Origin: Flavobacteriales bacterium
Lineage (GTDB): Bacteria; Bacteroidota; Bacteroidia; Flavobacteriales; Flavobacteriaceae
DNA: 64,000 bases
NCBI GenBank assembly: GCA_027067965.1
Contig: JAMOUV010000007.1
Span: 1 to 64,000, forward strand
Direction: 5' to 3'
Under the pieces are notes generated by a model. The model was not told the origin of the DNA. It saw only the letters and a program-made list of their open reading frames with translations, and did no database searches. Within the stretch, counting starts at the first letter, position 1; every line of letters starts with the position of its first letter. A program made the position numbers and the translations under genes. Positions 1 to 64,000 of this stretch are shown in pieces.

Positions 1-2
1 AT

Positions 3-959
3 CCCACCATTCTCCAGGAGCGCCATTATTATCCCTTCGGGATGCTTCATGCCGGCTACGGCAAGCCCGCCCGCGAACTCTACTACGACACCAAAAACCG
101 TAAAATCTACACCCGCCAAACCGCCGCGGGGAGGTATAAGTATTGGTACAACGACAAAGAATGGCAGGATGATGCGGGGTTGGACATGTACGACTATGGC
201 GCCCGCCAATACGACCCGGCGGTGGGACGGTGGTTTACGATGGATCCTATGGCGGAGAAATATGCTAACCATACACCCTATAATTATACCTTGAATAATC
301 CGATTATTTTAGTTGATCCAACGGGAATGGCGCCGGAAGAGAATGATTGGGACTGGCAGGGGGAAATATGGGATGAGTGGGATGATTGGTTTGTAAATAA
401 AAAGACAGGTGCTTTGGTATATGTGCCTAATGAGCATAAATTAAATGAAGAAATAGCGAAAAAAAACTTTGGGGCTACAATGAGCGAAGTGATTTTTAGT
501 AATAATAAAAATTCTTATGAAAATTGGGAAAGATTGGGTGATGATAATATGTTTGATACGGAAGAAAATAAAGTAAGTGAAAACGGACCAATGTATATCT
601 CTGAAAACCATGCGGAAGAATTTGCTGAAAAAAGAGGATACGAATTAGCTATTAAAACGGATGTTACAGAAGAAATTAATTCACAATATATAGGCGATAT
701 ACATAATTCTATGGTTGTAATACATAATGACCCAATTGAAAAGAAGATACATAATCAAAGTTTTACATACATTAAAATAAATGAACATCCTACAAGAAAG
801 CTTTTAGGAGAAACGGGTAGAGATATATCGAAAGTAGGTTGGGATTTAACCAAATATAGAATTATTAAAGTTGAGAGAAAAAATCAACGGGATTTTTCTC
901 AATTTTATATTAGAATTCATAAAATTAAAGGACCTATAGATAAAAAACTTGAAAAATGA
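3..959 (+). CDS. Rhs/YD-repeat protein, C-terminal part (5' truncated by window edge)
   Basis: The frame is open from the first bases of the window, so the gene starts upstream. The first ~100 codons carry the Rhs repeat-associated core signature: a YYPFGM motif, then YDYGARQYDPAVGRW, DPMAEKYANHTPYNYTLNNP and DPTGM. After DPTGM (about base 330) comes a ~205-residue tip with no motif I recognise, and base composition falls from GC-rich core to AT-rich tip. In Rhs/YD proteins the core encapsulates or presents a variable C-terminal domain that is often a toxin, which makes the tip a candidate effector. Flavobacterial YD proteins can also carry non-toxic tips. The stop overlaps the next start as ATGA, so the two are co-translated. 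The Rhs assignment is firm; the function of the tip is unknown. Confidence 0.85.
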   Translation, partial: PTILQERHYYPFGMLHAGYGKPARELYYDTKNRKIYTRQTAAGRYKYWYNDKEWQDDAGLDMYDYGARQYDPAVGRWFTMDPMAEKYANHTPYNYTLNNPIILVDPTGMAPEENDWDWQGEIWDEWDDWFVNKKTGALVYVPNEHKLNEEIAKKNFGATMSEVIFSNNKNSYENWERLGDDNMFDTEENKVSENGPMYISENHAEEFAEKRGYELAIKTDVTEEINSQYIGDIHNSMVVIHNDPIEKKIHNQSFTYIKINEHPTRKLLGETGRDISKVGWDLTKYRIIKVERKNQRDFSQFYIRIHKIKGPIDKKLEK

Positions 960-1579
960 AAAAAATACTTTATGGCATATTGATAGCTTTATTTGTAATT
1001 TCTTGTGAAACTAGAAGTTATAGTCCTGAATATAGCAATACCTTACGAAATTATCCGAATGATTTTATTAAACATTTTCCATATAAAATTAGTAATGGAA
1101 TTTTACACGAGACTACTAACCCGCAACTTGATGTGATTCGTTTGTTTTTGATAATCAATGATTCTACACAAAAGTTTAAAATATTAAAGGATAGTCTTGA
1201 TAAAATCTCCATAGCCAAATATTCAGCTCAAGATTCATGTTTACTCATTGTTAACAAATTTACTACTGAACAAAATTTCTCAATTGAAAAAAAAGCTAAT
1301 GAGAAGGTAATTCAACAATATCTTAAAAAAAGGTGTTTAAGGAATAAGATGCCCATTCCCAATTTCTGGGGCTTGTATGAGGAAAATTTACATACACTTC
1401 CACAGTTACCTAAAGATTTTGATATATATATTTTGGAAGCAAAAAAGGGTCTTTTTTGGGATGAAAAGCATAGGTCAAGCGGTGAATATATGCCTGATTA
1501 TTGGAAACATGGTTATTCTCGTGGAATAGCAATGAACGATAAAACACATGAAATAATTTATTGGTTTGTATTATGGTAA
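956..1579 (+). CDS. Small lipoprotein overlapping the Rhs tip; possible immunity protein
   Basis: 207 residues. It starts with a short basic N-terminus, a hydrophobic stretch and a lipobox (FVISC, Cys at residue 17), so it is predicted to be a lipoprotein. No family is recognised. It is strongly AT-rich like the Rhs tip and overlaps it by 4 nt (ATGA), the arrangement expected of a cognate immunity gene. A lipoprotein immunity factor would fit a toxin acting in the periplasm or at the membrane, but this is inference from position only. It could equally be an unrelated accessory lipoprotein. Confidence 0.65.
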   Translation: MKKILYGILIALFVISCETRSYSPEYSNTLRNYPNDFIKHFPYKISNGILHETTNPQLDVIRLFLIINDSTQKFKILKDSLDKISIAKYSAQDSCLLIVNKFTTEQNFSIEKKANEKVIQQYLKKRCLRNKMPIPNFWGLYEENLHTLPQLPKDFDIYILEAKKGLFWDEKHRSSGEYMPDYWKHGYSRGIAMNDKTHEIIYWFVLW

Positions 1580-2442
1580 ATAATTATTATACACACAACC
1601 GCTAAAGACACCTTGACAGGGAGTATCCCCAAAAAAAATATATGCCCGCTGCCGGGCTTCAAAATCCTTATTCCCGCGCGAATCTCTTATCTTGCGGGAT
1701 TAGGTGTTTTTTTTGCATGGATAAATTTTCTCGAAGGTAAAGCGGCCACTGAGTTTGCTTGTCATGAGTCCGTCGAATGATCGAAGTGCCGCTTTACCTT
1801 CCCGCTTCCCCCTATTCTTTCCGCGCCAATTCTTTGTGTAAGTTAAAAACCGAGCAAGGCCGGCGCCTCGACCATTCGACAAGCTCATGTGGCTCGGCAG
1901 CCGGCTAAATTAATGGGGCCCCTTTGAAATAATGCTACTGAGGGTCTCGAACGGCTCCTCTTAAACGCGAGGAGATTATTACGTCGCGCTCCATCCCCTT
2001 CTGAAAGCCCTCCCGGAGCGCTCCTCATAATGACACCGAATATCGAAGCGCTTTTCTTAAACGGCCGGGATTTTGATATTGTAGATTAAATGTCCATTAC
2101 ACCGAAGCAAGGAAAGGTAAAAGTGAATGTAAAAGTAAAAGTCCAAAAAAAGGAAATATAACCGGTTGACATAGCATGCAAAAAAGCGATGGCCTTCCAT
2201 ATAAATACCGTTTTAAGGAGAAAGGAATTTCCGTTATCCGTTTATTCCTTATTATTATATAAGTAAAATTAATCGCATTTACATAAAATACCTCTTATTT
2301 TTGAGGACTATTTTAAATAATATTCATTCTAAATAAAACGTCTTTTTCAAATCTTTAAGTTATTTTTTTAATTATATCGCACTCTAAATCAACCTCTTAA
2401 GAAAAATCATATTGTTTATTAGGGAACAAATTAAAATTTGTT
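1580..2442 (+). other. Gene-poor region with repeat remnants
   Basis: No credible gene is seen in about 860 bases. There is a GC-rich hairpin at 1644-1657 (GCCCG/CGGGC) and a palindromic stretch around 1670-1701 (CCCGCGCGAAT...GCGGGAT) that resembles the REP-like units at 26.8-27.9 kb. Two imperfect inverted copies of a CATTCGACAAGCTCATG-like sequence lie near 1761-1780 and 1870-1890. The last 300 bases are AT-rich upstream DNA of the SusC gene. Confidence 0.5.
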
Positions 2443-2443
2443 T

Positions 2444-2451
2444 TATATTTG
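2444..2451 (+). promoter_or_regulatory. Promoter -7 element (TATATTTG) of the susC-susD operon
   Basis: Matches the Bacteroidota consensus TAnnTTTG. It lies about 95 nt before the preferred SusC start, leaving a long AT-rich leader. No clear TTG at the -33 position with usual spacing. Confidence 0.5.
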
Positions 2452-2542
2452 TTGAGTATATAAAAACGAATTAAATCTTTAAATAAAATAGTTTATGAAA
2501 CAATTTTTAATTACTTTTGTCAATACAAACAAAAATCATACT

Positions 2543-5500
2543 ATGATGAGAACAAAGTTAAAAGGATTCTTGACGCTGTTGTTGGTGTTTGCCCTGCAAG
2601 CGACCTTCGCACAGCAAAAGGTAACCGGAACGGTAACCGATGCTAATACAGGAGAGCCGTTGCCGGGAGTGAACATTGTCATTGAAGGTACGCAGAAAGG
2701 TACCGTAACCGATTTTGACGGAAAATACACCATTACGGCATCACCCGATGACGTGTTGGTATTTTCGTATGTCGGTTACAATGAAGTAAAAGAAAAAGTA
2801 GGTAACCGAAGTGTTATCAATGTAAAATTAGTTCCCGGTGAAGTATTGGAAACCGTTGTAGTGGACATTTCGGGACAAAAACGTGAAGTAAAAACGCTTT
2901 CTTACGACGTACAACAAGTAAAAGCGGAAAAACTTGAAATTTCGGATATTGCTAACGTAGAAAGTGCATTGGCCGGTAAAGTGGCCGGAGCCCAAGTACT
3001 TGATCAAGCGGGTTCCAAATTAGGTTACGGACCCAAAGTTCGTTTACGTGGACGTATCGCATTGACATCGGATTCCGATCCGCTTTATGTAGTGGACGGA
3101 GTACCCGTAGGCGATGCTTCTGTAATCGATCCGGATAATATCGAATCAATCGAAGTATTGAAAGGCCCCAACGCTACCGCAATTTACGGACAACGCGGTA
3201 TTAACGGCGTGGTGGTAATTACAACGAAAAAAGCCAAAAAAGGTCTGTTCGGTGTTGATATCAACAGCAAAGTTACTTTTGAAAAAATCGCTTACTTGCC
3301 CAAATATCAAAACTCTTACGGACAAGGTTATGACGGAGAACTCGAATGGTACAACTTCCCCGATAACGGTTGGGGTCTCCCCGCCAGTTTCTTCGCATTT
3401 AGCATAAACGGATGGGATGATCCCGTATTTAGAAACAATCCCACTATTTTCAGCTCCTATGCAGACGAAAGCTGGGGACCTAAATTCGACGGAAGAGATT
3501 ATCTGCCTTGGTACAGCTGGATGCCCGATAGCCCCTACTACAAAAAAACCGCCAAATGGCAAGGGCAACCCGATAACGTGAAAAATTTCTATGATACGGG
3601 CGTTTATCTGAAAAACAGTGTAAGCATCTCTTCAGCCGGTGACGGCTACAAAGCCAATTTCTCATTCTCCGATTTGTCTCAAAAAGGTGTCATTCCTTAT
3701 TCCACCTATAACCGTTACTTTGTAAACGGTAATATGGAATTCGATGTAACAAAACACCTTACATTGGGACTCTTCACTTCTTACTCCAAATATAAAAGAC
3801 ACGGTGATTTCAACGACAGTTACGGTAACCAAACTTCCGGTTCGTTCAACGCTTGGTTCGGCCGACAAATGGATATGGCCAAACAAAAAGAATTGATCGA
3901 CCTGAAAACCCCGGAAGGATATTATCATTCCTGGAACTGGTGGAATCCCTTTATTTATAGTGTTTACGGCACATTCTTTAATGAAGACTTCAAAAAAGCC
4001 GTCTTCTGGTTCAACCCTTATACATGGTTACGCGATTATGACAGAAATGGTAACGGCACTTCATTGTTAGCCAACATTTGGACCAACTTCAAAATCACTG
4101 ACGGTTTATCCCTTAAATTATCCGTTACACGTAACGAAGCCATAGGGGCGGCCAATTATAGATTACCTTACAACATTCACTATTCATCCGGACATGATTT
4201 ATATGTAAGATGGGTGAACAGTATGGGAATTTATGACAATAAATTTACCGAAGATAATTATAACTTCTATGTATATTATACACCTCAATTCGATAGCGAA
4301 GACTTTAGTTTGGAAACCATGTTCGGTGGTAACATGAGAAAATCCAACTATGCATCGAAATCCGCATGGATGGATCCCGAATCCTTGATTAATTACCTGG
4401 TAATTCCGGATGTTTATCAATTCCAAAACACCAAAAATCCGGTACCTGTAATTAGAAATATGTCCAGGAAAAAAACTTATTCCTTATTTGGAAAAGCCAC
4501 ATTCGGATATAAAAACCTGTTATTCGTAGAAGCTACCGCACGTCAAGACTGGAGTTCGGCACTCTTCCCCGAAAGAAACGGATATTTCTACCCTTCCGTA
4601 GGTATCTCATTTAACTTTACCGAATTAGAAGGATTGCAAGACAACTCCATCTTGAGTTCAGGTAAATTCCGTATGGGTTGGGCACAAGTAGGTTCCGATG
4701 TGGCCGCTCACAGAATCTATCCTCGTTACAGATTCTTGGGTAATATTCCTTATAATGGAATCTCCACCTTGTTGACACCTTCTTATTTCGTAGATCAAAA
4801 CTTGGTTCCGGCTATCAACTCTTCGTTCGAAACCGGATTCGATTTGAAATTCTTCGAAAACAGAGCATATCTTAATTTAACATACTACTTCGAAAAGAGG
4901 AAAAATGAAATCGTAACCATTTCGGTTCCTTCCACAACGGGTTATGCCGGATATTTAACCAACGGCGGTAAATCCCACAGAAGCGGTATTGAAGTTTCAT
5001 TGGGAGGAAATCTCCTCCAGAAAGATGATTTCGGATGGGATGTGGATGTGAACTTCTCCAAAAACAAAACCATTGTAGATGAAGTACCTACAGGAGAAGA
5101 AATGATTGCTCCGGGTTACGGTGACCAATGGCGTCGAGTATTCTTGGTACACAAAGAAGGAATGGAATGGGGACAATTGAAAGGTTATAAGATTAAAAGA
5201 GATGATAGCGGCAATCCTATTTTAAGCAGCCGCGGATATTTTATCCCCGAAGAAACCTACTACGGTAGTGTATTACCTGCCTTCACCGGTGGTTTCACTA
5301 ATATCTTTAGTTATAAGAACTTCAGAGTAGCCGCTCACTTTACCTTCCAAAAAGGCGGTAAATTCTACTCCGGTTCGGAAGTTTGGGGTTGGTATTCCGG
5401 ATTATATGAAGAAACCGGCTTAAACGGTGACCGTGAAGGCGGAATTACCGTAAAAGGTGTGGATGCTTCCGGAAACTCCGTATCGCATCATTTCGATTAT

Positions 5501-5821
5501 GATGTAACCAATAATGATCCCGATGTACAAAGTTATTTCGGACAATTCCACGGCAGTGATATCACTGAATTCTTTGTACATGACGCCAGTTATCTGAAAC
5601 TAAGAGAACTTAGCTTGAGTTATTCCTTACCTAAGGATGTTTTAGGTAAATACCTCAAAGGAGCTTCGATTAGTTTAATCGGAACCAATGTATGGTTGAT
5701 CGCTGTTTCCAAAGATAACTATCACAGATGGGATCCTTCCGAATTATCCGATACATACGGTGAAGATGCTCAGTTACCGGGCACAAGACGTTTTGGTATG
5801 AATATTAAATTAAGATTCTAA
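2543..5821 (+). CDS. SusC/RagA-family TonB-dependent outer-membrane transporter
   Basis: About 1092 residues, typical for SusC. The ATG at 2543 (or 2546) is preferred over 2495 because it places a clean signal peptide, MRTKLKGFLTLLLVFALQ ending in ATFAQQ, at the N-terminus. Next comes the carboxypeptidase-D-like domain (VTGTVTDANTGEPLPGVNI, about residues 25-105). The TonB plug follows with DPLYVVDGVP and the SusC signature IESIEVLKGPNATAIYGQRG..GVVVITTKKA, then a beta-barrel ending in an aromatic residue (NIKLRF). Together with the SusD partner 13 nt downstream it would import a large ligand such as a glycan or peptide. No glycoside hydrolase or regulator is next to it, so the substrate cannot be inferred. 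Confidence 0.95.
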   Translation: MMRTKLKGFLTLLLVFALQATFAQQKVTGTVTDANTGEPLPGVNIVIEGTQKGTVTDFDGKYTITASPDDVLVFSYVGYNEVKEKVGNRSVINVKLVPGEVLETVVVDISGQKREVKTLSYDVQQVKAEKLEISDIANVESALAGKVAGAQVLDQAGSKLGYGPKVRLRGRIALTSDSDPLYVVDGVPVGDASVIDPDNIESIEVLKGPNATAIYGQRGINGVVVITTKKAKKGLFGVDINSKVTFEKIAYLPKYQNSYGQGYDGELEWYNFPDNGWGLPASFFAFSINGWDDPVFRNNPTIFSSYADESWGPKFDGRDYLPWYSWMPDSPYYKKTAKWQGQPDNVKNFYDTGVYLKNSVSISSAGDGYKANFSFSDLSQKGVIPYSTYNRYFVNGNMEFDVTKHLTLGLFTSYSKYKRHGDFNDSYGNQTSGSFNAWFGRQMDMAKQKELIDLKTPEGYYHSWNWWNPFIYSVYGTFFNEDFKKAVFWFNPYTWLRDYDRNGNGTSLLANIWTNFKITDGLSLKLSVTRNEAIGAANYRLPYNIHYSSGHDLYVRWVNSMGIYDNKFTEDNYNFYVYYTPQFDSEDFSLETMFGGNMRKSNYASKSAWMDPESLINYLVIPDVYQFQNTKNPVPVIRNMSRKKTYSLFGKATFGYKNLLFVEATARQDWSSALFPERNGYFYPSVGISFNFTELEGLQDNSILSSGKFRMGWAQVGSDVAAHRIYPRYRFLGNIPYNGISTLLTPSYFVDQNLVPAINSSFETGFDLKFFENRAYLNLTYYFEKRKNEIVTISVPSTTGYAGYLTNGGKSHRSGIEVSLGGNLLQKDDFGWDVDVNFSKNKTIVDEVPTGEEMIAPGYGDQWRRVFLVHKEGMEWGQLKGYKIKRDDSGNPILSSRGYFIPEETYYGSVLPAFTGGFTNIFSYKNFRVAAHFTFQKGGKFYSGSEVWGWYSGLYEETGLNGDREGGITVKGVDASGNSVSHHFDYDVTNNDPDVQSYFGQFHGSDITEFFVHDASYLKLRELSLSYSLPKDVLGKYLKGASISLIGTNVWLIAVSKDNYHRWDPSELSDTYGEDAQLPGTRRFGMNIKLRF

Positions 5822-5834
5822 AAAATTAAAGATT

Positions 5835-7382
5835 ATGAAAAAGTTAATTTTAATAATAACAATGATTTTTGTGTTAAGCGCATGTAAAAATATCGACTTC
5901 GGGGATTATAACAAAAACCCCTTAGGGCCGAACGAAATCGAGCCGGTAGGTTTGTTTTCCGGAGGTGTGCTTAACTACTTTAACAATTCCGGTAGAAGTT
6001 ATCTTTCTAAACCCGGGTTTTATGTACAGTGGATGACCCAGAACCAATATACATCCGAAATGCAATATGCGGATGCGGCTGTAAACTGGTCGCCGTGGTT
6101 CATCGGTGTGTTGAGTAACTTCAAACAAAATTTGGATTACTTGCAAGCCAATTATGAAGATTCGAAATGGAACGGATTAGGTGGTGTGGACAATTTGATT
6201 GCCGTAAACAAAATCATGTATGCTTTTGTATTCAAGCATTTGACCGATACTTATGGCTCCATACCTTATTCCGAAGCGCTTAACCCGGATATCCTTGCAC
6301 CGAAATACGATAACCAAATCGCTATTTATACCGATCCCGAGCACGGATTAATCAAAATGTTACAAGACGCGAGAGATATGTTGTCTCCGGGTGCGTATCC
6401 GATTGCAGGTGATGTGGTTTTCAATGGCAACGCTTCGAAATGGAGAAAATTAGCCAATTCATTAATCATGAATTTCGCCCTTCAATTGAGCGAAGTGAAT
6501 GATGCCAATATACAAAGCTATATCAAAGCGGCATTTAACGATGCTTTGGCTGACGGTCCTATGACAAGTGTAAGTCATGATGCATGGATTAACTTTTACG
6601 ATTACTCCAGGGCTTACCAAAATCCTTGGACAAGACTTAGAAAGAGAGATTATTTCTTGTCGCTCCAATTAACCGATGCCTTGAAAGGTGTTCCTCGATC
6701 AACAGTGGTTCGAGACAGAAGTCCTATTTACAACCACTCATTGGATTTCCGTTTATTCATTATTGCCGATGATCCTTCGGCAGACGGTAAAAACTATATT
6801 TACCACTCCCGTTTGACTCCGGATGAAAACGGTGAAGCGCAATTTTCATCTCGTATTTGGAATCCCAACGCGCCGTTACCTTTCTTCTTGTCGGCATGGA
6901 CTTACTTAGACCGAGCTGAAGCGGCCGCAAGAGGATGGAGCGAAGTAGGTGATTTTGACAATTTATTGGCACAAGCCATTTCCAATTCCTACAAAACTCT
7001 TTCCGTACACTATGGTTTGGATATTTCATCTTACGCAGACGACTTTGCTGCTGCCAGAGTAGCTGATGCCAATGATCCCAACTATGGTGATCCGAACATC
7101 ACCAATAACAAATTGGAAGTGGTAGCCGAAGAAAAATGGGTTTCTTACTTCCCTTCCACTTTCCTTGGATGGAGTCAGTGGAAAAGATTGGATATTCCCG
7201 TCTTGATCCCTCATTCATCTCCTTACAATGCAGCTAATCCCGAAACCGGTCAAGTGATTCCTGTTCGTTACAAATACCCGAACACGGAAAGCACACAAAA
7301 TCCGGAAGGATATCAAGCCGGTGTGAATGACCTGCTTCCCGCTGTGGATGCCAACACATCGCATGTTCCTTGGGATCGATAA
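5835..7382 (+). CDS. SusD/RagB-family nutrient-binding lipoprotein
   Basis: 515 residues. A signal peptide with lipobox VLSAC (Cys17) predicts a surface lipoprotein. The motif DTYGSIPYSEAL, many Trp/Tyr-rich helices, and a C-terminal EEKWVSYFPSTFLGWSQWKRL block are characteristic of SusD-like proteins. It would form the lid over the SusC barrel encoded 13 nt upstream and help capture the ligand. A strong terminator follows, so the operon appears to contain only these two genes. Confidence 0.93.
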   Translation: MKKLILIITMIFVLSACKNIDFGDYNKNPLGPNEIEPVGLFSGGVLNYFNNSGRSYLSKPGFYVQWMTQNQYTSEMQYADAAVNWSPWFIGVLSNFKQNLDYLQANYEDSKWNGLGGVDNLIAVNKIMYAFVFKHLTDTYGSIPYSEALNPDILAPKYDNQIAIYTDPEHGLIKMLQDARDMLSPGAYPIAGDVVFNGNASKWRKLANSLIMNFALQLSEVNDANIQSYIKAAFNDALADGPMTSVSHDAWINFYDYSRAYQNPWTRLRKRDYFLSLQLTDALKGVPRSTVVRDRSPIYNHSLDFRLFIIADDPSADGKNYIYHSRLTPDENGEAQFSSRIWNPNAPLPFFLSAWTYLDRAEAAARGWSEVGDFDNLLAQAISNSYKTLSVHYGLDISSYADDFAAARVADANDPNYGDPNITNNKLEVVAEEKWVSYFPSTFLGWSQWKRLDIPVLIPHSSPYNAANPETGQVIPVRYKYPNTESTQNPEGYQAGVNDLLPAVDANTSHVPWDR

Positions 7383-7402
7383 TTAAAAACCACTAATAGA
7401 TT

Positions 7403-7437
7403 AAAAAAAAACCGCTCCGGTTCGGAGCGGTTTTTTT
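7403..7437 (+). terminator. Rho-independent terminator after susD
   Basis: A-run, stem CCGCTCC/GGAGCGG with loop GGTTC region (7412-7430), then a 7-T run. The flanking A and T runs extend the stem and could make it work in both directions. Confidence 0.9.
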
Positions 7438-7451
7438 AATGGATTTATTTG

Positions 7452-7459
7452 TAATTTTG
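7452..7459 (+). promoter_or_regulatory. Promoter -7 element (TAATTTTG) of the mrp operon
   Basis: Matches TAnnTTTG and lies 22 nt before the mrp ATG, directly after the susD terminator. Confidence 0.6.
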
Positions 7460-7481
7460 CTACCTGCAAATAAAAAATAAA

Positions 7482-8597
7482 ATGAAAAAAGAAGACGTAC
7501 TGAATATATTAAAACAAGTTCACTATAAAGAGCAAAGTATTACGGATAACGAAGTGATTCAAAAAATTGAAGTGAAAGATGATATTTTTGGAAAAGAAGT
7601 CGCATTGGATCTACAAATAGATTCTCCGGCTATCCATGTCAAAAAGAAACTCGAAGAAGATATCCAAAAGGCCATTCATACCCATTTCGGACCTGATGTA
7701 CAAGTCAAAACCACCATCCGGGTAGTGGTACCCGAAAATGAAAAAATGAAACCCATCGAACGGATTAAAAACATCATAGCCGTCGCTTCGGGAAAGGGTG
7801 GCGTAGGAAAATCCACCGTAACGGCCAATTTGGCTATTTCTCTGGCCAATATGGGATTTAAAGTCGGTATCCTGGACGCAGACGTGTACGGGCCTTCGAT
7901 TCCGCTTATGTTCGGTGTACAAGGCGAAAGACCACGTGCTACCAAAGAAAACGACAAAGTGATGATTATTCCCGTGGAAAGCCATGGCGTAAAAATTCTT
8001 TCCATAGGATTCTTTGCCGAGCCCAATCAAGCGGTTATTTGGCGCGGCTCCATGGCCAATAGCGCACTCAATCAATTGATGTTCGATGCCAAATGGGACG
8101 ATTTGGATTTCTTTCTGATCGACTTGCCTCCGGGAACCGGCGATATTCAACTTTCGGTGATGCAAATGGTGCCCGTAACAGGGGCCGTCGTGGTGACTAC
8201 CCCCCAGAACGTGGCTATTGCCGACGTAAAAAAGGCCATCAATATGTTTGATAATCCGTCCATTAAAGTGCCCGTCTTGGGAATCATTGAAAACATGTCC
8301 TATTTCCAACCGGCCGAATGCCCGGAAAATAAATATTATATATTCGGGCGTGACGGCGGAAAAAATCTTGCCTCCGCTTTGAATCTACCTTTCCTCGGGG
8401 AAATTCCTTTGGTCCAAAGCATCCGCGAAGCCGGCGATGCCGGACGGCCGGCCGCTTTACAGGAAGATGCCAAAATGAAAGAAATTTGGGAAGAAATTAC
8501 CCGGAATGTAGTGGAAAAAACCGTGGAACGAAATAAAAAATTACCGCCTACCGAAAAAATTAAAATCACCAACCAAGCAGGTTGTGCGGTAAAATAA
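7482..8597 (+). CDS. mrp: Mrp/ApbC-family iron-sulfur cluster carrier ATPase
   Basis: 371 residues. The N-terminal ~85 residues form a MIP18/DUF59-type domain. A deviant Walker A P-loop, SGKGGVGKST (residues 103-112), and the Mrp signature DLPPGTGDIQLS follow. These proteins bind and transfer Fe-S clusters in an ATP-dependent way in the cytoplasm. The region where many Mrp proteins have a CxxC has only one Cys (PAECPENKYYIFG), which I recall as usual for Bacteroidota forms. The next gene is a NifU-type scaffold, supporting an Fe-S role. Confidence 0.93.
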   Translation: MKKEDVLNILKQVHYKEQSITDNEVIQKIEVKDDIFGKEVALDLQIDSPAIHVKKKLEEDIQKAIHTHFGPDVQVKTTIRVVVPENEKMKPIERIKNIIAVASGKGGVGKSTVTANLAISLANMGFKVGILDADVYGPSIPLMFGVQGERPRATKENDKVMIIPVESHGVKILSIGFFAEPNQAVIWRGSMANSALNQLMFDAKWDDLDFFLIDLPPGTGDIQLSVMQMVPVTGAVVVTTPQNVAIADVKKAINMFDNPSIKVPVLGIIENMSYFQPAECPENKYYIFGRDGGKNLASALNLPFLGEIPLVQSIREAGDAGRPAALQEDAKMKEIWEEITRNVVEKTVERNKKLPPTEKIKITNQAGCAVK

Positions 8598-8635
8598 TTT
8601 TTCACTAAATTGTAACATGAAATACATAATCGGTC

Positions 8636-8872
8636 ATGGATAACGAACAGGAAAGATTACAAAAACTGAAAATTGCCCTGGAAGAAATACGTCCGTTTCT
8701 TAAAAAAGACGGTGGTGACGTACGGGTGGTGGAATTCGGAGAAAAACATCTTACCGTCCAATTCCTTGGAAATTGCATGCACTGCAAAATCAAAGAAATG
8801 ACCTTGACCAATGGCATTAAATATATTGTAAATAAATATTTACCGGAAATTGAAGAAATTAAAGAAATATAA
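8636..8872 (+). CDS. NifU C-terminal-domain Fe-S scaffold protein
   Basis: 78 residues made up of a NifU-like C-terminal domain alone: IRPFLKKDGGDVRVV, then GNCMHCKIKEMTL with the CxxC pair at Cys47 and Cys50 that holds a [4Fe-4S] cluster, then GIKYIVNKYLPEI. Directly after mrp (38 nt) and 2 nt before a Crp-type gene, so probably cotranscribed. Together with Mrp it would assemble and pass on Fe-S clusters. Confidence 0.9.
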   Translation: MDNEQERLQKLKIALEEIRPFLKKDGGDVRVVEFGEKHLTVQFLGNCMHCKIKEMTLTNGIKYIVNKYLPEIEEIKEI

Positions 8873-8874
8873 AT

Positions 8875-9516
8875 ATGCAAAACGCTTATGACCTTATAAA
8901 GCAACGCTTCGGACATCAATTCAGCGATGAACTTATGGAATTTTTAGCGAAGGAATCATTGGTTCTCCCTGTAATCAAAGGACAAAAAATCATAAAAAAA
9001 GGCGTCCCTTTTAATTATATGATCCTGATTCTTTCCGGCACCATGAAAGTAATGCGTACCGCCCCCGATGGAAGTGAACATGTCTTATTCTACCTGAAAA
9101 GCGGAGATGCCTGCTCGGAAACCTTTACGCTCTGCGACGAAGAAGGAAGCAGCGAAGTGGATCTAGTGGCCGAACAAGAAGGTGTGATTCTGCTTATTCC
9201 TCAAAAATTAATGAAAACTTTGATGAGTAACTACTCGGACTGGCGAGAATTTGTCCTTAAAAAATTCGGCGAACGCATCCGAGAATTTTTACACACCCTC
9301 GATTCGATTACCTTTAAAAATTTGGACGAAAGACTACTTAAATATTTAAAAGACAAAGCCAGAGTCCTGAATTCGAATGTAATTAACATTACCCATCAAA
9401 ATATTGCCAATGATTTGGCAACTTCCAGGGTGGTCATTTCCCGGCTCTTAAAAATGCTGGAAAGAAAAGGAGTTTTAAAACTTTCCAGAAATAAAATAGA
9501 GTTGCTCGATGTATGA
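8875..9516 (+). CDS. Crp/Fnr-family transcriptional regulator
   Basis: 213 residues. The N-terminal cyclic-nucleotide-binding beta-roll (about residues 15-130) contains KGVPFNYMILILSGTMKV, and the C-terminal Crp-type winged helix has NITHQNIANDLATSRVVISRLLKMLERKGVL. There is no Fnr-type N-terminal Cys cluster, although Cys residues occur in DACSETFTLCDEE within the sensor domain. The signal is not predictable. It overlaps panC by 4 nt (ATGA) and follows two Fe-S genes, so a redox or metabolic input is possible but unproven. Confidence 0.88.
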   Translation: MQNAYDLIKQRFGHQFSDELMEFLAKESLVLPVIKGQKIIKKGVPFNYMILILSGTMKVMRTAPDGSEHVLFYLKSGDACSETFTLCDEEGSSEVDLVAEQEGVILLIPQKLMKTLMSNYSDWREFVLKKFGERIREFLHTLDSITFKNLDERLLKYLKDKARVLNSNVINITHQNIANDLATSRVVISRLLKMLERKGVLKLSRNKIELLDV

Positions 9517-10361
9517 GAGTTTTTACACTGAAAAAAAATCTGAACGAAGCCGTTAAAACCGAAAAAAAATCAGGAAAAACCGTGGGATTCGTACCCACCA
9601 TGGGTGCTTTACACGACGGGCATTTGGCATTGGTCAAAAAATCCTTGCAAGAAAATCCTGTGACGGTGGTGAGTATATTTGTCAATCCCACTCAATTCGA
9701 CAATCCCGAAGATTTGGAAAAGTATCCGAGATTTTTGGAACGGGATTTGCATCTATTAGAGAAAACGGATAAAAATTTGATTATTTACCTACCCCTTGCC
9801 GAAGATTTGTACGAAGGATCCGTCCGGGCAAAACCGTATGATCACGGCGGTTTGGACCGAGTTATGGAAGGTGCTTTCCGGAAAGGCCATTTCGACGGCG
9901 TGGCCACGGTGGTTCATTTGCTCTTTAATGCCGTGCAGCCCGATAAGGCCTATTTCGGAGAAAAAGATTTTCAACAATTGCGAATCATCCAACACATGGT
10001 CGATAAGGAAAAACTCCCTATCGAAATTCGTCCCATTCCCATTTACCGCGAAAAAGACGGGCTTGCCATGAGTTCGCGAAACCTGAGATTAACGGACGAG
10101 ATGCGACAAGCCGCACCTTTTATTTACAAAAGTCTAATGAAAGCCCGGGAAATGGCCGAACAAGGATTTACACCATCGGAAATCAAACAAAAAATCCGCG
10201 AATTGTTCAGCCGGTCGCCCCTTGAATTGGAATATTTTGAAATAGCCGACGAAAAAAAATTGAAACCGGCCGGTGATTTCAAAGAAAATAAACATTACCG
10301 TGGCTTTATAGCCGCTTATGCCGGCAATATCCGGCTTATTGACAATATGAGATTAAAATAA
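9513..10361 (+). CDS. panC: Pantothenate synthetase
   Basis: 282 residues, normal length. It condenses pantoate and beta-alanine using ATP, the last step of pantothenate synthesis. The ATP-binding HxGH-type motif is in [14 protein letters not shown] near the N-terminus. [31 protein letters not shown] and AMSSRNLRL are further family motifs. The ATGA overlap with the Crp-type gene and the panD gene 14 nt later show an operon. Confidence 0.97.
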
Positions 10362-10375
10362 CTAACTTTGTTCAC

Positions 10376-10726
10376 ATGAAAATCGAAGTCCTAAAATCCA
10401 AAATACACAGAGTTCGAGTAACCGGTGCGGATTTGAACTACATCGGGAGTATCACCATCGACCCCGATTTGATGGAAGCGGCCAACATCATTGCCGGTGA
10501 AAAGGTTCAAATCGTAAATATCAGCAACGGCGAACGTTTGGAAACATACGTGATTGCCGGAACCCGTGGGGCCGGAGAAATTACACTTAACGGACCGGCA
10601 GCCAGAAAAGTTCAAAAAGGAGATGTCATTATTATTATTTCCTATGCCATCTTGGATTTTGAAGAAGCAAAAAACTTCCGCCCTACCCTCATCTTCCCCG
10701 ACGAAAAAACCAATAAACTTACTTAA
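10376..10726 (+). CDS. panD: Aspartate 1-decarboxylase proenzyme
   Basis: 116 residues. It makes beta-alanine from aspartate and supplies PanC. It is a pyruvoyl enzyme that cleaves itself; the self-cleavage site is visible as Gly24-Ser25 in [12 protein letters not shown]. Further family motifs are [12 protein letters not shown] and [10 protein letters not shown]. Follows panC closely. Confidence 0.97.
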
Positions 10727-10729
10727 GGT

Positions 10730-11713
10730 TTGAAAAAAACGCTTAAAATTGTTTTACCGCTCTTGTTCGGTATAGGTATTTTGGTCTACTTTTTAAGCGG
10801 CTTTTCCCGGGAACAATTTATCGAAGTCAAACAAAGTATTGCACAAGCCAATCCATGGCTCATTCTGCTATCCGTGTTATTAGGTGTTTTGAGCCATATC
10901 ATTCGGGCCCTCAGGTGGGAATACCTTTTGGAACCCATGGTCAACAAAAAATTGAACAAACTGAATCTTATATTTGCAGTGGGATTATCATACCTGCTCA
11001 ATTTGGGCATTCCGAGAAGCGGAGAAATCGCCCGGGCATTAACGCTTACCAAATATGAAAAACTTCCCTTTGCCAAAGTGATGGGAACCATCATCGCCGA
11101 ACGCGCCATCGATTTAATTTTACTGGGCTTTTTTATCCTCTTAAGTTTAAGTTTGGAATGGAATCTTTTTTTGAATATGCTTCGTTCGGTATTCGGCCCG
11201 GTTTCTTCCGGGAAAACTATTCTCTTTCTTGCCGGCTTGGGTCTTTTTACATTACTCTTGTTATTTATACTTCATAAATCGCAAACGACTATTTCAAAAA
11301 AAATCAAAGGATTCCTCGGTCAAATTATCACGGGTTTTTTCAGTATCATCAAGTCGAAAAATAAAATGGCATTCCTTTTTCAAACCTTAGTGATTTGGGG
11401 GTTGTATTTACTCATGCTTTATGTGGTGATGCTGGCTTTCGAAGAAACCCGTCATTTGGGTTTGGGAGCGGTGTTGCTTGCCTTTGTGGCCGGAAGTATA
11501 AGTATAGTATTAAGCAACGGCGGAATCGGGACTTATCCGGTTTTTGTCACGGAAGTTTTAGTGCTCTACGGTGTATCGCGCGAAGCAGGATTTGCCTTTT
11601 CCATCACCATGTGGACGGCTCAAACCTTAATTTTAATTTTATTCGGGCTCATCAGCATGGCCGGACTCCAATGGGTTAATCAAAAAACTTTACCGAAGCC
11701 AATAAATCCTTGA
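10730..11713 (+). CDS. Flippase-like integral membrane protein (UPF0104 / LPG-synthase TM family)
   Basis: 327 residues with about eight hydrophobic segments and the family features HIIRALRWEYLL and GRSGEIARAL-like NLGIPRSGEIARAL. The start codon is TTG at 10730, 3 nt after panD stops, in the sequence TTTGAAAAAAACG. These proteins share the membrane domain of lysyl-phosphatidylglycerol synthases but lack the transferase domain; function is not established. As far as I recall it is a common neighbour of panCD in Bacteroidota. Its 3' end overlaps the convergent NUDIX gene by 38 nt. Confidence 0.82.
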   Translation: MKKTLKIVLPLLFGIGILVYFLSGFSREQFIEVKQSIAQANPWLILLSVLLGVLSHIIRALRWEYLLEPMVNKKLNKLNLIFAVGLSYLLNLGIPRSGEIARALTLTKYEKLPFAKVMGTIIAERAIDLILLGFFILLSLSLEWNLFLNMLRSVFGPVSSGKTILFLAGLGLFTLLLLFILHKSQTTISKKIKGFLGQIITGFFSIIKSKNKMAFLFQTLVIWGLYLLMLYVVMLAFEETRHLGLGAVLLAFVAGSISIVLSNGGIGTYPVFVTEVLVLYGVSREAGFAFSITMWTAQTLILILFGLISMAGLQWVNQKTLPKPINP

Positions 11714-12281
11714 TGCTTTTATAGACTCGCAAGTCTCCGGTTTTTTCTTCGAATTTTTCCTTGGAAATCCATTCCACCTTCTCGATACCTTCAATGGTCT
11801 GCGGCTCTAAGGTTTCGGACGACCGGGCTTTCATCAAAAACCAATGGGTAACTTTCATCTTGCGGCGACCGCCTTCTCTGAAAATATGATAGGTATCCGT
11901 AATAAAACGCTCTATTTCCAAGTTGTTTATTCCACATTCTTCGCGGACTTCTCTCAAAGCGGTTTGGGCCGCTTCTTCGCCTTGTTCCATCTTACCTTTG
12001 GGCAAATCCCAAGTATTGCGCCGAAAAATAAAAAGCACTTCATCCTTTTCGTTCATCACCACCCCGCCGGCCCCTTCTATCACATCAAAATACTTTTTGA
12101 CATCTTCCAATGCCTCGGCGGGTCGTGGGTGGTAAAGATAAATACGCGGAATGTCTTCTTTTTTTATTTTCGAAACCAATAAAGGAATTTCCGTATAATC
12201 GTAAAGGTATAAAGGTGTCTTACCTTGAAGCCGGTCGGTCAAAATCAATTCCCTGTCTTCAAGATAAAGTTTTATTTCCAT
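11676..12281 (-). CDS. NUDIX hydrolase
   Basis: 201 residues. A complete NUDIX box is seen at residues 96-118: G(x5)E(x7)REVREECGI, the metal-binding helix that hydrolyses X-linked nucleoside diphosphates. The ~70-residue N-terminal extension before the core (starting near GAGGVVMNEKDEVL) is unlike simple MutT proteins. The substrate is unknown. Probably transcribed with the crotonase and sensor kinase upstream (18-nt gap). Confidence 0.88.
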   Translation of the reverse strand: MEIKLYLEDRELILTDRLQGKTPLYLYDYTEIPLLVSKIKKEDIPRIYLYHPRPAEALEDVKKYFDVIEGAGGVVMNEKDEVLFIFRRNTWDLPKGKMEQGEEAAQTALREVREECGINNLEIERFITDTYHIFREGGRRKMKVTHWFLMKARSSETLEPQTIEGIEKVEWISKEKFEEKTGDLRVYKSIKDLLASVKFFD

Positions 12282-12299
12282 TTTATAATAACTATCTCT

Positions 12300-13079
12300 T
12301 TATTTCCCCTTAAATACCGGTTTTCTTCTTTCCACGAACGCAGTGGTGCCTTCTTTAAAATCTTCCGATTCGAATGCCTTACCGAATAATTCGCTTTCCT
12401 TTGCGGAGCCGGATCGATTGTAGGAAGCATTAATGGCTTCAATGGCCAATCCGATTGCCACCGGCGAATTTTTCATAATCGATTCGGCCATTTCCACCGC
12501 CTGATCCAATAATTTTTCCAAGGGTACCACTTCGCTTACCAAACCGTAAATAAACGCTTTGGAAGCATCAATCATTTTGGCCGTTAAAATCATTTCCATG
12601 GCCCGTGATTTACCGATATGTTGCGCAAGCCGTTGGGTACCGCCGTAACCCGGAATCACACCCAAGGACACTTCGGGCAAGCCCATTTTGGCATTTTCCG
12701 AAGCGATACGCAAATGAGCCGAAAGAGCCAATTCCAAACCTCCGCCCAACGCATAGCCGTTGATGGCGGCAATGACCGGGGTATGCATATTCTCCACATA
12801 ATCGAATAACAAGCGTTTGCCTTCTTCGGACAATGCCCTGCCCTGCTCGGGCGTAAAATGCATAAATTCTTTGATGTCCGCTCCCGCCACGAAGGCCTTT
12901 TCGCCGCTTCCCATCAATATTACTACTCTTATATTATTATCTTCTTCAGCTGCCGAAAGGGCATCGTGCAATTCGGAAATAACTTCTTTGTTAAGCGCAT
13001 TTAATTGTTTGGGGCGATTAATGGTAATAAGTCTCAAATGTATGGAAAGGTCTTTTACAATCAAATTATTATACTTCAT
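12300..13079 (-). CDS. Enoyl-CoA hydratase/isomerase (crotonase) family protein
   Basis: 259 residues, the usual size. It has the oxyanion-hole motifs AGADIKEF and INGYALGGGLELAL and the catalytic Glu region GLPEVSLGVIPGYGGTQRL. These enzymes hydrate trans-2-enoyl-CoA, mostly in fatty-acid or amino-acid breakdown. The precise substrate (for example crotonyl-CoA) is not decidable from sequence. It overlaps the 3' end of the sensor kinase gene by 11 nt. Confidence 0.92.
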   Translation of the reverse strand: MKYNNLIVKDLSIHLRLITINRPKQLNALNKEVISELHDALSAAEEDNNIRVVILMGSGEKAFVAGADIKEFMHFTPEQGRALSEEGKRLLFDYVENMHTPVIAAINGYALGGGLELALSAHLRIASENAKMGLPEVSLGVIPGYGGTQRLAQHIGKSRAMEMILTAKMIDASKAFIYGLVSEVVPLEKLLDQAVEMAESIMKNSPVAIGLAIEAINASYNRSGSAKESELFGKAFESEDFKEGTTAFVERRKPVFKGK

Positions 13080-14541
13080 TTTTCTTGGGTTTTATAGGTA
13101 AAATTAAAATAAATTTTGTTCCTTTCCCCTGATATGTCTCAACAATTATGTCTCCTTCATGACTTTCAACAATTTTCTTTACGATAGACAATCCCAGTCC
13201 CGTTCCGGAGGATTTGGTGGTAAATTTGGGTTCGAAAATATGTTGCAGGATTTCATCCGGAATTCCGGTTCCGTTGTCCTCCACTTCAATAAATACTTTG
13301 TTTGCTTGTTTGTAAACCCGGATTTTTACCTTAACCTTTTCATCTTCCTTGGCGGCTTGAATAGAGTTTCTGATTAAATTGATAAAGGCCTGCTGCAGTC
13401 GGGTTTTATCAAAATAAGTGTAAATCTCATCTTCGCGGGTTTCCAATTCCACGTCATTGGGAAACAACATAACCACATTACGAATGGCTTCCACGATATT
13501 GTCATATTCCAATTTTAAATCGGAAATACGGGTATAATCGGCAAAGGATTGGGCTATCCGGTTAAGGGCATCTATTTGTTCCATCAACATTTCGCCGAAT
13601 TGGCGCAATTTGATGTCCCGGTCGGGAGCATCCGGATCATAGGTGTGAATAAAATGTTCGATGGTCAGCCGCATGGGAGTGAGCGGATTTTTGATTTCAT
13701 GAGCCACTTGCCGGGCCATTTCGCCCCATGCCGACTCTTTTTCCATTTTGATTAACTGCTTGGTGCTTGCATCCAATTTATCCACCATTTGGTTATAGGC
13801 CTCTATTAAAGGTAGCAATTCTTCGGGCAATTTTTCCATTTTCAATTTTTGCTTATTCTGCACAATATCCATCGTCTTTAATTTTTCGCTGATAACCGAA
13901 AGACTTTTGGTGATATTCTTGGAAATTAAAAAACTTATCAAAACGGCCAGAATAATCAAAAAGATATAAACCTTGCCGATTCGCGCAAGAAATTCTTGCA
14001 TCTCGTATTCATAAAACTCCGAACGCGCTTCATAAGGAATATGCAAAACGGCTATCGGTTTATATTTTAAATCCGTAATATAACTATAAGCGGATATAAA
14101 ATCGCCACGCACACTTTTACGTTCGATTTTGAGTTTTTTATCTTTGGTCTTCGCCAATTGACTTAAAATATCAGGCGGTACAAAATGCATGAGGGTATCC
14201 TTTCCAAAACCGGTAACGGAACTAATGAGCAAGCGACCGTCCAAATCATACAATTCAAAATTCAGATTATGAATATTGGCAATATGATGAATTTCATCCT
14301 TTAATATAACAGGAATATTTTCTGTGGTAACGGGGAAAATGGTACGTCTTAAAACCAAATTTATCGATTGTCGTAATGCTTGTTCCTTGCGAGCCAACCG
14401 TCTGAGATTATAATCCTTGGCTTCTTCTTTGTATTGAATAACCGAAACAATGATGATCACCAAAGACGATAACATCAATATCAAAAGCATGTAAATGAAA
14501 ATCTTGTAACGTAACGACCTTCTTATTTTAGAAAATTCCAT
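13069..14541 (-). CDS. Membrane sensor histidine kinase (HAMP-HisKA-HATPase_c)
   Basis: 490 residues. TM1 is at about 14-36, an extracytoplasmic sensor region at ~37-188, TM2 at ~190-208, then a HAMP linker. The phosphorylated His is His281 in [12 protein letters not shown]. The N-box is [12 protein letters not shown], and the G boxes are [12 protein letters not shown] and [14 protein letters not shown]. No response regulator is adjacent, so it is an orphan kinase here. The arrangement resembles NtrY-like kinases. Divergent from the TonB receptor gene. Confidence 0.93.
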
Positions 14542-14609
14542 TATTACCCCTTAAAATTTTAATTTTAAAAAAAATTTATATTTTGCGTTCATAAAAATAC
14601 TAAAATTGG

Positions 14610-17375
14610 ATGAGTATGAAAAAAATCCCCCTCTTTTTATTCGCTTTATTTTTGGGCTTAGGACTATATGCCCAAAAAGATATTAACGGAACCGTAGTTT
14701 CCGAAAACGGACAACCCCTGGCAGGTGTCAATATTTTTATTAAAGGAACAAACAAAGGCACCGTAACGGATTTTGAAGGAAATTTTCATTTAAAAGCCGA
14801 CAAATATCCCGTCACATTGATTTTCAGTTATATGGGATATGAAACGGTGGAAAAAACATTAAACGGTCCGGTTTCCGGATTAAAAGTTTCCATGAAAGAA
14901 GCCGCGGAATCCTTGGAAGAAATGGTTATCACCGCTTCTCGTAGTGCGGAACGGTTGCGAGAATCGCCCGTTACCATTGAACGCGTTTCGGCCAAAGAAA
15001 TAGAATTTGCCACCGCTCCTACCTTCTACGACGATTTGATTAAAGTGCGCGGCGTGCAAATGAACACCAACAGTCTCACCTTTCAGGCCGTCAATACGCG
15101 CGGCTTTGCCACATTTGCCAACAACCGTATGTTACAAATCATCGACGGGGTGGACAATTCTTCTCCGGCACTGAACTTTCCATTAGGCAACTTGGTGGGT
15201 ATCAGTGATTTGGATGTAGAAAGCGTAGAATTGCTGCCCGGTACGAGTTCCGCCCTTTACGGGGCCAATGCTTTTAACGGATTGCTTTACATTCGAAGTA
15301 AAAATCCCTTTAAATATCCCGGCTTAAGTGTATCGCTCAAAGGCGGCGTAACCAAACAAGAATGGGGTGGCATCCATCCGCTTTATGAAGCGGCCGTACG
15401 CTACGCCCGGGCGGGAGATAAATTCGGCTTTAAAATCAATTTTTCCTATCTCAAAGGAACCGATTGGATGGCCAAAGATTATACCGATTACGATTATCAC
15501 CCCTTAAATGCCGCCCGAAGAGGATCCCGCGAAAGCAATCCTTCCTACGACGGATTGAATATTTACGGCGACGAAGTGGCCACCTCATTCGACTATACCA
15601 CACTCGGCCCGCCTTATGACGTATTGGGTACCATTCGCGTGTCCCGTACCGGATACGAAGAAGTCCATCTGACCGATTACAAAGCATTGAGCATCAAAGG
15701 TGATGTGGCCTTGCATTACCGGCCCATGGGTAATGAAAGTAATATGGAACTTATTTGGTCGTCTCGCTTCGGCAAGGGGCAAACCATCTATCAAGGAACC
15801 AACCGCTATAATTTGAAAGATCTTTTCCTGCATCAACATAAATTGGAATTGCGTAATGATAATTATTTTGTAAGAGCATACTATACTTCCGAAGATGCCG
15901 GAAACAGTTATGACATGCGTTTTGCCGCTATCAATATCAATCGAAAATGGAAAAGCGACGTGGATTGGTTTACCAAATATTTTACCGTTTATGCCGGCGC
16001 ACGCTTGCTCTACGGCATTCCGGAAAATCAAGCACATGCCATTGCCCGTGCCCAAGCCGACGAGGGAAGATTTGTCCCCGGCACTTCAAATTTCCAAAAG
16101 GCATTCGACGAAGTGGTTTCCAATCCCGATTTCAGTAAAGGGGCCAAATTCGTAGATAAAACTTCCCTATTCCACGTGGAAGGAAATTATGATTTCAAAA
16201 ACCTGATCAAAAAAGGATTATTTCAAGTAGGCGGTTCTTACCGCCAATTCAGTTTGCGTTCAGACGGAACCATCTTTACAGATTATGACGGGCCTATTCA
16301 CATCCGCGAAGTAGGTTTATATGCCCAGTACATCCAAAAATTATTGGACGATCATGTGAAATTTACCACTTCATTGCGCTTTGACAAACAGGATCAATTC
16401 AAGGCCAATATTTCGCCCCGGATTGCCATGGTCATCATGCCCGATGCCGACAAAAAACACAGTTTACGGATTGCCTATCAAACCGGTTTCCGTAACCCGA
16501 CCACCCAAGATTGGTATATCGGGCTCGATGTCGGACGGGCGGCATTAGTCGGCGCTCACCCCGACAACTGGGACCGATATAAAGAAGAACATTTGGATGC
16601 CTATATGAATCCCTATACCCTGACCGGACGGGATGCATATACCAATTCCTATACCTTGGAATCTTTCTTAAAATTCGCTCAAACGCATAACCCCGCCGAC
16701 TTACAAGTAGCCCATATCAAACCGCTCGGAGCCGAAAAAATTCAATCCTTGGAAATAGGTTATCGCGGTCCTTTGGGTGAAGGATGGGAATTGGATGTGG
16801 TAGGTTACAGGAATCTTTATAATAATTTTATCACCCAACAAGTAGTAATGGCCATTCCGGCTTCATACGGAAACGTACATGATCATAGCGCCTTAAACGG
16901 TATTATGAAAGGTGCTTACCGACCCGTAGGAGTTTATACCAATGTGGACGTACCGATTTCATCCTACGGTTTGGATATTAATTTGGGTAAAAATTTCAAA
17001 GGTTTCGATGTAAATTTAATTTACAGTCATGCCAAAATGAATTTCGACAAAGAAAAATATCCCGATTATAAAACTTTCTACAACACCCCGGAAAATACGT
17101 TTAAATTTATTATCGGAAATAAAAATATTTTCAAAAACACCGGGTTCAGTTTGACCTATACTTACATGAACAAATACTTGTGGGAAGCCACCTTTGCAAC
17201 GGCAATGGTTCCTTCACGCTCTACATTCGACGCCATGGTCAGTTACCGGATTCCCAAATATAACATGATGTTTAAATTGGGCGGTAGCAATATCTTCGGA
17301 CCCGATTATATGGTTGCGCCCGGAACGGGACGTGTAGGAAGTATTTACTACCTGTCTTTATTATACAAAATGTAG
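14610..17375 (+). CDS. TonB-dependent outer-membrane receptor with carboxypeptidase-like domain
   Basis: 921 residues; the ATG at 14616 (MKKIPLFL...) is an equally good start. The signal peptide ends at LYAQ; a CarbopepD-type domain follows (INGTVVSENGQPLAGVNI, ~22-100). The plug contains GVQMNTNSLTFQAVNTRGF, NRMLQIIDGVDNSSPAL and VESVELLPGTSSALYGANAFNG, and the barrel ends with SIYYLSLLYKM. There is no SusD partner, unlike the first receptor, and the ligand is unknown. It is followed by a terminator, so it is probably monocistronic. Confidence 0.93.
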   Translation: MSMKKIPLFLFALFLGLGLYAQKDINGTVVSENGQPLAGVNIFIKGTNKGTVTDFEGNFHLKADKYPVTLIFSYMGYETVEKTLNGPVSGLKVSMKEAAESLEEMVITASRSAERLRESPVTIERVSAKEIEFATAPTFYDDLIKVRGVQMNTNSLTFQAVNTRGFATFANNRMLQIIDGVDNSSPALNFPLGNLVGISDLDVESVELLPGTSSALYGANAFNGLLYIRSKNPFKYPGLSVSLKGGVTKQEWGGIHPLYEAAVRYARAGDKFGFKINFSYLKGTDWMAKDYTDYDYHPLNAARRGSRESNPSYDGLNIYGDEVATSFDYTTLGPPYDVLGTIRVSRTGYEEVHLTDYKALSIKGDVALHYRPMGNESNMELIWSSRFGKGQTIYQGTNRYNLKDLFLHQHKLELRNDNYFVRAYYTSEDAGNSYDMRFAAININRKWKSDVDWFTKYFTVYAGARLLYGIPENQAHAIARAQADEGRFVPGTSNFQKAFDEVVSNPDFSKGAKFVDKTSLFHVEGNYDFKNLIKKGLFQVGGSYRQFSLRSDGTIFTDYDGPIHIREVGLYAQYIQKLLDDHVKFTTSLRFDKQDQFKANISPRIAMVIMPDADKKHSLRIAYQTGFRNPTTQDWYIGLDVGRAALVGAHPDNWDRYKEEHLDAYMNPYTLTGRDAYTNSYTLESFLKFAQTHNPADLQVAHIKPLGAEKIQSLEIGYRGPLGEGWELDVVGYRNLYNNFITQQVVMAIPASYGNVHDHSALNGIMKGAYRPVGVYTNVDVPISSYGLDINLGKNFKGFDVNLIYSHAKMNFDKEKYPDYKTFYNTPENTFKFIIGNKNIFKNTGFSLTYTYMNKYLWEATFATAMVPSRSTFDAMVSYRIPKYNMMFKLGGSNIFGPDYMVAPGTGRVGSIYYLSLLYKM

Positions 17376-17397
17376 AAATGATTAGTTTTCAAACCCG

Positions 17398-17429
17398 AAA
17401 CCGTCCTTTTTCAAGGGCGGTTTTTTTTC
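17398..17429 (+). terminator. Rho-independent terminator after the TonB receptor gene
   Basis: Stem CCGTCCTT/AAGGGCGG with one G-U pair (about 17401-17420), followed by 8 T. Confidence 0.85.
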
Positions 17430-17446
17430 ATTTTAAAGGTTTAATG

Positions 17447-17454
17447 TAAATTTG
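17447..17454 (+). promoter_or_regulatory. Promoter -7 element (TAAATTTG)
   Basis: Perfect TAnnTTTG match 22 nt before the ATG at 17476. It covers the alternative TTG start at 17452, which argues against that upstream start. Confidence 0.6.
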
Positions 17455-17475
17455 TCATTCCTAATTTTATATTCT

Positions 17476-18849
17476 ATGAAAACAATCCTACAAATCGGAG
17501 CGGGGAAATCCACTTCTTATTTGATAAAATATCTGGCGGAACAAGCGCAAACAAAGGGTTTTCGGTATATCATAGCCGATATGAATTTAAGTTTGGCCCG
17601 GCAAATTGTTCCGGAAAACGATCATATCACCCTAATCAATCTTAATATTTTCGAAGAAGAAAAACGTAAAAATCTTATCCGCAAAAGCGATTTGGTAATA
17701 TCCATGTTGCCCGCCCGGTTTCATCAGGCAGTAGCAAAAGACGCTTTAACTTACGGGAAACATTTGGTAACGGCCTCATACATCAGCAAAGAAATGAAAG
17801 CCATGGAACATGAAGTAATAGAAAAAGGATTGGTCTTTATGAACGAAATCGGACTCGACCCCGGCATCGACCATATGAGCGCCATGAAAACTATCAATGA
17901 AATAAAAGAAAAAAAAGCCACTATGCTTTTATTCGAATCCTTTACCGGCGGACTTGTAGCACCCGAAAGCGATGATAATTTATGGCATTATAAATTTACA
18001 TGGAACCCAAGAAACGTGGTATTGGCGGGACAAGGCGGAACCGCCAAATTTCTTCAAGCCGGCACTTATAAATATATTCCGTATCACAAATTATTTACCC
18101 GGACCGAATTTCTGGAAATAGAAGACTATGGCTTTTTTGAAGCGTACCCCAACAGAGATTCATTAAAATACCAATCGGTTTACGGACTGGAAAATATCCG
18201 AACATTCTTTCGCGGTACCATCAGGCGAGTCGGTTTCTCGCGCGCTTGGAACATTTTCGTTCAATTGGGCATGACGGATGATTCGTATATCATGGAAAAT
18301 TCCGAAAATATGACCCGGCGCGACTTTCTCAATGCATTCCTCCCCTATTCGCCCTACGATAGTGTGGAAACAAAATTCCGACTGCATGCCGGCATCGAAC
18401 AAAATGATGACGTGTGGTTTAAATTCCAAGAATTGGAACTATTTGACAATAGTAAAAAAATAGGATTAAAAGACGCCACCCCGGCCCAAATGCTGCAAAA
18501 AATTCTGGAAGAAAAATGGACACTCAAACCCGAAGATAAAGACATGATTGTGATGTATCATAAATTCGGATATGATTTGAATGGTGAAAAAAAACAAATT
18601 GATTCACACCTGGTTGTCATCGGCGAAGATCAAATTTTTACCGCAATGGCCAAAACGGTAGGGCTCCCCGTAGGAATTGCGGCCATAAAAATTTTATTCG
18701 GTGAAATCCATCGTCCGGGTGTGCACTTGCCCGTCGAAAAAGAAATCTACGAACCCGTGCTGAAAGAACTTGCACAATACGGTATCATATTTAAAGAAAA
18801 AGAAGTGCCCATCAAATGCTACAATCCGGACTACGGGCTTAATACTTAA
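17476..18849 (+). CDS. Saccharopine dehydrogenase family protein (LYS9-like saccharopine reductase)
   Basis: 457 residues from the ATG at 17476, chosen because an upstream TTG lies inside the promoter. The N-terminal Rossmann fold shows ILQIGAGKSTSYLIKYLA. MNEIGLDPGIDHMSAM and GGLVAPESDDN are typical of the glutamate-forming saccharopine dehydrogenase (LYS9) family. This enzyme interconverts saccharopine with aminoadipate semialdehyde plus glutamate in the saccharopine lysine pathway, usually degradation in Bacteroidota. The other half of the pathway, a LYS1-like gene, lies at 27950-29161. Confidence 0.85.
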   Translation: MKTILQIGAGKSTSYLIKYLAEQAQTKGFRYIIADMNLSLARQIVPENDHITLINLNIFEEEKRKNLIRKSDLVISMLPARFHQAVAKDALTYGKHLVTASYISKEMKAMEHEVIEKGLVFMNEIGLDPGIDHMSAMKTINEIKEKKATMLLFESFTGGLVAPESDDNLWHYKFTWNPRNVVLAGQGGTAKFLQAGTYKYIPYHKLFTRTEFLEIEDYGFFEAYPNRDSLKYQSVYGLENIRTFFRGTIRRVGFSRAWNIFVQLGMTDDSYIMENSENMTRRDFLNAFLPYSPYDSVETKFRLHAGIEQNDDVWFKFQELELFDNSKKIGLKDATPAQMLQKILEEKWTLKPEDKDMIVMYHKFGYDLNGEKKQIDSHLVVIGEDQIFTAMAKTVGLPVGIAAIKILFGEIHRPGVHLPVEKEIYEPVLKELAQYGIIFKEKEVPIKCYNPDYGLNT

Positions 18850-18877
18850 GCCGGAAATTCATAATGCATTCGGATGA

Positions 18878-20584
18878 TTATTCCTTAATAAATCTAATCA
18901 GGGCTTTTCTACCATGCGTACCGGTGATTTTTAGCAAATAAATCCCGGTTTTTAGCCGGCTTACATCCATCTGTCCGGTAAATCGATCGGAACGCATAAT
19001 TACTTTGCCCGTTAAATCGACAATTTCCACACTTTTCACTTCTACACCTTCGGAAGTGGTAATATTTAACCGTGTACTAACCGGATTGGGATATATCTTA
19101 ATCCGGCGCTTAAATACTTCGTCCACTGCCACGCCATTGGTTACGTACAATGGCACGCACACTACATTATTATCTTCACTGCTTTCGGTAACGTCATTCA
19201 TATAATCTGCTACAAACAATACGTAATATTGTCCTTGGGCAATCGAAGAAGGAATAGTTAAGGTTTCCGTTTCCACTTCCGTTCTTTGATTGGCATTTAT
19301 CGAGGAGGTAGAATTCCCCAAATAAGTATCGCTTGCGTCTTGGGTACAATCACTCGAAAGATAATATCCTACTTTGACGTCGGGCACATTAGTGGAAGTA
19401 CCGGCATAATATTGTTTAACATAAGTGTTAATGGTGTTTCCCGCCTCTACGGTATCGCCACTTGTAATTAATGCATTGTTCAACGAAATATCATCCGGAA
19501 TAGTACCAGAAGGGCAATGTACAAAAATATCATAAGCACTTCCGCTGCCATCGTCGGCATCGACCACGACATAATAAGTATGTCCGGCTTGGGCATTGGT
19601 CAAATAAGCGGATGAGGAATTTACCGTACCCGAGCAAGAAGCGGGATCGCAATCGGTTAAAATATATACATCCAAATCGCCGGTAAAACCGGATACGGTT
19701 ACCGCCAAATTACCGTCTTGCGACGGCGTTACGGTGTGGACGCGTTCGGGGCCGGTTTCGGTCCAACCGTTACATGCATACGAATAAACGCGCGACGAAT
19801 CGGTAGAAGGGCCGCCGTGATATAAATCGCCGCACTGAAGAGCCACGGCCGAACTACAATCCAAGGTAACCGTATTTCCGCCTCCGCCACCTCCTTGGGC
19901 CAAATCATTCAATTGATCGGAAGTTCCGTTAAACACATCCAAATCCACATCGCCGTTGATTCCCGGCACATTGCCCGTCCAAGAAAATTGCTTGAAAAGC
20001 CAAGTGGTCCAATGTCCCAAATTATCCGGCGGATTGGTATTGCCGTCCGGTTCTGCTATCCATAAACCGTATGAGTTCAAAGAAGATTGCAAATAATTGG
20101 TGTAGCGCCCGTTGGTATAAATAATAGGTTTCACCCCGGTGCTGTCTTCGACCACTTGCAACCAAGTCCTAACCCACTCGGTCAATTGTTGTGAAGTATA
20201 TAAATCTTGTAAATCCGTCGATGAATTGGGGTCTTCCAAATCCAAAACGGGGGGCAACCATCCGGCTCCTATATAACTTCTTGCTACTTGAACAAAATGC
20301 CGGGCTTCATCTACCGCCGAATTATTGTCGGGACGGGCAAAATGATAGGCCCCCATCAACACCCCTGCATTATGGCCATTAACCATATTACTTACAAACA
20401 TCGGGTCATTATAAGTTACCCCTTCGGTGGCCTTGACAAATGCAAAAACCTTTCCGGACGCATAAACGGCCGACCAATTGATATTACCCTGATGATGGGA
20501 CACATCAACTCCTTGGGGTTGTTGGGCATTTAAAACGAACGATAATAATATAAAAAGTCCCGGAATAATTTTCTTGTTTATCAT
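18878..20584 (-). CDS. Secreted GH25 lysozyme with CARDB-like and type IX sorting domains
   Basis: 568 residues. Signal peptide 1-20 (ending VLNAQQ). GH25 muramidase domain ~24-225 with catalytic-site residues Asp27 (GVDVSHHQG) and the acidic cluster DLED (115-118). A Gly-rich linker is followed by a PPC-like domain (~240-355, DLDVYILTDCD) and a CARDB-like domain (~365-475, NNALITSGDTVEAGNTIN). The C-terminal ~75 residues are a type A T9SS sorting domain (IYPNPVSTRLNI, GKVI, KTGIYLLKI). The protein should be exported through type IX secretion and cleave peptidoglycan outside the cell, for nutrition or competition. Confidence 0.92.
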   Translation of the reverse strand: MINKKIIPGLFILLSFVLNAQQPQGVDVSHHQGNINWSAVYASGKVFAFVKATEGVTYNDPMFVSNMVNGHNAGVLMGAYHFARPDNNSAVDEARHFVQVARSYIGAGWLPPVLDLEDPNSSTDLQDLYTSQQLTEWVRTWLQVVEDSTGVKPIIYTNGRYTNYLQSSLNSYGLWIAEPDGNTNPPDNLGHWTTWLFKQFSWTGNVPGINGDVDLDVFNGTSDQLNDLAQGGGGGGNTVTLDCSSAVALQCGDLYHGGPSTDSSRVYSYACNGWTETGPERVHTVTPSQDGNLAVTVSGFTGDLDVYILTDCDPASCSGTVNSSSAYLTNAQAGHTYYVVVDADDGSGSAYDIFVHCPSGTIPDDISLNNALITSGDTVEAGNTINTYVKQYYAGTSTNVPDVKVGYYLSSDCTQDASDTYLGNSTSSINANQRTEVETETLTIPSSIAQGQYYVLFVADYMNDVTESSEDNNVVCVPLYVTNGVAVDEVFKRRIKIYPNPVSTRLNITTSEGVEVKSVEIVDLTGKVIMRSDRFTGQMDVSRLKTGIYLLKITGTHGRKALIRFIKE

Positions 20585-20609
20585 GGCGGAATTTTAAGTC
20601 GTATAACGA

Positions 20610-21353
20610 TTATTTATATTTGAGTTGCGAAAGAACTTTTTCTATTATTTCATCTCCCGGGCCGTCTCCTTTGGCGTCGCGGAAATAAAGTTCATATAAT
20701 TCATCTCCTTTCTTCCACACGGCAAAATAGACCTTAGCCGGCGGATTCAGGATATGACCTTTGCCGTCCGTTTTACGCTCCGAAACGCCTTTCATAATTT
20801 CCATGCCGTTGATATGCAATTTTTCGGCTTTTAAACTGAAATTTCCTTCTTTTTTTCGAAATTGTTGCACATAAAAATCATAAATCGCACCGGCATGACG
20901 TGCAGGATACTGCTTAATCACCAATTCGTCACCGGTTTCTTCATCAATAAATCTTATTTCGGTGTTCAATAAATTTTTATTCCTGTCATATGCCTTAATG
21001 GGTTGGCCGTTCATGTGCATTGCTTCGGGAATAGCCAAACTCAAATTCAAATCTTTCAAGTAAACGGGTTTTAAAACCATCTGTGCTTCGGCGGTTTCGG
21101 CGGGAACTTGTTTTTTTTCTTTCTTCACTTCGGCCGAATTTTTATCCGCTTCTTCGATTTTTGCATCCTGCGAAGATTTTATGACTTCCTCTTCGGCAGA
21201 TGTCTTTTGCTCTTCGGATGCCCGATTTTTCGAAGGGGTGGCCGTATTCACTTTTTCCCGTACCGTCGATTCGGCATGGTTCGACACACTGTTTTCATGG
21301 CAAGAAATGAATAAAAACAATAAAACCGGTAGTAAAACGATTGATTTTTTCAT
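20610..21353 (-). CDS. Lipoprotein with charged linker, unknown function
   Basis: 247 residues. Lipobox FLFISC (Cys18). Residues ~22-90 are a low-complexity Glu/Lys/Ala-rich stretch, probably a flexible spacer from the membrane. The remaining ~150 residues look folded (LNLSLAIPEAMHMNGQPIKAYDRN, then LHINGMEIMKGVSERK). No family is recognised. It lies 25 nt upstream of the lysozyme gene and may share its transcript. Confidence 0.75.
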   Translation of the reverse strand: MKKSIVLLPVLLFLFISCHENSVSNHAESTVREKVNTATPSKNRASEEQKTSAEEEVIKSSQDAKIEEADKNSAEVKKEKKQVPAETAEAQMVLKPVYLKDLNLSLAIPEAMHMNGQPIKAYDRNKNLLNTEIRFIDEETGDELVIKQYPARHAGAIYDFYVQQFRKKEGNFSLKAEKLHINGMEIMKGVSERKTDGKGHILNPPAKVYFAVWKKGDELYELYFRDAKGDGPGDEIIEKVLSQLKYK

Positions 21354-21372
21354 GATAAATGATGCTATTAAT

Positions 21373-21380
21373 CAAATATA
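21373..21380 (-). promoter_or_regulatory. Minus-strand promoter -7 element (TATATTTG)
   Basis: CAAATATA on the plus strand. It lies 20 nt before the lipoprotein ATG and could drive the lipoprotein-lysozyme pair. Confidence 0.55.
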
Positions 21381-21698
21381 AATAAAATTCGGCTGAAAAT
21401 GAAGGGATTTTGTTTGAAATGAAAGAAAAAGAAAATTAAACAACTCTAAAAGCCCCTTCTAAATTGATCCGAAATTCATGGAGGACATATTTTAATTGTA
21501 TAACCAAATTAATTTTAAATTTAAAAAATAATTTTTTCTCGTTAAAGTATTTATTCTCTCTAAAAAGAATGTAAACAAATATAAAAACTTGTTGTGCAGA
21601 AAATATCGTTGTACCGGAATATCATTTTTATCATTTATTAATTGTTTATACTTTTTATTTTTATCATATAAAAATTTTATTTGTTAAAAAATTTTTTT

Positions 21699-21706
21699 TA
21701 ATTTTG
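21699..21706 (+). promoter_or_regulatory. Promoter -7 element (TAATTTTG)
   Basis: Perfect TAnnTTTG 16 nt before the ATG at 21722. It overlaps an alternative TTG start at 21704 and so rules against it. The upstream ~300 bases (21381-21698) are AT-rich with no gene. Confidence 0.5.
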
Positions 21707-21721
21707 AAAAAAAAGAATGCC

Positions 21722-22177
21722 ATGAAAATTCGAAATTTATTATTTATTGCACTTAGCATCGGTTTTATCCTCACATCATGCATTAGACCGAAACCGACAT
21801 ACGAAGACCCGGCTAAATTTCTTTACGGCATTTGGAGGAGTAGCCGGATGGATTACTATAATTTATATAATGATACGCTACTCGGGATTGATACCTTACG
21901 GAACGTAATAGTAGTTTTCCAAAAAGAAGATAGGAAATGTAAAATATATGATGGGAATCGTCTCGTTTTTTCAGGCCCATGGTCTTATATACCCGAAGAA
22001 AAAGAAATTCGTTTGGAATATACAGTGGATCATGAAATAGATTTTTTTCTTATCTCATGGACGACTACCCATTATGTTGTGTGGGACGTTTTAGAACTTA
22101 CAGAGTCCTTTTTGAAAATAAAAGATATCAATAAGACCTACGGATATTATACTATTGCACATTTTCATAAAGAATAA
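21722..22177 (+). CDS. Small lipoprotein, unknown
   Basis: 151 residues from the ATG at 21722, chosen because the TTG at 21704 falls in the promoter. Lipobox FILTSC. The mature part starts IRPKPTYEDPAKFLYGIWRSSRMDYY; the alternating pattern of a strand-rich fold (GIWRSS, VVFQKEDRKCKIYDGN, EIRLEYTVD) recalls lipocalin-like lipoproteins, but this is a weak impression. Single gene between two minus-strand units. Confidence 0.7.
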   Translation: MKIRNLLFIALSIGFILTSCIRPKPTYEDPAKFLYGIWRSSRMDYYNLYNDTLLGIDTLRNVIVVFQKEDRKCKIYDGNRLVFSGPWSYIPEEKEIRLEYTVDHEIDFFLISWTTTHYVVWDVLELTESFLKIKDINKTYGYYTIAHFHKE

Positions 22178-22227
22178 ATTACCCCTGGACTAAATAGATG
22201 AAAAATTTCAGAACAGCGTATAATTTA

Positions 22228-23217
22228 TTAAATCCCTTGTTTCCAAATCGCCTTTAGCATCACGAATTTTCCCTTGAAATAATTTTTTAAAAACCGGGGC
22301 TTCCTTTCCCGGTAGTATTTTTTAAAAACGCGATAAAAAGCAAAATGCGCCTTGGCTATGGCCCAAGTATGGGCCGGCTTGAATTTCAATAAATAAACTG
22401 CGCCGGTTAAACCGTCCAATATCAAACGGGAAAAGATGACAGGAAACAATTTTCCCGGGGGCAAATTTTTCAAAAGCATAATCAAATTGTTGCGAAAATT
22501 CAAATATGTCTTAAACGGATTTCCGTAACTCAAATTCCCTCCCCCTACATGAAAAACAGTAGCGCGCGGTGTGTAAACCAACTTGTAACCTTGTCTTCTC
22601 ATACGCCATGCCCAATCTACTTCTTCCTGATGAGCGAAAAAATACTCGTCAAAACCGCCCGATTGCAAAAACACGTCTTTTTTCACCGCCATACATGCGC
22701 CCGAAGCCCAATGGATTTCCTTTTCGCGGTCATATTGACCTTCATCCCGTTCGGTTTGCCAAGCCAAACGGCCGTCGCAATAGGGATAACCCAAATTATC
22801 GATAAAACCGCCCGCCGCTCCGGCATATTCAAAAAATTCTTTGCGATTGTAATCTTTTATTTTCGGCTGCACGGCTACAATTTTTTTGTTCGAGTCCAAG
22901 GTTTCTACCAAAGCCGAAAGCCAATTATCGGTTACTTCCACATCGGTATTTAATAAAACCACGATATCTTCATCTATTTGATTGAGGCCCCGGTTATATC
23001 CGCCCGCAAAGCCGTAATTCTTGACCAAACCGATTATTTTTACCTCCGGAAAATGCTTCCTTACCCATTCCACCGACCCGTCCGAGGAACGATTGTCTAT
23101 CATATAAATCTTAGCATCCGGCGTCTTATCCACCAATACCGGCAGAAATTTTTCCAACCATTTTTTTCCGTTCCAATTCAATAAGGCGACGGCGGTATGT
23201 GCTACGTTATTATTCAA
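22228..23217 (-). CDS. Family 2 glycosyltransferase
   Basis: 329 residues; TTG start at 23217, in an 8-nt overlap with the upstream gene. GT2 features: AVALLNWNGKKWLEKFL, MIDNRSSDGSVEWV, NYGFAGGYNRGL, the DxD-like VLLNTDVEV, and HWASGACMAVKKDVFLQSGGFDEYFFAHQEEVDWAWR. This is the rhamnosyltransferase-like (WbbL/RfbF) subgroup, probably for surface polysaccharide. Last gene of a metK-lysS-HsdR_N-GT2 run. Confidence 0.9.
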   Translation of the reverse strand: MNNNVAHTAVALLNWNGKKWLEKFLPVLVDKTPDAKIYMIDNRSSDGSVEWVRKHFPEVKIIGLVKNYGFAGGYNRGLNQIDEDIVVLLNTDVEVTDNWLSALVETLDSNKKIVAVQPKIKDYNRKEFFEYAGAAGGFIDNLGYPYCDGRLAWQTERDEGQYDREKEIHWASGACMAVKKDVFLQSGGFDEYFFAHQEEVDWAWRMRRQGYKLVYTPRATVFHVGGGNLSYGNPFKTYLNFRNNLIMLLKNLPPGKLFPVIFSRLILDGLTGAVYLLKFKPAHTWAIAKAHFAFYRVFKKYYRERKPRFLKNYFKGKFVMLKAIWKQGI

Positions 23218-23662
23218 AACCGGGTAATTGATTTATAAAGTCGATTTTATTGTCCTTTATCGCACAAATATAATGCTTCATGCCGTTTGTCAATAGCAAA
23301 TAGGGTGCATTTAAATTTTTATTGTAAATCAAGGCCTGATGGAGTGTTTCTTCATTTATTTTTACACCGGGACGCTTGCATTCGACCAATAAAAACGGCC
23401 GGTTTTTCCGATCGAAAACCACAATATCGAACCGCTTGGCCATACGATTTATTTTAAGTTGGCGTTCTACCGCAATTAATTCGGACGGATAAGATTCCGT
23501 TTCCAACCAAGCAATGACATGTTGGCGCACCCATTCTTCGGGCGTCAAGACAATGTATTTTTTTCTTCTTTTATCCCAGAATAAATATTTGTCTCCCTCG
23601 GCTTTCCATTTTAACCGCGGCGATACCGGAAAATTCAATGAGGGAAATTCTTCCTTGGACAT
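23210..23662 (-). CDS. HsdR N-terminal (nuclease-fold) domain protein
   Basis: 150 residues. It carries the PD-(D/E)XK-type pattern of the type I restriction enzyme R-subunit N-terminal domain: KRFDIVVFDRKNRPFLLVECKRPGVKI (Asp, then E-x-K), then HQALIYNKNLNAPYLLLTNGMKHY. It is a stand-alone domain with no helicase and no HsdS/HsdM neighbours, as I recall for a widespread Bacteroidota protein of unknown role. Its ATG shares a base with the lysS stop (TGATG). Confidence 0.85.
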   Translation of the reverse strand: MSKEEFPSLNFPVSPRLKWKAEGDKYLFWDKRRKKYIVLTPEEWVRQHVIAWLETESYPSELIAVERQLKINRMAKRFDIVVFDRKNRPFLLVECKRPGVKINEETLHQALIYNKNLNAPYLLLTNGMKHYICAIKDNKIDFINQLPGFE

Positions 23663-25365
23663 CAGCCGCGCTTTTCTATTTTTAATTGTTCTCCGTCTTT
23701 ATAAATATCAACCAATCCTTTGGCTTTCAGTGCTTTGACGGCTTTGTCCCATTTTTTATTACTCAATCCCGAGCGGGCCTTAATTTCATTTAAATCGGCC
23801 GGTTCGTCTTTCAACAATTCATACACGGTTTTTTCGGTTTCCGAAAGTTCCGGTTTCTTTTTTTCGGGACGCATCTGCGGAAAAAATATCACTTCCTGAA
23901 TACTGTCGTTTCCGGTCAAAAGCATGGTGAGCCGGTCGATGCCGATGCCGATGCCGGCCGTGGGGGGCATGCCGTATTCCAAGGCACGCACAAAGTCATA
24001 ATCGATATACATGGCTTCGTCGTCGCCCTTTTCGGAGAGTTTCAGTTGTTCTTTGAAACGCTCCAATTGATCGATGGGGTCGTTCAGTTCGGAATAGGCG
24101 TTGGCAATTTCTTTTCCGTTGACAATCAACTCAAAACGCTCGGTCAAGCCGGGTTTGCTCCGGTGTTTTTTGGTCAAAGGCGACATTTCCACCGGATAAT
24201 CGATAATAAAAGTAGGTTGGATATAATGTTTTTCGGCAAATTCTCCGAAAATTTCGTCTATCAGTTTTCCTTTGCCCATGGTTTCGTCCACTTCCAAATC
24301 CAATTTTTTGGCTATTTCCCGGATTTCTTCTTCGGATTTTCCGTATAAATCGTAGCCCGTATGTTCTTTGATGGCGTCCAAAATGGGCACCCGCGGATAG
24401 GGCGCTTTGAAATCGATTATTTTATCACCGAATTTTACCTTGGTATCGCCGTTGTTTACTTCCTTCACCACATGTTCCAATAATTTTTCCGTAAAATCCA
24501 TCATCCAGTTGTAATCCTTGTAAGGCACATAGAGTTCCATGACGGTAAACTCGGGATTGTGGGTGCGATCCATACCTTCGTTGCGAAAATCTTTGGCAAA
24601 TTCATATACGCCGTCAAAACCGCCCACAATCAAGCGTTTGAGATATAATTCGTTGGCTATTCTCAGGTAGAGGGGAATATCCAGCGTGTTGTGGTGGGTC
24701 ACAAACGGACGCGCAGCGGCACCTCCGGGAATGGGCTGCAGAATAGGCGTTTCGACTTCCAGAAATCCGTAGCGGTCGAAAAATTTACGCATGGCATTGA
24801 TAATCTTGCTGCGCTTGATAAAGGTTTCCTTCACTCGGTCGTTTACGATTAAATCCACATAACGTTGGCGGTAGCGTAATTCGGGATCGGAAAAGGCGTC
24901 GTGTACCTTGCCTTCCGCATCGACTTTTACTACGGGAAGCGGGCGCAATGCCTTGGACAATACCTTCATTTCCTTTACATTAATCGTAATCTCACCCATT
25001 TTGGTCTTAAACACTTCACCGCATACACCGATGATATCGCCCAAGTCCAATAATTTTTTGAATACTACATTATAAAGTGTCTTGTCCTCACCGGGACAAA
25101 GTTCGTCGCGGTTAAAATACAATTGTATGCGACCTTGTCCGTCTTTCAATTCGGCAAAGGACGCCTTACCCATAATGCGCCGGCTCATGATGCGACCGGC
25201 CAAACACACGTTTTTTCCTTCGTATTTTTCGTAATTTTCCTTAATATCTTTGGAAGTGGCCGTTACTTCGAACGACTCTGCGGGATAAGGTTCAATGCCC
25301 AATTCCCTTAATTTTTTCAAGGATTCTCTTCTAACTATTTCTTGTTCGGATAATGGCATGGTCAT
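23662..25365 (-). CDS. lysS: Lysyl-tRNA synthetase, class II
   Basis: 567 residues. OB-fold anticodon-binding domain ~50-160 ([21 protein letters not shown]). Class II catalytic motifs: motif 2 near [24 protein letters not shown] and motif 3 [15 protein letters not shown]. It charges tRNA-Lys in the cytoplasm. After the usual end ([10 protein letters not shown]) there is a ~60-residue extension that reads like a winged helix ([22 protein letters not shown]), which I recall as common in Bacteroidota LysS. Three nt from metK. Confidence 0.96.
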
Positions 25366-25368
25366 ATT

Positions 25369-26676
25369 TTATTTTAAATCGAAAATTTGTTTTATTTCAT
25401 CAATTAAATCCAATTTCTCCCAAGTAAATAACTCCACTTCCTTTTCGGTTATTTCTTCTTGTTTTTTCTCGTAATTGTATTGCTTAAAACGCTTAATCGT
25501 TTTGCGAGGTTTCCGGCCGAAATGTCCGTATGCGGCGGTTTCGGCAAAAACCGGTTCACGCAATTTCAAACGGTCTTCGATGGCTTGCGGAGTAAGTTTA
25601 AAATTCTCCAATAATTTTTCACCGATTTCGGCGTCGGTAAGCGACACCTTCGATGTGCCGTAAGTATTTACATAAATATTGATAGGTTGAGCCACCCCGA
25701 TGGCATAAGAAACCTGAATCAAAATTTCTCTTGCCACGCCGGCCGCTACCATATTTTTGGCCAAATGGCGTACGGCATAAGCCGCCGAACGGTCCACTTT
25801 GGAAGGGTCTTTGCCCGAAAAGGCACCGCCCCCGTGGGCGCCGCGTCCGCCGTAAGTATCCACTATAATTTTACGGCCGGTCAATCCCGAATCACCGTGA
25901 GGTCCGCCGATAACAAACTTTCCCGTCGGATTGACCAATAAATTCTCGGGGTCGAAACGCTCGAGCATGCCGGCAATATCTTTTCCGAATGCGTCTTTCA
26001 ATCGGGGAAAAACATATCGCAAAATATCTTGCTTAATTGTTTCTTGCATCCGGCGTTCGGCTTCTTTCGGATCGAATCCGGACTTGATAAATTCATCATG
26101 TTGCAATGAAATCACTATGGTATGAATACCTACCGGGCGGTGGTTTTCATCATATTCCACCGTGACTTGCGATTTGCCGTCGGGACGCAAATAAGGCATT
26201 ACATTTGTTTGCTTACGGATAAAGGATATGATTTCCATAATTTTATGCGCCATGGCAATGGGCAAAGGCATCAATTCCTCCGTCTCATCCACAGCATAGC
26301 CGAACATCATACCTTGATCACCCGCTCCTTGTTCGCCTTCTTCGCGAATAACGCCCTGGGCAATATCTTCGGATTGGTCATGAATGGCGGACAAAACGCC
26401 TAAAGATTTATAAGAAAAATAATAATCGTCTTTGGTATAACCGATATTTTTTATGGTTTCGCGGGCTACATTTTGCACATCCACATAGGTCTTACTTTTT
26501 ACTTCGCCTACAATAATCACTTGTCCCGTGGTGACCAATGTTTCCACGGCCACATGCGCTTCCGAATCAAATGCCAAAAAACGATCCAAAATTTGATCCG
26601 AAATTTGATCGGCTATTTTATCGGGATGTCCTTCCGAAACGGATTCGGAAGTAAACAAATAATGATTTTTTTGCAT
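25369..26676 (-). CDS. metK: S-adenosylmethionine synthetase
   Basis: 435 residues. It makes S-adenosylmethionine from ATP and methionine. Signature motifs: [21 protein letters not shown] at the start, [12 protein letters not shown], and [19 protein letters not shown]. Ends with a ~35-residue Glu/Lys-rich extension. First gene of the metK-lysS-HsdR_N-GT2 run. Confidence 0.97.
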
Positions 26677-26689
26677 GAAAAATTTTTTA

Positions 26690-26697
26690 CAAAAATA
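26690..26697 (-). promoter_or_regulatory. Minus-strand promoter -7 element (TATTTTTG) of metK operon
   Basis: CAAAAATA on the plus strand, 14 nt before the metK ATG; matches TAnnTTTG. Confidence 0.55.
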
Positions 26698-26806
26698 CCA
26701 ATAAAAAAAGAAAAGCGAGGGGAGTTCAGAAAATAATTCGGGAGTTGGGAATTAGGTTTATTATTTTTGAGGGTTTTGTCACGACTTTCGGTCAAAAAGC
26801 CCACGC

Positions 26807-27036
26807 TGCCGCGCGAACTTCTTCATACGTTGCCGCGCGAATCTTTTTCGCGTGGTAAGTAATTCCTCCCCAGTTGCCGCACGAATCCTTTCGCATGGCA
26901 AATAATTCCCCATGTTGCCGCGCGAATCCTTTCGCGTGGCAAATAATTCCAAGCTGCTGCGCGAATCCTTTCGCGTGGCAAACAATTCCAATCTGCCGCG
27001 CGAATCCTTTCGCGTAGCAAATAATTCCTCATCCAT
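26807..27036. repeat. REP-like palindromic repeat cluster, left of the RAYT gene
   Basis: One partial and five full units of about 38-48 bp, all in the same orientation. The unit core is GCCGCGCGAATCCTTTCGCG followed by TGGCAAATAATTCC and a short variable tail. Each core contains the stem CGCGAA/TTCGCG with a 4-nt loop. One unit has CGCACGAA paired with TTTCGCATG, which shifts the match but keeps the hairpin. No unique spacers, so not a CRISPR. Confidence 0.85.
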
Positions 27037-27598
27037 AATATTCAAACTTTATTATACCTTCAAGCAGGCCTTGACCACCACTATAATCTATTGCACTACT
27101 ATAAAGATAATCTTCCGGCCGGAAAACCAAACCCGCTTTAACCGGATTATAGTGTATATATCTGATTTTTTTATAAATTACTTTATTACTCCATAATTCT
27201 ATCGGATGATTATCATGACGCCAAAATTGATAATGCTTTACGTTGCTTGATTTTTTTGCCGCTTCCGAAAAAACATTTAAAAGCATATTTTTCCTACTTT
27301 CTTTAGGATTATTTTTAATGGCTTTTACGATTTCATTGCTTGTAAAACGTTTTATGTCTCCCAATATTTGTTCAGGTTTCAAGCCGGAAACACTTCTAAA
27401 AATCAAATGAACATGATTAGGCATAATACACCAAGCAATGATTTCCATTCCTTTGTGTTTTTGACTAAAACGTAAGCTATCCAACACTATTTCTTTGTAA
27501 TGATTTTGCGTAAATACATCTAACCAATTTACAACGGCAAAACTCACAAAATATAAACCGTCAGGATTCCGAAATTTATAATTTCTACTCAAGTTCAA
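27029..27598 (-). CDS. REP-associated tyrosine transposase (RAYT, Y1_Tnp/HUH)
   Basis: 189 residues, TTG start. HUH motif His62-Val-His64 in WCIMPNHVHLIF, and the C-terminal catalytic-Tyr region IRYIHYNPVKAGLV (Tyr147/Tyr150), diagnostic of the TnpA-REP branch of IS200/IS605-like enzymes. In other bacteria these single-copy enzymes bind and cleave REP hairpins and are thought to spread them. Both flanks carry clusters of palindromic repeats in this window, the expected REP/RAYT arrangement. The stop codon falls inside the last left-hand unit. Confidence 0.93.
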   Translation of the reverse strand: MNLSRNYKFRNPDGLYFVSFAVVNWLDVFTQNHYKEIVLDSLRFSQKHKGMEIIAWCIMPNHVHLIFRSVSGLKPEQILGDIKRFTSNEIVKAIKNNPKESRKNMLLNVFSEAAKKSSNVKHYQFWRHDNHPIELWSNKVIYKKIRYIHYNPVKAGLVFRPEDYLYSSAIDYSGGQGLLEGIIKFEYYG

Positions 27599-27663
27599 GT
27601 TTTTAGTACATCAAAAATACATTATTTATATAATTTGAAAGATCTTGAAAGATATTCCCCACG

Positions 27664-27917
27664 TTACCGCGCGAAGTGATTCGCGCGGGAACAAGGGGTG
27701 GAATTCGCGCGGGAACAGATGGGACTAATTTCTTCATACGTTGCCGCGCGAATCCTTTCGCGTGGCAAACAATTCCAATCTACCGCGCGAATCCTTTCGC
27801 GTGGCAAATAATTCCTCCCCAGTTGCCGCGCGAATCTTTCGCGTGTCAAATAATTCCAAGCTGCCGCGCGAATCTTTCGCGTGTCAAATAATTCCAAGCT
27901 GCCGCGCGAATCCCCTT
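27664..27917. repeat. REP-like palindromic repeat cluster, right of the RAYT gene
   Basis: Two diverged units at 27664-27720 (CGCGCGAAGTGATTCGCGCG type), then four regular units and one partial unit, in the same orientation as the left cluster. The last three regular units have the variant GCGTGTCAAATAATTCC. The consensus is shared with the left cluster down to the variable tails (AATTCCAAGC, AATTCCAATC, AATTCCTCCCCAG). Confidence 0.85.
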
Positions 27918-27949
27918 AGAAATGAGATATTTTTAAATCGTAAACTCCC

Positions 27950-29161
27950 CTACTCTTTGCCGTCCACGTAATCTTGCAAATAAGCGTAGCGTGGCATTAA
28001 TTGTCCGTCACGGGTAATACGGGCACGTTCCAAAATACCGTCTTTGTCACCTTCAATTAAAGCGGGAATAATGTATTTCATAAAATTTTCGCCGAAACCT
28101 TCCGATGCATCGCGCGCTATTTCGTTGGGCAAATTATCAACCGCCATCACGGCAATAGCATCCGGGTTTTTATAATCCGTTTCTTTACCGGTCCGCGGGT
28201 CATAACCGTAAACCGGCTCATCAATAGTGGATGCGCGGATGGTAGAAGCCACCGGCCCACCGATATCACAACTGATATCCGCCACCACTTTGATTTTATT
28301 ATCCGGGGCTTGCAAATGTTCGCGGGTGAGAATATAGGGTGCCCCTTCGCCGTAGTAATGACCGGCAATATACATATCGGCAACCTTGGTGAATTTTTCA
28401 AAATCACCTTCAAAACGTTCCGGATGGGTAAAAAATTCTTGAAAATCAAAAGGTTTTCCTTCCTTATGAATATTATACCAATCCACATCTACTTGGGTGT
28501 AAACGGGTTCATCGAATTTGCGAGACAAAAATTCTTCCGGAGTCACTTCGCGTATGCCCATGGCGTCGAGCATTTCCTTGGCACCCGAACCGACACGCCC
28601 CTTGCCGGTTAAAACAATTTTGATGGGAGGAAGTTTAGGATAAACCGAGCGCAAAACCTTTTTTAGTTCTTCTTTATCCTTCAATTCAATGGCTTTGGGC
28701 ATATCAAACAAACCCGATTTTAAACCGAAAGTCCGGATGGCATTATAGGCGCCCACCACACCGGCATAATATCCGAAAGCAACCAACCGGCGACCTTCTT
28801 TATCCGTCAGGGTCTCGTGATCATAGAGTTCGATATTTTTATCTAAAACGGCTTGTAATAATTTTCGATTATGCGGTTGTTTTTTGATTGTATGAGAAAA
28901 AAAGAAATATTTTTTACCGGGAATAAGGGCTTCCACCGGGACTTCTTTCACACCCAGCAATACATCGGCATCCAATATATCGTCCACTACCGGAATTCCC
29001 GCTTTTTTATATTCATCATCCGAAAAGGCCCGGTTGCCGGAACTTTCCACTACAATTTCCAACTGCGGATATTTTTCTTTCAATGCCCGGGCTTGAGCGG
29101 GCGTCAAAACCACTCTTCTATCAGGCGGATTCTTGCGTTCTTTAATCAATGCTATCTTCAT
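27950..29161 (-). CDS. LYS1-like saccharopine/alanine dehydrogenase family NAD(P)-dependent enzyme
   Basis: 403 residues. The N-terminal alanine-dehydrogenase/transhydrogenase-type domain starts IALIKERKNPPDRRVVLTP; the Rossmann part contains IKIVLTGKGRVGSGAKEML and VVADISCDIGGPVAST. This is the family of lysine-forming saccharopine dehydrogenase (LYS1), which joins lysine and 2-oxoglutarate. With the LYS9-like gene at 17.5 kb it suggests a saccharopine route of lysine breakdown. Monocistronic, next to the REP/RAYT locus. Confidence 0.8.
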   Translation of the reverse strand: MKIALIKERKNPPDRRVVLTPAQARALKEKYPQLEIVVESSGNRAFSDDEYKKAGIPVVDDILDADVLLGVKEVPVEALIPGKKYFFFSHTIKKQPHNRKLLQAVLDKNIELYDHETLTDKEGRRLVAFGYYAGVVGAYNAIRTFGLKSGLFDMPKAIELKDKEELKKVLRSVYPKLPPIKIVLTGKGRVGSGAKEMLDAMGIREVTPEEFLSRKFDEPVYTQVDVDWYNIHKEGKPFDFQEFFTHPERFEGDFEKFTKVADMYIAGHYYGEGAPYILTREHLQAPDNKIKVVADISCDIGGPVASTIRASTIDEPVYGYDPRTGKETDYKNPDAIAVMAVDNLPNEIARDASEGFGENFMKYIIPALIEGDKDGILERARITRDGQLMPRYAYLQDYVDGKE

Positions 29162-29351
29162 AATAGAGAATTTTCAATGAGCGGGAATATACGAAATTTT
29201 AGAGGATTTTTATCAAATAATCCGCGTATAGATACGACAATCATATTATCTTTTCGGGATTTTGTCACATTCGGTTTGATTTAAATCAACAAGCGTTATT
29301 CCTAAGGGACTTGGCGGTATTAGTTTTTTGTTTCTACCAAATTGCCTTTGG

Positions 29352-30806
29352 CTATTTACCGGCAAGCATATTTTTCTTTACTTCCAGCCCTTTTTCTTTG
29401 CCCAATTTGAGCATAAATTGATAAGCGGCCTCGAACTCGTTGGGAATCTCTCCGTCAAGAATGGCTTCTTTGATGGCTTCCTTAATTTCACCGATTTGGC
29501 GCGAAGGTTTTATGCCGAAAGATTGCATAATTATTTCTCCGGTGACGGGCGGCTGAAAATTTCGAATGCGGTCGCGTTCTTCCACTTCTTTGACCTTTTG
29601 CATGAGTTTTTTCAGATTGGTTTTATAACGGCGCTCGCGTTGCTTATTTTTGGTTGTGATATCCGCCTCGCATAATTTCATCAAGTCTTCAAATTCGTCT
29701 CCCGATTCGAATAACAATCTTCTCACGGCCGAATCCGTTACGTTTTCTTCGGTCAAGGCCACCGGGCGCGAACTCAATTTAATCAGTTTTTGGACATACT
29801 TCATCTGTTTGCCCAACGGCAAACGCAAACGACGGAAAATTTTCGGAACCATTTTGCTGCCCACCAATTCATGTCCGTGAAACGACCAACCGTTTTTGGG
29901 ATGATAGCGTTTGGTGGAAGGTTTGCCTATATCATGCAACAATGCCGCCCACCGCAACCATAGATTCGGTTGTTCATCCAACCGGGCAATATTATCGACT
30001 ACCTGAATGGTATGATAAAAATTATCTTTATGCGTTTTTCCTTCTACTTCTTCCACACCTTGCAATGCCGCCACTTCGGGTAAAATAATTTCCAACAAAC
30101 CGGTTTCAAACAATAATTTCAAGCCGGCGGAAGGTTTATCGGTAAGTAAGATTTTATTAAACTCATCCATAATACGTTCGGGCGACACGATTTTTATCCG
30201 ATCTTTATTGGCTTTGATGGCTTCATAAGTTTCTTCGGCTAATTTAAAACCCGGTAATTGGGCCACAAAACGGATCGCCCGCATCATACGAAGCGGATCA
30301 TCGGAAAAAGTAATATACGGATCGGTGGGCGTACGAATAATTTTTTTCTTCAGATCATTCATGCCACCGAACAAGTCGATGAGCGTGCCGTAATCTTCGT
30401 CGTTCAAACTGATGGCCATGGCATTCACGGTAAAATCACGGCGTTTTAAATCTTCTTCGAGCGTGGCGGGTTTAACATGTGGCTTTCGACTTTCCGGATC
30501 GTAAGATTCCTTGCGAGCGGTTACAAATTCCAATATCATGTCGTCTTTTTTTACCATGGCCGTACCGTAATTTTTATAGATATTAATCTTCGGTTCGCCC
30601 GTCAATTCATCCGCTACACGGCGGGTAAACATTTCCACATCACCCAACAGTACGAAATCTATGTCTTTTTTGGCTTTTCCGAACAACAACATATCCCGTA
30701 CATAACCTCCAACAACATATACCGGAATTCCCGTTTGTTTGGAAATCCGGCGGATTAATTCAAAAACGGGAAATTGCAATAAACGGATTTGCTTTTCTTT
30801 CTTCAT
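29352..30806 (-). CDS. cca: CCA tRNA nucleotidyltransferase / poly(A) polymerase family, with HD domain
   Basis: 484 residues. Nucleotidyltransferase head with GGYVRD (33-38) and the carboxylates DID (48-50). RRDFTVNAMAI and DPLRMMRAIRFVAQL follow, then an HD domain (RWAALLHDIGKPSTKRYH). It adds or repairs the 3' CCA of tRNA. Class II enzymes with an HD domain can also have phosphatase activity. It starts directly after the tsaC stop, so it is translated from the same transcript. Confidence 0.92.
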   Translation of the reverse strand: MKKEKQIRLLQFPVFELIRRISKQTGIPVYVVGGYVRDMLLFGKAKKDIDFVLLGDVEMFTRRVADELTGEPKINIYKNYGTAMVKKDDMILEFVTARKESYDPESRKPHVKPATLEEDLKRRDFTVNAMAISLNDEDYGTLIDLFGGMNDLKKKIIRTPTDPYITFSDDPLRMMRAIRFVAQLPGFKLAEETYEAIKANKDRIKIVSPERIMDEFNKILLTDKPSAGLKLLFETGLLEIILPEVAALQGVEEVEGKTHKDNFYHTIQVVDNIARLDEQPNLWLRWAALLHDIGKPSTKRYHPKNGWSFHGHELVGSKMVPKIFRRLRLPLGKQMKYVQKLIKLSSRPVALTEENVTDSAVRRLLFESGDEFEDLMKLCEADITTKNKQRERRYKTNLKKLMQKVKEVEERDRIRNFQPPVTGEIIMQSFGIKPSRQIGEIKEAIKEAILDGEIPNEFEAAYQFMLKLGKEKGLEVKKNMLAGK

Positions 30807-31352
30807 TCACGCTCTGATTATCTTCAAATCTCCGCCGGGCATAATTTTGACAATACGCGACGGTCTCGAAGAGATTTTTTTGCGGTGCAAATTTACAACA
30901 TAATCCGCTTGCGCAAGAATTTCCGGGTCAATTTCATCGAAATGCAACGGCGCGGGATGCCCGCTCTTGTTAGCGGAAGTGGAAATTAAAGGCAAGCTTA
31001 GTGTTTCTATCAAATTTTTGGCAAAACCTTTTTTCACCAATCTAACGGCTATGCTTCCGTCGGGTGCGCCGGCCAAGGCGGGTAAATTTTTAAAGGAAGG
31101 ATAAATAATGGTAGTCGGCCGGTAAGATTTCTGAATCAAATCAAGGGCCTGAGGCGGAATTTCTCCCACAATGCTTCGCAGCATATTCAAATCACTCACT
31201 AAAATAATAAATCCTTTTTCGGCCGGCCTTTTTTTTATATCGCTAATTTTACGAATAAGTTTTTCATTGGTTGCATCGCCCCCGATTCCCCAAATGGTAT
31301 CGGCGGGATAGATGATTACTCCTCCGTTTCGTACCACTTCAATTATACTCAT
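30807..31352 (-). CDS. tsaC: L-threonylcarbamoyladenylate synthase (TsaC/Sua5/YrdC)
   Basis: 181 residues, the short form without the Sua5 C-terminal domain. YrdC fold motifs: GGVIIYPADTIWGIGGDATNEK, KKRPAEKGFIILV, and the PxISTSANKSGHPAP motif. It makes threonylcarbamoyl-AMP for the t6A37 modification of ANN-decoding tRNAs. ATGA overlap (4 nt) with the glycosyltransferase gene before it; abuts the CCA gene. Confidence 0.93.
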   Translation of the reverse strand: MSIIEVVRNGGVIIYPADTIWGIGGDATNEKLIRKISDIKKRPAEKGFIILVSDLNMLRSIVGEIPPQALDLIQKSYRPTTIIYPSFKNLPALAGAPDGSIAVRLVKKGFAKNLIETLSLPLISTSANKSGHPAPLHFDEIDPEILAQADYVVNLHRKKISSRPSRIVKIMPGGDLKIIRA

Positions 31353-33196
31353 GAATGCGACTTTTTATATAAATTTCTCAAATTTTCATGCCTTTTCCAA
31401 ACGGCTTTCATATAATGTTTGGCTATTAAAAATCCCGCTTTTCCATCCAAAAATCCGAAATGCCAAATATAATGTTTAAAAAAACGATATACCGGACCGA
31501 AGATTTGCATAAACGGATTGTATTTATGGCCTTTTATATACCATTCTTCGGCCTTCAATCGGGCATACAAAGAAAGTTTTTGCTCGAAATGCGCCCGATT
31601 TTTATAAGTATAATGCAAAATTTTATTTTTTAATTTTCCAACGGGACCCTTTGCTGCAATTTCTTCATGCACAAAACTTCCGTCATAACGGGCATATTTT
31701 TTATTAAACAAACGGATACATTTATCGTTTTTCCATCCGCTGAAATTTATTTTTTTATTTCCTATAAAATTTTGTCTCGGTATCCAATAGGCCACATAGT
31801 TTTCCCGTCCGCAGCGTTGCAGAATTTCGTCCCGGAGATTCTCGTCCACCCTTTCGTCGGCATCCAAGATAAAAATCCAATCATGGGCGGCTTGTTCAAT
31901 AGCAAAATTTTTCTGAGCCGAAAAATTGTCAAATGCCCGCTGAATCACTTTCACGCCCTTTGAAGCAGCCAATTCAAGGGTCCGGTCGGAACTCATGGAA
32001 TCTATGACTAAAATTTCATCAGCCCATGCTACCGAATTGATGGCCTCCTCGATATTATCTTCTTCGTTTAAGGTAGGAATAATAGCGGTAATGGGCGGAC
32101 ATGTGCTTTTTTCCCTTGCCGGCAAGATTTTATTTTTCCCGGACCATACATCTTTATATACACGCGCATATTCGCCGACGGCTTTTTCCCATGTGAATCG
32201 TAAACTATGCCGCCTAATTTGTTCCGCCCTATTGTTTGCTTTATAATCTTTCAAGCCCTCGTTCAAAACACTGCGCATATGAGACGGGGCGAAATTCTGA
32301 AAATAATAGGCCACATCTCCACCTATTTCGGGCAAACTTGTGTGAGTGGACAAAAAAACCGGTTTACCCAATCGCATGGCTTCGATGGGCGGAATTCCGA
32401 AGCCCTCGGATATGGATGGAAAGAGAAATGCTTCCGTATTTTTTAAATACCAGTATTTTTCTTTATCGTCAATGGAACCTATTAACTTTACCCGGTCCTG
32501 CACCCCGTATTTTTCGGCTTCTTCGCGAATTTTTTTTACATATTCTTTATCCGGTTGAATGCCTGCAATAATCAATTCGAATTCATTACCGGCGAGCAAT
32601 GCAGGCAGGACATGGAAATGCTTTTTGTACAATACCGTCCCCAAAGCAAACAAAAATGGTTTTTCGGGACGGTAACGCGGCGAGTCGAATTCGGGATATT
32701 CTTTCAAATCCACTCCATTATAAATGACTACTATTTCCTTTCCTTTCGTATTCAAATGGGTTTCAATGTCTTTCTTCACATATTCGGAAATGGTTGTTAT
32801 TACATCCGCCCTGTCAATTCTTTCCTGAATTTTGTCCAACAAACGTTTTTTCTTCAAAGACGATTTATCGGTGTATAAAAAATTTAAATCATGAATGGTA
32901 TAAACAAACTTTATTTTCCCCTTGGGAACATATTTGGTCAATTGCCACGTACCGTGCCACACATCGTATCGATGATCTTTATACAAATAAATTTTATCCA
33001 AAAAAGTCCGCGTAAGCGTTTTCAAATGTGCGGGAAAATAAATGCCGGGATATTTAAAGAACGTTAAATCGAATTCGTTTCCGTGGTATTTTTGCAAATT
33101 TTCGGCCAGTTGCAGGCAATAGTAATACAATCCCGTATAGGGATGCTTCATTCTTTCGACATCGACAATTACGGACGGTTTTTTTTTCAAGACCAA
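31349..33196 (-). CDS. Two-domain glycosyltransferase: GT4 fused to GT2
   Basis: 615 residues. The first ~360 residues are a GT4 (GT-B) enzyme: YTIHDLNFLYT, DVITTISEYVKKDI, VIYNGVDLKEYPEF, FLFALGTVLYKKH and the EGFGIPPIEAM donor-site motif. From ~375 there is a GT2 domain of the WaaE/KdtX-like group: ITAIIPTLNEEDNIEEAINSV, EILVIDSMSSDRT, FILDADERVDE. One chain could add two sugars in sequence to lipid A core or another surface glycan. Start is TTG (33196) or TTG (33190); no ATG precedes the first strand. It lies next to tRNA-modification genes rather than in the polysaccharide cluster. Confidence 0.88.
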   Translation of the reverse strand: MVLKKKPSVIVDVERMKHPYTGLYYYCLQLAENLQKYHGNEFDLTFFKYPGIYFPAHLKTLTRTFLDKIYLYKDHRYDVWHGTWQLTKYVPKGKIKFVYTIHDLNFLYTDKSSLKKKRLLDKIQERIDRADVITTISEYVKKDIETHLNTKGKEIVVIYNGVDLKEYPEFDSPRYRPEKPFLFALGTVLYKKHFHVLPALLAGNEFELIIAGIQPDKEYVKKIREEAEKYGVQDRVKLIGSIDDKEKYWYLKNTEAFLFPSISEGFGIPPIEAMRLGKPVFLSTHTSLPEIGGDVAYYFQNFAPSHMRSVLNEGLKDYKANNRAEQIRRHSLRFTWEKAVGEYARVYKDVWSGKNKILPAREKSTCPPITAIIPTLNEEDNIEEAINSVAWADEILVIDSMSSDRTLELAASKGVKVIQRAFDNFSAQKNFAIEQAAHDWIFILDADERVDENLRDEILQRCGRENYVAYWIPRQNFIGNKKINFSGWKNDKCIRLFNKKYARYDGSFVHEEIAAKGPVGKLKNKILHYTYKNRAHFEQKLSLYARLKAEEWYIKGHKYNPFMQIFGPVYRFFKHYIWHFGFLDGKAGFLIAKHYMKAVWKRHENLRNLYKKSHS

Positions 33197-33211
33197 AAAT
33201 TAATTTCCTCG

Positions 33212-33219
33212 CAAATATA
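33212..33219 (-). promoter_or_regulatory. Minus-strand promoter -7 element (TATATTTG)
   Basis: CAAATATA on the plus strand, 15 nt before the TTG start of the GT4-GT2 gene. It would drive GT4-GT2, tsaC and cca. Confidence 0.55.
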
Positions 33220-33226
33220 ATTAAAA

Positions 33227-33580
33227 CTACCCGCCTACTTTTTTGACGTGGAATCCTTCTTTTTTTAATAATTCGATTACTTTGTCTCTATTATTTCCTT
33301 GAATGATTATTTCGGAGTTCTTTACATTTCCTCCTACGCCCAATTTGGTTTTCAAGCGTTTGGCGAGGGCTTTTATTTCATCGTTATGCATGGTAAATCC
33401 TTTCAATACGGTAACCACTTTTCCGCCTCGACCTTTTTTGGAAAAATGGGCTTCGATCCATTGATCTTGAGGATCGACATTTGAAATTTTGTTCATCAAC
33501 TCCTTATCGGTGGAATAAACCAAGCCGTTCGCACGAGACAAATCGGAAAAACTTCTGATGATTTTCTTTTTTTTGGACAT
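33227..33580 (-). CDS. SUI1/eIF1-like translation factor homologue (YciH family)
   Basis: 117 residues from the ATG at 33580. The longer reading to 33640 would run into the upstream gene and adds residues with no family similarity, so the MSKKKKIIRSFSDL start is chosen. SUI1 signature: GRGGKVVTVLKGF, then LAKRLKTKLGVGGNVKNSEIIIQGN..KVIELLKKEGF. Bacterial homologues bind the ribosome and are thought to check initiation, but are not essential. Confidence 0.92.
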   Translation of the reverse strand: MSKKKKIIRSFSDLSRANGLVYSTDKELMNKISNVDPQDQWIEAHFSKKGRGGKVVTVLKGFTMHNDEIKALAKRLKTKLGVGGNVKNSEIIIQGNNRDKVIELLKKEGFHVKKVGG

Positions 33581-33596
33581 TTCGATTAATTTTTTA

Positions 33597-33962
33597 TCAA
33601 AATTCGCTTTTTGCCAGCATAAGTAAGGTGCAATCTTCAATCACTTCAATATCATTTTCTTCCAATAACGAGCGAAATTCTCGATTTTCCGCACCGGGAT
33701 TAAAAATGACTCGTTTCGGCCGCCATTTTAATACCGATTCATAATAATTTTTCTGATTTTCCGGCGACAGATAAATACTTACGGTATCCACATTATCCAA
33801 AGAAACATTTTTCATGGGCACAATAAAAACATCACCTATACGGCCTCTATTTAAACCAACTGGCAACACATCATGACCATGTCGTTTTAACAAACGAACG
33901 GCTTTATTTGAAAATCGTTCGGGCTTCTCGGAAGCCCCCAAAACCACTACTTTTTCATGCAT
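33597..33962 (-). CDS. CoA-binding domain protein (YccU-type)
   Basis: 121 residues from the ATG at 33962, two nt after the upstream stop; a TTG at 33968 would overlap it. Rossmann-like CoA-binding fold: VVVLGASEKPERFSNKAVRLLKRHGHDVLPV, RVIFNPGAENREFRSLLEENDIEVIEDC. Small family with no settled function. In a tight run with the small acidic protein and MATE genes. Confidence 0.85.
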   Translation of the reverse strand: MHEKVVVLGASEKPERFSNKAVRLLKRHGHDVLPVGLNRGRIGDVFIVPMKNVSLDNVDTVSIYLSPENQKNYYESVLKWRPKRVIFNPGAENREFRSLLEENDIEVIEDCTLLMLAKSEF

Positions 33963-33964
33963 TA

Positions 33965-34201
33965 TCAATCGGCTTCGTAACGTTTCATTTCATTATCATA
34001 AAATTGAAAGGCCTGTTCCACCAAAGCAATCAAATCGTTTTTATTTTCTTCGGCCTCTTTGGCGGGAATTTCATCCAACCATTCCACCTCTTCGGTTACC
34101 ACATTCAACAAGAAGCGCGGATATTCGGTATGCAATACATAAATATCATCGGGAAAATCCATGCTATCGGCTATTAAAAACTTAGGTGCTTTCATTTTCA
34201 A
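33965..34201 (-). CDS. Small acidic conserved protein, unknown function
   Basis: 78 residues, strongly acidic, with KFLIADSMDFPDDIYVLHTEYPRFLLNV and a C-terminal helix ending DNEMKRYEAD. I recall very similar short proteins in many Flavobacteriia, without assigned function. It overlaps the MATE gene by 20 nt and ends 2 nt before the CoA-binding gene. Confidence 0.75.
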   Translation of the reverse strand: MKMKAPKFLIADSMDFPDDIYVLHTEYPRFLLNVVTEEVEWLDEIPAKEAEENKNDLIALVEQAFQFYDNEMKRYEAD

Positions 34202-35549
34202 TAATTTTTTTCGAAATATAATGAAAACGCAGGAATAATAAAATAGCCGCTACGGTCAATCCGGTAAGTAATCCGATCCAAATGCCATATACTCCCCAGA
34301 TTTTGGCTCCGAAAAATGCAACCGGAAATCCGATAAGCCAATAGGAAAAAAAAGTAATCAAAACGGGGATTTTCACATCCTGCAACCCCCGCAATGCGCC
34401 TTGCACACTGACTTGGATGCTATCGGAAATCTGAAAAATACCGGCAATTACCAACAATCCGGCTGCCATTTCTGCTACTTGTTCCACATCGGGACCGCCA
34501 TGGCGTTTGCTTAAATAAATCCACGGCAATATATGTCTAAAAACGATGTATATGACCGAAAAAAACAATCCGATAACGGCCGATTCGAGAAAAATGGAAA
34601 ATGCAATTCGACGCATTTCATGGTATTCCTTTTTTCCGTAACGATAACCGATTCGAATGGTGGCCGCCACACCGAATCCGATAAAAATCATAAATGTCAG
34701 TGAAGCCATTTGTAATGCGATTTGATTGGCGGCTTGCGGAATGGTCCCCAAGGTGCCGGCCAACCAAACACTTGCCGTAAAAATCCCCATTTCAAAAACG
34801 GATTGATATCCGGAAGGGAATCCCAAAGAGAGAATCTTTTTGATGATTTCGAGATTTAATATTTTTTCGGGCAATCGGGTTACATATTGTTTCGTAGCAG
34901 GATGCTTGGCCATCAAATACCAAAAAATAAATATAATTATGAACCGCGCAAAAACGGTACCCAAGCCGGCTCCGAGCACTTCTAATCTCGGAAAAATCCA
35001 CACGCCGTAAATCAACACATAACTGACCGCAATATTGATAATATTAGTAATAATTATGGCATTCATGGAAATTTTCGTGTAACCCATTCCGTCGGAAAAT
35101 TGTTTCATCGCCTGAAAAATCATGATAAATAAAACGGAAAATCCCACCCAATAAATGTAAGGAATGGCAATTTTTACCACCTCGGGCGGTTGGTGAGCCA
35201 TTTTTAATAACGGAATAGCCAAATATATCAGCAATACCATCACTAACCCCATGATAAAATTGACAAGCAATCCATTGTAAAAAATTTGATGCAAACGGTT
35301 TTTGTTATTCATTCCCAAGGCCTCGGAAACCAATGGTGTAATGGCCGCAGAAAAACCGATCCCGAAGGACATAACAAAGAAAATGGTGCTATTGGCCAAT
35401 GAGATTGCAGCCAATGCGGCCGGCCCCAATTTGCCCACCATTATATTATCAGCCAAGCCCACCAACACCTGACCCAAATAACCGATCATTACGGGCCAAG
35501 CCAATGATAAATTCTGCTTAAATTCTCGTGTATATTGACTTAAATTCAT
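34182..35549 (-). CDS. MATE-family multidrug/sodium efflux transporter
   Basis: 455 residues from the ATG at 35549; the upstream ATG at 35558 lies inside the promoter. About twelve membrane segments. Family features: SLAWPVMIGYLGQVLVGLADNIMVGKLGPAALAAISLANS near the start and the second-half repeat FPSGYQSVFEMGIFTASVWLAGTLG. It exports cationic drugs in exchange for Na+ or H+. First gene of a run with two small proteins. Confidence 0.93.
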   Translation of the reverse strand: MNLSQYTREFKQNLSLAWPVMIGYLGQVLVGLADNIMVGKLGPAALAAISLANSTIFFVMSFGIGFSAAITPLVSEALGMNNKNRLHQIFYNGLLVNFIMGLVMVLLIYLAIPLLKMAHQPPEVVKIAIPYIYWVGFSVLFIMIFQAMKQFSDGMGYTKISMNAIIITNIINIAVSYVLIYGVWIFPRLEVLGAGLGTVFARFIIIFIFWYLMAKHPATKQYVTRLPEKILNLEIIKKILSLGFPSGYQSVFEMGIFTASVWLAGTLGTIPQAANQIALQMASLTFMIFIGFGVAATIRIGYRYGKKEYHEMRRIAFSIFLESAVIGLFFSVIYIVFRHILPWIYLSKRHGGPDVEQVAEMAAGLLVIAGIFQISDSIQVSVQGALRGLQDVKIPVLITFFSYWLIGFPVAFFGAKIWGVYGIWIGLLTGLTVAAILLFLRFHYISKKIIENEST

Positions 35550-35555
35550 GAAATG

Positions 35556-35563
35556 CAAAGGTA
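35556..35563 (-). promoter_or_regulatory. Minus-strand promoter -7 element (TACCTTTG) of the MATE gene
   Basis: CAAAGGTA on the plus strand; only 6 nt separate it from the ATG at 35549, so the transcript would have almost no leader. Confidence 0.45.
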
Positions 35564-35723
35564 GGCAAATATCCGGTTTGCTTCTTAGATGCCGGCATGA
35601 TGAATCAAATTATAATTTCATTTCGAAGAAATTCAAAAATATACGCCGGCATCAGTTCCAATAAGGTCATGCCGACGTAAAAAAATTTCATCTGAAATAA
35701 AAGAAAAACGAAATTCCGAAGAT

Positions 35724-36350
35724 TTATTTCAAATTAACCCGAAGCCCTACTTTCATGTTATAAAACAAAACCCTGTCAGGTGTGATGACACATAACATGC
35801 CCGGAGGTTGATATAGCAACATGCCCGGTTCGAAAGCTGAAAAAACGGAGATCGACTTGGTCAGGTTTTTTTCAAACTCCATTCGAAGAGCCATAGAAGG
35901 CCGGTGGGAAATCACTTTTTCATCGATAAAATTATAGGTTTCATTATTTTCTTGATCGGTTTGTTGGGTATCTTCATGAATGTAGAAGTAGGATAACCCG
36001 AACAAAGGGCCAATATAAAGACCTGCATTTTTCCATTTCTTGAACAAATTATAACCGAAATACATGGAAAAAGTCAATAATTTGTTGTCCGGATTTACGG
36101 AATTAAGATATTCCCTTCCATCGGCCGAAGAAAAATATTTAAACGAATAGGGATCTTTATTCCATACATACGAAAAACCGAATCCCAATTTATGTTTATC
36201 TAAATTAAAATTATAAAATAACTCCATCCCGTAGTTTTCTCGGTAGCGGAAATAATCCGTTTTTAAATAGACAGGAGCAATTTCAATTTGTTGGGCGGAA
36301 AAAACAAAACTTGTAAGCAGAAAGATTAAGGAAAAAATATTCTTTTTCAT
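35724..36350 (-). CDS. Predicted outer-membrane beta-barrel protein, unknown
   Basis: 208 residues. Signal peptide of ~18 residues (IFSLIFLLTSFVFSAQQ). The rest is a run of amphipathic, aromatic-rich strands (YGMELFYNFNLDKHKLGFGFSYVW, LTFSMYFGYNLF, GLYIGPLFGLSYFYI) ending KVGLRVNLK, as in small 8-strand barrels. No family assigned. Single gene. Confidence 0.72.
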   Translation of the reverse strand: MKKNIFSLIFLLTSFVFSAQQIEIAPVYLKTDYFRYRENYGMELFYNFNLDKHKLGFGFSYVWNKDPYSFKYFSSADGREYLNSVNPDNKLLTFSMYFGYNLFKKWKNAGLYIGPLFGLSYFYIHEDTQQTDQENNETYNFIDEKVISHRPSMALRMEFEKNLTKSISVFSAFEPGMLLYQPPGMLCVITPDRVLFYNMKVGLRVNLK

Positions 36351-36405
36351 GAGAGTTTTTAGTTCACATGATGCAAAAATTATGCCTTTTAAAGTTAATA
36401 TTTAC

Positions 36406-36582
36406 TCAGAAGGTCTCACACGATTGCGTTTGTTCGTTCCATTTTCCTCCGGCATCCAAGCATTTGTCCCGTTTAATAAAATTATCCCATTTATGATAAG
36501 CCCATCAGAACCATAAAATCAAAAATAGAATGGCTACAATTTTTATTAATTTTTTAATTTTACTAAATTTCTTCTTTCTCAT
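36406..36582 (-). pseudogene. Small membrane protein gene with one in-frame TGA
   Basis: 59 codons from an ATG at 36582 to a TGA at 36408-36406, interrupted by TGA at codon 26 (36507-36505). Before it: MRKKKFSKIKKLIK followed by a hydrophobic helix IVAILFLILWF. After it: WAYHKWDNFIKRDK and then CLDAGGKWNEQTQSCE, a motif I know from small bacterial proteins where two Cys frame a GGxW turn. Reading through the TGA gives a sensible protein, so this is a broken gene, a base error, or a recoded stop. Confidence 0.5.
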
Positions 36583-36644
36583 ACAACAATTTAGGGTTTA
36601 TTCACTTTTCATTCCAATTCAAATCAACAAACTGGTAAAAATCC

Positions 36645-36652
36645 TATCTTTG
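36645..36652 (+). promoter_or_regulatory. Promoter -7 element (TATCTTTG) of pnuC
   Basis: Matches TAnnTTTG and lies 21 nt before the pnuC ATG. Confidence 0.55.
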
Positions 36653-36673
36653 AAAATCTTTTTCTAAAAAATT

Positions 36674-37381
36674 ATGGAACCGATAATTGAATTTTTTACG
36701 GCGCCTTACAAAGATACGCCGCTATTTTATATCATTTTGGAATTTACTGCTGCCGTTTTGGGTGTTTTGAGCGTTTGGTTTGCCAAGAAAGAAAATATAT
36801 TGGTTTATCCATTGGGAATTTTAAGCACGGGAATTTATGTGTATTTACTCTCGCGATGGCAAATGTACGGCGATTTAATCATTAATATTTATTATACTTT
36901 GATGAGTATTTACGGCTGGTATATGTGGCTCAAACCCGTGGACGAGCAACATCACCGGCGGCATATTTCCCGGGCCACAATGAAAGATTGGATGGTGGCT
37001 TTGGCGGTTTTTGTTTTTACATCTGTTTTTGTGTTGGCTGTCTATGGATATTATGATGTTATTCCTTTGGAAAATTTTAAAGATTCATGGGAATTTTTTA
37101 TATCCAATTTAAAAACCTTTTCGGTGGAAAGTTTAAGAAAAATTACGCCCTTTTTGGACACATTTACCACGGGAACGGCTTTTGCGGCCATGCTATTGAT
37201 GGCATGGAAAAAATTAGAAAGTTGGCATTTGTGGATTATATTAAACATCGTCTCGGTGCCTTTATATTTTATCAAAGGTTACGGATTCACGGGCATTCAA
37301 TATTTTATCTTCCTTATCCTTGCATTCCAAGGTCTAAAAGAATGGAAGGAAAAATTAAAAAGCCAAGAAATTTATGGCTAA
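36674..37381 (+). CDS. pnuC: Nicotinamide riboside/mononucleotide transporter PnuC
   Basis: 235 residues with about seven membrane segments. Family motifs: IYGWYMWLKP in the first half and YFIKGYGFTGIQYFIFLILAFQGLKEW at the end. PnuC takes up nicotinamide riboside by facilitated diffusion, driven by phosphorylation inside the cell. The next gene, overlapping by 8 nt, encodes a kinase-like ATPase, so transport and trapping are coupled in one operon. Confidence 0.92.
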   Translation: MEPIIEFFTAPYKDTPLFYIILEFTAAVLGVLSVWFAKKENILVYPLGILSTGIYVYLLSRWQMYGDLIINIYYTLMSIYGWYMWLKPVDEQHHRRHISRATMKDWMVALAVFVFTSVFVLAVYGYYDVIPLENFKDSWEFFISNLKTFSVESLRKITPFLDTFTTGTAFAAMLLMAWKKLESWHLWIILNIVSVPLYFIKGYGFTGIQYFIFLILAFQGLKEWKEKLKSQEIYG

Positions 37382-39467
37382 AACAATTTCATTAGCAGAC
37401 TTACTTCAAGAAAAATCGGATATTTTCAAGGTGGTCATTTTCGGACCCGAGTCCACCGGAAAAAGTACTCTTTGCCGCCAACTTGCGGCCTATTATAAAA
37501 CCGTTTGCAATCCGGAATATATGCGAATTTATCTTGAAGAAAAATGGAAAAACGGTCCCCGGACCGTGACACCGGAAGACGTACTGCATATCGCCCGAGG
37601 ACAAATCGAGCGGGAAAATACACGCACCCGGCAAGCAAATGAAATATTAATTTCCGATACGGATTTATTGGAACTTGCCGTCTATTCGCAGGTCTATTTT
37701 AATCGCACGGACGAAAATCTGCTTCAAGCCGCCCTGACCAATCATTATGACTTATATTTTCTGACCTATATCGATGTGCCTTGGGAACCCGATCCGATGA
37801 GAGACAAACCGCATGAACGCAAAGAAATGTTCGAAGTTTTCAAACAAACCCTTGAAAAATATCATTTACCTTACGTAACTTTGAAAGGAAATCAATCACA
37901 ACGCTTAAACCAAGCCATTAAAATTATCCGGACCATGAGAAAATCCCAAATAAAATTTTCCAAAGCAGATATCGACACATTACAAAAACGACATCTCACA
38001 GTCGAAGAAATTTTGCGGCAAGTAAACGCCATCCGTGAAGGGAATTTATATCAAACGGTGGTACGTCCGGCTACAATAGGCGACGGGATTATCCGACTTA
38101 CGGAGGAAGAAAAGAAAAATGCCGTGGAAAATTTCGATAAAATCAAGGGAAAACTTATCAGATTCATTCCCGCTTCAGGAGCGGCGACACGAATGTTTAA
38201 AGACTTTCATATTGTTTGGAAAAATTTCAAAAACGGCGAACAAGATTGGGACCGGCTCTTGGAAAACGAAAATTTGGACAAACTCAGGGATTTTCATGTA
38301 TGGAAAAATAAATTGGCCTTCCATAATGCCGTAATTGATAAAATCAAAGCCCATCATCCCGAATATGAAACTTGGGAAAACGGTCTGAAGAATTTCAAAT
38401 TCATAGAATTTACCTTGTCCGAAAAAGGATTGAACTATGCCCGATATCCAAAAGCCCTGATTTTATTTCATCAATATCCCGAAGAAATTCGGACGGCTTT
38501 CGAAGAACACCTCAAAGAGTCCGTATTGTCAAAGCCCCGAAATACCGAATTGCATTTTACAGTTTCACCCGAAAAAACAGATTTGTTCAGCGAGGCCCGT
38601 CGAAATTTAAAAGACAAATACGGTTTGCCGGTAAGTTTTTCTTACCAATCGCCTTCGACCGATACAATTATGTTGGATAAAGAAAAAAAACTAGTGAGAG
38701 ACGAAAAAGGAAAAATCGCATTCCGGCCGGGAGGACACGGGTCATTATTGAAAAATTTGCAAGAACTGGATGCGAATTATATCTTCATTAAAAATATAGA
38801 CAATGTGCAAAAAGACGAATACAAAACAGAAAGTATTCAATATTTTAAAATTTTAATCGGGTTATTGGATAAAATTGCCGCAGAGCGTAATCGGCTGATG
38901 CAGTTTCTCATTCAGGAAAAGCCTGGGAAAAAGGATCTTCAAGAAGTGGAAAATTTTATTACACAAACACTTCAACAAAAATTAATTCCCGGTTACGACG
39001 GACTTCCGGCAAGTCATCGGCGGACATATTTGCAATATAAACTCGACCGGCCCATCCGGGTGGCGGGTATGGTCAAAAATACGGGCCAACCGGGCGGCGG
39101 ACCTTTCTGGGTTAAAGACGAAAACGATAATGAAAGTTTACAAATCGTAGAAAAAAGCGAAATTAATTTAAAAGACGAATCGCAGCGAAAAATATTCGAA
39201 TCTTCCACTCATTTCAATCCCGTATTTATGGCTTTATATCTCCCGGACCATAAAGGCGAAAAATATGATTTACATGAATTTCGCAATGAAAATGCCGCAT
39301 TTATCAGTCAAAAAATACAAAACGGCCAAGAAATTCATATCTATGAACATCCCGGGTTATGGAACGGCAGCATGGCAAATTGGATTACCTTATTTGTGGA
39401 AGTTCCCGACCAAATTTTTAGTCCCGTCAAGGAAGTTTACGATTTAACCAAGCCGCCGCACGTATAA
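37374..39467 (+). CDS. Fusion of NadR-like nicotinamide riboside kinase ATPase and DUF4301
   Basis: 697 residues. Residues ~18-185 are a NadR/AAA_28-type P-loop kinase: Walker A GPESTGKST (24-32), EYMRIYLEEKW, LISDTDLLELAVYSQVYF, FLTYIDVPWEPDPMRDKPHER. From ~200 to the end there is DUF4301: LTVEEILRQVNAIREGN, FIPASGAATRMFKDF, RPGGHGSLLKNLQELDA, RPIRVAGMVKNTGQPGGGPFWV. I recall these as two separate neighbouring genes in related bacteria; here they share one frame with no stop. The kinase half should phosphorylate nicotinamide riboside delivered by PnuC. The DUF4301 half looks nucleotide-sugar-transferase-like (GGHGSLL), function unknown. Confidence 0.87.
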   Translation: MAKTISLADLLQEKSDIFKVVIFGPESTGKSTLCRQLAAYYKTVCNPEYMRIYLEEKWKNGPRTVTPEDVLHIARGQIERENTRTRQANEILISDTDLLELAVYSQVYFNRTDENLLQAALTNHYDLYFLTYIDVPWEPDPMRDKPHERKEMFEVFKQTLEKYHLPYVTLKGNQSQRLNQAIKIIRTMRKSQIKFSKADIDTLQKRHLTVEEILRQVNAIREGNLYQTVVRPATIGDGIIRLTEEEKKNAVENFDKIKGKLIRFIPASGAATRMFKDFHIVWKNFKNGEQDWDRLLENENLDKLRDFHVWKNKLAFHNAVIDKIKAHHPEYETWENGLKNFKFIEFTLSEKGLNYARYPKALILFHQYPEEIRTAFEEHLKESVLSKPRNTELHFTVSPEKTDLFSEARRNLKDKYGLPVSFSYQSPSTDTIMLDKEKKLVRDEKGKIAFRPGGHGSLLKNLQELDANYIFIKNIDNVQKDEYKTESIQYFKILIGLLDKIAAERNRLMQFLIQEKPGKKDLQEVENFITQTLQQKLIPGYDGLPASHRRTYLQYKLDRPIRVAGMVKNTGQPGGGPFWVKDENDNESLQIVEKSEINLKDESQRKIFESSTHFNPVFMALYLPDHKGEKYDLHEFRNENAAFISQKIQNGQEIHIYEHPGLWNGSMANWITLFVEVPDQIFSPVKEVYDLTKPPHV

Positions 39468-39501
39468 TTTTCCTACAACACTTTTTGCCATATTAATTTT
39501 G

Positions 39502-39509
39502 TAAATTTG
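39502..39509 (+). promoter_or_regulatory. Promoter -7 element (TAAATTTG) of kdsA
   Basis: Matches TAnnTTTG, 16 nt before the kdsA ATG. Confidence 0.6.
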
Positions 39510-39525
39510 CATAAATCAAGCCGTT

Positions 39526-40347
39526 ATGCTTCCTTTTGAAATTGAGAAATTAAAATTCGATCCTTCGGAAAAGTTCTTTCTTATTGCCGGCCCATGTGCC
39601 GTTGAAGGCGAAGACATGTTGATGCGAATTGCCGAAAGCATTTTGCAAATTACCACTTATTATCAAATTCCGTTTATCCTTAAAGGAAGTTTTAAAAAAG
39701 CCAACCGGTCGCGAATTGACAGTTTTACGGGAATCGGCGATGAAAAAGCATTAAAAATATTGCACAAAGCGAGAAAGGAATTGGACATTCCCATATTGAC
39801 CGATATTCATGTGCCGTCCGACGCCGAAATGGCCGCCCGGTATGTGGACATCCTTCAAATTCCGGCTTTTTTAGTCCGTCAAACCGATTTGGTGGTCGCT
39901 GCGGCCAAAACAGGAAAGCCGGTTAATTTAAAAAAAGCCCAATTCATGAGTCCGGAAAGCATGAAATTTGCCGTGGAAAAGGTACATTGGACCGGAAATC
40001 GAAAAGTCATGCTTACTGAACGAGGTAGCATGTTCGGCTATACGGATTTGGTAGTGGATTTTCGTTCACTTCCCATCATGCGACAGTATGCACCGGTAGT
40101 GCTGGACATCACGCATTCATTACAACAACCCAACCAAAGTTCAGGTGTAACCGGCGGGCGACCGCAACTTATCGAAACAATTGCCAAAGCTGGCGTAGCG
40201 GCCGGATTGGACGGTATCTTTTTGGAAACCCATTTTAACCCCGCCGAAGCCAAATCCGATGCCGCCAATATGTTGCCTTTGGATCATTTGGAACCTTTAT
40301 TGAAAAAATTATTGAAAATTCATGAAGCTGTCCAAGAAAAAGATTAG
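39526..40347 (+). CDS. kdsA: 3-deoxy-8-phosphooctulonate (KDO-8-P) synthase
   Basis: 273 residues. It condenses phosphoenolpyruvate with arabinose 5-phosphate for the KDO of lipopolysaccharide. Motifs: LIAGPCAVEGEDML, LKGSFKKANRSRIDSFTGIG, KKAQFMSPESMKFA, LTERGSMFGYTDLVVDFR, DITHSLQQPN and GIFLETHFNPAEAKSDAANML. Overlaps the hydrolase gene by 26 nt. Confidence 0.96.
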   Translation: MLPFEIEKLKFDPSEKFFLIAGPCAVEGEDMLMRIAESILQITTYYQIPFILKGSFKKANRSRIDSFTGIGDEKALKILHKARKELDIPILTDIHVPSDAEMAARYVDILQIPAFLVRQTDLVVAAAKTGKPVNLKKAQFMSPESMKFAVEKVHWTGNRKVMLTERGSMFGYTDLVVDFRSLPIMRQYAPVVLDITHSLQQPNQSSGVTGGRPQLIETIAKAGVAAGLDGIFLETHFNPAEAKSDAANMLPLDHLEPLLKKLLKIHEAVQEKD

Positions 40348-41275
40348 ATTTTTTCTATTTCTCATGTTGTTTTTTTCGATGGCATTTTTTATAACGGGTG
40401 CTTGGTATTTACCTTATGTGGTTGCCGAGGTAAAAAATCCGGTTGTAGCCCTATTCAACAAGAGTTTGCGTCATACCGAAAAACCCGATTTTAATAAATA
40501 CAACTTAAACGGTAAGGAAATTATATTTACTACTCGCGACTCGCTTCAATTATCGGCCTATTTAATTTACGGCAAACCCCAAGTAAAGGGGACGGTAATT
40601 GCATTGCACGGCTACCGATCCAATAAAAACAAATATCTTCCCATTGCCCGGCATTTTACGGAAGCGGGATATAATTTTGCCGCCATGGACTTAAGAGGAC
40701 ATAACCAAAGTGAAGGCGAAATGACAGGGTTTTCCTATTTTGAAAAAAATGATGTATTGGATTTTATTAGCTATTTAAAACAAAAAGAGCATATTCAAAC
40801 CGAATATATTCTTTACGGCCATTCGATCGGTGCGGCAACGGCAATAGCCGTAGCTGCCGAAAGCGATGAAATTTCCTTGCTTGTATTGGAAAGTATTTTT
40901 GCATCGCTGGAAAATATTATTCCCAATTACATAAAATTTTATACCGGAATCGAAATCGATAGCATCCCCGAAGGCGTGGAAAACCGAGTATTTGAATCGG
41001 TAGAAATTCCGCTCGACCAAATAAATCCCGAAGAACAAGCCAAGCAAATCGATGTGCCGGTTTTATTTATTCATGGAGAGCAAGATAAAAAAGTCCCTTT
41101 GGAGCAAGCCCGAAAAATTTATGAAAACATTCAGGGCGAGAAAGCGTTTATTGTGATAAAATCCGCTACACATAATACATTATGGGAAGAGGGAGGAAAA
41201 GATTATTTTAAAACCATCATCGAATTTATCGATAGATTTATTCAAGCCAAACCTAACTCCGAAGAGTCATCCTAA
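40322..41275 (+). CDS. Membrane-anchored alpha/beta hydrolase
   Basis: 317 residues. An N-terminal hydrophobic helix (~8-30) suggests an anchor or signal. Serine-aminopeptidase/BAAT-like fold: VIALHGYRSNKNKY (oxyanion hole), nucleophile Ser168 in YGHSIGAAT, acid in FIHGEQDKKVP, His in KSATHNTLWEE. Substrate unknown. Cotranscribed with kdsA; its end overlaps the convergent polysaccharide gene by 9 nt. Confidence 0.85.
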   Translation: MKLSKKKIRFFLFLMLFFSMAFFITGAWYLPYVVAEVKNPVVALFNKSLRHTEKPDFNKYNLNGKEIIFTTRDSLQLSAYLIYGKPQVKGTVIALHGYRSNKNKYLPIARHFTEAGYNFAAMDLRGHNQSEGEMTGFSYFEKNDVLDFISYLKQKEHIQTEYILYGHSIGAATAIAVAAESDEISLLVLESIFASLENIIPNYIKFYTGIEIDSIPEGVENRVFESVEIPLDQINPEEQAKQIDVPVLFIHGEQDKKVPLEQARKIYENIQGEKAFIVIKSATHNTLWEEGGKDYFKTIIEFIDRFIQAKPNSEESS

Positions 41276-43168
41276 AGCAGCCGGTTTGTATTCCGGCACA
41301 ATTTCCTTAAGAATTTCCACCGATCTTTTCATATCCAACTCCGCAATTGTTTTTTCTAATTCTTTGATTTTTCGATTCAAGAAATCACAATCCAAAGGAG
41401 CCAATTTGGAGATATATAATTTTTCGTAATCTGATTTTTCGACCATTTCTGAATCGGTGAGCAGTTCTTCATAGATTTTTTCACCCGGACGCAATCCGGT
41501 AAAAATAATATCAATATCTTCAGGATATCTTTTTCCCGAAAGATGTATCATTTTTACGGCCAAATCAAAAATTTTGACTGGCTTGCCCATATCGAATACA
41601 TAGATTTGGCCCCCGTTACCCATTTCGGCTGCTTTCAAGACCAAATGCGATGCTTCGGGGATTGTCATGAAATAGCGATTAATATCGGGATGAGTTACCG
41701 TGACGGGACCTCCTTTTTTGATTTGCCTTTTGAAGAAATGAATAACCGATCCGTTCGAACCCAACACATTTCCGAATCGAGTGACAATGTATTGGGTATT
41801 TTTTGCCGTTTCCTGCAAACACCTGGCTATTAGCTCAGCCACCCGCTTGGTAGCACCCATAATGCCGGTTGGGTTTACGGCTTTATCGGTGGAAATTTGA
41901 ATGAATTTGCGGACGCCGTATTTATCGGCCAATTCCATTAATTTCTTTGTAGCCAAAATATTTACACTTATGCCGTAATAAGGGTCATTTTCCAATACCG
42001 GCACATGTTTATAGGCCGCCGCATGAAAGATAATTTCGGGTTTATATGCCTGAAAGGAATATTCCATTTTATCATAATCCTGAATATCGGCCAAAATAGG
42101 AACAAAGTTTTTATATCCTTTGTTTTTCAGTTCCACTTCCAATTCATATAAAGGCGTTTCGGCTTGATCGAAAAGATAGATTTTACGAGGATTATAATGT
42201 AAAATCTGCCGAACCAATTCACTTCCTATAGAGCCGGCGGCGCCGGTTACCCAAATCGTTTTTCCTTCGATACTTTGTTTTAACTCATCATCATTCAGAT
42301 GAATGGGAGGACGTTCCAAAAGAGATTCCAAATCAAATTCCTTAATATCTTCTACATTAAAAATATTGTCAATCCATTTTTCCGGCGGAGGTATTGTTTT
42401 GATTTTCACACCGGCTTCGATAAATTTTTTGGTTTTATCGAGCAATTTTAAAGGATTGGAAATATTTTGGGTAATAATGACATAATCAATCTGATTTCTT
42501 TTCAAAAAATCTTCATCTATGTCATTAAAAGATAAAATGGGAATACCTTGAACCGACCGATTACCTGCAATTTTATCGTCAATGAACCCTTTAAAAATGT
42601 ATTTTCGTTTTATATCGTTTTTTAAAAGTTCATATGTTCTGATTGCGCCTTCGTCCGTACCGTATATTAATATATTCACAGGAGCCCCATGTTCTCTGGA
42701 AATTCTATAATACATTGATTTATAAAAAGCGCGAGCACCCGCCATAATTAAAACTTGAAATAAAGCAATGAGGAAAATAATGGAATAAGGATAGTTAAAA
42801 AACTCGGGCAAGTATTCACTGCGGGCCAAAAATGTAGCAATTAAGAGCATAATCGCTACAAGTAAAGACGATAAAGTGATTTGTTTGAAATCCCTCCATC
42901 CGGTATGACGCACCACCCCTTTATAGGGTTTGAAAATTAAGAAAGCAATTATACTCAGTATAACAACTATGCCGGTTTGAATTATAACTTTCTTGAAATC
43001 AAAATTGAAACTAAAATTAAATCTTACAAAGTAGGAAAACCAAACTACCAGAAAAGAAATAAATAAATCGATTATCATGACCAACCAACGCGGCGAAGAA
43101 GTCATAATAAAATCACGAAGAGGAACCCAAATCCTATATATGATAAAATTACTTATTCGATTTAACAA
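41267..43168 (-). CDS. Nucleotide-sugar epimerase/dehydratase, CapD/WbpM/PglF type
   Basis: 633 residues. Four membrane helices in the first ~130 residues, a CoA-binding-like domain (~165-260, VNILIYGTDEGAIRTYELL), then an extended SDR domain with WVTGAAGSIGSELVRQIL (NAD) and the QISTDKAVNPTGIMGATKR catalytic segment. Probably a UDP-HexNAc 4,6-dehydratase that makes the first sugar for O-antigen or capsule. Start TTG at 43168 overlaps the upstream gene by 20 nt; the ATG at 43105 is an alternative. Confidence 0.9.
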   Translation of the reverse strand: MLNRISNFIIYRIWVPLRDFIMTSSPRWLVMIIDLFISFLVVWFSYFVRFNFSFNFDFKKVIIQTGIVVILSIIAFLIFKPYKGVVRHTGWRDFKQITLSSLLVAIMLLIATFLARSEYLPEFFNYPYSIIFLIALFQVLIMAGARAFYKSMYYRISREHGAPVNILIYGTDEGAIRTYELLKNDIKRKYIFKGFIDDKIAGNRSVQGIPILSFNDIDEDFLKRNQIDYVIITQNISNPLKLLDKTKKFIEAGVKIKTIPPPEKWIDNIFNVEDIKEFDLESLLERPPIHLNDDELKQSIEGKTIWVTGAAGSIGSELVRQILHYNPRKIYLFDQAETPLYELEVELKNKGYKNFVPILADIQDYDKMEYSFQAYKPEIIFHAAAYKHVPVLENDPYYGISVNILATKKLMELADKYGVRKFIQISTDKAVNPTGIMGATKRVAELIARCLQETAKNTQYIVTRFGNVLGSNGSVIHFFKRQIKKGGPVTVTHPDINRYFMTIPEASHLVLKAAEMGNGGQIYVFDMGKPVKIFDLAVKMIHLSGKRYPEDIDIIFTGLRPGEKIYEELLTDSEMVEKSDYEKLYISKLAPLDCDFLNRKIKELEKTIAELDMKRSVEILKEIVPEYKPAALG

Positions 43169-44153
43169 TTTTAAATAATTTTTCTCGTTGAATTAGCAGG
43201 TACAAAATTACAAATATTAATAATACAATTCCCAGGAGAATGACTTGAAATTTTAAGTTTTTCTGATATAAAGCATAGTGAATTAATAAGCCATTTATAA
43301 ATGCCTGAGTAATTGCGTATAAAAAAGAAGTTTTTAAATGTGAAAAATGATATACATCCACCATTTTTTGATAAACATGCCAACGATGCGCTTTAAAAAC
43401 ATTTTCTTTATTAAAAAATCTTAATATAATAGTCATAGCACTATCCACTCCATAAAGTAAAACCGTCAATATTAAAACAGGTGATTTTAATTCAACCATA
43501 TATTTTGTGAGGATAAATAAAATCACAGCTGCCAAGCTCATACTCCCTATATCTCCGGCAAACATTAAAGCATTTTTTCTATAATTAAAAAATCCGAAAA
43601 CCATTAGAGATATAAAAAGTAAAGGAAATAAATAATCCGGAAGCAAATGATAAATAGCATTTAAATACCAATAAGTTATAACCACAATTATGGAATAAAA
43701 ACCCGTAATTCCATTTATACCGTCCATAAAATTATAAGCATTAACAAACCCCAAGGAAACAATGATTGCAAGGAGTTTCACCCAAACCGGCATATCGGCT
43801 TCATACAAACCGGAAGCATATAAAATTAATAAAATGGAAATTAGTTGAAAAGGGAAACGTTGTTTGGGAGTTAGTTCTTTTAAGTCATCTGTAAATCCCA
43901 ATATTCCCAGTAATAGAAATCCGATGAAAAAAGCCAAAAATTTTGCATTAAATCCATAACGATATAATTCATAGATGCCAAAAAATAAAATAGCAGAAAA
44001 AAAAATGATGCCGCCTCCCCTTACTACCGGGATTTGATGTGAACTGCGCTCCGAAGGAATATCCTTGATATTTTTTTTAATAGCAAATTTCCTATAAAAA
44101 TATCCGATTAAAAAAAGGATGACAGCTAAGTTGATGTAAAATAATTTACTCAT
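43149..44153 (-). CDS. WecA/MraY-family polyprenyl-phosphate sugar-1-phosphate transferase
   Basis: 334 residues from the ATG at 44153, chosen because it makes an ATGA overlap with the upstream gene; a longer frame reaches 44258 but lies inside that gene. About ten membrane helices. Motifs: DIPSERSSHQIPVVRGGGIIF, GFTDDLKELTPKQRF, NAYNFMDGINGITGFYS and a DxxxFAGDIGSMS-like loop. It starts a lipid-linked glycan on undecaprenyl phosphate (WbpL/WecA type). Confidence 0.9.
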   Translation of the reverse strand: MSKLFYINLAVILFLIGYFYRKFAIKKNIKDIPSERSSHQIPVVRGGGIIFFSAILFFGIYELYRYGFNAKFLAFFIGFLLLGILGFTDDLKELTPKQRFPFQLISILLILYASGLYEADMPVWVKLLAIIVSLGFVNAYNFMDGINGITGFYSIIVVITYWYLNAIYHLLPDYLFPLLFISLMVFGFFNYRKNALMFAGDIGSMSLAAVILFILTKYMVELKSPVLILTVLLYGVDSAMTIILRFFNKENVFKAHRWHVYQKMVDVYHFSHLKTSFLYAITQAFINGLLIHYALYQKNLKFQVILLGIVLLIFVILYLLIQREKLFKIVKSNK

Positions 44154-45487
44154 TCTTGTTTTGTTTCGGGATAGAATCTTAAAATTAAAAATGACAAAGC
44201 ATAAACCAAAGCGGGAGCCACCAACCGCATTGATGAATGAGAAATAGTTAAAAGCCAAAAAGCAAAGAAAGGATAAAAGAATAAATTATTTTTATATAAG
44301 GCACCTGTAAAAATAGGAGCCAATAATAGAACGATTAGAGCCGCAATACCAAATAATCCATGTTCACTTAATAACCGTGAGATTTCATTATGAGTGGCTC
44401 CTTTAAAACCCATATTTTTTAATCTACCTATTTTTGCCCGCCCGACACCTATTCCTAAAAAGGGGTATTCATAAAAAGTCTTTAATTCTGCTTCAAATAA
44501 ACGTATTCTCCCTGTAGTAATATCTTTTTTTTGTACGCCTTTTCTATCTTTTCCGGTAAAACGATATAACACAATTCCACTTGTTACTTCCATAACCAAA
44601 TAAAAACTTATACCTAAAATTAAGGCTGAAATTCCAATACCTAAAAAACTTTTAGTTTTCATAAAAACAAAATCAGATCGCCAACTTGTGTAAATAAAAA
44701 TCAATATCATGATGATTCCCACAATGGTCCCCCCCCGGGAGAAAGTTAAAAAGGCCCGATAGCTAATCAATGCCAAAAAAAATAAATAAATAGATTTGGA
44801 TAAAATATCTTTTTCAGTAAGAAGTAAAACAAAAGAAGAAAACATACCTAAACCCAAAATAGTGGCAACTTGATTAGGCCCGAAACCACCGGACGTAGCT
44901 TTAATTGCACTAGTGGTAAATACTATTTCTCTTAATGACGGCGTTTTGAAAATCATATAAAAAACAGTGGTAATGACAGGAAGTAATATCCAAAAATTTA
45001 ATTCTTTGAATTCTTCCAATGTTAATTCTTCTTTCACCAAAGCCATCGCTGCAATACCTAATGCCACCGGACCGACAATATTAAATAATACGGTTTTACG
45101 GATGCTTTCAATAAAAAATGACGGCTCATTAGCTTCCAAAAACATCGTTTTAATTACACCGGGTATTAAAAGAACCAAATAAAGTACAAATATGAGAGCA
45201 TCTTTTTTTAATCCTCTTCGAAATATATAGGCAAGAGATAAAATAATAATCAGATATTTATGTGATTCATAAAAAAATAATCCTTTCGACATCCGTGTAA
45301 AGACTTCTGCAGATGTCACATAGGCCATCAAATAAATTAACCATAAACGATTCTTAACAGTAAAAGAAAAAAGAAAGACCAAAGTTATTAATCCCGTAGC
45401 ATAAAACTTGGCTAAAATGGGAAATTTATATACTAGCCATGCTAAAATAATATGTAAGACAATCAAAAGTAATTTTGTCAGCGACAT
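44150..45487 (-). CDS. O-antigen ligase/polymerase-like membrane protein
   Basis: About 445 residues and a dozen hydrophobic segments. The long periplasmic loop contains FYEYPFLGIGVGRAKIG and GATHNEISRLLSEHGLFGIAALIV, typical of the Wzy/WaaL (Wzy_C) family that joins or transfers O-antigen units. The ATG at 45487 (or 45493) is used because the frame's first ATG (45526) lies upstream of the promoter. Start of the three-gene polysaccharide operon. Confidence 0.83.
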   Translation of the reverse strand: MSLTKLLLIVLHIILAWLVYKFPILAKFYATGLITLVFLFSFTVKNRLWLIYLMAYVTSAEVFTRMSKGLFFYESHKYLIIILSLAYIFRRGLKKDALIFVLYLVLLIPGVIKTMFLEANEPSFFIESIRKTVLFNIVGPVALGIAAMALVKEELTLEEFKELNFWILLPVITTVFYMIFKTPSLREIVFTTSAIKATSGGFGPNQVATILGLGMFSSFVLLLTEKDILSKSIYLFFLALISYRAFLTFSRGGTIVGIIMILIFIYTSWRSDFVFMKTKSFLGIGISALILGISFYLVMEVTSGIVLYRFTGKDRKGVQKKDITTGRIRLFEAELKTFYEYPFLGIGVGRAKIGRLKNMGFKGATHNEISRLLSEHGLFGIAALIVLLLAPIFTGALYKNNLFFYPFFAFWLLTISHSSMRLVAPALVYALSFLILRFYPETKQE

Positions 45488-45503
45488 AAACATGTTTTCA
45501 TTG

Positions 45504-45511
45504 CAAAAATA
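45504..45511 (-). promoter_or_regulatory. Minus-strand promoter -7 element (TATTTTTG) of the polysaccharide operon
   Basis: CAAAAATA on the plus strand; 11-17 nt before the likely starts at 45493/45487. Confidence 0.5.
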
Positions 45512-45589
45512 AGGATATTTAACCACATTTTATTCGTGATTCCTTTTTAGCATGATTTTTGTTAAATCATTAAGCAAAAAAATACCGTT

Positions 45590-46588
45590 ATGAGTCATGA
45601 AGTAACTGACATAAAGGCACTCAATGAAAAAATAAAAGAAGAAAGTGCTTTTATCGATTTATTAAAAAGAGAAATCAACCGTGTTATTGTCGGTCAGGAC
45701 AAAATGATTGACCGGCTATTAATCGCCCTTTTGGGGAAAGGACATATTCTTTTGGAAGGCGTTCCGGGATTGGCCAAAACCTTGGCCATCAAAACGCTTG
45801 CCGATGCATTGAATGTAAGTTTCAGTCGAATTCAATTCACACCGGACTTGCTTCCCGCCGATATTATCGGAACCTTAATATATAATATGCAAGAAAATAA
45901 ATTTGAAGTGAAAAAAGGGCCGATTTTTGCCAATTTCGTACTAGCCGACGAAATCAACCGGGCTCCTGCCAAGGTACAATCCGCCTTGCTTGAAGCCATG
46001 CAAGAGCGTCAAGTAACTATCGGCGATCAAACTTTCAAACTCGAAGAACCTTTTATGGTGCTCGCTACGCAAAACCCCATCGAACAGGAAGGCACCTATC
46101 CTCTACCCGAAGCCCAGACAGACCGTTTTATGCTTAAAACGGTAATCAGTTATCCCGATCAGGAAGAAGAACGTCAAATCGTCAGGTTGAACGTGGATGA
46201 AAATTTCGGAAAAGTCAATAAAGTGGCCGGAAAAGAAGAAATTCTTAAAGCAAGACGTGCCGTACGGGAAATTTATATCGATCCTAAAATTGAACAATAT
46301 ATTCTCGACATTGTGTTTGCTACAAGATACCCTGAAAAATACGGTTTGGAAGAACTCAAACCGCTTATTGCCTACGGCGCATCGCCCCGCGGAAGCATCA
46401 ATTTAACTATTGCATCCAAAGCCAACGCTTTTATTAACCGGCGCGGATTTGTGATTCCGGAAGATGTCCTCAATGTAGTGAACGATGTATTGCGCCATCG
46501 AATCGGACTGACCTACGAAGCCGAAGCGGAAAATGTAACCACCGAAGATATTATCAATAAAATTGTGGGAAAAATTGCCGTACCTTAA
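45590..46588 (+). CDS. MoxR-family AAA+ ATPase
   Basis: 332 residues. Walker A GVPGLAKT (57-64), then FTPDLLPADIIGT, Walker B VLADEINRAPAKVQSALLEAMQE, ATQNPIEQEGTYPLPEAQTDRF. MoxR proteins act as chaperones that mature complexes containing von Willebrand A domains; three such partners are encoded just downstream (DUF58, BatA, BatB). Confidence 0.95.
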   Translation: MSHEVTDIKALNEKIKEESAFIDLLKREINRVIVGQDKMIDRLLIALLGKGHILLEGVPGLAKTLAIKTLADALNVSFSRIQFTPDLLPADIIGTLIYNMQENKFEVKKGPIFANFVLADEINRAPAKVQSALLEAMQERQVTIGDQTFKLEEPFMVLATQNPIEQEGTYPLPEAQTDRFMLKTVISYPDQEEERQIVRLNVDENFGKVNKVAGKEEILKARRAVREIYIDPKIEQYILDIVFATRYPEKYGLEELKPLIAYGASPRGSINLTIASKANAFINRRGFVIPEDVLNVVNDVLRHRIGLTYEAEAENVTTEDIINKIVGKIAVP

Positions 46589-46774
46589 AATTAACTGTTG
46601 GCTATTAACCGTTAGCCATTAACTTTTTTAATGAAAGAATGAAGTAATGAATAACGAAAAACTAACGACTAACAACGATGATGACAAAACAACTAACGTT
46701 ATTATTTGACAATCAGGTAGTTAATGTTAAGGTTAAAGTTAAAACGCTAACGGCTAAGAGCTAAAAGCTAACCC
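46589..46774 (+). other. Intergenic spacer rich in GCTAAC/TTAGC motifs
   Basis: No gene. Many short near-repeats of TTAACNGTTAGC, CTAACGACTAAC and AAGCTAACCC type, on both strands: GGCTATTAACCGTTAGCC near the start and GCTAACGGCTAAGAGC near the end can pair. It separates moxR from the rest of its operon. Confidence 0.5.
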
Positions 46775-47638
46775 ATGGATACCAAAGAAATATTAAAAAA
46801 GGTCCGGAAAATCGAAATAAAAACACGGAAATTGTCGGATAATATTTTTTCCGGAGAATATCATTCTAAATTCAAGGGAAAAGGAATGACCTTTTCCGAA
46901 GTTCGTCCATATACTTACGGCGATGATATCCGTAGCATCGACTGGAACGTGACGGCAAGAAACCGCAAACCCTTTGTCAAAATCTTTGAAGAAGAACGAG
47001 AATTGACCGTTTTATTGGCAGTGGACATTTCCGGATCGGAAAATTTCGGCACCAAATATCAACTCAAGCGGGAAACCATTACGGAAATTGCCGCCACTTT
47101 GGCTTTTTCTGCAATTAAAAACAACGATAAAGTGGGATTGGTATTATTCTCCGATCAAATAGAATTGTTTATACCTCCCAAAAAAGGACGGTCACATGTG
47201 TTAAATATCATTCGGCAATTGGTGGATTACGAACCGCAAAACAAGCAAACCGATATTTCCGGCAGCTTACGATATGTATTCAATGTGATGAAAAAACGCG
47301 GCATTGTCTTTCTAATTTCCGATTTCTTAGACGAAAATTATGCCGATACTTTAAAAATCGTTTCCAAAAAACACGATTTGGTCGGAATTCGCATCTATGA
47401 TTCTTTTGAAGAATCTCCTAAAAATGCAGGATTCATTTTAATGCGAGATGCCGAAACCGGCGAAAAGATTTATTTGGATACCGCCTCAAAAAAAATACGA
47501 AATCGTATAGCCGAAATTTTTAATAATTATGCTGTATATTTTAAAACTTCCTTCCGAAAAAGCGGTAGCGGCGCTATAGAAGTAAAAACCGGACAATCCT
47601 ACGTAAAAGCATTAATCAATTATTTTAAATCGGCATGA
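46775..47638 (+). CDS. DUF58 domain protein (VWA-like, aerotolerance cluster)
   Basis: 287 residues. The DUF58 signature is SKFKGKGMTFSEVRPYTYGDDIRSIDWNVTARNRKPFVKIFEEERE. A VWA-like part follows with AVDISGSENFG (metal-site DxSxS) and IVFLISDFLDE. It has no signal peptide and is cytoplasmic or peripheral. Standard partner of MoxR. ATGA overlap with the next gene. Confidence 0.93.
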   Translation: MDTKEILKKVRKIEIKTRKLSDNIFSGEYHSKFKGKGMTFSEVRPYTYGDDIRSIDWNVTARNRKPFVKIFEEERELTVLLAVDISGSENFGTKYQLKRETITEIAATLAFSAIKNNDKVGLVLFSDQIELFIPPKKGRSHVLNIIRQLVDYEPQNKQTDISGSLRYVFNVMKKRGIVFLISDFLDENYADTLKIVSKKHDLVGIRIYDSFEESPKNAGFILMRDAETGEKIYLDTASKKIRNRIAEIFNNYAVYFKTSFRKSGSGAIEVKTGQSYVKALINYFKSA

Positions 47639-49194
47639 ATATGAAGAAAGGAATCAAGGGTTTTATTATCATATTAATTTCGATGGTTTTCCCTTGGACT
47701 TATGCCCAGCAAGTTCAAGTGGAAATTAGCAGGGACACCATAAAAATCGGCGACCAATTGGACTTTTCCATTCAGGTCCCCGCCGATACGACCACCCGTA
47801 TTCAATTTCCCCGAAATGAATTATTCCAACCCTTTGAAGTGGTTAAACAATTTCCCGTAGATACGCTCATTCAAGAAAAAATCCTTCGGGCCACTTACCG
47901 GCTAACCGCCTGGGACAGCGGGCAATATAAAATCCCTTCTCTTCCGGTAAAAATTAATGATAGCATCTTCACAACCGACAGTATTCCCATCTATGTAGCC
48001 GGTGTAAAAGTAGATACGACCAAGCAAGGACTTTATCCCGCCAAACCCGCTTGGAAAGTTCATTACAAAACCAAAGTCAAAGTTGGAAAAAAACAGAATA
48101 AATTCCTGTGGTGGCTATTAGGACTTTTGATGCTGGGCGGTATCATATACTGGCTTTTTAGACGCAAACAAATTTCCGAAAAGAGCCAAATAGTTTCACC
48201 TTATGAAAAGGCAATGGCACGTTGGAACGAACTTGTTCAATCCAAAATTTATTCCACCGATTGGGAACAATTTTATGTCAAATTAACCGACCTGTTGGAT
48301 GATTATTTGGAAGAAGCCCTTCATATTCCGGCAAAGGAAAGTGTAAGTCCCGAATTGATTAAATTATTATCCCGTTATCGTTTTGAAAACAATAAACCTA
48401 TTCCCGAAAGATTTTTTAACGACTTAAACGAATTTTTCAAGCGTGCCGACTTGGCTAAATTTGCCCGGACGGAACCATTGCCCGTATTTAGGGAAAAAGA
48501 TTTACAATTGGTTAAATCTTTTATTACGGACATTCAAGAAGAACTTGATCGTATTGAAGAACAAAAACGTCTTGAAGAAGAAGCGCGACAAAAAATCATA
48601 CGTGAAAAACAAAAGAAAAAGAATTTAATGCTTTGGATAGGCGGTCTGTTGATCTTGTTACTCTTAGGTTTATGGGCATATCGCCAATATAAACCGCAAA
48701 TAAAACGGATTTACAGCAACCAAATGAGTATGTTAAACGGTATTCCGCCCGAAACAGCTTGGAAACCGGTGGAATTAGGGTCTCAACCCGCACTTGTATT
48801 TACGGCCCCCGACGTACCTGAAGCCGTGACCACTTACTATCCGTCCGATTCCTTGGCATCTATGCTCGACGAATATGCTTTCTTAAAATCGGATATGAAA
48901 AACCTGAAGATTTACATATGGCTTTTCGATTTGAAAAAACAAGCCGATAAAAAGATTTTGCTAGATGAAATAAAATCCGGACTGGAAAATGAAACCGGCC
49001 AGACTGTTCATATTAGGGAAGATAAAAATCAAGATATCATCTACGGCGAAACCGGTGAAAATGAAGAATTAAAAGGCAAAATTTTCCTGTCGGGCAACAA
49101 AGCGCGTATTATTTTGCTTCGATATCCCGGCAATAATAAAAATATTAAAGAAAAAGCCGAAAAAATATTACTCACAACCGCATTGAAAAATTGA
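47635..49194 (+). CDS. Bat-cluster membrane protein with N-terminal extracytoplasmic domain
   Basis: 519 residues. Signal peptide ~1-25 (ending TYAQQ), strand-rich extracytoplasmic domain ~26-145 (VEISRDTIKIGDQLDFSIQV), TM at ~158-176, a cytoplasmic helical part with a coiled-coil-like Glu/Lys run (EEQKRLEEEARQKIIREKQK), a second TM ~337-356 and a C-terminal domain. It sits where related operons carry a DUF4381/BatD-like gene. The role is probably as a membrane partner of the VWA proteins. Confidence 0.75.
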   Translation: MNMKKGIKGFIIILISMVFPWTYAQQVQVEISRDTIKIGDQLDFSIQVPADTTTRIQFPRNELFQPFEVVKQFPVDTLIQEKILRATYRLTAWDSGQYKIPSLPVKINDSIFTTDSIPIYVAGVKVDTTKQGLYPAKPAWKVHYKTKVKVGKKQNKFLWWLLGLLMLGGIIYWLFRRKQISEKSQIVSPYEKAMARWNELVQSKIYSTDWEQFYVKLTDLLDDYLEEALHIPAKESVSPELIKLLSRYRFENNKPIPERFFNDLNEFFKRADLAKFARTEPLPVFREKDLQLVKSFITDIQEELDRIEEQKRLEEEARQKIIREKQKKKNLMLWIGGLLILLLLGLWAYRQYKPQIKRIYSNQMSMLNGIPPETAWKPVELGSQPALVFTAPDVPEAVTTYYPSDSLASMLDEYAFLKSDMKNLKIYIWLFDLKKQADKKILLDEIKSGLENETGQTVHIREDKNQDIIYGETGENEELKGKIFLSGNKARIILLRYPGNNKNIKEKAEKILLTTALKN

Positions 49195-49200
49195 TGACAT

Positions 49201-50220
49201 ATGAAGATAGGCGAAGATTTTGAAATATTAAACCCCGTTTTCCTATGGCTGCTCCTGCTGGTACCGGTGGTGTGGTATTGGCTATACCGGTCGCGGTTAA
49301 AAGAACGTCCGTACTTGCGGTTTTCTTTTGCTTCGAAATTAAAAAATATTTTCACCTGGAGGAATCATTTACACAAACTCCTTCCGCTTTTATTGACTTC
49401 CGTTTTCGTTCTCATGATTTTGGGTATGAGTCGGCCACGAAATGTGGAATCCGGAAAACATGTCAAAAAAACGAAAGGAGTCGATATTGTTTTGGCTATC
49501 GATGTTTCGGCCAGTATGCTGGCACGCGATTTAAAACCGAACCGCTTGGAAGCACTTAAGCGCACGGCTATCGAATTTGTGAATCAACGTCCGAACGACC
49601 GCTTTGGTATTGTATTATATGCCGGAGAAGCATTTACCAAAGTGCCGCTTACTTCCGACAAACAAATTGTGATCAATGCCATCAAGGAAATCGATTTTTT
49701 TAAATTGGTTAATCAAATCGAACAAGGAACCGCCATCGGAATGGGGCTGGCGGTTGCCGTAAACCGGCTCAAAGACAGCAAAGCCAAAAGCAAAGTAATC
49801 ATCTTGATGACCGACGGCGTGAATAACACCGGTTCCATTGACCCCGATACGGCATTGGAATTGGCCAAAGAATTCGGCATTAAAGTTTACACCATAGGTA
49901 TCGGAACCAACGGCATTGCACCTTTCCCTGTCATTACCAGAAACTATACCATTGCCGGCTATCAAATGCAACCCGTGGAAATAGATGAAAAACTTTTGAA
50001 AAAAATTGCGAAGGAAACCGGCGGAAAATATTACCGGGCTACAAATAACAAAAAACTTAAGGAAATCTATAAAGAAATAGATAAATTGGAAAAAACGGTG
50101 GTGGAAGAATTGCGGTTTTATAATTACACCGAATTATACCGCTATTTACTTATTCCGGCACTGCTATTATTGCTTTTGATATGGATTAGTCGTCAAATGA
50201 TTTTAAAAACCAATGTCTGA
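49201..50220 (+). CDS. batA: BatA-like VWA-domain membrane protein
   Basis: 339 residues. N-terminal TM helices ~12-29 and ~59-76, VWA domain ~93-290 with MIDAS DVSAS (from Asp101), DGVNNTGSIDP and a C-terminal TM ~315-334. The Bat system was linked to oxygen tolerance in Bacteroides and to fitness elsewhere. Starts 6 nt after the previous gene and shares one base with batB (TGATG). Confidence 0.92.
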   Translation: MKIGEDFEILNPVFLWLLLLVPVVWYWLYRSRLKERPYLRFSFASKLKNIFTWRNHLHKLLPLLLTSVFVLMILGMSRPRNVESGKHVKKTKGVDIVLAIDVSASMLARDLKPNRLEALKRTAIEFVNQRPNDRFGIVLYAGEAFTKVPLTSDKQIVINAIKEIDFFKLVNQIEQGTAIGMGLAVAVNRLKDSKAKSKVIILMTDGVNNTGSIDPDTALELAKEFGIKVYTIGIGTNGIAPFPVITRNYTIAGYQMQPVEIDEKLLKKIAKETGGKYYRATNNKKLKEIYKEIDKLEKTVVEELRFYNYTELYRYLLIPALLLLLLIWISRQMILKTNV

Positions 50221-51266
50221 TGTTTAGGATAGAAGAACCGGCTTATTTATATTTGTTATTACTCTTGCCTGTTTTGTGGTTTATATTTATTTATTTACAA
50301 TTAAACAAACAAAAAATACGGCGCCAATTCCTTGATGAAAATCTTCGTAAAAAAATAATCTTCGAATACAGCGCCATCAAGCCCTATGTGAAGATGTTAT
50401 GGTGGTCATTTACCTTTTTATTTCTGGTCATCGCCCTGGCTAACCCGCAAATGGGGACCAAAATAGAAACGGTAAAACGCAAAGGAGCCGACATTGTATT
50501 TGCGTTGGATGTGAGTAAAAGTATGCTGGCCGAAGACGTTAAACCCAACCGGTTGGCCAAAGCCAAACAAATCATCTCCAGAGTGATAGACCAACTGATC
50601 TCCGACCGCATCGGCATTGTGGTTTATGCCGGCGAAGCATATCCCGTCTTGCCCATCACCACAGATTATGCCGCCGCCAAATTGTATTTACAAAACATCA
50701 ATACAGACATGGTATCCACCCAGGGAACCGCAATTGCCGAAGCCATTCAACTGGGCATGAATTATTTCGACCGCGATGAAAGCGATAAAATTCTTGTTAT
50801 TATTTCCGATGGAGAAGATCACGGTGAAGATGCCATCCAAGCAGCCAAGCAAGCGGCCGAAAGAGGTATTAAAATCTTTACGGTAGGTATAGGTACGGAA
50901 ACCGGCGGTTTGATTCCCATCCGGCGCAACGGTCAATTGCGCGGATACAAAACCGACCGGGCGGGACAACGGGTCGTTACACGAAGAAATCAAAGTTTAC
51001 TATACCGGCTTGCCAAAGAAACAGGCGGCACATATATCGACGGAAATAATAGTTATACTGCCGCCAAACAACTTATCGATTATCTAAAAAATCTAAACCG
51101 GAAAGATTTTGAAACCAAACGTATTGCCGGATATAAAGATCAGTACCAATGGCCACTGGCAATGGCAATTATTTTCTTTTTATTATACCTATTTACATTG
51201 GAACGTGAAACCGTATGGCTTAAAAAATTGAATTTATTTAATGAAAAAACCGAAAATGATGCGTAA
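50220..51266 (+). CDS. batB: BatB-like VWA-domain membrane protein
   Basis: 348 residues with the same layout as BatA: TM ~8-26 and ~58-75, VWA domain with MIDAS DVSKS (from Asp97), then IISDGEDHGEDA, and a C-terminal TM (WPLAMAIIFFLLYLFTL). BatA and BatB clearly arose by duplication. Overlaps batC by 26 nt if the first ATG is used. Confidence 0.92.
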   Translation: MFRIEEPAYLYLLLLLPVLWFIFIYLQLNKQKIRRQFLDENLRKKIIFEYSAIKPYVKMLWWSFTFLFLVIALANPQMGTKIETVKRKGADIVFALDVSKSMLAEDVKPNRLAKAKQIISRVIDQLISDRIGIVVYAGEAYPVLPITTDYAAAKLYLQNINTDMVSTQGTAIAEAIQLGMNYFDRDESDKILVIISDGEDHGEDAIQAAKQAAERGIKIFTVGIGTETGGLIPIRRNGQLRGYKTDRAGQRVVTRRNQSLLYRLAKETGGTYIDGNNSYTAAKQLIDYLKNLNRKDFETKRIAGYKDQYQWPLAMAIIFFLLYLFTLERETVWLKKLNLFNEKTENDA

Positions 51267-52224
51267 AATAGTAGTCATTGTCATATTCCTATCCGCATTA
51301 TTATCCCACGGGCAAACGCGTAAAGACACCTTGCAAGCATTTGCCAATTTGGGTTGGAATAATTACGAAAAAGGAGATTATGCCGCAGCCGAAAAATACT
51401 TCCGCCAAGCCCTTCAATTCGGAAATTCCGACACGGTTCAATACAATTTGGCCGCCAGTTTGCTACAACAAAACCGTAAAAACGAAGCCCTCGAACATTT
51501 CAGTCAAGTGGCCAAAATTAGTACAAACGACTCCCTCAAAGCCGATGCTTGGCATAACATGGGAAATATCTACTTCGAAAAAAAACAATACGACAAAGCC
51601 GTAGAGGCCTATAAAAATTCCTTAAGATTGCGACCCGGCGATGACGAAACACGCTATAATTATGCCTTGGCCAAAGAAAAATTAAAACAACAACAAAAAC
51701 AAAATAAAAACAAAAAAAATAAGAAGGATAAAAAGAATAAAAATAATAAAGACAACAAAAACAATCAAAACAAAAATCACAAGCAAAACAAAAAGGATAA
51801 CCGGAATAATAAAGACAATCAAAACAAGAACCAAGATCAAAATAAAAAGAACCGAAAGGATCAAAATCAACAAAATAAAAATCAAAAAAATAAAGATCAA
51901 AAGAATAAAGACCAAAATAAACAAAACCAAAAAAATCAGGGCGATAAAAAGAAAAATCAAGATCAAGATCAAAATAAAGGACAAAAGAAAGACGACCAAC
52001 AAAAACAAAAATCCGGAAACCAAAAGGATAAATCTCAACAACCCCAAGGGCAAGGCAATCAAAAACAACCCCAACAGCCCAAAAAACAAAAGAGCAAATT
52101 AAGTCCCGAAGAAACCAAACGCTTGCTTCAAGCCCTGAAAAACAAAGAAAACCAAACGCTGAAAAAGGTCAAATTACGCAAAGCTAAAACCGCCAAACGT
52201 AAGAAAAGCGAGAAAGATTGGTAA
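51241..52224 (+). CDS. batC: BatC-like TPR protein with long Lys/Asn/Gln-rich tail
   Basis: 327 residues. ATG at 51241, or the MRKIVVIV start at 51259 that gives a shorter overlap and a clean signal peptide ending LLSHGQ. TPR repeats ~30-135 (LGWNNYEKGDYAAAEKYFRQAL, NMGNIYFEKKQYDKAVEAYKNSLRL). Residues ~142-280 are almost only Lys, Asn, Gln and Asp, a very basic disordered tail. The extracytoplasmic TPR part would bind BatA/BatB. No BatD or BatE follows. Confidence 0.9.
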   Translation: MKKPKMMRKIVVIVIFLSALLSHGQTRKDTLQAFANLGWNNYEKGDYAAAEKYFRQALQFGNSDTVQYNLAASLLQQNRKNEALEHFSQVAKISTNDSLKADAWHNMGNIYFEKKQYDKAVEAYKNSLRLRPGDDETRYNYALAKEKLKQQQKQNKNKKNKKDKKNKNNKDNKNNQNKNHKQNKKDNRNNKDNQNKNQDQNKKNRKDQNQQNKNQKNKDQKNKDQNKQNQKNQGDKKKNQDQDQNKGQKKDDQQKQKSGNQKDKSQQPQGQGNQKQPQQPKKQKSKLSPEETKRLLQALKNKENQTLKKVKLRKAKTAKRKKSEKDW

Positions 52225-52340
52225 AAAGGAAAATTTAACTATCCATTTCCCATATTTCCCGGTAAATCATTTATTTGAGATGGCTCCGAAAACATTTTTA
52301 TAAAAAATTTTCTCGTAAAAATAAAATAGGCGATATAAAA

Positions 52341-52378
52341 AATTAGATTCGACTAATTTTTTTTAGATTTGTCTAAAA
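52341..52378 (+). promoter_or_regulatory. Promoter with two palindromic DtxR-type operators, feo operon
   Basis: Two dyads 2 nt apart. AATTAG-attcga-CTAATT (52341-52358) and TTTTAGA-tttg-TCTAAAA (52361-52378). The second contains the -7 element TAGATTTG (52364-52371), so a bound protein would block RNA polymerase. Both fit the TTAG...CTAA core known for DtxR/IdeR/MntR sites, and the first gene downstream encodes such a repressor: iron- or manganese-dependent autoregulation is likely. Confidence 0.75.
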
Positions 52379-52386
52379 ATTAAATC

Positions 52387-52794
52387 GTGTCACATTCTCC
52401 GTCCGAAGAAAATTATCTAAAAAGCATTTACAAACTCCTTGAACAGGGACGAAATAGGGTAACAACCAATGAATTGGGCCGGATTTTACATACCAAGGCC
52501 CCTTCCGTTACCGATATGATCAAAAAATTGCATAAAAAAGGTTATGTGGAATATACGCCTTATTACGGGGTTTCCTTTACGGAAAAAGGGCGACTTCGAG
52601 CCAAGGAAATTGTCAGAAAACACCGGTTATGGGAAACCTTTTTGGTAGAAACTTTGCAGTTGCCTTGCGAAACGGTACATGATATTGCCGAGCAACTCGA
52701 GCATGTGCATTCCGAAGAACTTATCGATGCATTGGACCGGTTTTTAAACCATCCCGAAACGGATCCGCACGGTCAATTTATACCTAAAAAATAA
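52387..52794 (+). CDS. DtxR/MntR-family metal-dependent repressor, short form
   Basis: 135 residues, GTG start. Winged helix ~1-65 (SEENYLKSIYKLLEQGRNRVTTNELGRIL, then KAPSVTDMIKKLHKKGYVEY), dimerisation/metal domain ~70-135 (RKHRLWETFLVETLQLP, AEQLEHVHSEELIDALDRFL, DPHGQFIP). There is no C-terminal SH3/FeoA domain, as in MntR. Metal ligands expected in the EHVHSEE region are present. Leads the operon with the FeoA fusion (3-nt gap) and feoB. Confidence 0.93.
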   Translation: MSHSPSEENYLKSIYKLLEQGRNRVTTNELGRILHTKAPSVTDMIKKLHKKGYVEYTPYYGVSFTEKGRLRAKEIVRKHRLWETFLVETLQLPCETVHDIAEQLEHVHSEELIDALDRFLNHPETDPHGQFIPKK

Positions 52795-52797
52795 CCT

Positions 52798-53688
52798 ATG
52801 CGACGAATTGGTAAATATAAAATTAACAGGGAAAATTTGCTCAAAAAGGCCCTGAAAATCCAAACCGAGCATAAAAAATTTGTGCCGGCCGGCCGGAGCG
52901 AAAAAAAATTAGCGGAGCGCTTGGTCTCGGAAGGACTTCTTCGTAAAGAAAATGGAGGTTATCGTCTTACCGAACGAGGAAAAACCGAAGCGGCCGCTAT
53001 TATTAGAAAACACAGGTTATACGAAACCTATCTGGCCAAACGCACCGGTATTGATATAAAAGACTGGCACCGGCTGGCGGAAAACCGCGAACACCATCTC
53101 GACGAAGCCACGATTAACAAATGGGAAAAAGAACTCGGTTTTCCGCTGGTTGACCCGCATGGCGACCCCATTCCCGATGCGGGCGGACAAGTGGAAGTTA
53201 TCGAAAGTATTTTATTGAATGAACTCAAACCCCGGCAGGCGACATTTTACAAGATCGTTCATTTGGAAGATGAACCGGAAGAAATTTACAACCGGTTGAT
53301 TGACAAAGGATTATATCCCGGAGTGATTATTCGGGTAATATTTAATAAAGACAAATGGCAATTGGCATTCGAAGGGCTGGAAATAGAAATTCCCGAGGAA
53401 GAAGCGCGACTTATTTCGGTTAAAAAAGTGGCGGTGGACCCCGCATATTTTAATCTTATCCGCTTATCGAGTTTGAAAGAAGGAGAGAAAGGAAAAATCA
53501 TCCGCTTGTCGGATGCCTTATTCGGACTAACTCGTCAGCGTTTATTGGATTTGGGTTTTGTACGCAATGCGATTGTTTCGGTTTATCTCAAAGCACCCCT
53601 CCGGGAGCCCGTGGCGTATGACATAAAAGGTTCGACAGTGGCCCTTCGAAAAGAACAGGCGGATAAAATATTGGTTATCAAACTATGA
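52798..53688 (+). CDS. DtxR-like protein fused to two FeoA/SH3 domains
   Basis: 296 residues. The N-terminal ~60 residues resemble a reduced winged helix (SEKKLAERLVSEGLLRKENGGYRLTERG) without a clear recognition helix. Residues ~65-130 repeat the DtxR dimer domain (RKHRLYETYLAKRTGIDIKDWHRLAENREHHLDE, DPHGDPIP). Then two SH3-like domains: ~140-212 as in DtxR C-termini and ~218-296 as in FeoA (LSSLKEGEKGKIIRLSD, RQRLLDLGFV, ALRKEQADKILVI). No separate feoA exists here, so this chain probably supplies the FeoA function and may sense metal. ATGA overlap with feoB. Confidence 0.85.
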   Translation: MRRIGKYKINRENLLKKALKIQTEHKKFVPAGRSEKKLAERLVSEGLLRKENGGYRLTERGKTEAAAIIRKHRLYETYLAKRTGIDIKDWHRLAENREHHLDEATINKWEKELGFPLVDPHGDPIPDAGGQVEVIESILLNELKPRQATFYKIVHLEDEPEEIYNRLIDKGLYPGVIIRVIFNKDKWQLAFEGLEIEIPEEEARLISVKKVAVDPAYFNLIRLSSLKEGEKGKIIRLSDALFGLTRQRLLDLGFVRNAIVSVYLKAPLREPVAYDIKGSTVALRKEQADKILVIKL

Positions 53689-55895
53689 AGTTTTTTGGTA
53701 ATAAATGTGAGAGTTGTCAATTAACTCGTGTGGAAGGACTCACGCCGTTGGGAGATGCTACCCGGAATTATGATTTTATAATTGCTTTGGCCGGCAATCC
53801 CAATACCGGCAAGTCCACGCTGTTCAATGCTTTGACCGGCTTGCAGCAACATACGGGTAATTGGCCGGGAAAAACGGTTGCACGAAAAGAAGGCGGTTTT
53901 AAATTCGGAGGGAAAATATACAAAATCATCGATTTGCCCGGCACCTATTCGTTAATGGCCCATTCCGAAGATGAAGAAATAACTCGAAATTATCTTTTTT
54001 TCGAAAAACCCGACGTTACCGTCATCGTGGCCGATGCCACCCGGTTGGAACGTAATTTAAATTTAATCTTACAAATCCTGGCCATAACCGACAAGGCGGT
54101 ATTGGCCCTGAATATGATTGACGAAGCCGAAAAGAAAGGAATTCACATCGACGAACGTCATCTTTCACGTCTGTTGGGCATTCCGGTTGTAAAAACCAAT
54201 GCCCGGATGCGCTTCGGTTTGGAAGCCCTTTTGCAAACCATTGAACAAGTGGCCACCGGTAAAATCAAAACCCGCCCGTTGCGGCTTCGGTTTTCATCTC
54301 CCGAATTACAACGGGCGCTGAAACAAATTGACAAGGAATTGAAAAAAATTCTTCCGGGACTGAAAAACCGGGAATGGATTGCCCTCCGCCTGCTTGCGGG
54401 AGATAAATTTATTGAAGAAAGTTTGCGTCATCCCGGCCGTTTTTACGGCATCCAAACCGCACCCGGCATCGAAGATGCCGTGGAACGCTTATTGCAAAGC
54501 GTAAAGCGCATCCGGATAGAAAATCAAGACCGGTTTTATGATATCATTACGGAAAATATTTATGAAACCGCCCGGCGGATTATCGACGAAACATTAATCA
54601 CGGGTAAAGAACGGATTCACAGTCCGCTCGAAGTAAAACTGGACCGGATTATTACCCACAAAATTTACGGGTTTATCATCATGTTTCTCATGCTGGGTTT
54701 TGTGCTTTGGCTGACCATCAAAGGAGCCAATTATCCTTCGCAACTGCTTGGTGATTTGCTCATCGGAAAGATTTATCCCGCTCTTAAAACGCTAGCCGGA
54801 CAAATGCATTTACCCGGATGGCTTGCGGGGATGCTCATCGATGGCGTATATTTGACCACCGCATGGGTCGTTTCGGTGATGCTTCCGCCGATGGCTATAT
54901 TTTTTCCGCTTTTTACCTTGCTCGAAGATTTCGGATTTTTATCCAGAATCGCCTTTAATTTGGATAAGATTTACAAAAAATCGGGTGCCCATGGCAAGCA
55001 AGCCCTGACGATGACCATGGGATTCGGTTGCAATGCCGCTGCGGTGGTATCCACTCGCATTATCGATAGCCCGCGCGAACGGCTTTTGGCTATTATCACC
55101 AATAACTTTTCCTTGTGTAACGGTCGCTGGCCCGGTCAAATCCTATTGGCCACAATTTTTATCGGCGCCATGGTGCCCGAAAAATGGTCGGGATTGGCGG
55201 CCATGCTGGCCGTAACCACCATAGCCACACTAGGAATTTTTATGTCGTTTGCCGGTTCATGGTTTTTGTCCAAAACATTATTACGCGGCGAACCTTCGGC
55301 ATTTTACTTGGAATTGCCTCCTTACCGCATTCCTCAAATTCGAAAAACTTTATATACTTCCTTTATCGAGCGCACATTAATCGTACTTTGGCGGGCCATC
55401 GTATTTGCCGCACCGGCGGGATTGGTTATATGGCTGGTGGCCAATACCCATATCGGCGGAGAAAGTTTGGCGGCATATATCGTGGATTTTCTGGACAAGC
55501 CCGCCGCTTGGCTGGGGCTTAACGGAATCATTTTGCTGGCCTTCATCATCGGTATTCCCGCCAATGAAATAATTATTCCCGCCGTGCTTATGCTTACGAT
55601 TTTATTATTTGACATTGACCTGACGGGTGTACAAAAAGGTATGCTTACCGAATTATCGGATACCCAAAGTGTCAAGCAAATCCTTACTGCAGGCGGTTGG
55701 ACGCTTCTTACGGCCGTAAATTATATGTTATTGAGTTTGTTGCACAATCCTTGCAGCACCACCATTTATACCATCTATAAAGAAACCAAAAGTATTAAAT
55801 GGACAGCAATCGCCACTTTTTTTCCCTTATTAATAGGGATTATTATTTTGTTTCTCATCACCGTGATTTATTCCCTGACCGCCGGAGCCGTTTAA
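53685..55895 (+). CDS. feoB: Ferrous iron transporter FeoB
   Basis: 736 residues. An N-terminal ~30-residue extension has a CxxC (Cys8, Cys11). G domain: G1 GNPNTGKST (37-45), G3 DLPGTYSL, G4 NMID. The membrane part has about ten helices with the two Gate regions, including CNAAAVVSTRIIDSPRERLLAI, and NPCSTTIYTIYKETKS near the end. It imports Fe2+ across the inner membrane with nucleotide hydrolysis. Translationally coupled to the DtxR-FeoA fusion. Confidence 0.96.
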   Translation: MKFFGNKCESCQLTRVEGLTPLGDATRNYDFIIALAGNPNTGKSTLFNALTGLQQHTGNWPGKTVARKEGGFKFGGKIYKIIDLPGTYSLMAHSEDEEITRNYLFFEKPDVTVIVADATRLERNLNLILQILAITDKAVLALNMIDEAEKKGIHIDERHLSRLLGIPVVKTNARMRFGLEALLQTIEQVATGKIKTRPLRLRFSSPELQRALKQIDKELKKILPGLKNREWIALRLLAGDKFIEESLRHPGRFYGIQTAPGIEDAVERLLQSVKRIRIENQDRFYDIITENIYETARRIIDETLITGKERIHSPLEVKLDRIITHKIYGFIIMFLMLGFVLWLTIKGANYPSQLLGDLLIGKIYPALKTLAGQMHLPGWLAGMLIDGVYLTTAWVVSVMLPPMAIFFPLFTLLEDFGFLSRIAFNLDKIYKKSGAHGKQALTMTMGFGCNAAAVVSTRIIDSPRERLLAIITNNFSLCNGRWPGQILLATIFIGAMVPEKWSGLAAMLAVTTIATLGIFMSFAGSWFLSKTLLRGEPSAFYLELPPYRIPQIRKTLYTSFIERTLIVLWRAIVFAAPAGLVIWLVANTHIGGESLAAYIVDFLDKPAAWLGLNGIILLAFIIGIPANEIIIPAVLMLTILLFDIDLTGVQKGMLTELSDTQSVKQILTAGGWTLLTAVNYMLLSLLHNPCSTTIYTIYKETKSIKWTAIATFFPLLIGIIILFLITVIYSLTAGAV

Positions 55896-56384
<489 letters not shown>

Positions 56385-56415
56385 AAAAAATTGTTTTTTT
56401 TAAATAAAATTTTTA

Positions 56416-56423
56416 TATATTTG
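56416..56423 (+). promoter_or_regulatory. Promoter -7 element (TATATTTG) of the structured leader/RNA
   Basis: Perfect TAnnTTTG. Transcription would start near 56429, just before the first hairpin. Confidence 0.6.
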
Positions 56424-56429
56424 TTGTGT

Positions 56430-56872
56430 GGAAACAAACAAAACTTTCCCGGGAAGTTTAGGGAGGATCCACAAAAAAAGCGCCCCGACTCTGAATTTAG
56501 AGCGCAAGTCGGGACGCTCGGGTGTCGAACCACAGGTTCAACACCGCAAAGTTAGGGATTTGCCGGCAGAAATGCAACAAGCCCTTGTTTGCGGTGCCTG
56601 TGGTAAGACAATCAAGGTTCGTTTGACGAACCGGCGTAAGCGTAGATGCACGTGCATACACTTACGTTACAAAAGTTGCTTTAGCAACACGGCCGCAAGG
56701 CACCGGTAAACAAAGGGCTGTTTAAGGTTTAGGCAAGTCGCTTAGACAAACGGTTTGGTAAGAAAATATCTTAAATGACACACCAATCCACAATAACTGA
56801 AACCGGCAAACACCCCGGCGTTTTAAAGGTGCAAACGGCCAAAAGGAACTGTTTGTTTAACCTTTAAAAACG
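56430..56872 (+). ncRNA. Highly structured RNA or leader, class unknown
   Basis: No protein family fits, but nearly every segment pairs. H1 AAACTT/AAGTTT (56441-56459). H2 a 12-bp stem with one mismatch (56479-56490 with 56507-56518). H3 GGTGT-GAACC/GGTTC-ACACC (56521-56545). H4 GCAAA/TTTGC (56546-56563). S5, a long-range stem of 19 bp in three blocks (56580-56599 with 56698-56719), encloses three hairpins: GGTTCGT/ACGAACC (56616-56632), CGTAAG/CTTACG around ATGCACGTGCAT (56635-56666), GTTGC/GCAAC (56675-56688). A last hairpin of 12 bp with one bulge, plus an inner CAAAC/GTTTG, spans 56819-56872 and ends 8 nt before an ATG. It lacks tmRNA, RNase P, SRP and tRNA hallmarks. It may be a stand-alone RNA, a cis-regulatory leader, or both. 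Confidence 0.6.
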
Positions 56873-56879
56873 TAAAATT

Positions 56880-57443
56880 ATGAAAGCTAAAAACATCAAA
56901 AGTATATTGGCATTTATGCTCTTAATGACATTAACCTTCTCTTTTAGTAATTACAATAAATTTCTTAGAAATCAAGAAAAACACACTAAAAATTTAATTA
57001 CTCAAAAAGAATATAATAGAAATCCATTACGCTTATTACTATTTTTAATAAAAATAGAATATCAAAGTGGGCATAATGATTATATTGACGGTCGATATGT
57101 TGAATGTATAAGAGATGGAGTTTGTTATATTAGAATAAATAAAAAAAGTTCAACTTGGATAGATTTTGATGAGAATATTAAGATTAATGAAGCAAAAATA
57201 GCTATTAATAAAGAAAATGGAACAATTTATCTTGTAATACCACCTTCTGATGCTAATTATAAGAAATATTTAAAACCATTTAAAATTGAAAGTCAAACCA
57301 ACATTGATAAAGGTTTAATAGATATTATATCTCAAAAACTTAAAAAACTTGGATTTAAGAAGCCTCCAAAACCATTACCTATAGGTTCAAAGGTTGAACC
57401 TATCAAATATGGTAATTACCTTCTTGTACCAATAGCTGCTTAA
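56880..57443 (+). CDS. Small exported protein of the island, unknown (paralogue of 58212-58622)
   Basis: 187 residues. Signal-like N-terminus (ILAFMLLMTLTFSFS). Core pattern: DGRYVECIRDGVCYIRI, then a strand-rich stretch KINEAKIAINKENGTIYLVIP and a C-terminal IGSKVEPIKYGNYLLVPIAA. The CxxDGxCY element and the strand order recur in the 58212-58622 protein. AT-rich compared with the core genome. Directly behind the structured leader, and followed by a perfect 14-bp hairpin. Confidence 0.7.
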   Translation: MKAKNIKSILAFMLLMTLTFSFSNYNKFLRNQEKHTKNLITQKEYNRNPLRLLLFLIKIEYQSGHNDYIDGRYVECIRDGVCYIRINKKSSTWIDFDENIKINEAKIAINKENGTIYLVIPPSDANYKKYLKPFKIESQTNIDKGLIDIISQKLKKLGFKKPPKPLPIGSKVEPIKYGNYLLVPIAA

Positions 57444-57447
57444 ATAA

Positions 57448-57480
57448 TAACACCTGGTGGAGTAAATCCACCAGGTGTTA
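57448..57480 (+). terminator. Perfect 14-bp hairpin after the first island gene
   Basis: TAACACCTGGTGGA pairs fully with TCCACCAGGTGTTA around the loop GTAAA. It is not followed by a T run, so it may act as an mRNA-stabilising or bidirectional element instead of a classic terminator. Confidence 0.55.
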
Positions 57481-57515
57481 TACATATTTAAGTATGAATA
57501 AAATTTATTTTTAAA

Positions 57516-58073
57516 ATGAAAAGAATTTTGTTATTCATAATTGGATTAGGAATAATAGTAATAAGTATCTTGTTTTATTTGGCAATTTTTAGAGTAAATC
57601 AGGAAGATTTGAATTACATTTCAAAGTTTCCCCAAATAACGCCTGATGAAATAAAAAAAGAAGAACCGAATTCTGTAATAATTTTTATAGACCCTGCATG
57701 TCCCGGTGCCCCTCGTTTTGGTCCTAAAATAAAAAAAGGAACTGATCTGTTAGATAGTTTAAAAATTCCGTATTACTTAATAGCAGATGTTTTATATTCC
57801 AAAAAAGGTGATTCATTATTGGAGAATTTTATTATGAAGTATGATTACTTAAATAAACCTATTTATTTAATGAGCATAGAACATTTTCCTAATAATTCAG
57901 GTTTATTTAATGCAAGAAGACGTTTAAAGGAATTTATAGCAAATACATGTTATAAATGTGATACTTTACCTTATGGTCCCGGGCTACATATTTTTCTTAA
58001 GAACGGTCAATTCGAAAAAGCTAAATTAACTTATGAATTAAATCCTAAGGAATTAGAAATTTACAAAAAATAA
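57516..58073 (+). CDS. Membrane-anchored protein, possibly thioredoxin-fold, unknown
   Basis: 185 residues. N-terminal TM helix (ILLFIIGLGIIVISILFYLAIF), then an exported domain. SVIIFIDPACPGAPRFGPKIKK followed by DLLDSLKIPYYLIADVLYS looks like the first strand and helix of a thioredoxin fold, with a single Cys in place of CxxC. Another Cys pair occurs in NTCYKCDTLP, followed by GPGLHIFLKNGQ, where thioredoxins have the cis-Pro and TP(T) strand. AT-rich. The redox or adaptor function is a guess from this pattern. Confidence 0.65.
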   Translation: MKRILLFIIGLGIIVISILFYLAIFRVNQEDLNYISKFPQITPDEIKKEEPNSVIIFIDPACPGAPRFGPKIKKGTDLLDSLKIPYYLIADVLYSKKGDSLLENFIMKYDYLNKPIYLMSIEHFPNNSGLFNARRRLKEFIANTCYKCDTLPYGPGLHIFLKNGQFEKAKLTYELNPKELEIYKK

Positions 58074-58163
58074 ACTCGAAAAAGTTTTTTGAAGTTATTT
58101 TACTTTTCAATTAATTAAAAGTGTACATTTATTTATTATACATGAATACTTTAGCATTCCTCA

Positions 58164-58205
58164 AAGTGATAAAATTAATAAATTAAGTGATAAAATTAAT
58201 AAATT
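58164..58205 (+). repeat. Two tandem 21-bp repeats
   Basis: Two exact copies of AAGTGATAAAATTAATAAAT plus T, ending 6 nt before the next ATG. May affect translation initiation or promoter function. Confidence 0.8.
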
Positions 58206-58211
58206 AAATTT

Positions 58212-58622
58212 ATGAAAACACTATTGTTTAATATAATTATTTATCTTTTAATTCCCAATGCTTTAACTCAAAACATCCAAACCGATATCAACTGGAATGG
58301 ACGCTTGTGTAACGGCGGACACGGGATTTGTTATGTTTCTAAAGATGATAAATTAACGGTCAAAACTCAGATTTCATACGATAAGACTTATCATGAGCTG
58401 ATTTTCCGGATTCGGAAAAATCGAATAGATGAGAACTTGCATAACCGACTTTTTTCTCATCCGGTTAAGAAAAATGTTTATCTCTATACCTTTGATGCGC
58501 CCAATTATCTACCTTCAACGGTGTATAAAAGATTGAAAATTACCAAAAGACCCATTAAGAAAGGGGATTACTTATGGATACTACAAAATAACTATTGGGA
58601 ACTAAGAGTTAAACTCGAATAA
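58212..58622 (+). CDS. Small exported protein of the island, unknown (paralogue of 56880-57443)
   Basis: 136 residues. Signal peptide MKTLLFNIIIYLLIPNALTQ. NGRLCNGGHGICYVSKDDK aligns by eye with GRYVECIRDGVCYIRINKK of the first island protein. Both continue with strand-rich segments (HELIFRIRKNR, KNVYLYTF) and end in a G-(D/N)-Y-L-(W/L) strand (KKGDYLWILQNNYWELRV). Its stop and the next start are 1 nt apart, so the pair is translated together. Confidence 0.7.
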   Translation: MKTLLFNIIIYLLIPNALTQNIQTDINWNGRLCNGGHGICYVSKDDKLTVKTQISYDKTYHELIFRIRKNRIDENLHNRLFSHPVKKNVYLYTFDAPNYLPSTVYKRLKITKRPIKKGDYLWILQNNYWELRVKLE

Positions 58623-58623
58623 A

Positions 58624-59775
58624 ATGAGGAACAAAATTCGCTTACTCGGTATATTGTTGGCTTGGACATGGTCTCTTAGTGCCATGCCTCCAAAGACCGA
58701 CCAAAAAGTGGACAGCATTTTGACACAAATGTATATGGAAATACAAGCTGTTCATAAAACCTACGACCTACGCCGTGATGTTTTGTGGCAGGAATTACAA
58801 CAAATCAATAAAGATTTATGGACAGCCAATACACCACAACAGCAGATTTATTTGCTACTACGCAAAGACCGGATTAAAGAACAATTGCATAGATTGAATT
58901 TAGATGAACGTACTCAAATTTTTAAAATACGTTACCTTAAAGGATTGTCTGTTATCCGGATTTTATATGAAAAATTATTGGATTTGGATCATCATTTTGC
59001 TTCCATCGTTACTTTTAGGGAAATCAACAAAATGGCCAATCCCAATAACTATCCCGAATTCCTTAAAGTAAAGGAGATCATCGAACGCAAAAAAGACCGT
59101 AAGCGGTCTTTTGAATTGCCCCCATTGCTTAGTCAAAACTTATATATATCTACCATCGCCACCTTTATTAATCTTTTTAATGCTTCGGCTTCGCCTCAAG
59201 AAAAACAAAAGGACCTCGAAAAAATCCAATGTATTTTGGACTTTACACTGCGGATGCATAACGATTTAAATACCATTTATTTTGAAATGGAATTTCTGCG
59301 TAAAAGCAATGACAAGGTTTTAGAGGATATACAAACACTGTTTAAAGAATACACCAAACCCATAAAATACTTTGTTTCGCTAAGCGAATGCCGGATGAAT
59401 GATGATTGGGACACGATACAAGAAAAACTCAACAGGTATTTGGAACAGCTTCAGGATGCCATGGATAAAGAGGATGAACAACGTATAATGAAAATGCAAA
59501 TTGACCTTAATTTCCCTATCGATCAATTATTGCAGTTTCTGAATAAGTATAATATTCACATCGATCAATCTGCCAAATTTTATGAAAAATTCAAAATCAT
59601 ACTGGATAGTTATGAGAACGAGCCGGTATGTGATGCTTCCTTACCGGCGGCCTATAAGAAATTGAAATCAGATATCGATATTACCATTCAAAAATTTAAT
59701 ACGGCCTATAAACCGGTGGGTATTAACGGAAGTAAATTAAAGGAAATTTTATATGGTATAAATGAATATGAATAA
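58624..59775 (+). CDS. Secreted all-helical protein, unknown
   Basis: 383 residues. Signal peptide IRLLGILLAWTWSLSA. The rest is almost entirely predicted helix with heptad-like patterns (LRRDVLWQELQQINKDLW, DRIKEQLHRLNLDERTQIF, IQEKLNRYLEQLQDAMDKEDE), suggesting a helical bundle or coiled coil. No family recognised. GC content is nearer to the core genome than in the other three island genes. Immediately follows the 136-residue protein. Confidence 0.7.
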   Translation: MRNKIRLLGILLAWTWSLSAMPPKTDQKVDSILTQMYMEIQAVHKTYDLRRDVLWQELQQINKDLWTANTPQQQIYLLLRKDRIKEQLHRLNLDERTQIFKIRYLKGLSVIRILYEKLLDLDHHFASIVTFREINKMANPNNYPEFLKVKEIIERKKDRKRSFELPPLLSQNLYISTIATFINLFNASASPQEKQKDLEKIQCILDFTLRMHNDLNTIYFEMEFLRKSNDKVLEDIQTLFKEYTKPIKYFVSLSECRMNDDWDTIQEKLNRYLEQLQDAMDKEDEQRIMKMQIDLNFPIDQLLQFLNKYNIHIDQSAKFYEKFKIILDSYENEPVCDASLPAAYKKLKSDIDITIQKFNTAYKPVGINGSKLKEILYGINEYE

Positions 59776-60400
59776 TTAAACTTGGTAAAAAATATAAAAT
59801 GAAGCCCCATCTATCTTATCTATAAATTCTAAAATCTTCAATCATTAATCTTCAATGTTATACAATGCAAGAGTCTTCGCTCGAGGGTCAATACGACTCA
59901 CCCTTCGGGTTTGATAAGCGCAGCGATGCCGTGTCCGCCTCAGGCGGGAGGGATCTCATCTTTTCAGTATTTGAGATTCCTCCTCCCGGTGGTCGTCGGA
60001 ATGACATTTTTATCATCCCCCAAAGGATTCCTTGGACGAGGGTCGATGCGACTCACCCTTCGGGTTTGAGAAGCGCAGCGACGCCGTGTCCGCTTCAGGC
60101 GGGAGGGATCTCATCTTTTCAGTATTTGAGATTCCTCCTCCCGATGGTCGTCGGAATGACATTTTTATCATCCCGCAAAGGATTCCTTGGACGAGGGTCA
60201 ATACGACTCACTCTTCGGGTTTGATAAACGCAGCGACGCCATGTCCGTCTCAGGCGGGAGAAATCTCATTTCCGGACTTTAACGTTCACTTTCACTTTGA
60301 CTATTTTAAATCCGAAATCGTTAATCTGAAATCTGCAATCTGCAATCTGAAATCTCCAATCGTTAATCTAAATTCCGTATCTTGCATTAAAATTGAGTGA
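59776..60400 (+). repeat. R2 repeat array with 155-bp tandem period
   Basis: Three copies of R2 begin at 59883, 60038 and 60193, exactly 155 bp apart. Units C and D are nearly identical over the full period, including the spacer TTTTCAGTATTTGAGATTCC. Unit E is truncated and continues into the same tail as copy B (CTCATTTCCGGACTTTAACG, to 60325). After it comes low-complexity AATCTGAAATCTGCAATCTG-type sequence up to the terC-like gene. Reading frames through the array are artefacts of the repeats. Confidence 0.85.
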
Positions 60401-61111
60401 ATGGAAATTTTGCTCCACCCCGAAGCATGGCTGGCCCTTTTGAGTTTGACACTCTTGGAAATCATACTTGGTGTGGACAATATTTTGTTTATTTCCATTC
60501 TTACGGCCGAACTTCCCGCCCATCAACAGTCCAAAGCACGCCGGTTGGGTTTGGCTTTCGCCTTGATTTTCAGAATACTCTTTTTACTGGGCATAAGTTT
60601 TATTATTCGCTTCACCTATCCCATCATTGAATTTTGGAAAGTCTCGTTGAGCGGACGGGATTTGATTTTGCTCTTCGGCGGTTTGTTTTTGCTCTACAAA
60701 AGTACGGTGGAAATTCACGAAAAGGTTACCGGAAGAGAAAGAAAACCCGGCATGAAAATCAAAACGGAATCCTTGGCATGGGTGGTGGTCCAAATTGTGA
60801 TGTTGGATATCGTATTTTCGTTCGACAGCATATTGACGGCCATCGGACTGACCAAACATGTGATTATCATGGTTATAGCCGTTATTATTTCGATGATTAT
60901 CATGATGATTTTTATCAACGACATTGCCGATTTTATTTTGAAGCATCCCACCTTACAAGTATTGGGACTCTCGTTCTTGGTGATGATAGGAACACTCCTT
61001 ATAGCCGAAGCATTTCATTATGAAATACCGAAAGAATACATTTATTTTGCATTTTTCTATTCATTCATTATCGAGTTAATTAACTTAAGAATCAGACCTG
61101 AAAACAAATAA
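60401..61111 (+). CDS. TerC-family integral membrane protein
   Basis: 236 residues with seven hydrophobic segments. TerC motifs with membrane acidic residues: LTLLEIILGVDNILFISIL near the start and VVVQIVMLDIVFSFDSILTAIGL in the middle. Family members include Alx/MeeF-type manganese exporters and tellurite-resistance TerC; Mn2+ or another cation is the likely substrate. It lies at the right edge of the island. Confidence 0.92.
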   Translation: MEILLHPEAWLALLSLTLLEIILGVDNILFISILTAELPAHQQSKARRLGLAFALIFRILFLLGISFIIRFTYPIIEFWKVSLSGRDLILLFGGLFLLYKSTVEIHEKVTGRERKPGMKIKTESLAWVVVQIVMLDIVFSFDSILTAIGLTKHVIIMVIAVIISMIIMMIFINDIADFILKHPTLQVLGLSFLVMIGTLLIAEAFHYEIPKEYIYFAFFYSFIIELINLRIRPENK

Positions 61112-61118
61112 ATTAACT

Positions 61119-61349
61119 ATGATTGAAAATATAAATAAAAAAGGAAATGATTTTGACACGGCCTATAAGATTTACAAGCCGGAGCAAATTGTCAGAATTT
61201 TAGAAAAAGAGAAAAAAGACGGTCAAATTACGGATTTCGAATGGTTAAAACGCAACGACGAGTTTTATGAAGTTTTCGTGATAAAATACAAAAACGGTGA
61301 GTCTAAGAAAATTTATTTTAACGTTACCGATTTACTTAATCTTTATTAG
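61119..61349 (+). CDS. Small hypothetical protein
   Basis: 76 residues, 7 nt after the TerC gene. NDFDTAYKIYKPEQIVRILEKEKKDGQITDFEWL then FYEVFVIKYKNGESKKIYF. No family recognised; cytoplasmic. Its last 53 nt also encode the signal peptide of the next protein in another frame. Confidence 0.6.
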   Translation: MIENINKKGNDFDTAYKIYKPEQIVRILEKEKKDGQITDFEWLKRNDEFYEVFVIKYKNGESKKIYFNVTDLLNLY

Positions 61350-61947
61350 TACGCACGCCCAACAATTGGCATTGCTTAAGTATAAAGGCGGCGGGGATTG
61401 GTATGCCAATAAACGGACTTCCTTGCCTAATTTGATTGCCTTTGCACGGGCCCATGACTTTGCTATCGATGAAGAGCAAGCCGTGGTGGAAAGCGACAAT
61501 CCCGAAATTTTTCAATATCCTTTTGTACATATGACGGGACACGGACGTGTATTTTTTGACGAAGCGGATGTTAAAAATCTGAAAAAATACCTCGAATCGG
61601 GCGGATTTTTGCATATTGACGATAATTACGGCATGGATAAATATGTGCGAAAAGAAATAAAAAAATTATTTCCGGACCGGGAGTTAAAAGAATTGCCTGC
61701 CGATTTTGAGATATTTCACAATTATTATGATTTTCCCGGCGGACTTCCCAAAATTCATGAACACGACGGCAAACGGCCCCAGGCCTTCGGCATCTTTATC
61801 GATGACCGGCTGGTATTGCTCTATACTTACGAAACGGATCTGGGCGACGGATGGGAGTCATACGAAATTCACCACGACCCGCCCGAAAAACATGAATTGG
61901 CGCTCCGGATGGGTTTAAATATTTTATATTATGTGTTTACCAACTGA
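61297..61947 (+). CDS. DUF4159 domain secreted protein
   Basis: 216 residues from a GTG at 61297, chosen because it gives a full signal peptide (FILTLPIYLIFISTHAQ); without it the protein would lack one. DUF4159 signature: LALLKYKGGGDWYANKRTSLPNLIAFA, YPFVHMTGHGRVFFD, LESGGFLHIDDNYGMDKY. The fold resembles a glutamine-amidotransferase-like domain found in Bat-type and gliding-related proteins; function not known. Confidence 0.85.
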   Translation: MSLRKFILTLPIYLIFISTHAQQLALLKYKGGGDWYANKRTSLPNLIAFARAHDFAIDEEQAVVESDNPEIFQYPFVHMTGHGRVFFDEADVKNLKKYLESGGFLHIDDNYGMDKYVRKEIKKLFPDRELKELPADFEIFHNYYDFPGGLPKIHEHDGKRPQAFGIFIDDRLVLLYTYETDLGDGWESYEIHHDPPEKHELALRMGLNILYYVFTN

Positions 61948-62013
61948 AGTTTTGTCTGTAACGAAAATGAAGAAACGCCCAAAATTCATTTTAAAAAAAT
62001 CCGGAAAATTTCC

Positions 62014-63231
62014 ATGAAAATACTTATCGAAAATATCAAACAATTAATTCAAGTCCGCGAAGAAGTGCCGGCTCCGCTCCGCGGAAAAACCATGGACGAA
62101 CTACCCGTTATCGACAATGCATTTCTGTTGATTGAAGACGGTATTATTTCGAACTTCGGCCCCATGGAAGAAATGCCCGTCATCCATGCCGACCAAGTAA
62201 TTGATGCAAAGGAACGTATGGTTTTTCCCGCTTGGGTCGATTCACACACACACTTGGTTTTTCCCGAATCACGTTACGGGGAATTTATCGATAAAATAAG
62301 AGGATTGTCTTACGAAGAAATTGCCGCCAAAGGAGGCGGAATTTTAAACTCGGCACGCCGGTTACGCCAAATGTCCGAAGACGAACTTTACGAGAAAGCC
62401 GAAAAACGTCTCCGCTTGCTTAAACAATATGGCACGGGTGCAGTGGAAATTAAATCCGGCTACGGTTTGAGCACCGAAGGAGAATTAAAAATGCTTCGGG
62501 TAATCAAACGCTTGAAAGAAAGCGAAAACATTCCGGTTAAAGCCACTTTTTTGGGAGCACATGCCGTTCCCGAAAATATGAATAAAGCGGATTATGTTCG
62601 GTTAATCGTCGAAGAAATGCTACCCGAAATAGCCAAGCATAATCTGGCCGATTATGTGGATGTCTTTTGCGAAACCGGTTACTTCGATACGCAGGATACG
62701 GAAATCATTTTGGACGCGGCCGCCAAATACGGGCTCAAACCCAAGATTCATATCAATCAATTTACTGCTATAGGCGGCATTGAAATAGCGGTAAAATATC
62801 ATGCTGTTTCGGTGGACCATTTGGAAGTGATGACTGAACAGGATTTCCGGGCACTTCAACACTCCGACACGGTTGCTACGGTATTGCCGGGATGTTCCTT
62901 TTTTATCCATATTCCTTATGCGCCTGCCAAAGAAATGATTGAACGAAATATCACCTTGGCTCTCGCCACGGATTTTAATCCCGGATCGGCTCCCTCGTGG
63001 AATATGAATTTTATGGTCTCGCTTGCATGTATCAAACAAAAACTTACCCCCGCTCAAGCCATCAATGCCGCTACCGTCAATGCGGGCTATGCTTTGGAAC
63101 TGCAACACGAAGCCGGTATGATTAGAAAAGGTACGCCGGCCAGGGTTTTTCTCAGCATCCCCTTGACCCATTACGGCGAATTGCCTTATTATTTCGGTAT
63201 CAATCCGGTGGAAAAAACAATAGGGTTTTAA
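62014..63231 (+). CDS. hutI: Imidazolonepropionase
   Basis: 405 residues. Third step of histidine breakdown: opens imidazolonepropionate to N-formiminoglutamate. Metal-dependent amidohydrolase with HxH in WVDSHTHLVFPESR, YGTGAVEIKSGYGLS, FLGAHAVPENM, HINQFTAIGG and ALATDFNPGSAP. No other hut gene is in the window. Confidence 0.95.
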   Translation: MKILIENIKQLIQVREEVPAPLRGKTMDELPVIDNAFLLIEDGIISNFGPMEEMPVIHADQVIDAKERMVFPAWVDSHTHLVFPESRYGEFIDKIRGLSYEEIAAKGGGILNSARRLRQMSEDELYEKAEKRLRLLKQYGTGAVEIKSGYGLSTEGELKMLRVIKRLKESENIPVKATFLGAHAVPENMNKADYVRLIVEEMLPEIAKHNLADYVDVFCETGYFDTQDTEIILDAAAKYGLKPKIHINQFTAIGGIEIAVKYHAVSVDHLEVMTEQDFRALQHSDTVATVLPGCSFFIHIPYAPAKEMIERNITLALATDFNPGSAPSWNMNFMVSLACIKQKLTPAQAINAATVNAGYALELQHEAGMIRKGTPARVFLSIPLTHYGELPYYFGINPVEKTIGF

Positions 63232-63249
63232 AGGAGACATATTTTTTTG

Positions 63250-63257
63250 TATATTTG
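63250..63257 (+). promoter_or_regulatory. Promoter -7 element (TATATTTG) of rpmE2
   Basis: Perfect TAnnTTTG, 26 nt before the L31 ATG. Confidence 0.6.
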
Positions 63258-63283
63258 CAATTCGAAAACAAGACAAGAAAATC

Positions 63284-63535
63284 ATGAAAAAAGGTATTCA
63301 TCCGGAAAACTACAGATTAGTGGCATTCAAAGACATGTCAAACGGCGATATATTTCTGATGTATTCGACCGCCGAAGCCAAAGAAACCATCGAAATTGAC
63401 GGACAGGAATTACCCTTGGTCAAAGTGGAAATTTCACGTACTTCACATCCTTACTACACCGGTAAGATGAAATTGGTGGATACGGCCGGACGTATTGATA
63501 AATTCCGCAGGAAATACGCCAAATTCAAAAAATAA
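63284..63535 (+). CDS. rpmE2: 50S ribosomal protein L31 type B
   Basis: 83 residues. KGIHPENYRLVAFKDMSNGDIFLM and the C-terminal TSHPYYTGKMKLVDTAGRIDKFRRKYAK are L31 hallmarks. No Cys at all, hence the zinc-free type B (C-minus) form. Own promoter and terminator. Confidence 0.96.
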   Translation: MKKGIHPENYRLVAFKDMSNGDIFLMYSTAEAKETIEIDGQELPLVKVEISRTSHPYYTGKMKLVDTAGRIDKFRRKYAKFKK

Positions 63536-63556
63536 TTTGTACTAAAAAAAATTAAA

Positions 63557-63583
63557 ATTCCGGTTTTTTGCCGGATTTTTTTT
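63557..63583 (+). terminator. Rho-independent terminator after rpmE2
   Basis: Short stem TCCGG/CCGGA with a T-rich loop, followed by a T run. Confidence 0.75.
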
Positions 63584-63637
63584 AAATGAAAATTTTTTCT
63601 TAAATTAGCATACTAAAACAGAATAAAACTATTGGCT

Positions 63638-64000
63638 ATGAAAAAAGTCGTATTATCATTAATTATATTTTCTTTCCTTTCACTGGGTTCATTGAAGGCC
63701 CAGTTCACCAACAAAGGTTATGTGGTGATTAACGGAAGTTTCTCATTGGTAGTCAAAAATTTGGACTTTGTCAATGAAGGAACCGTCGAGATGAAAGGTA
63801 ACGGTAAACTCTATATGCGCGGAGGTGCTAACGGCGGAGATTTAATCAATAACGGTACTTTCGGAGACAACACGCTGTCGGAAACTTATCAAGTTATTTT
63901 CGACGGAGATGCCGATCAAGCCATCAAAGGAAGCAATGAGCCGTTTTTCGATCAATTGATTACCGCTCAAACCGGTACTGTATCGGTAACGCAAGAAATT
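63638..64000 (+). CDS. Secreted protein, N-terminal part (cut by window end)
   Basis: 121 codons up to the window edge. Signal peptide KKVVLSLIIFSFLSLGSLKAQ, then repeated short strand motifs (GYVVINGSFSLVVKNLDFVNEGTVEMKGNGKLYMRGG, NNGTFGDNT) as in beta-helix or filament-like surface proteins. A T9SS sorting domain may follow beyond the window. A weaker -7-like TAAATTAG is at 63601. Function unknown. Confidence 0.8.
   Translation, partial: MKKVVLSLIIFSFLSLGSLKAQFTNKGYVVINGSFSLVVKNLDFVNEGTVEMKGNGKLYMRGGANGGDLINNGTFGDNTLSETYQVIFDGDADQAIKGSNEPFFDQLITAQTGTVSVTQEI

Follow-up and report, generated by a model that had tools for sequence, protein, structure and literature searches.

Between a promoter and an orphan gene at position 56880, the 64,000-nt stretch of Flavobacteriales DNA analysed here (the window) carries some 450 nt packed with potential stems, and the question is what this segment does. 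A sequence-only reading had left it as either a new non-coding RNA or a cis-regulatory leader. The second option is the one favoured here. Segment 56428-56879 is very probably a cis-acting leader of the exported-protein gene, because the homology of its copies spans the leader and stops at the start codon. It appears not to be one single new RNA but one class (class A) in a genus-wide set of different leaders with one layout. The features on which the argument draws are these, with positions in the window:

56129 to 56240, no strand: dispersed repeat, left border of a low-GC island; its copy at 60219-60330 (92%) is the right border
56354 to 56382, forward: run of 29 A upstream of the leader promoter; no homopolymer in the window is longer
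56391 to 56393, forward: TTG of a candidate -33 element, followed by a run of 8 T; placed by the consensus TTTG/TAnnTTTG
56416 to 56423, forward: -7 promoter element TATATTTG, from the sequence (consensus TAnnTTTG)
56428 to 56879, forward: class A structured 5' leader, from its fold and homologues; predicted +1 at 56428
56428 to 56472, forward: 5'-terminal stem P1 (56428-56435/56465-56472) around a hairpin at 56439-56461, consensus fold
56479 to 56518, forward: hairpin 3 (56479-56489/56508-56518), changed on both sides at two pairs
56519 to 56546, forward: hairpin 4 (56519-56531/56535-56546), changed on both sides at one pair
56529 to 56604, forward: alternative 8-bp pairing of ACCACAGG (56529-56536) with CCUGUGGU (56597-56604), from the alignment of copies
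56576 to 56722, forward: long-range stem (56576-56604/56692-56722) enclosing three hairpins, consensus fold
56818 to 56873, forward: last hairpin (56818-56840/56845-56873), changed on both sides at one pair
56854 to 56869, forward: 3' box TGTTTAACCTTTAAAA, common to other leader classes; putative recombination junction
56880 to 57443, forward: gene of a 187-aa orphan protein with a signal-like N-terminus
57447 to 57481, forward: 15-bp perfect inverted repeat 3' of the gene, a possible transcript end, with no T-run
57516 to 59775, forward: three further orphan ORFs (185, 136 and 383 aa) in the same low-GC island

The clean promoter of the sequence-only reading was borne out: in Bacteroidota the -7 element reads TAnnTTTG, a consensus that TATATTTG at 56416-56423 fits. 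With the G of this element placed at -5, the spacing given for Flavobacterium johnsoniae in PMC6847099, the leader is predicted to start at 56428. This leader is structured beyond chance. Folding of 56416-56900 gave -171.5 kcal/mol versus -123.5 +/- 6.4 for 100 dinucleotide shuffles (z -7.5), none of which was as good, so that the description of a stem-packed segment before the ATG also holds. When 160-nt segments were scanned (798 over the 64 kb, plus strand, 20 shuffles each), those of the element reached z values of -7.3, -5.9 and -4.1; only segments in repeat arrays at 26.8-27.9 kb fell below -7.3, and a hairpin region at 57.4 kb gave -6.7 and -5.9. The reverse strand of 56416-56900 has a z of -6.7, so the strand is not chosen by folding alone, and counts of G-U versus A-C were uninformative about it.

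The hairpins named beforehand correspond to stems of the consensus fold, with slightly different ends. The final one is present, but it ends 6 nt rather than 8 nt before the ATG; it covers the box together with part of the region where translation starts, with a pairing probability of 0.68 over -20..-1. The hairpin inside P1 is 56439-56448/56452-56461, and P1 itself shows a two-sided change at one pair (A-U/G-C). The long-range stem, of 28 pairs with bulges, is formed in the window copy. Complementarity of ACCACAGG and CCUGUGGU is kept in all three full class A copies (with one G-U in the copy on contig C13, see below). The pairing excludes hairpin 4 and the tip of the long-range stem, and is present in the minimum-energy fold of the C13 copy; by its sequence it is a candidate switch.

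The Rfam check that had been proposed was run, and no known class was matched. The covariance models of Rfam 15 found no family at gathering scores in the whole window, four matches, all below gathering, in 56250-57000 at E values up to 10, and none in 11 loci with leaders of classes A, B and C. ARAGORN detected no tRNA or tmRNA gene in 50000-64000, and the RNA can still be called unclassified. A coding leader was rejected on account of gaps of 1, 2 and 4 nt, among others, between class A copies, which argue against a conserved reading frame. The forward strand of 56000-58200 has no terminator-like site, which argues against transcription attenuation.

DNA searches of the window's own genome (G000) and 59 relatives located class A in the own genome, in the window and at 21702-22148 of contig C13 (76%), and in the sister genome G005, with a complete copy on contig C35 (82%) and fragments at the contig ends of C40 and C58; there was none at E<=0.001 in the other 58 genomes. 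Class A is present in two of the nine genomes of the genus. Outside the genus, neither a DNA search of 397 family genomes nor a covariance model of the first 150 nt run against them returned a convincing copy. A class A pattern scan of a collection of species genomes hit five places. Two of these lie on contigs of the MAG Flavobacteriales bacterium isolate 4281-140 (JAMONV01), and the 4281-140 MAGs were obtained in work on deep-sea vent deposits (PMC9793634). The pattern also matched Ruegeria, Atribacteria and Anaerolineales contigs; by our own estimate, a few chance matches are expected for so short a pattern.

Homology between class A copies runs from the promoter to the ATG, which has the same position in all three full copies, and ends there, with different genes behind. 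Between the window and G005, identity by segment is 0.81-0.94 within the leader but falls to 0.39 in the flank upstream of it and to 0.47 in the coding sequence. Between the window and C13, it is 0.69-0.83 by segment in the leader and 0.84-0.86 in the upstream flank, so that here the leader is not more conserved than its flank; the shared flank makes these two a duplication-like pair with different genes behind. The C13 copy looks like a decaying locus, since its -7 box has an A in place of a nearly invariant G, its long stem is damaged and the expected lipoprotein gene is apparently deleted. On G005:C40 the leader is interrupted just 5' of the start codon (locus L008, about 10495-10797); the first 112 nt of the insert also occur on G005:C35 (91%), and the insert is IS-like by eye, with a 75-aa ORF that has no Pfam match.

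The compensatory changes that had been proposed as a check were found for class A as a whole. The alignment had five rows, of which three are full copies (from two genomes) and two are fragments; among its 503 cells 94.0% are paired, and 9 of 141 pairs are changed on both sides versus 4.5 +/- 1.4 in shuffled controls (1 of 500 as high), with at most 3 in slid controls. These pairs sit in stem 1, hairpins 3 and 4, two of the three hairpins within the long stem and the last hairpin. The long-range stem, which had been put forward as the key evidence, has none, and it is broken at 7 of its 28 pairs in C13 and at 2 of 28 in G005:C35; its role as the key evidence is not supported. Column-shuffled and refolded alignments gave 5.1 +/- 2.1 two-sided pairs and as many as 11, and class A covariation alone is therefore modest. 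The consensus energy was -139.3 versus -71.1 +/- 5.1 for 100 column-shuffled alignments, and the reverse strand folds nearly as well (-143.4). Invariant columns make up 228 of 281 paired versus 94 of 165 unpaired columns, gapped columns left out.

Two other loci, G000:C4 and G004:C25, were reached through the 16-nt box TGTTTAACCTTTAAAA; their leaders are GC-rich and unrelated, and define classes B and C, respectively. With at most one mismatch, the box occurs at eight places in the nine genomes of the genus. All five exact matches and one of the three mismatched ones precede leader genes, and those on G000:C10 and G007:C57 do not. Class B is multi-copy, with copies or parts at further loci in G000, G005 and G001; of the 14 places with its promoter signature, 10 belong to class B leaders or a contig-end piece and 4 lie in other sequence. 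The copy B:G5C41 is devoid of the 5' part including the 5' stem, and two copies, B:G0C13b and B:G0C13c, are shortened. Besides the copy on C25, G004 carries another class C leader, and G003 has a relative at 75%. Short class B matches were also seen in G002, G003 and G006, the one in G003 being class C. DNA searches with one class did not return the other classes beyond the 3' box and the promoter. The three classes are thus unrelated in sequence but have the same layout, before exported orphan proteins in the genus: a promoter CTTGA..., a T-rich spacer, ...TTTG, a stem near the 5' end, hairpins, an A/U-rich stretch and the start codon.

Compensatory changes strongly uphold the class B structure, as judged on 9 distinct rows and the 5' stems only. 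In stem 1 and hairpin 2, 11 of 20 pairs are changed on both sides versus 7.3 +/- 1.3 in shuffles (1 of 500; slid controls at most 5), and 27 cells versus 12.7 +/- 2.9 (0 of 500; slid at most 10). Across eight copies, duplexes of the 5' stems formed by a copy's own arms have a mean of -15.8 versus -9.2 kcal/mol for crossed arms. For class C stem 1, with arms picked by hand, the values are -16.5 to -18.4 kcal/mol with the own partner versus -4.8 to -7.1 between two genomes; the class C alignment was poor and was left out of the counts.

A covariance model of the first 77 columns of class B gave no convincing match outside the genus in the 397 family genomes. At E<=0.1, outside-genus matches to the models (two genomes for class A, three for class B) led to five loci, none of which showed, by eye, the layout before an exported gene. 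The 3' end of the leader matched other genera in 4 of the 397 genomes at E<=0.001, and no GC-rich leader was seen in about 600 nt at each locus, read by eye only, unfolded and not turned to match the strand; two of the four matches lie inside an open frame which we take to be exbD. The string TTTAACCTTTAAAA..ATGA was also rejected as a leader marker outside the genus. It had 49 matches in 44 of the 397 genomes versus 11 for a reversed control, and at 14 loci (plus-strand only, of 30 fetched) the upstream 200 nt had an ordinary GC of 0.17-0.40, so the box is partly a family-wide start context.

The first ORF behind the leader is signal-like, by a simple rule, at 17 of the 18 readable loci versus 21 of 55 ORFs of at least 100 aa in the window. 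The 18 loci (3 class A, 12 class B, 3 class C) are not independent cases, because copies are partly related, and on C13 it is only a 53-aa membrane protein that makes the class A copy count as signal-like. The exception, behind a class B leader at C13:25533, is devoid of about 57 N-terminal residues of its relative on G001:C316 (68% identity over the rest). Seventeen of the 18 first ORFs were compared with Pfam or NCBIfam (a 66-aa ORF at G004:C25 was left out), and none matched at the curated cut-off; the one at G004:C27 resembles a metalloproteinase family below it. Among seven later ORFs compared with NCBIfam, four are GLPGLI proteins. Such genes (TIGR01200) lie 3' of small exported proteins at four loci with class B and C leaders (L093, L101, L089 and L074). 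In the island of the window, the 185-aa membrane-anchored orphan (57516-58070) has, we presume, a thioredoxin-like look, and had no Pfam or NCBIfam match above cut-off.

One gene unit stands behind two leaders. On G000:C4, a class B leader precedes a 286-aa lipoprotein with a glycine-rich C-terminus, starting with TTG or ATT and not ATG, and then a 53-aa hydrophobic protein (locus L076, 8233-9268, minus strand). On G000:C13, the same unit follows the class A leader: the two loci agree at 89% over 719 bp that begin with the 53-aa gene, and at 90% over a further 51 nt that begin at the box and reach into the start of the lipoprotein gene. The window and C13 show the converse, a common leader and upstream flank with a different gene. 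Both junctions lie at the box and start codon, and from these alignments we infer that leaders and genes are swapped by recombination at the box. On G005:C35 a relative of the 286-aa lipoprotein is split into 75 + 200 aa and followed by a 52-aa hydrophobic ORF. That the lipoprotein and the 53-aa protein are a toxin/immunity pair is a guess from their layout. The lipoprotein has no match in phage and plasmid records, and a predicted fold of this glycine-zipper lipoprotein was discarded (mean pLDDT 43.7).

Folding of the full leaders placed a stem at or within a few nucleotides of the predicted mRNA 5' end. Eight of the 12 known class B leaders were examined, and the predicted +1 is paired in all eight (P >=0.98), as it is in two class A leaders (P >=0.99; 0.40 in the C13 copy); about 5 nt are unpaired at the predicted 5' end of class C. 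When only the first 100 nt were folded, the 5' end was more paired than in shuffles for the window copy (equalled by 3 of 60) and for three class B leaders (by 0 of 60), but not for the G005 class A copy (47 of 60) or two class C leaders (59 and 57 of 60), leaving the 5' stem less clear for these; for the class B leaders and C:G4C25, the starts used in these folds were off by 1-4 nt, and P(+1) was not used there. Over -20..-1, pairing was 0.62-0.85 in class A, 0.10-0.60 in class B and 0.41-0.68 in class C, ranges that include rows with mis-set start offsets (B:G0C4, B:G0C13c and C:G4C27). In the same fold set, box positions were mis-set for A:G5C35 and B:G0C1; for mis-set rows, only the 5'-end values were relied on. 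Structure in the start region lowers initiation in F. johnsoniae (PMC6847099), and since the start region of class A is paired, this class may be gated at translation.

Homopolymers mark these promoters too. The window has four runs of at least 9 A or T in 64 kb, and only the 29-A run reaches 10; the class A spacer holds only 8 T. In class B and C promoters, a T-run of 9-12 was found in 10 of 12 matched (5 and 6 in the others), the G000:C4 promoter being outside the 12, as it is cut by a contig end. The four class B promoters of G005 have T-runs of 12, 10, 10 and 9, the last merged with TTTG, and the span from TTG to TTTG in class B and C promoters is 23-33. These T-runs suggest phase variation, being of the kind expected after slipped-strand switching, with the qualification that their lengths were compared across different loci, not alleles, and may include homopolymer assembly errors.

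That three unrelated sequences have the same layout points to a function of the architecture and not of a binding core. In the reading that we prefer, and to which we give about even chances, the segment is a modular 5' leader of the mRNA of the gene at 56880, one of at least three classes, that protects and insulates the mRNA. A sigma-A type promoter would start the transcript in, or within a few nucleotides of, the 5'-terminal stem, and GC-rich hairpins, an A/U-rich box (GTTTAACCTTTAAAA or similar) and the start codon of an exported orphan would follow. The terminal stem and the hairpin array would shield the 5' end and body of the leader from ribonucleases, as 5'-terminal stems stabilise E. 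coli mRNAs (titles cited in PMC3997798). The mRNA would thereby be long-lived and insulated, and its leader would accept whatever gene stands behind the box. Class A would add a last hairpin paired over the box and -20..-7, which would have to open before translation. Leaders and genes would recombine at the box. Structure, copies, layout, cargo type and the gene with two leaders were computed; from them we infer transcription, start site, mRNA stabilisation, translation gate and recombination step. A wider proposal, tentative and rather doubtful, is a contingency system in which, at many loci of the genus, a promoter with a slippage-prone homopolymer, an interchangeable hairpin-array leader and an exported orphan would be combined, with genes swapped by recombination at the box and each unit switched on and off by tract length, giving a shuffled, phase-variable repertoire of surface proteins or weapons that share one post-transcriptional module. 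The exported orphans in question include the glycine-zipper lipoprotein with its small hydrophobic partner and the small secreted proteins with GLPGLI partners.

Other explanations have to be weighed against a protecting or insulating leader. A regulator sensing a ligand, a protein or temperature (riboswitch-like or a thermometer), whose alternative folds, for example hairpin 4 against the 56529-56536/56597-56604 pairing, act on the last hairpin, would account for the conserved ACCACAGG/CCUGUGGU complementarity in three copies and its use in the C13 fold. It would also suit the class A last hairpin, which lies over the translation start region with pairing of 0.62-0.85 across -20..-1, in view of the reduced initiation known for F. 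johnsoniae (PMC6847099). Against it, the three classes showed no sequence core in common beyond promoter and box, unpaired columns are less conserved than paired ones, neither a forward terminator-like site nor an Rfam riboswitch was found, and the cargo genes have no evident common pathway; we consider it unlikely. An independent trans-acting RNA whose gene happens to lie before the ORF would suit the large size, the strong structure and the promoter of the segment, and also the nearly equal foldability of the reverse strand. We nevertheless hold it to be distinctly improbable, since the ATG stands at the same place in the three full class A copies, a start codon follows the box in classes B and C too, and no forward terminator-like site marks the end of the leader.

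The hairpins might instead be recombination or transposition sites of a mobile cassette, with RNA structure as a by-product of a DNA-level element. The many copies in differing gene neighbourhoods, often at contig ends, the dispersed repeats flanking the window copy and the gene with two leaders joined at the box would fit. But the loci that were read are oriented from promoter to start codon, in class B, as in two class A copies, stem 1 starts at the predicted +1, and three different sets of hairpins do the same job. In addition, phage and plasmid records contain no match to class A, and viral contigs none to the class A, class B and box patterns, so that this origin seems to us improbable. 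That the leader is a neutral multi-copy relic of segmental duplication, its hairpins unselected, draws on the identity of the window/C13 upstream flank, which is not below that of the leader. Two-sided changes exceed those of shuffles in classes A and B, a class C stem fits no partner but its own, and between the window and G005 the leader is kept (0.81-0.94) where the flank is lost (0.39); such a relic is therefore very improbable indeed.

A structured 5' leader is as such of a known kind, and we put the new part at its modular, swappable use. Among the titles and abstract openings listed in our literature search, which covered few subscription papers, none describes such leaders. The phase-variable Vlp lipoproteins of mycoplasmas have a common 5' block with a homopolymer in the promoter spacer. 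Like them, the genes studied here combine a promoter block common to different lipoproteins with T-runs in the -33/-7 spacer; the Vlp type, however, is not known to have a structured leader, and switching is here putative. Among mRNAs with leaders of the ompA, papA and aprE type, several encode exported proteins. The stabilising 5'-UTR stem-loops of that type (titles cited in PMC3997798) resemble the present leaders in having a stem at or near the mRNA 5' end. They differ in that here there are many hairpins, up to about 450 nt, and several interchangeable classes common to many unrelated genes, for which stabilisation is putative. In Flavobacterium psychrophilum, 64 structured 5' regions are reported to have no known function (PMC9723704). 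These regions and the Flavo-1 motif come from the same family as our leaders; those named there precede genes such as pheA, hisG and alaS, and Flavo-1 matches lie sense or antisense, whereas the leaders here have no Rfam match.

A structured leader normally belongs to a single gene or pathway, and here unrelated structures share one layout before unrelated exported genes. If the leaders act generically, by stability, insulation or start-site gating, architecture and not sequence can be selected, and they would be a natural set of parts testable in Flavobacterium. Through the homopolymers, phase variation could be tested directly in read data. One expression module for a changing set of surface proteins would, if true, be unusual.

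Two repeat families of the window were also noted. A Y1 transposase gene (27032-27598, minus strand; Pfam Y1_Tnp) is flanked by GC-rich GCCGCGCGAATCCTTTCGCGTGGC repeat arrays within 26800-27920, an element that we take to be REP/RAYT-like; there was no sign that the leader belongs to it, as the four island ORFs have no transposase match and the element at 26.8-27.9 kb has another repeat. The dispersed repeat that flanks the low-GC island at 56000-56240 and 59870-60390 has related sequence on G000:C13, and within it, at 59882-60269, 155-nt tandem units carry CGCAGCGACGCCGTGTCCGCCTCAGGCGGGAGG.
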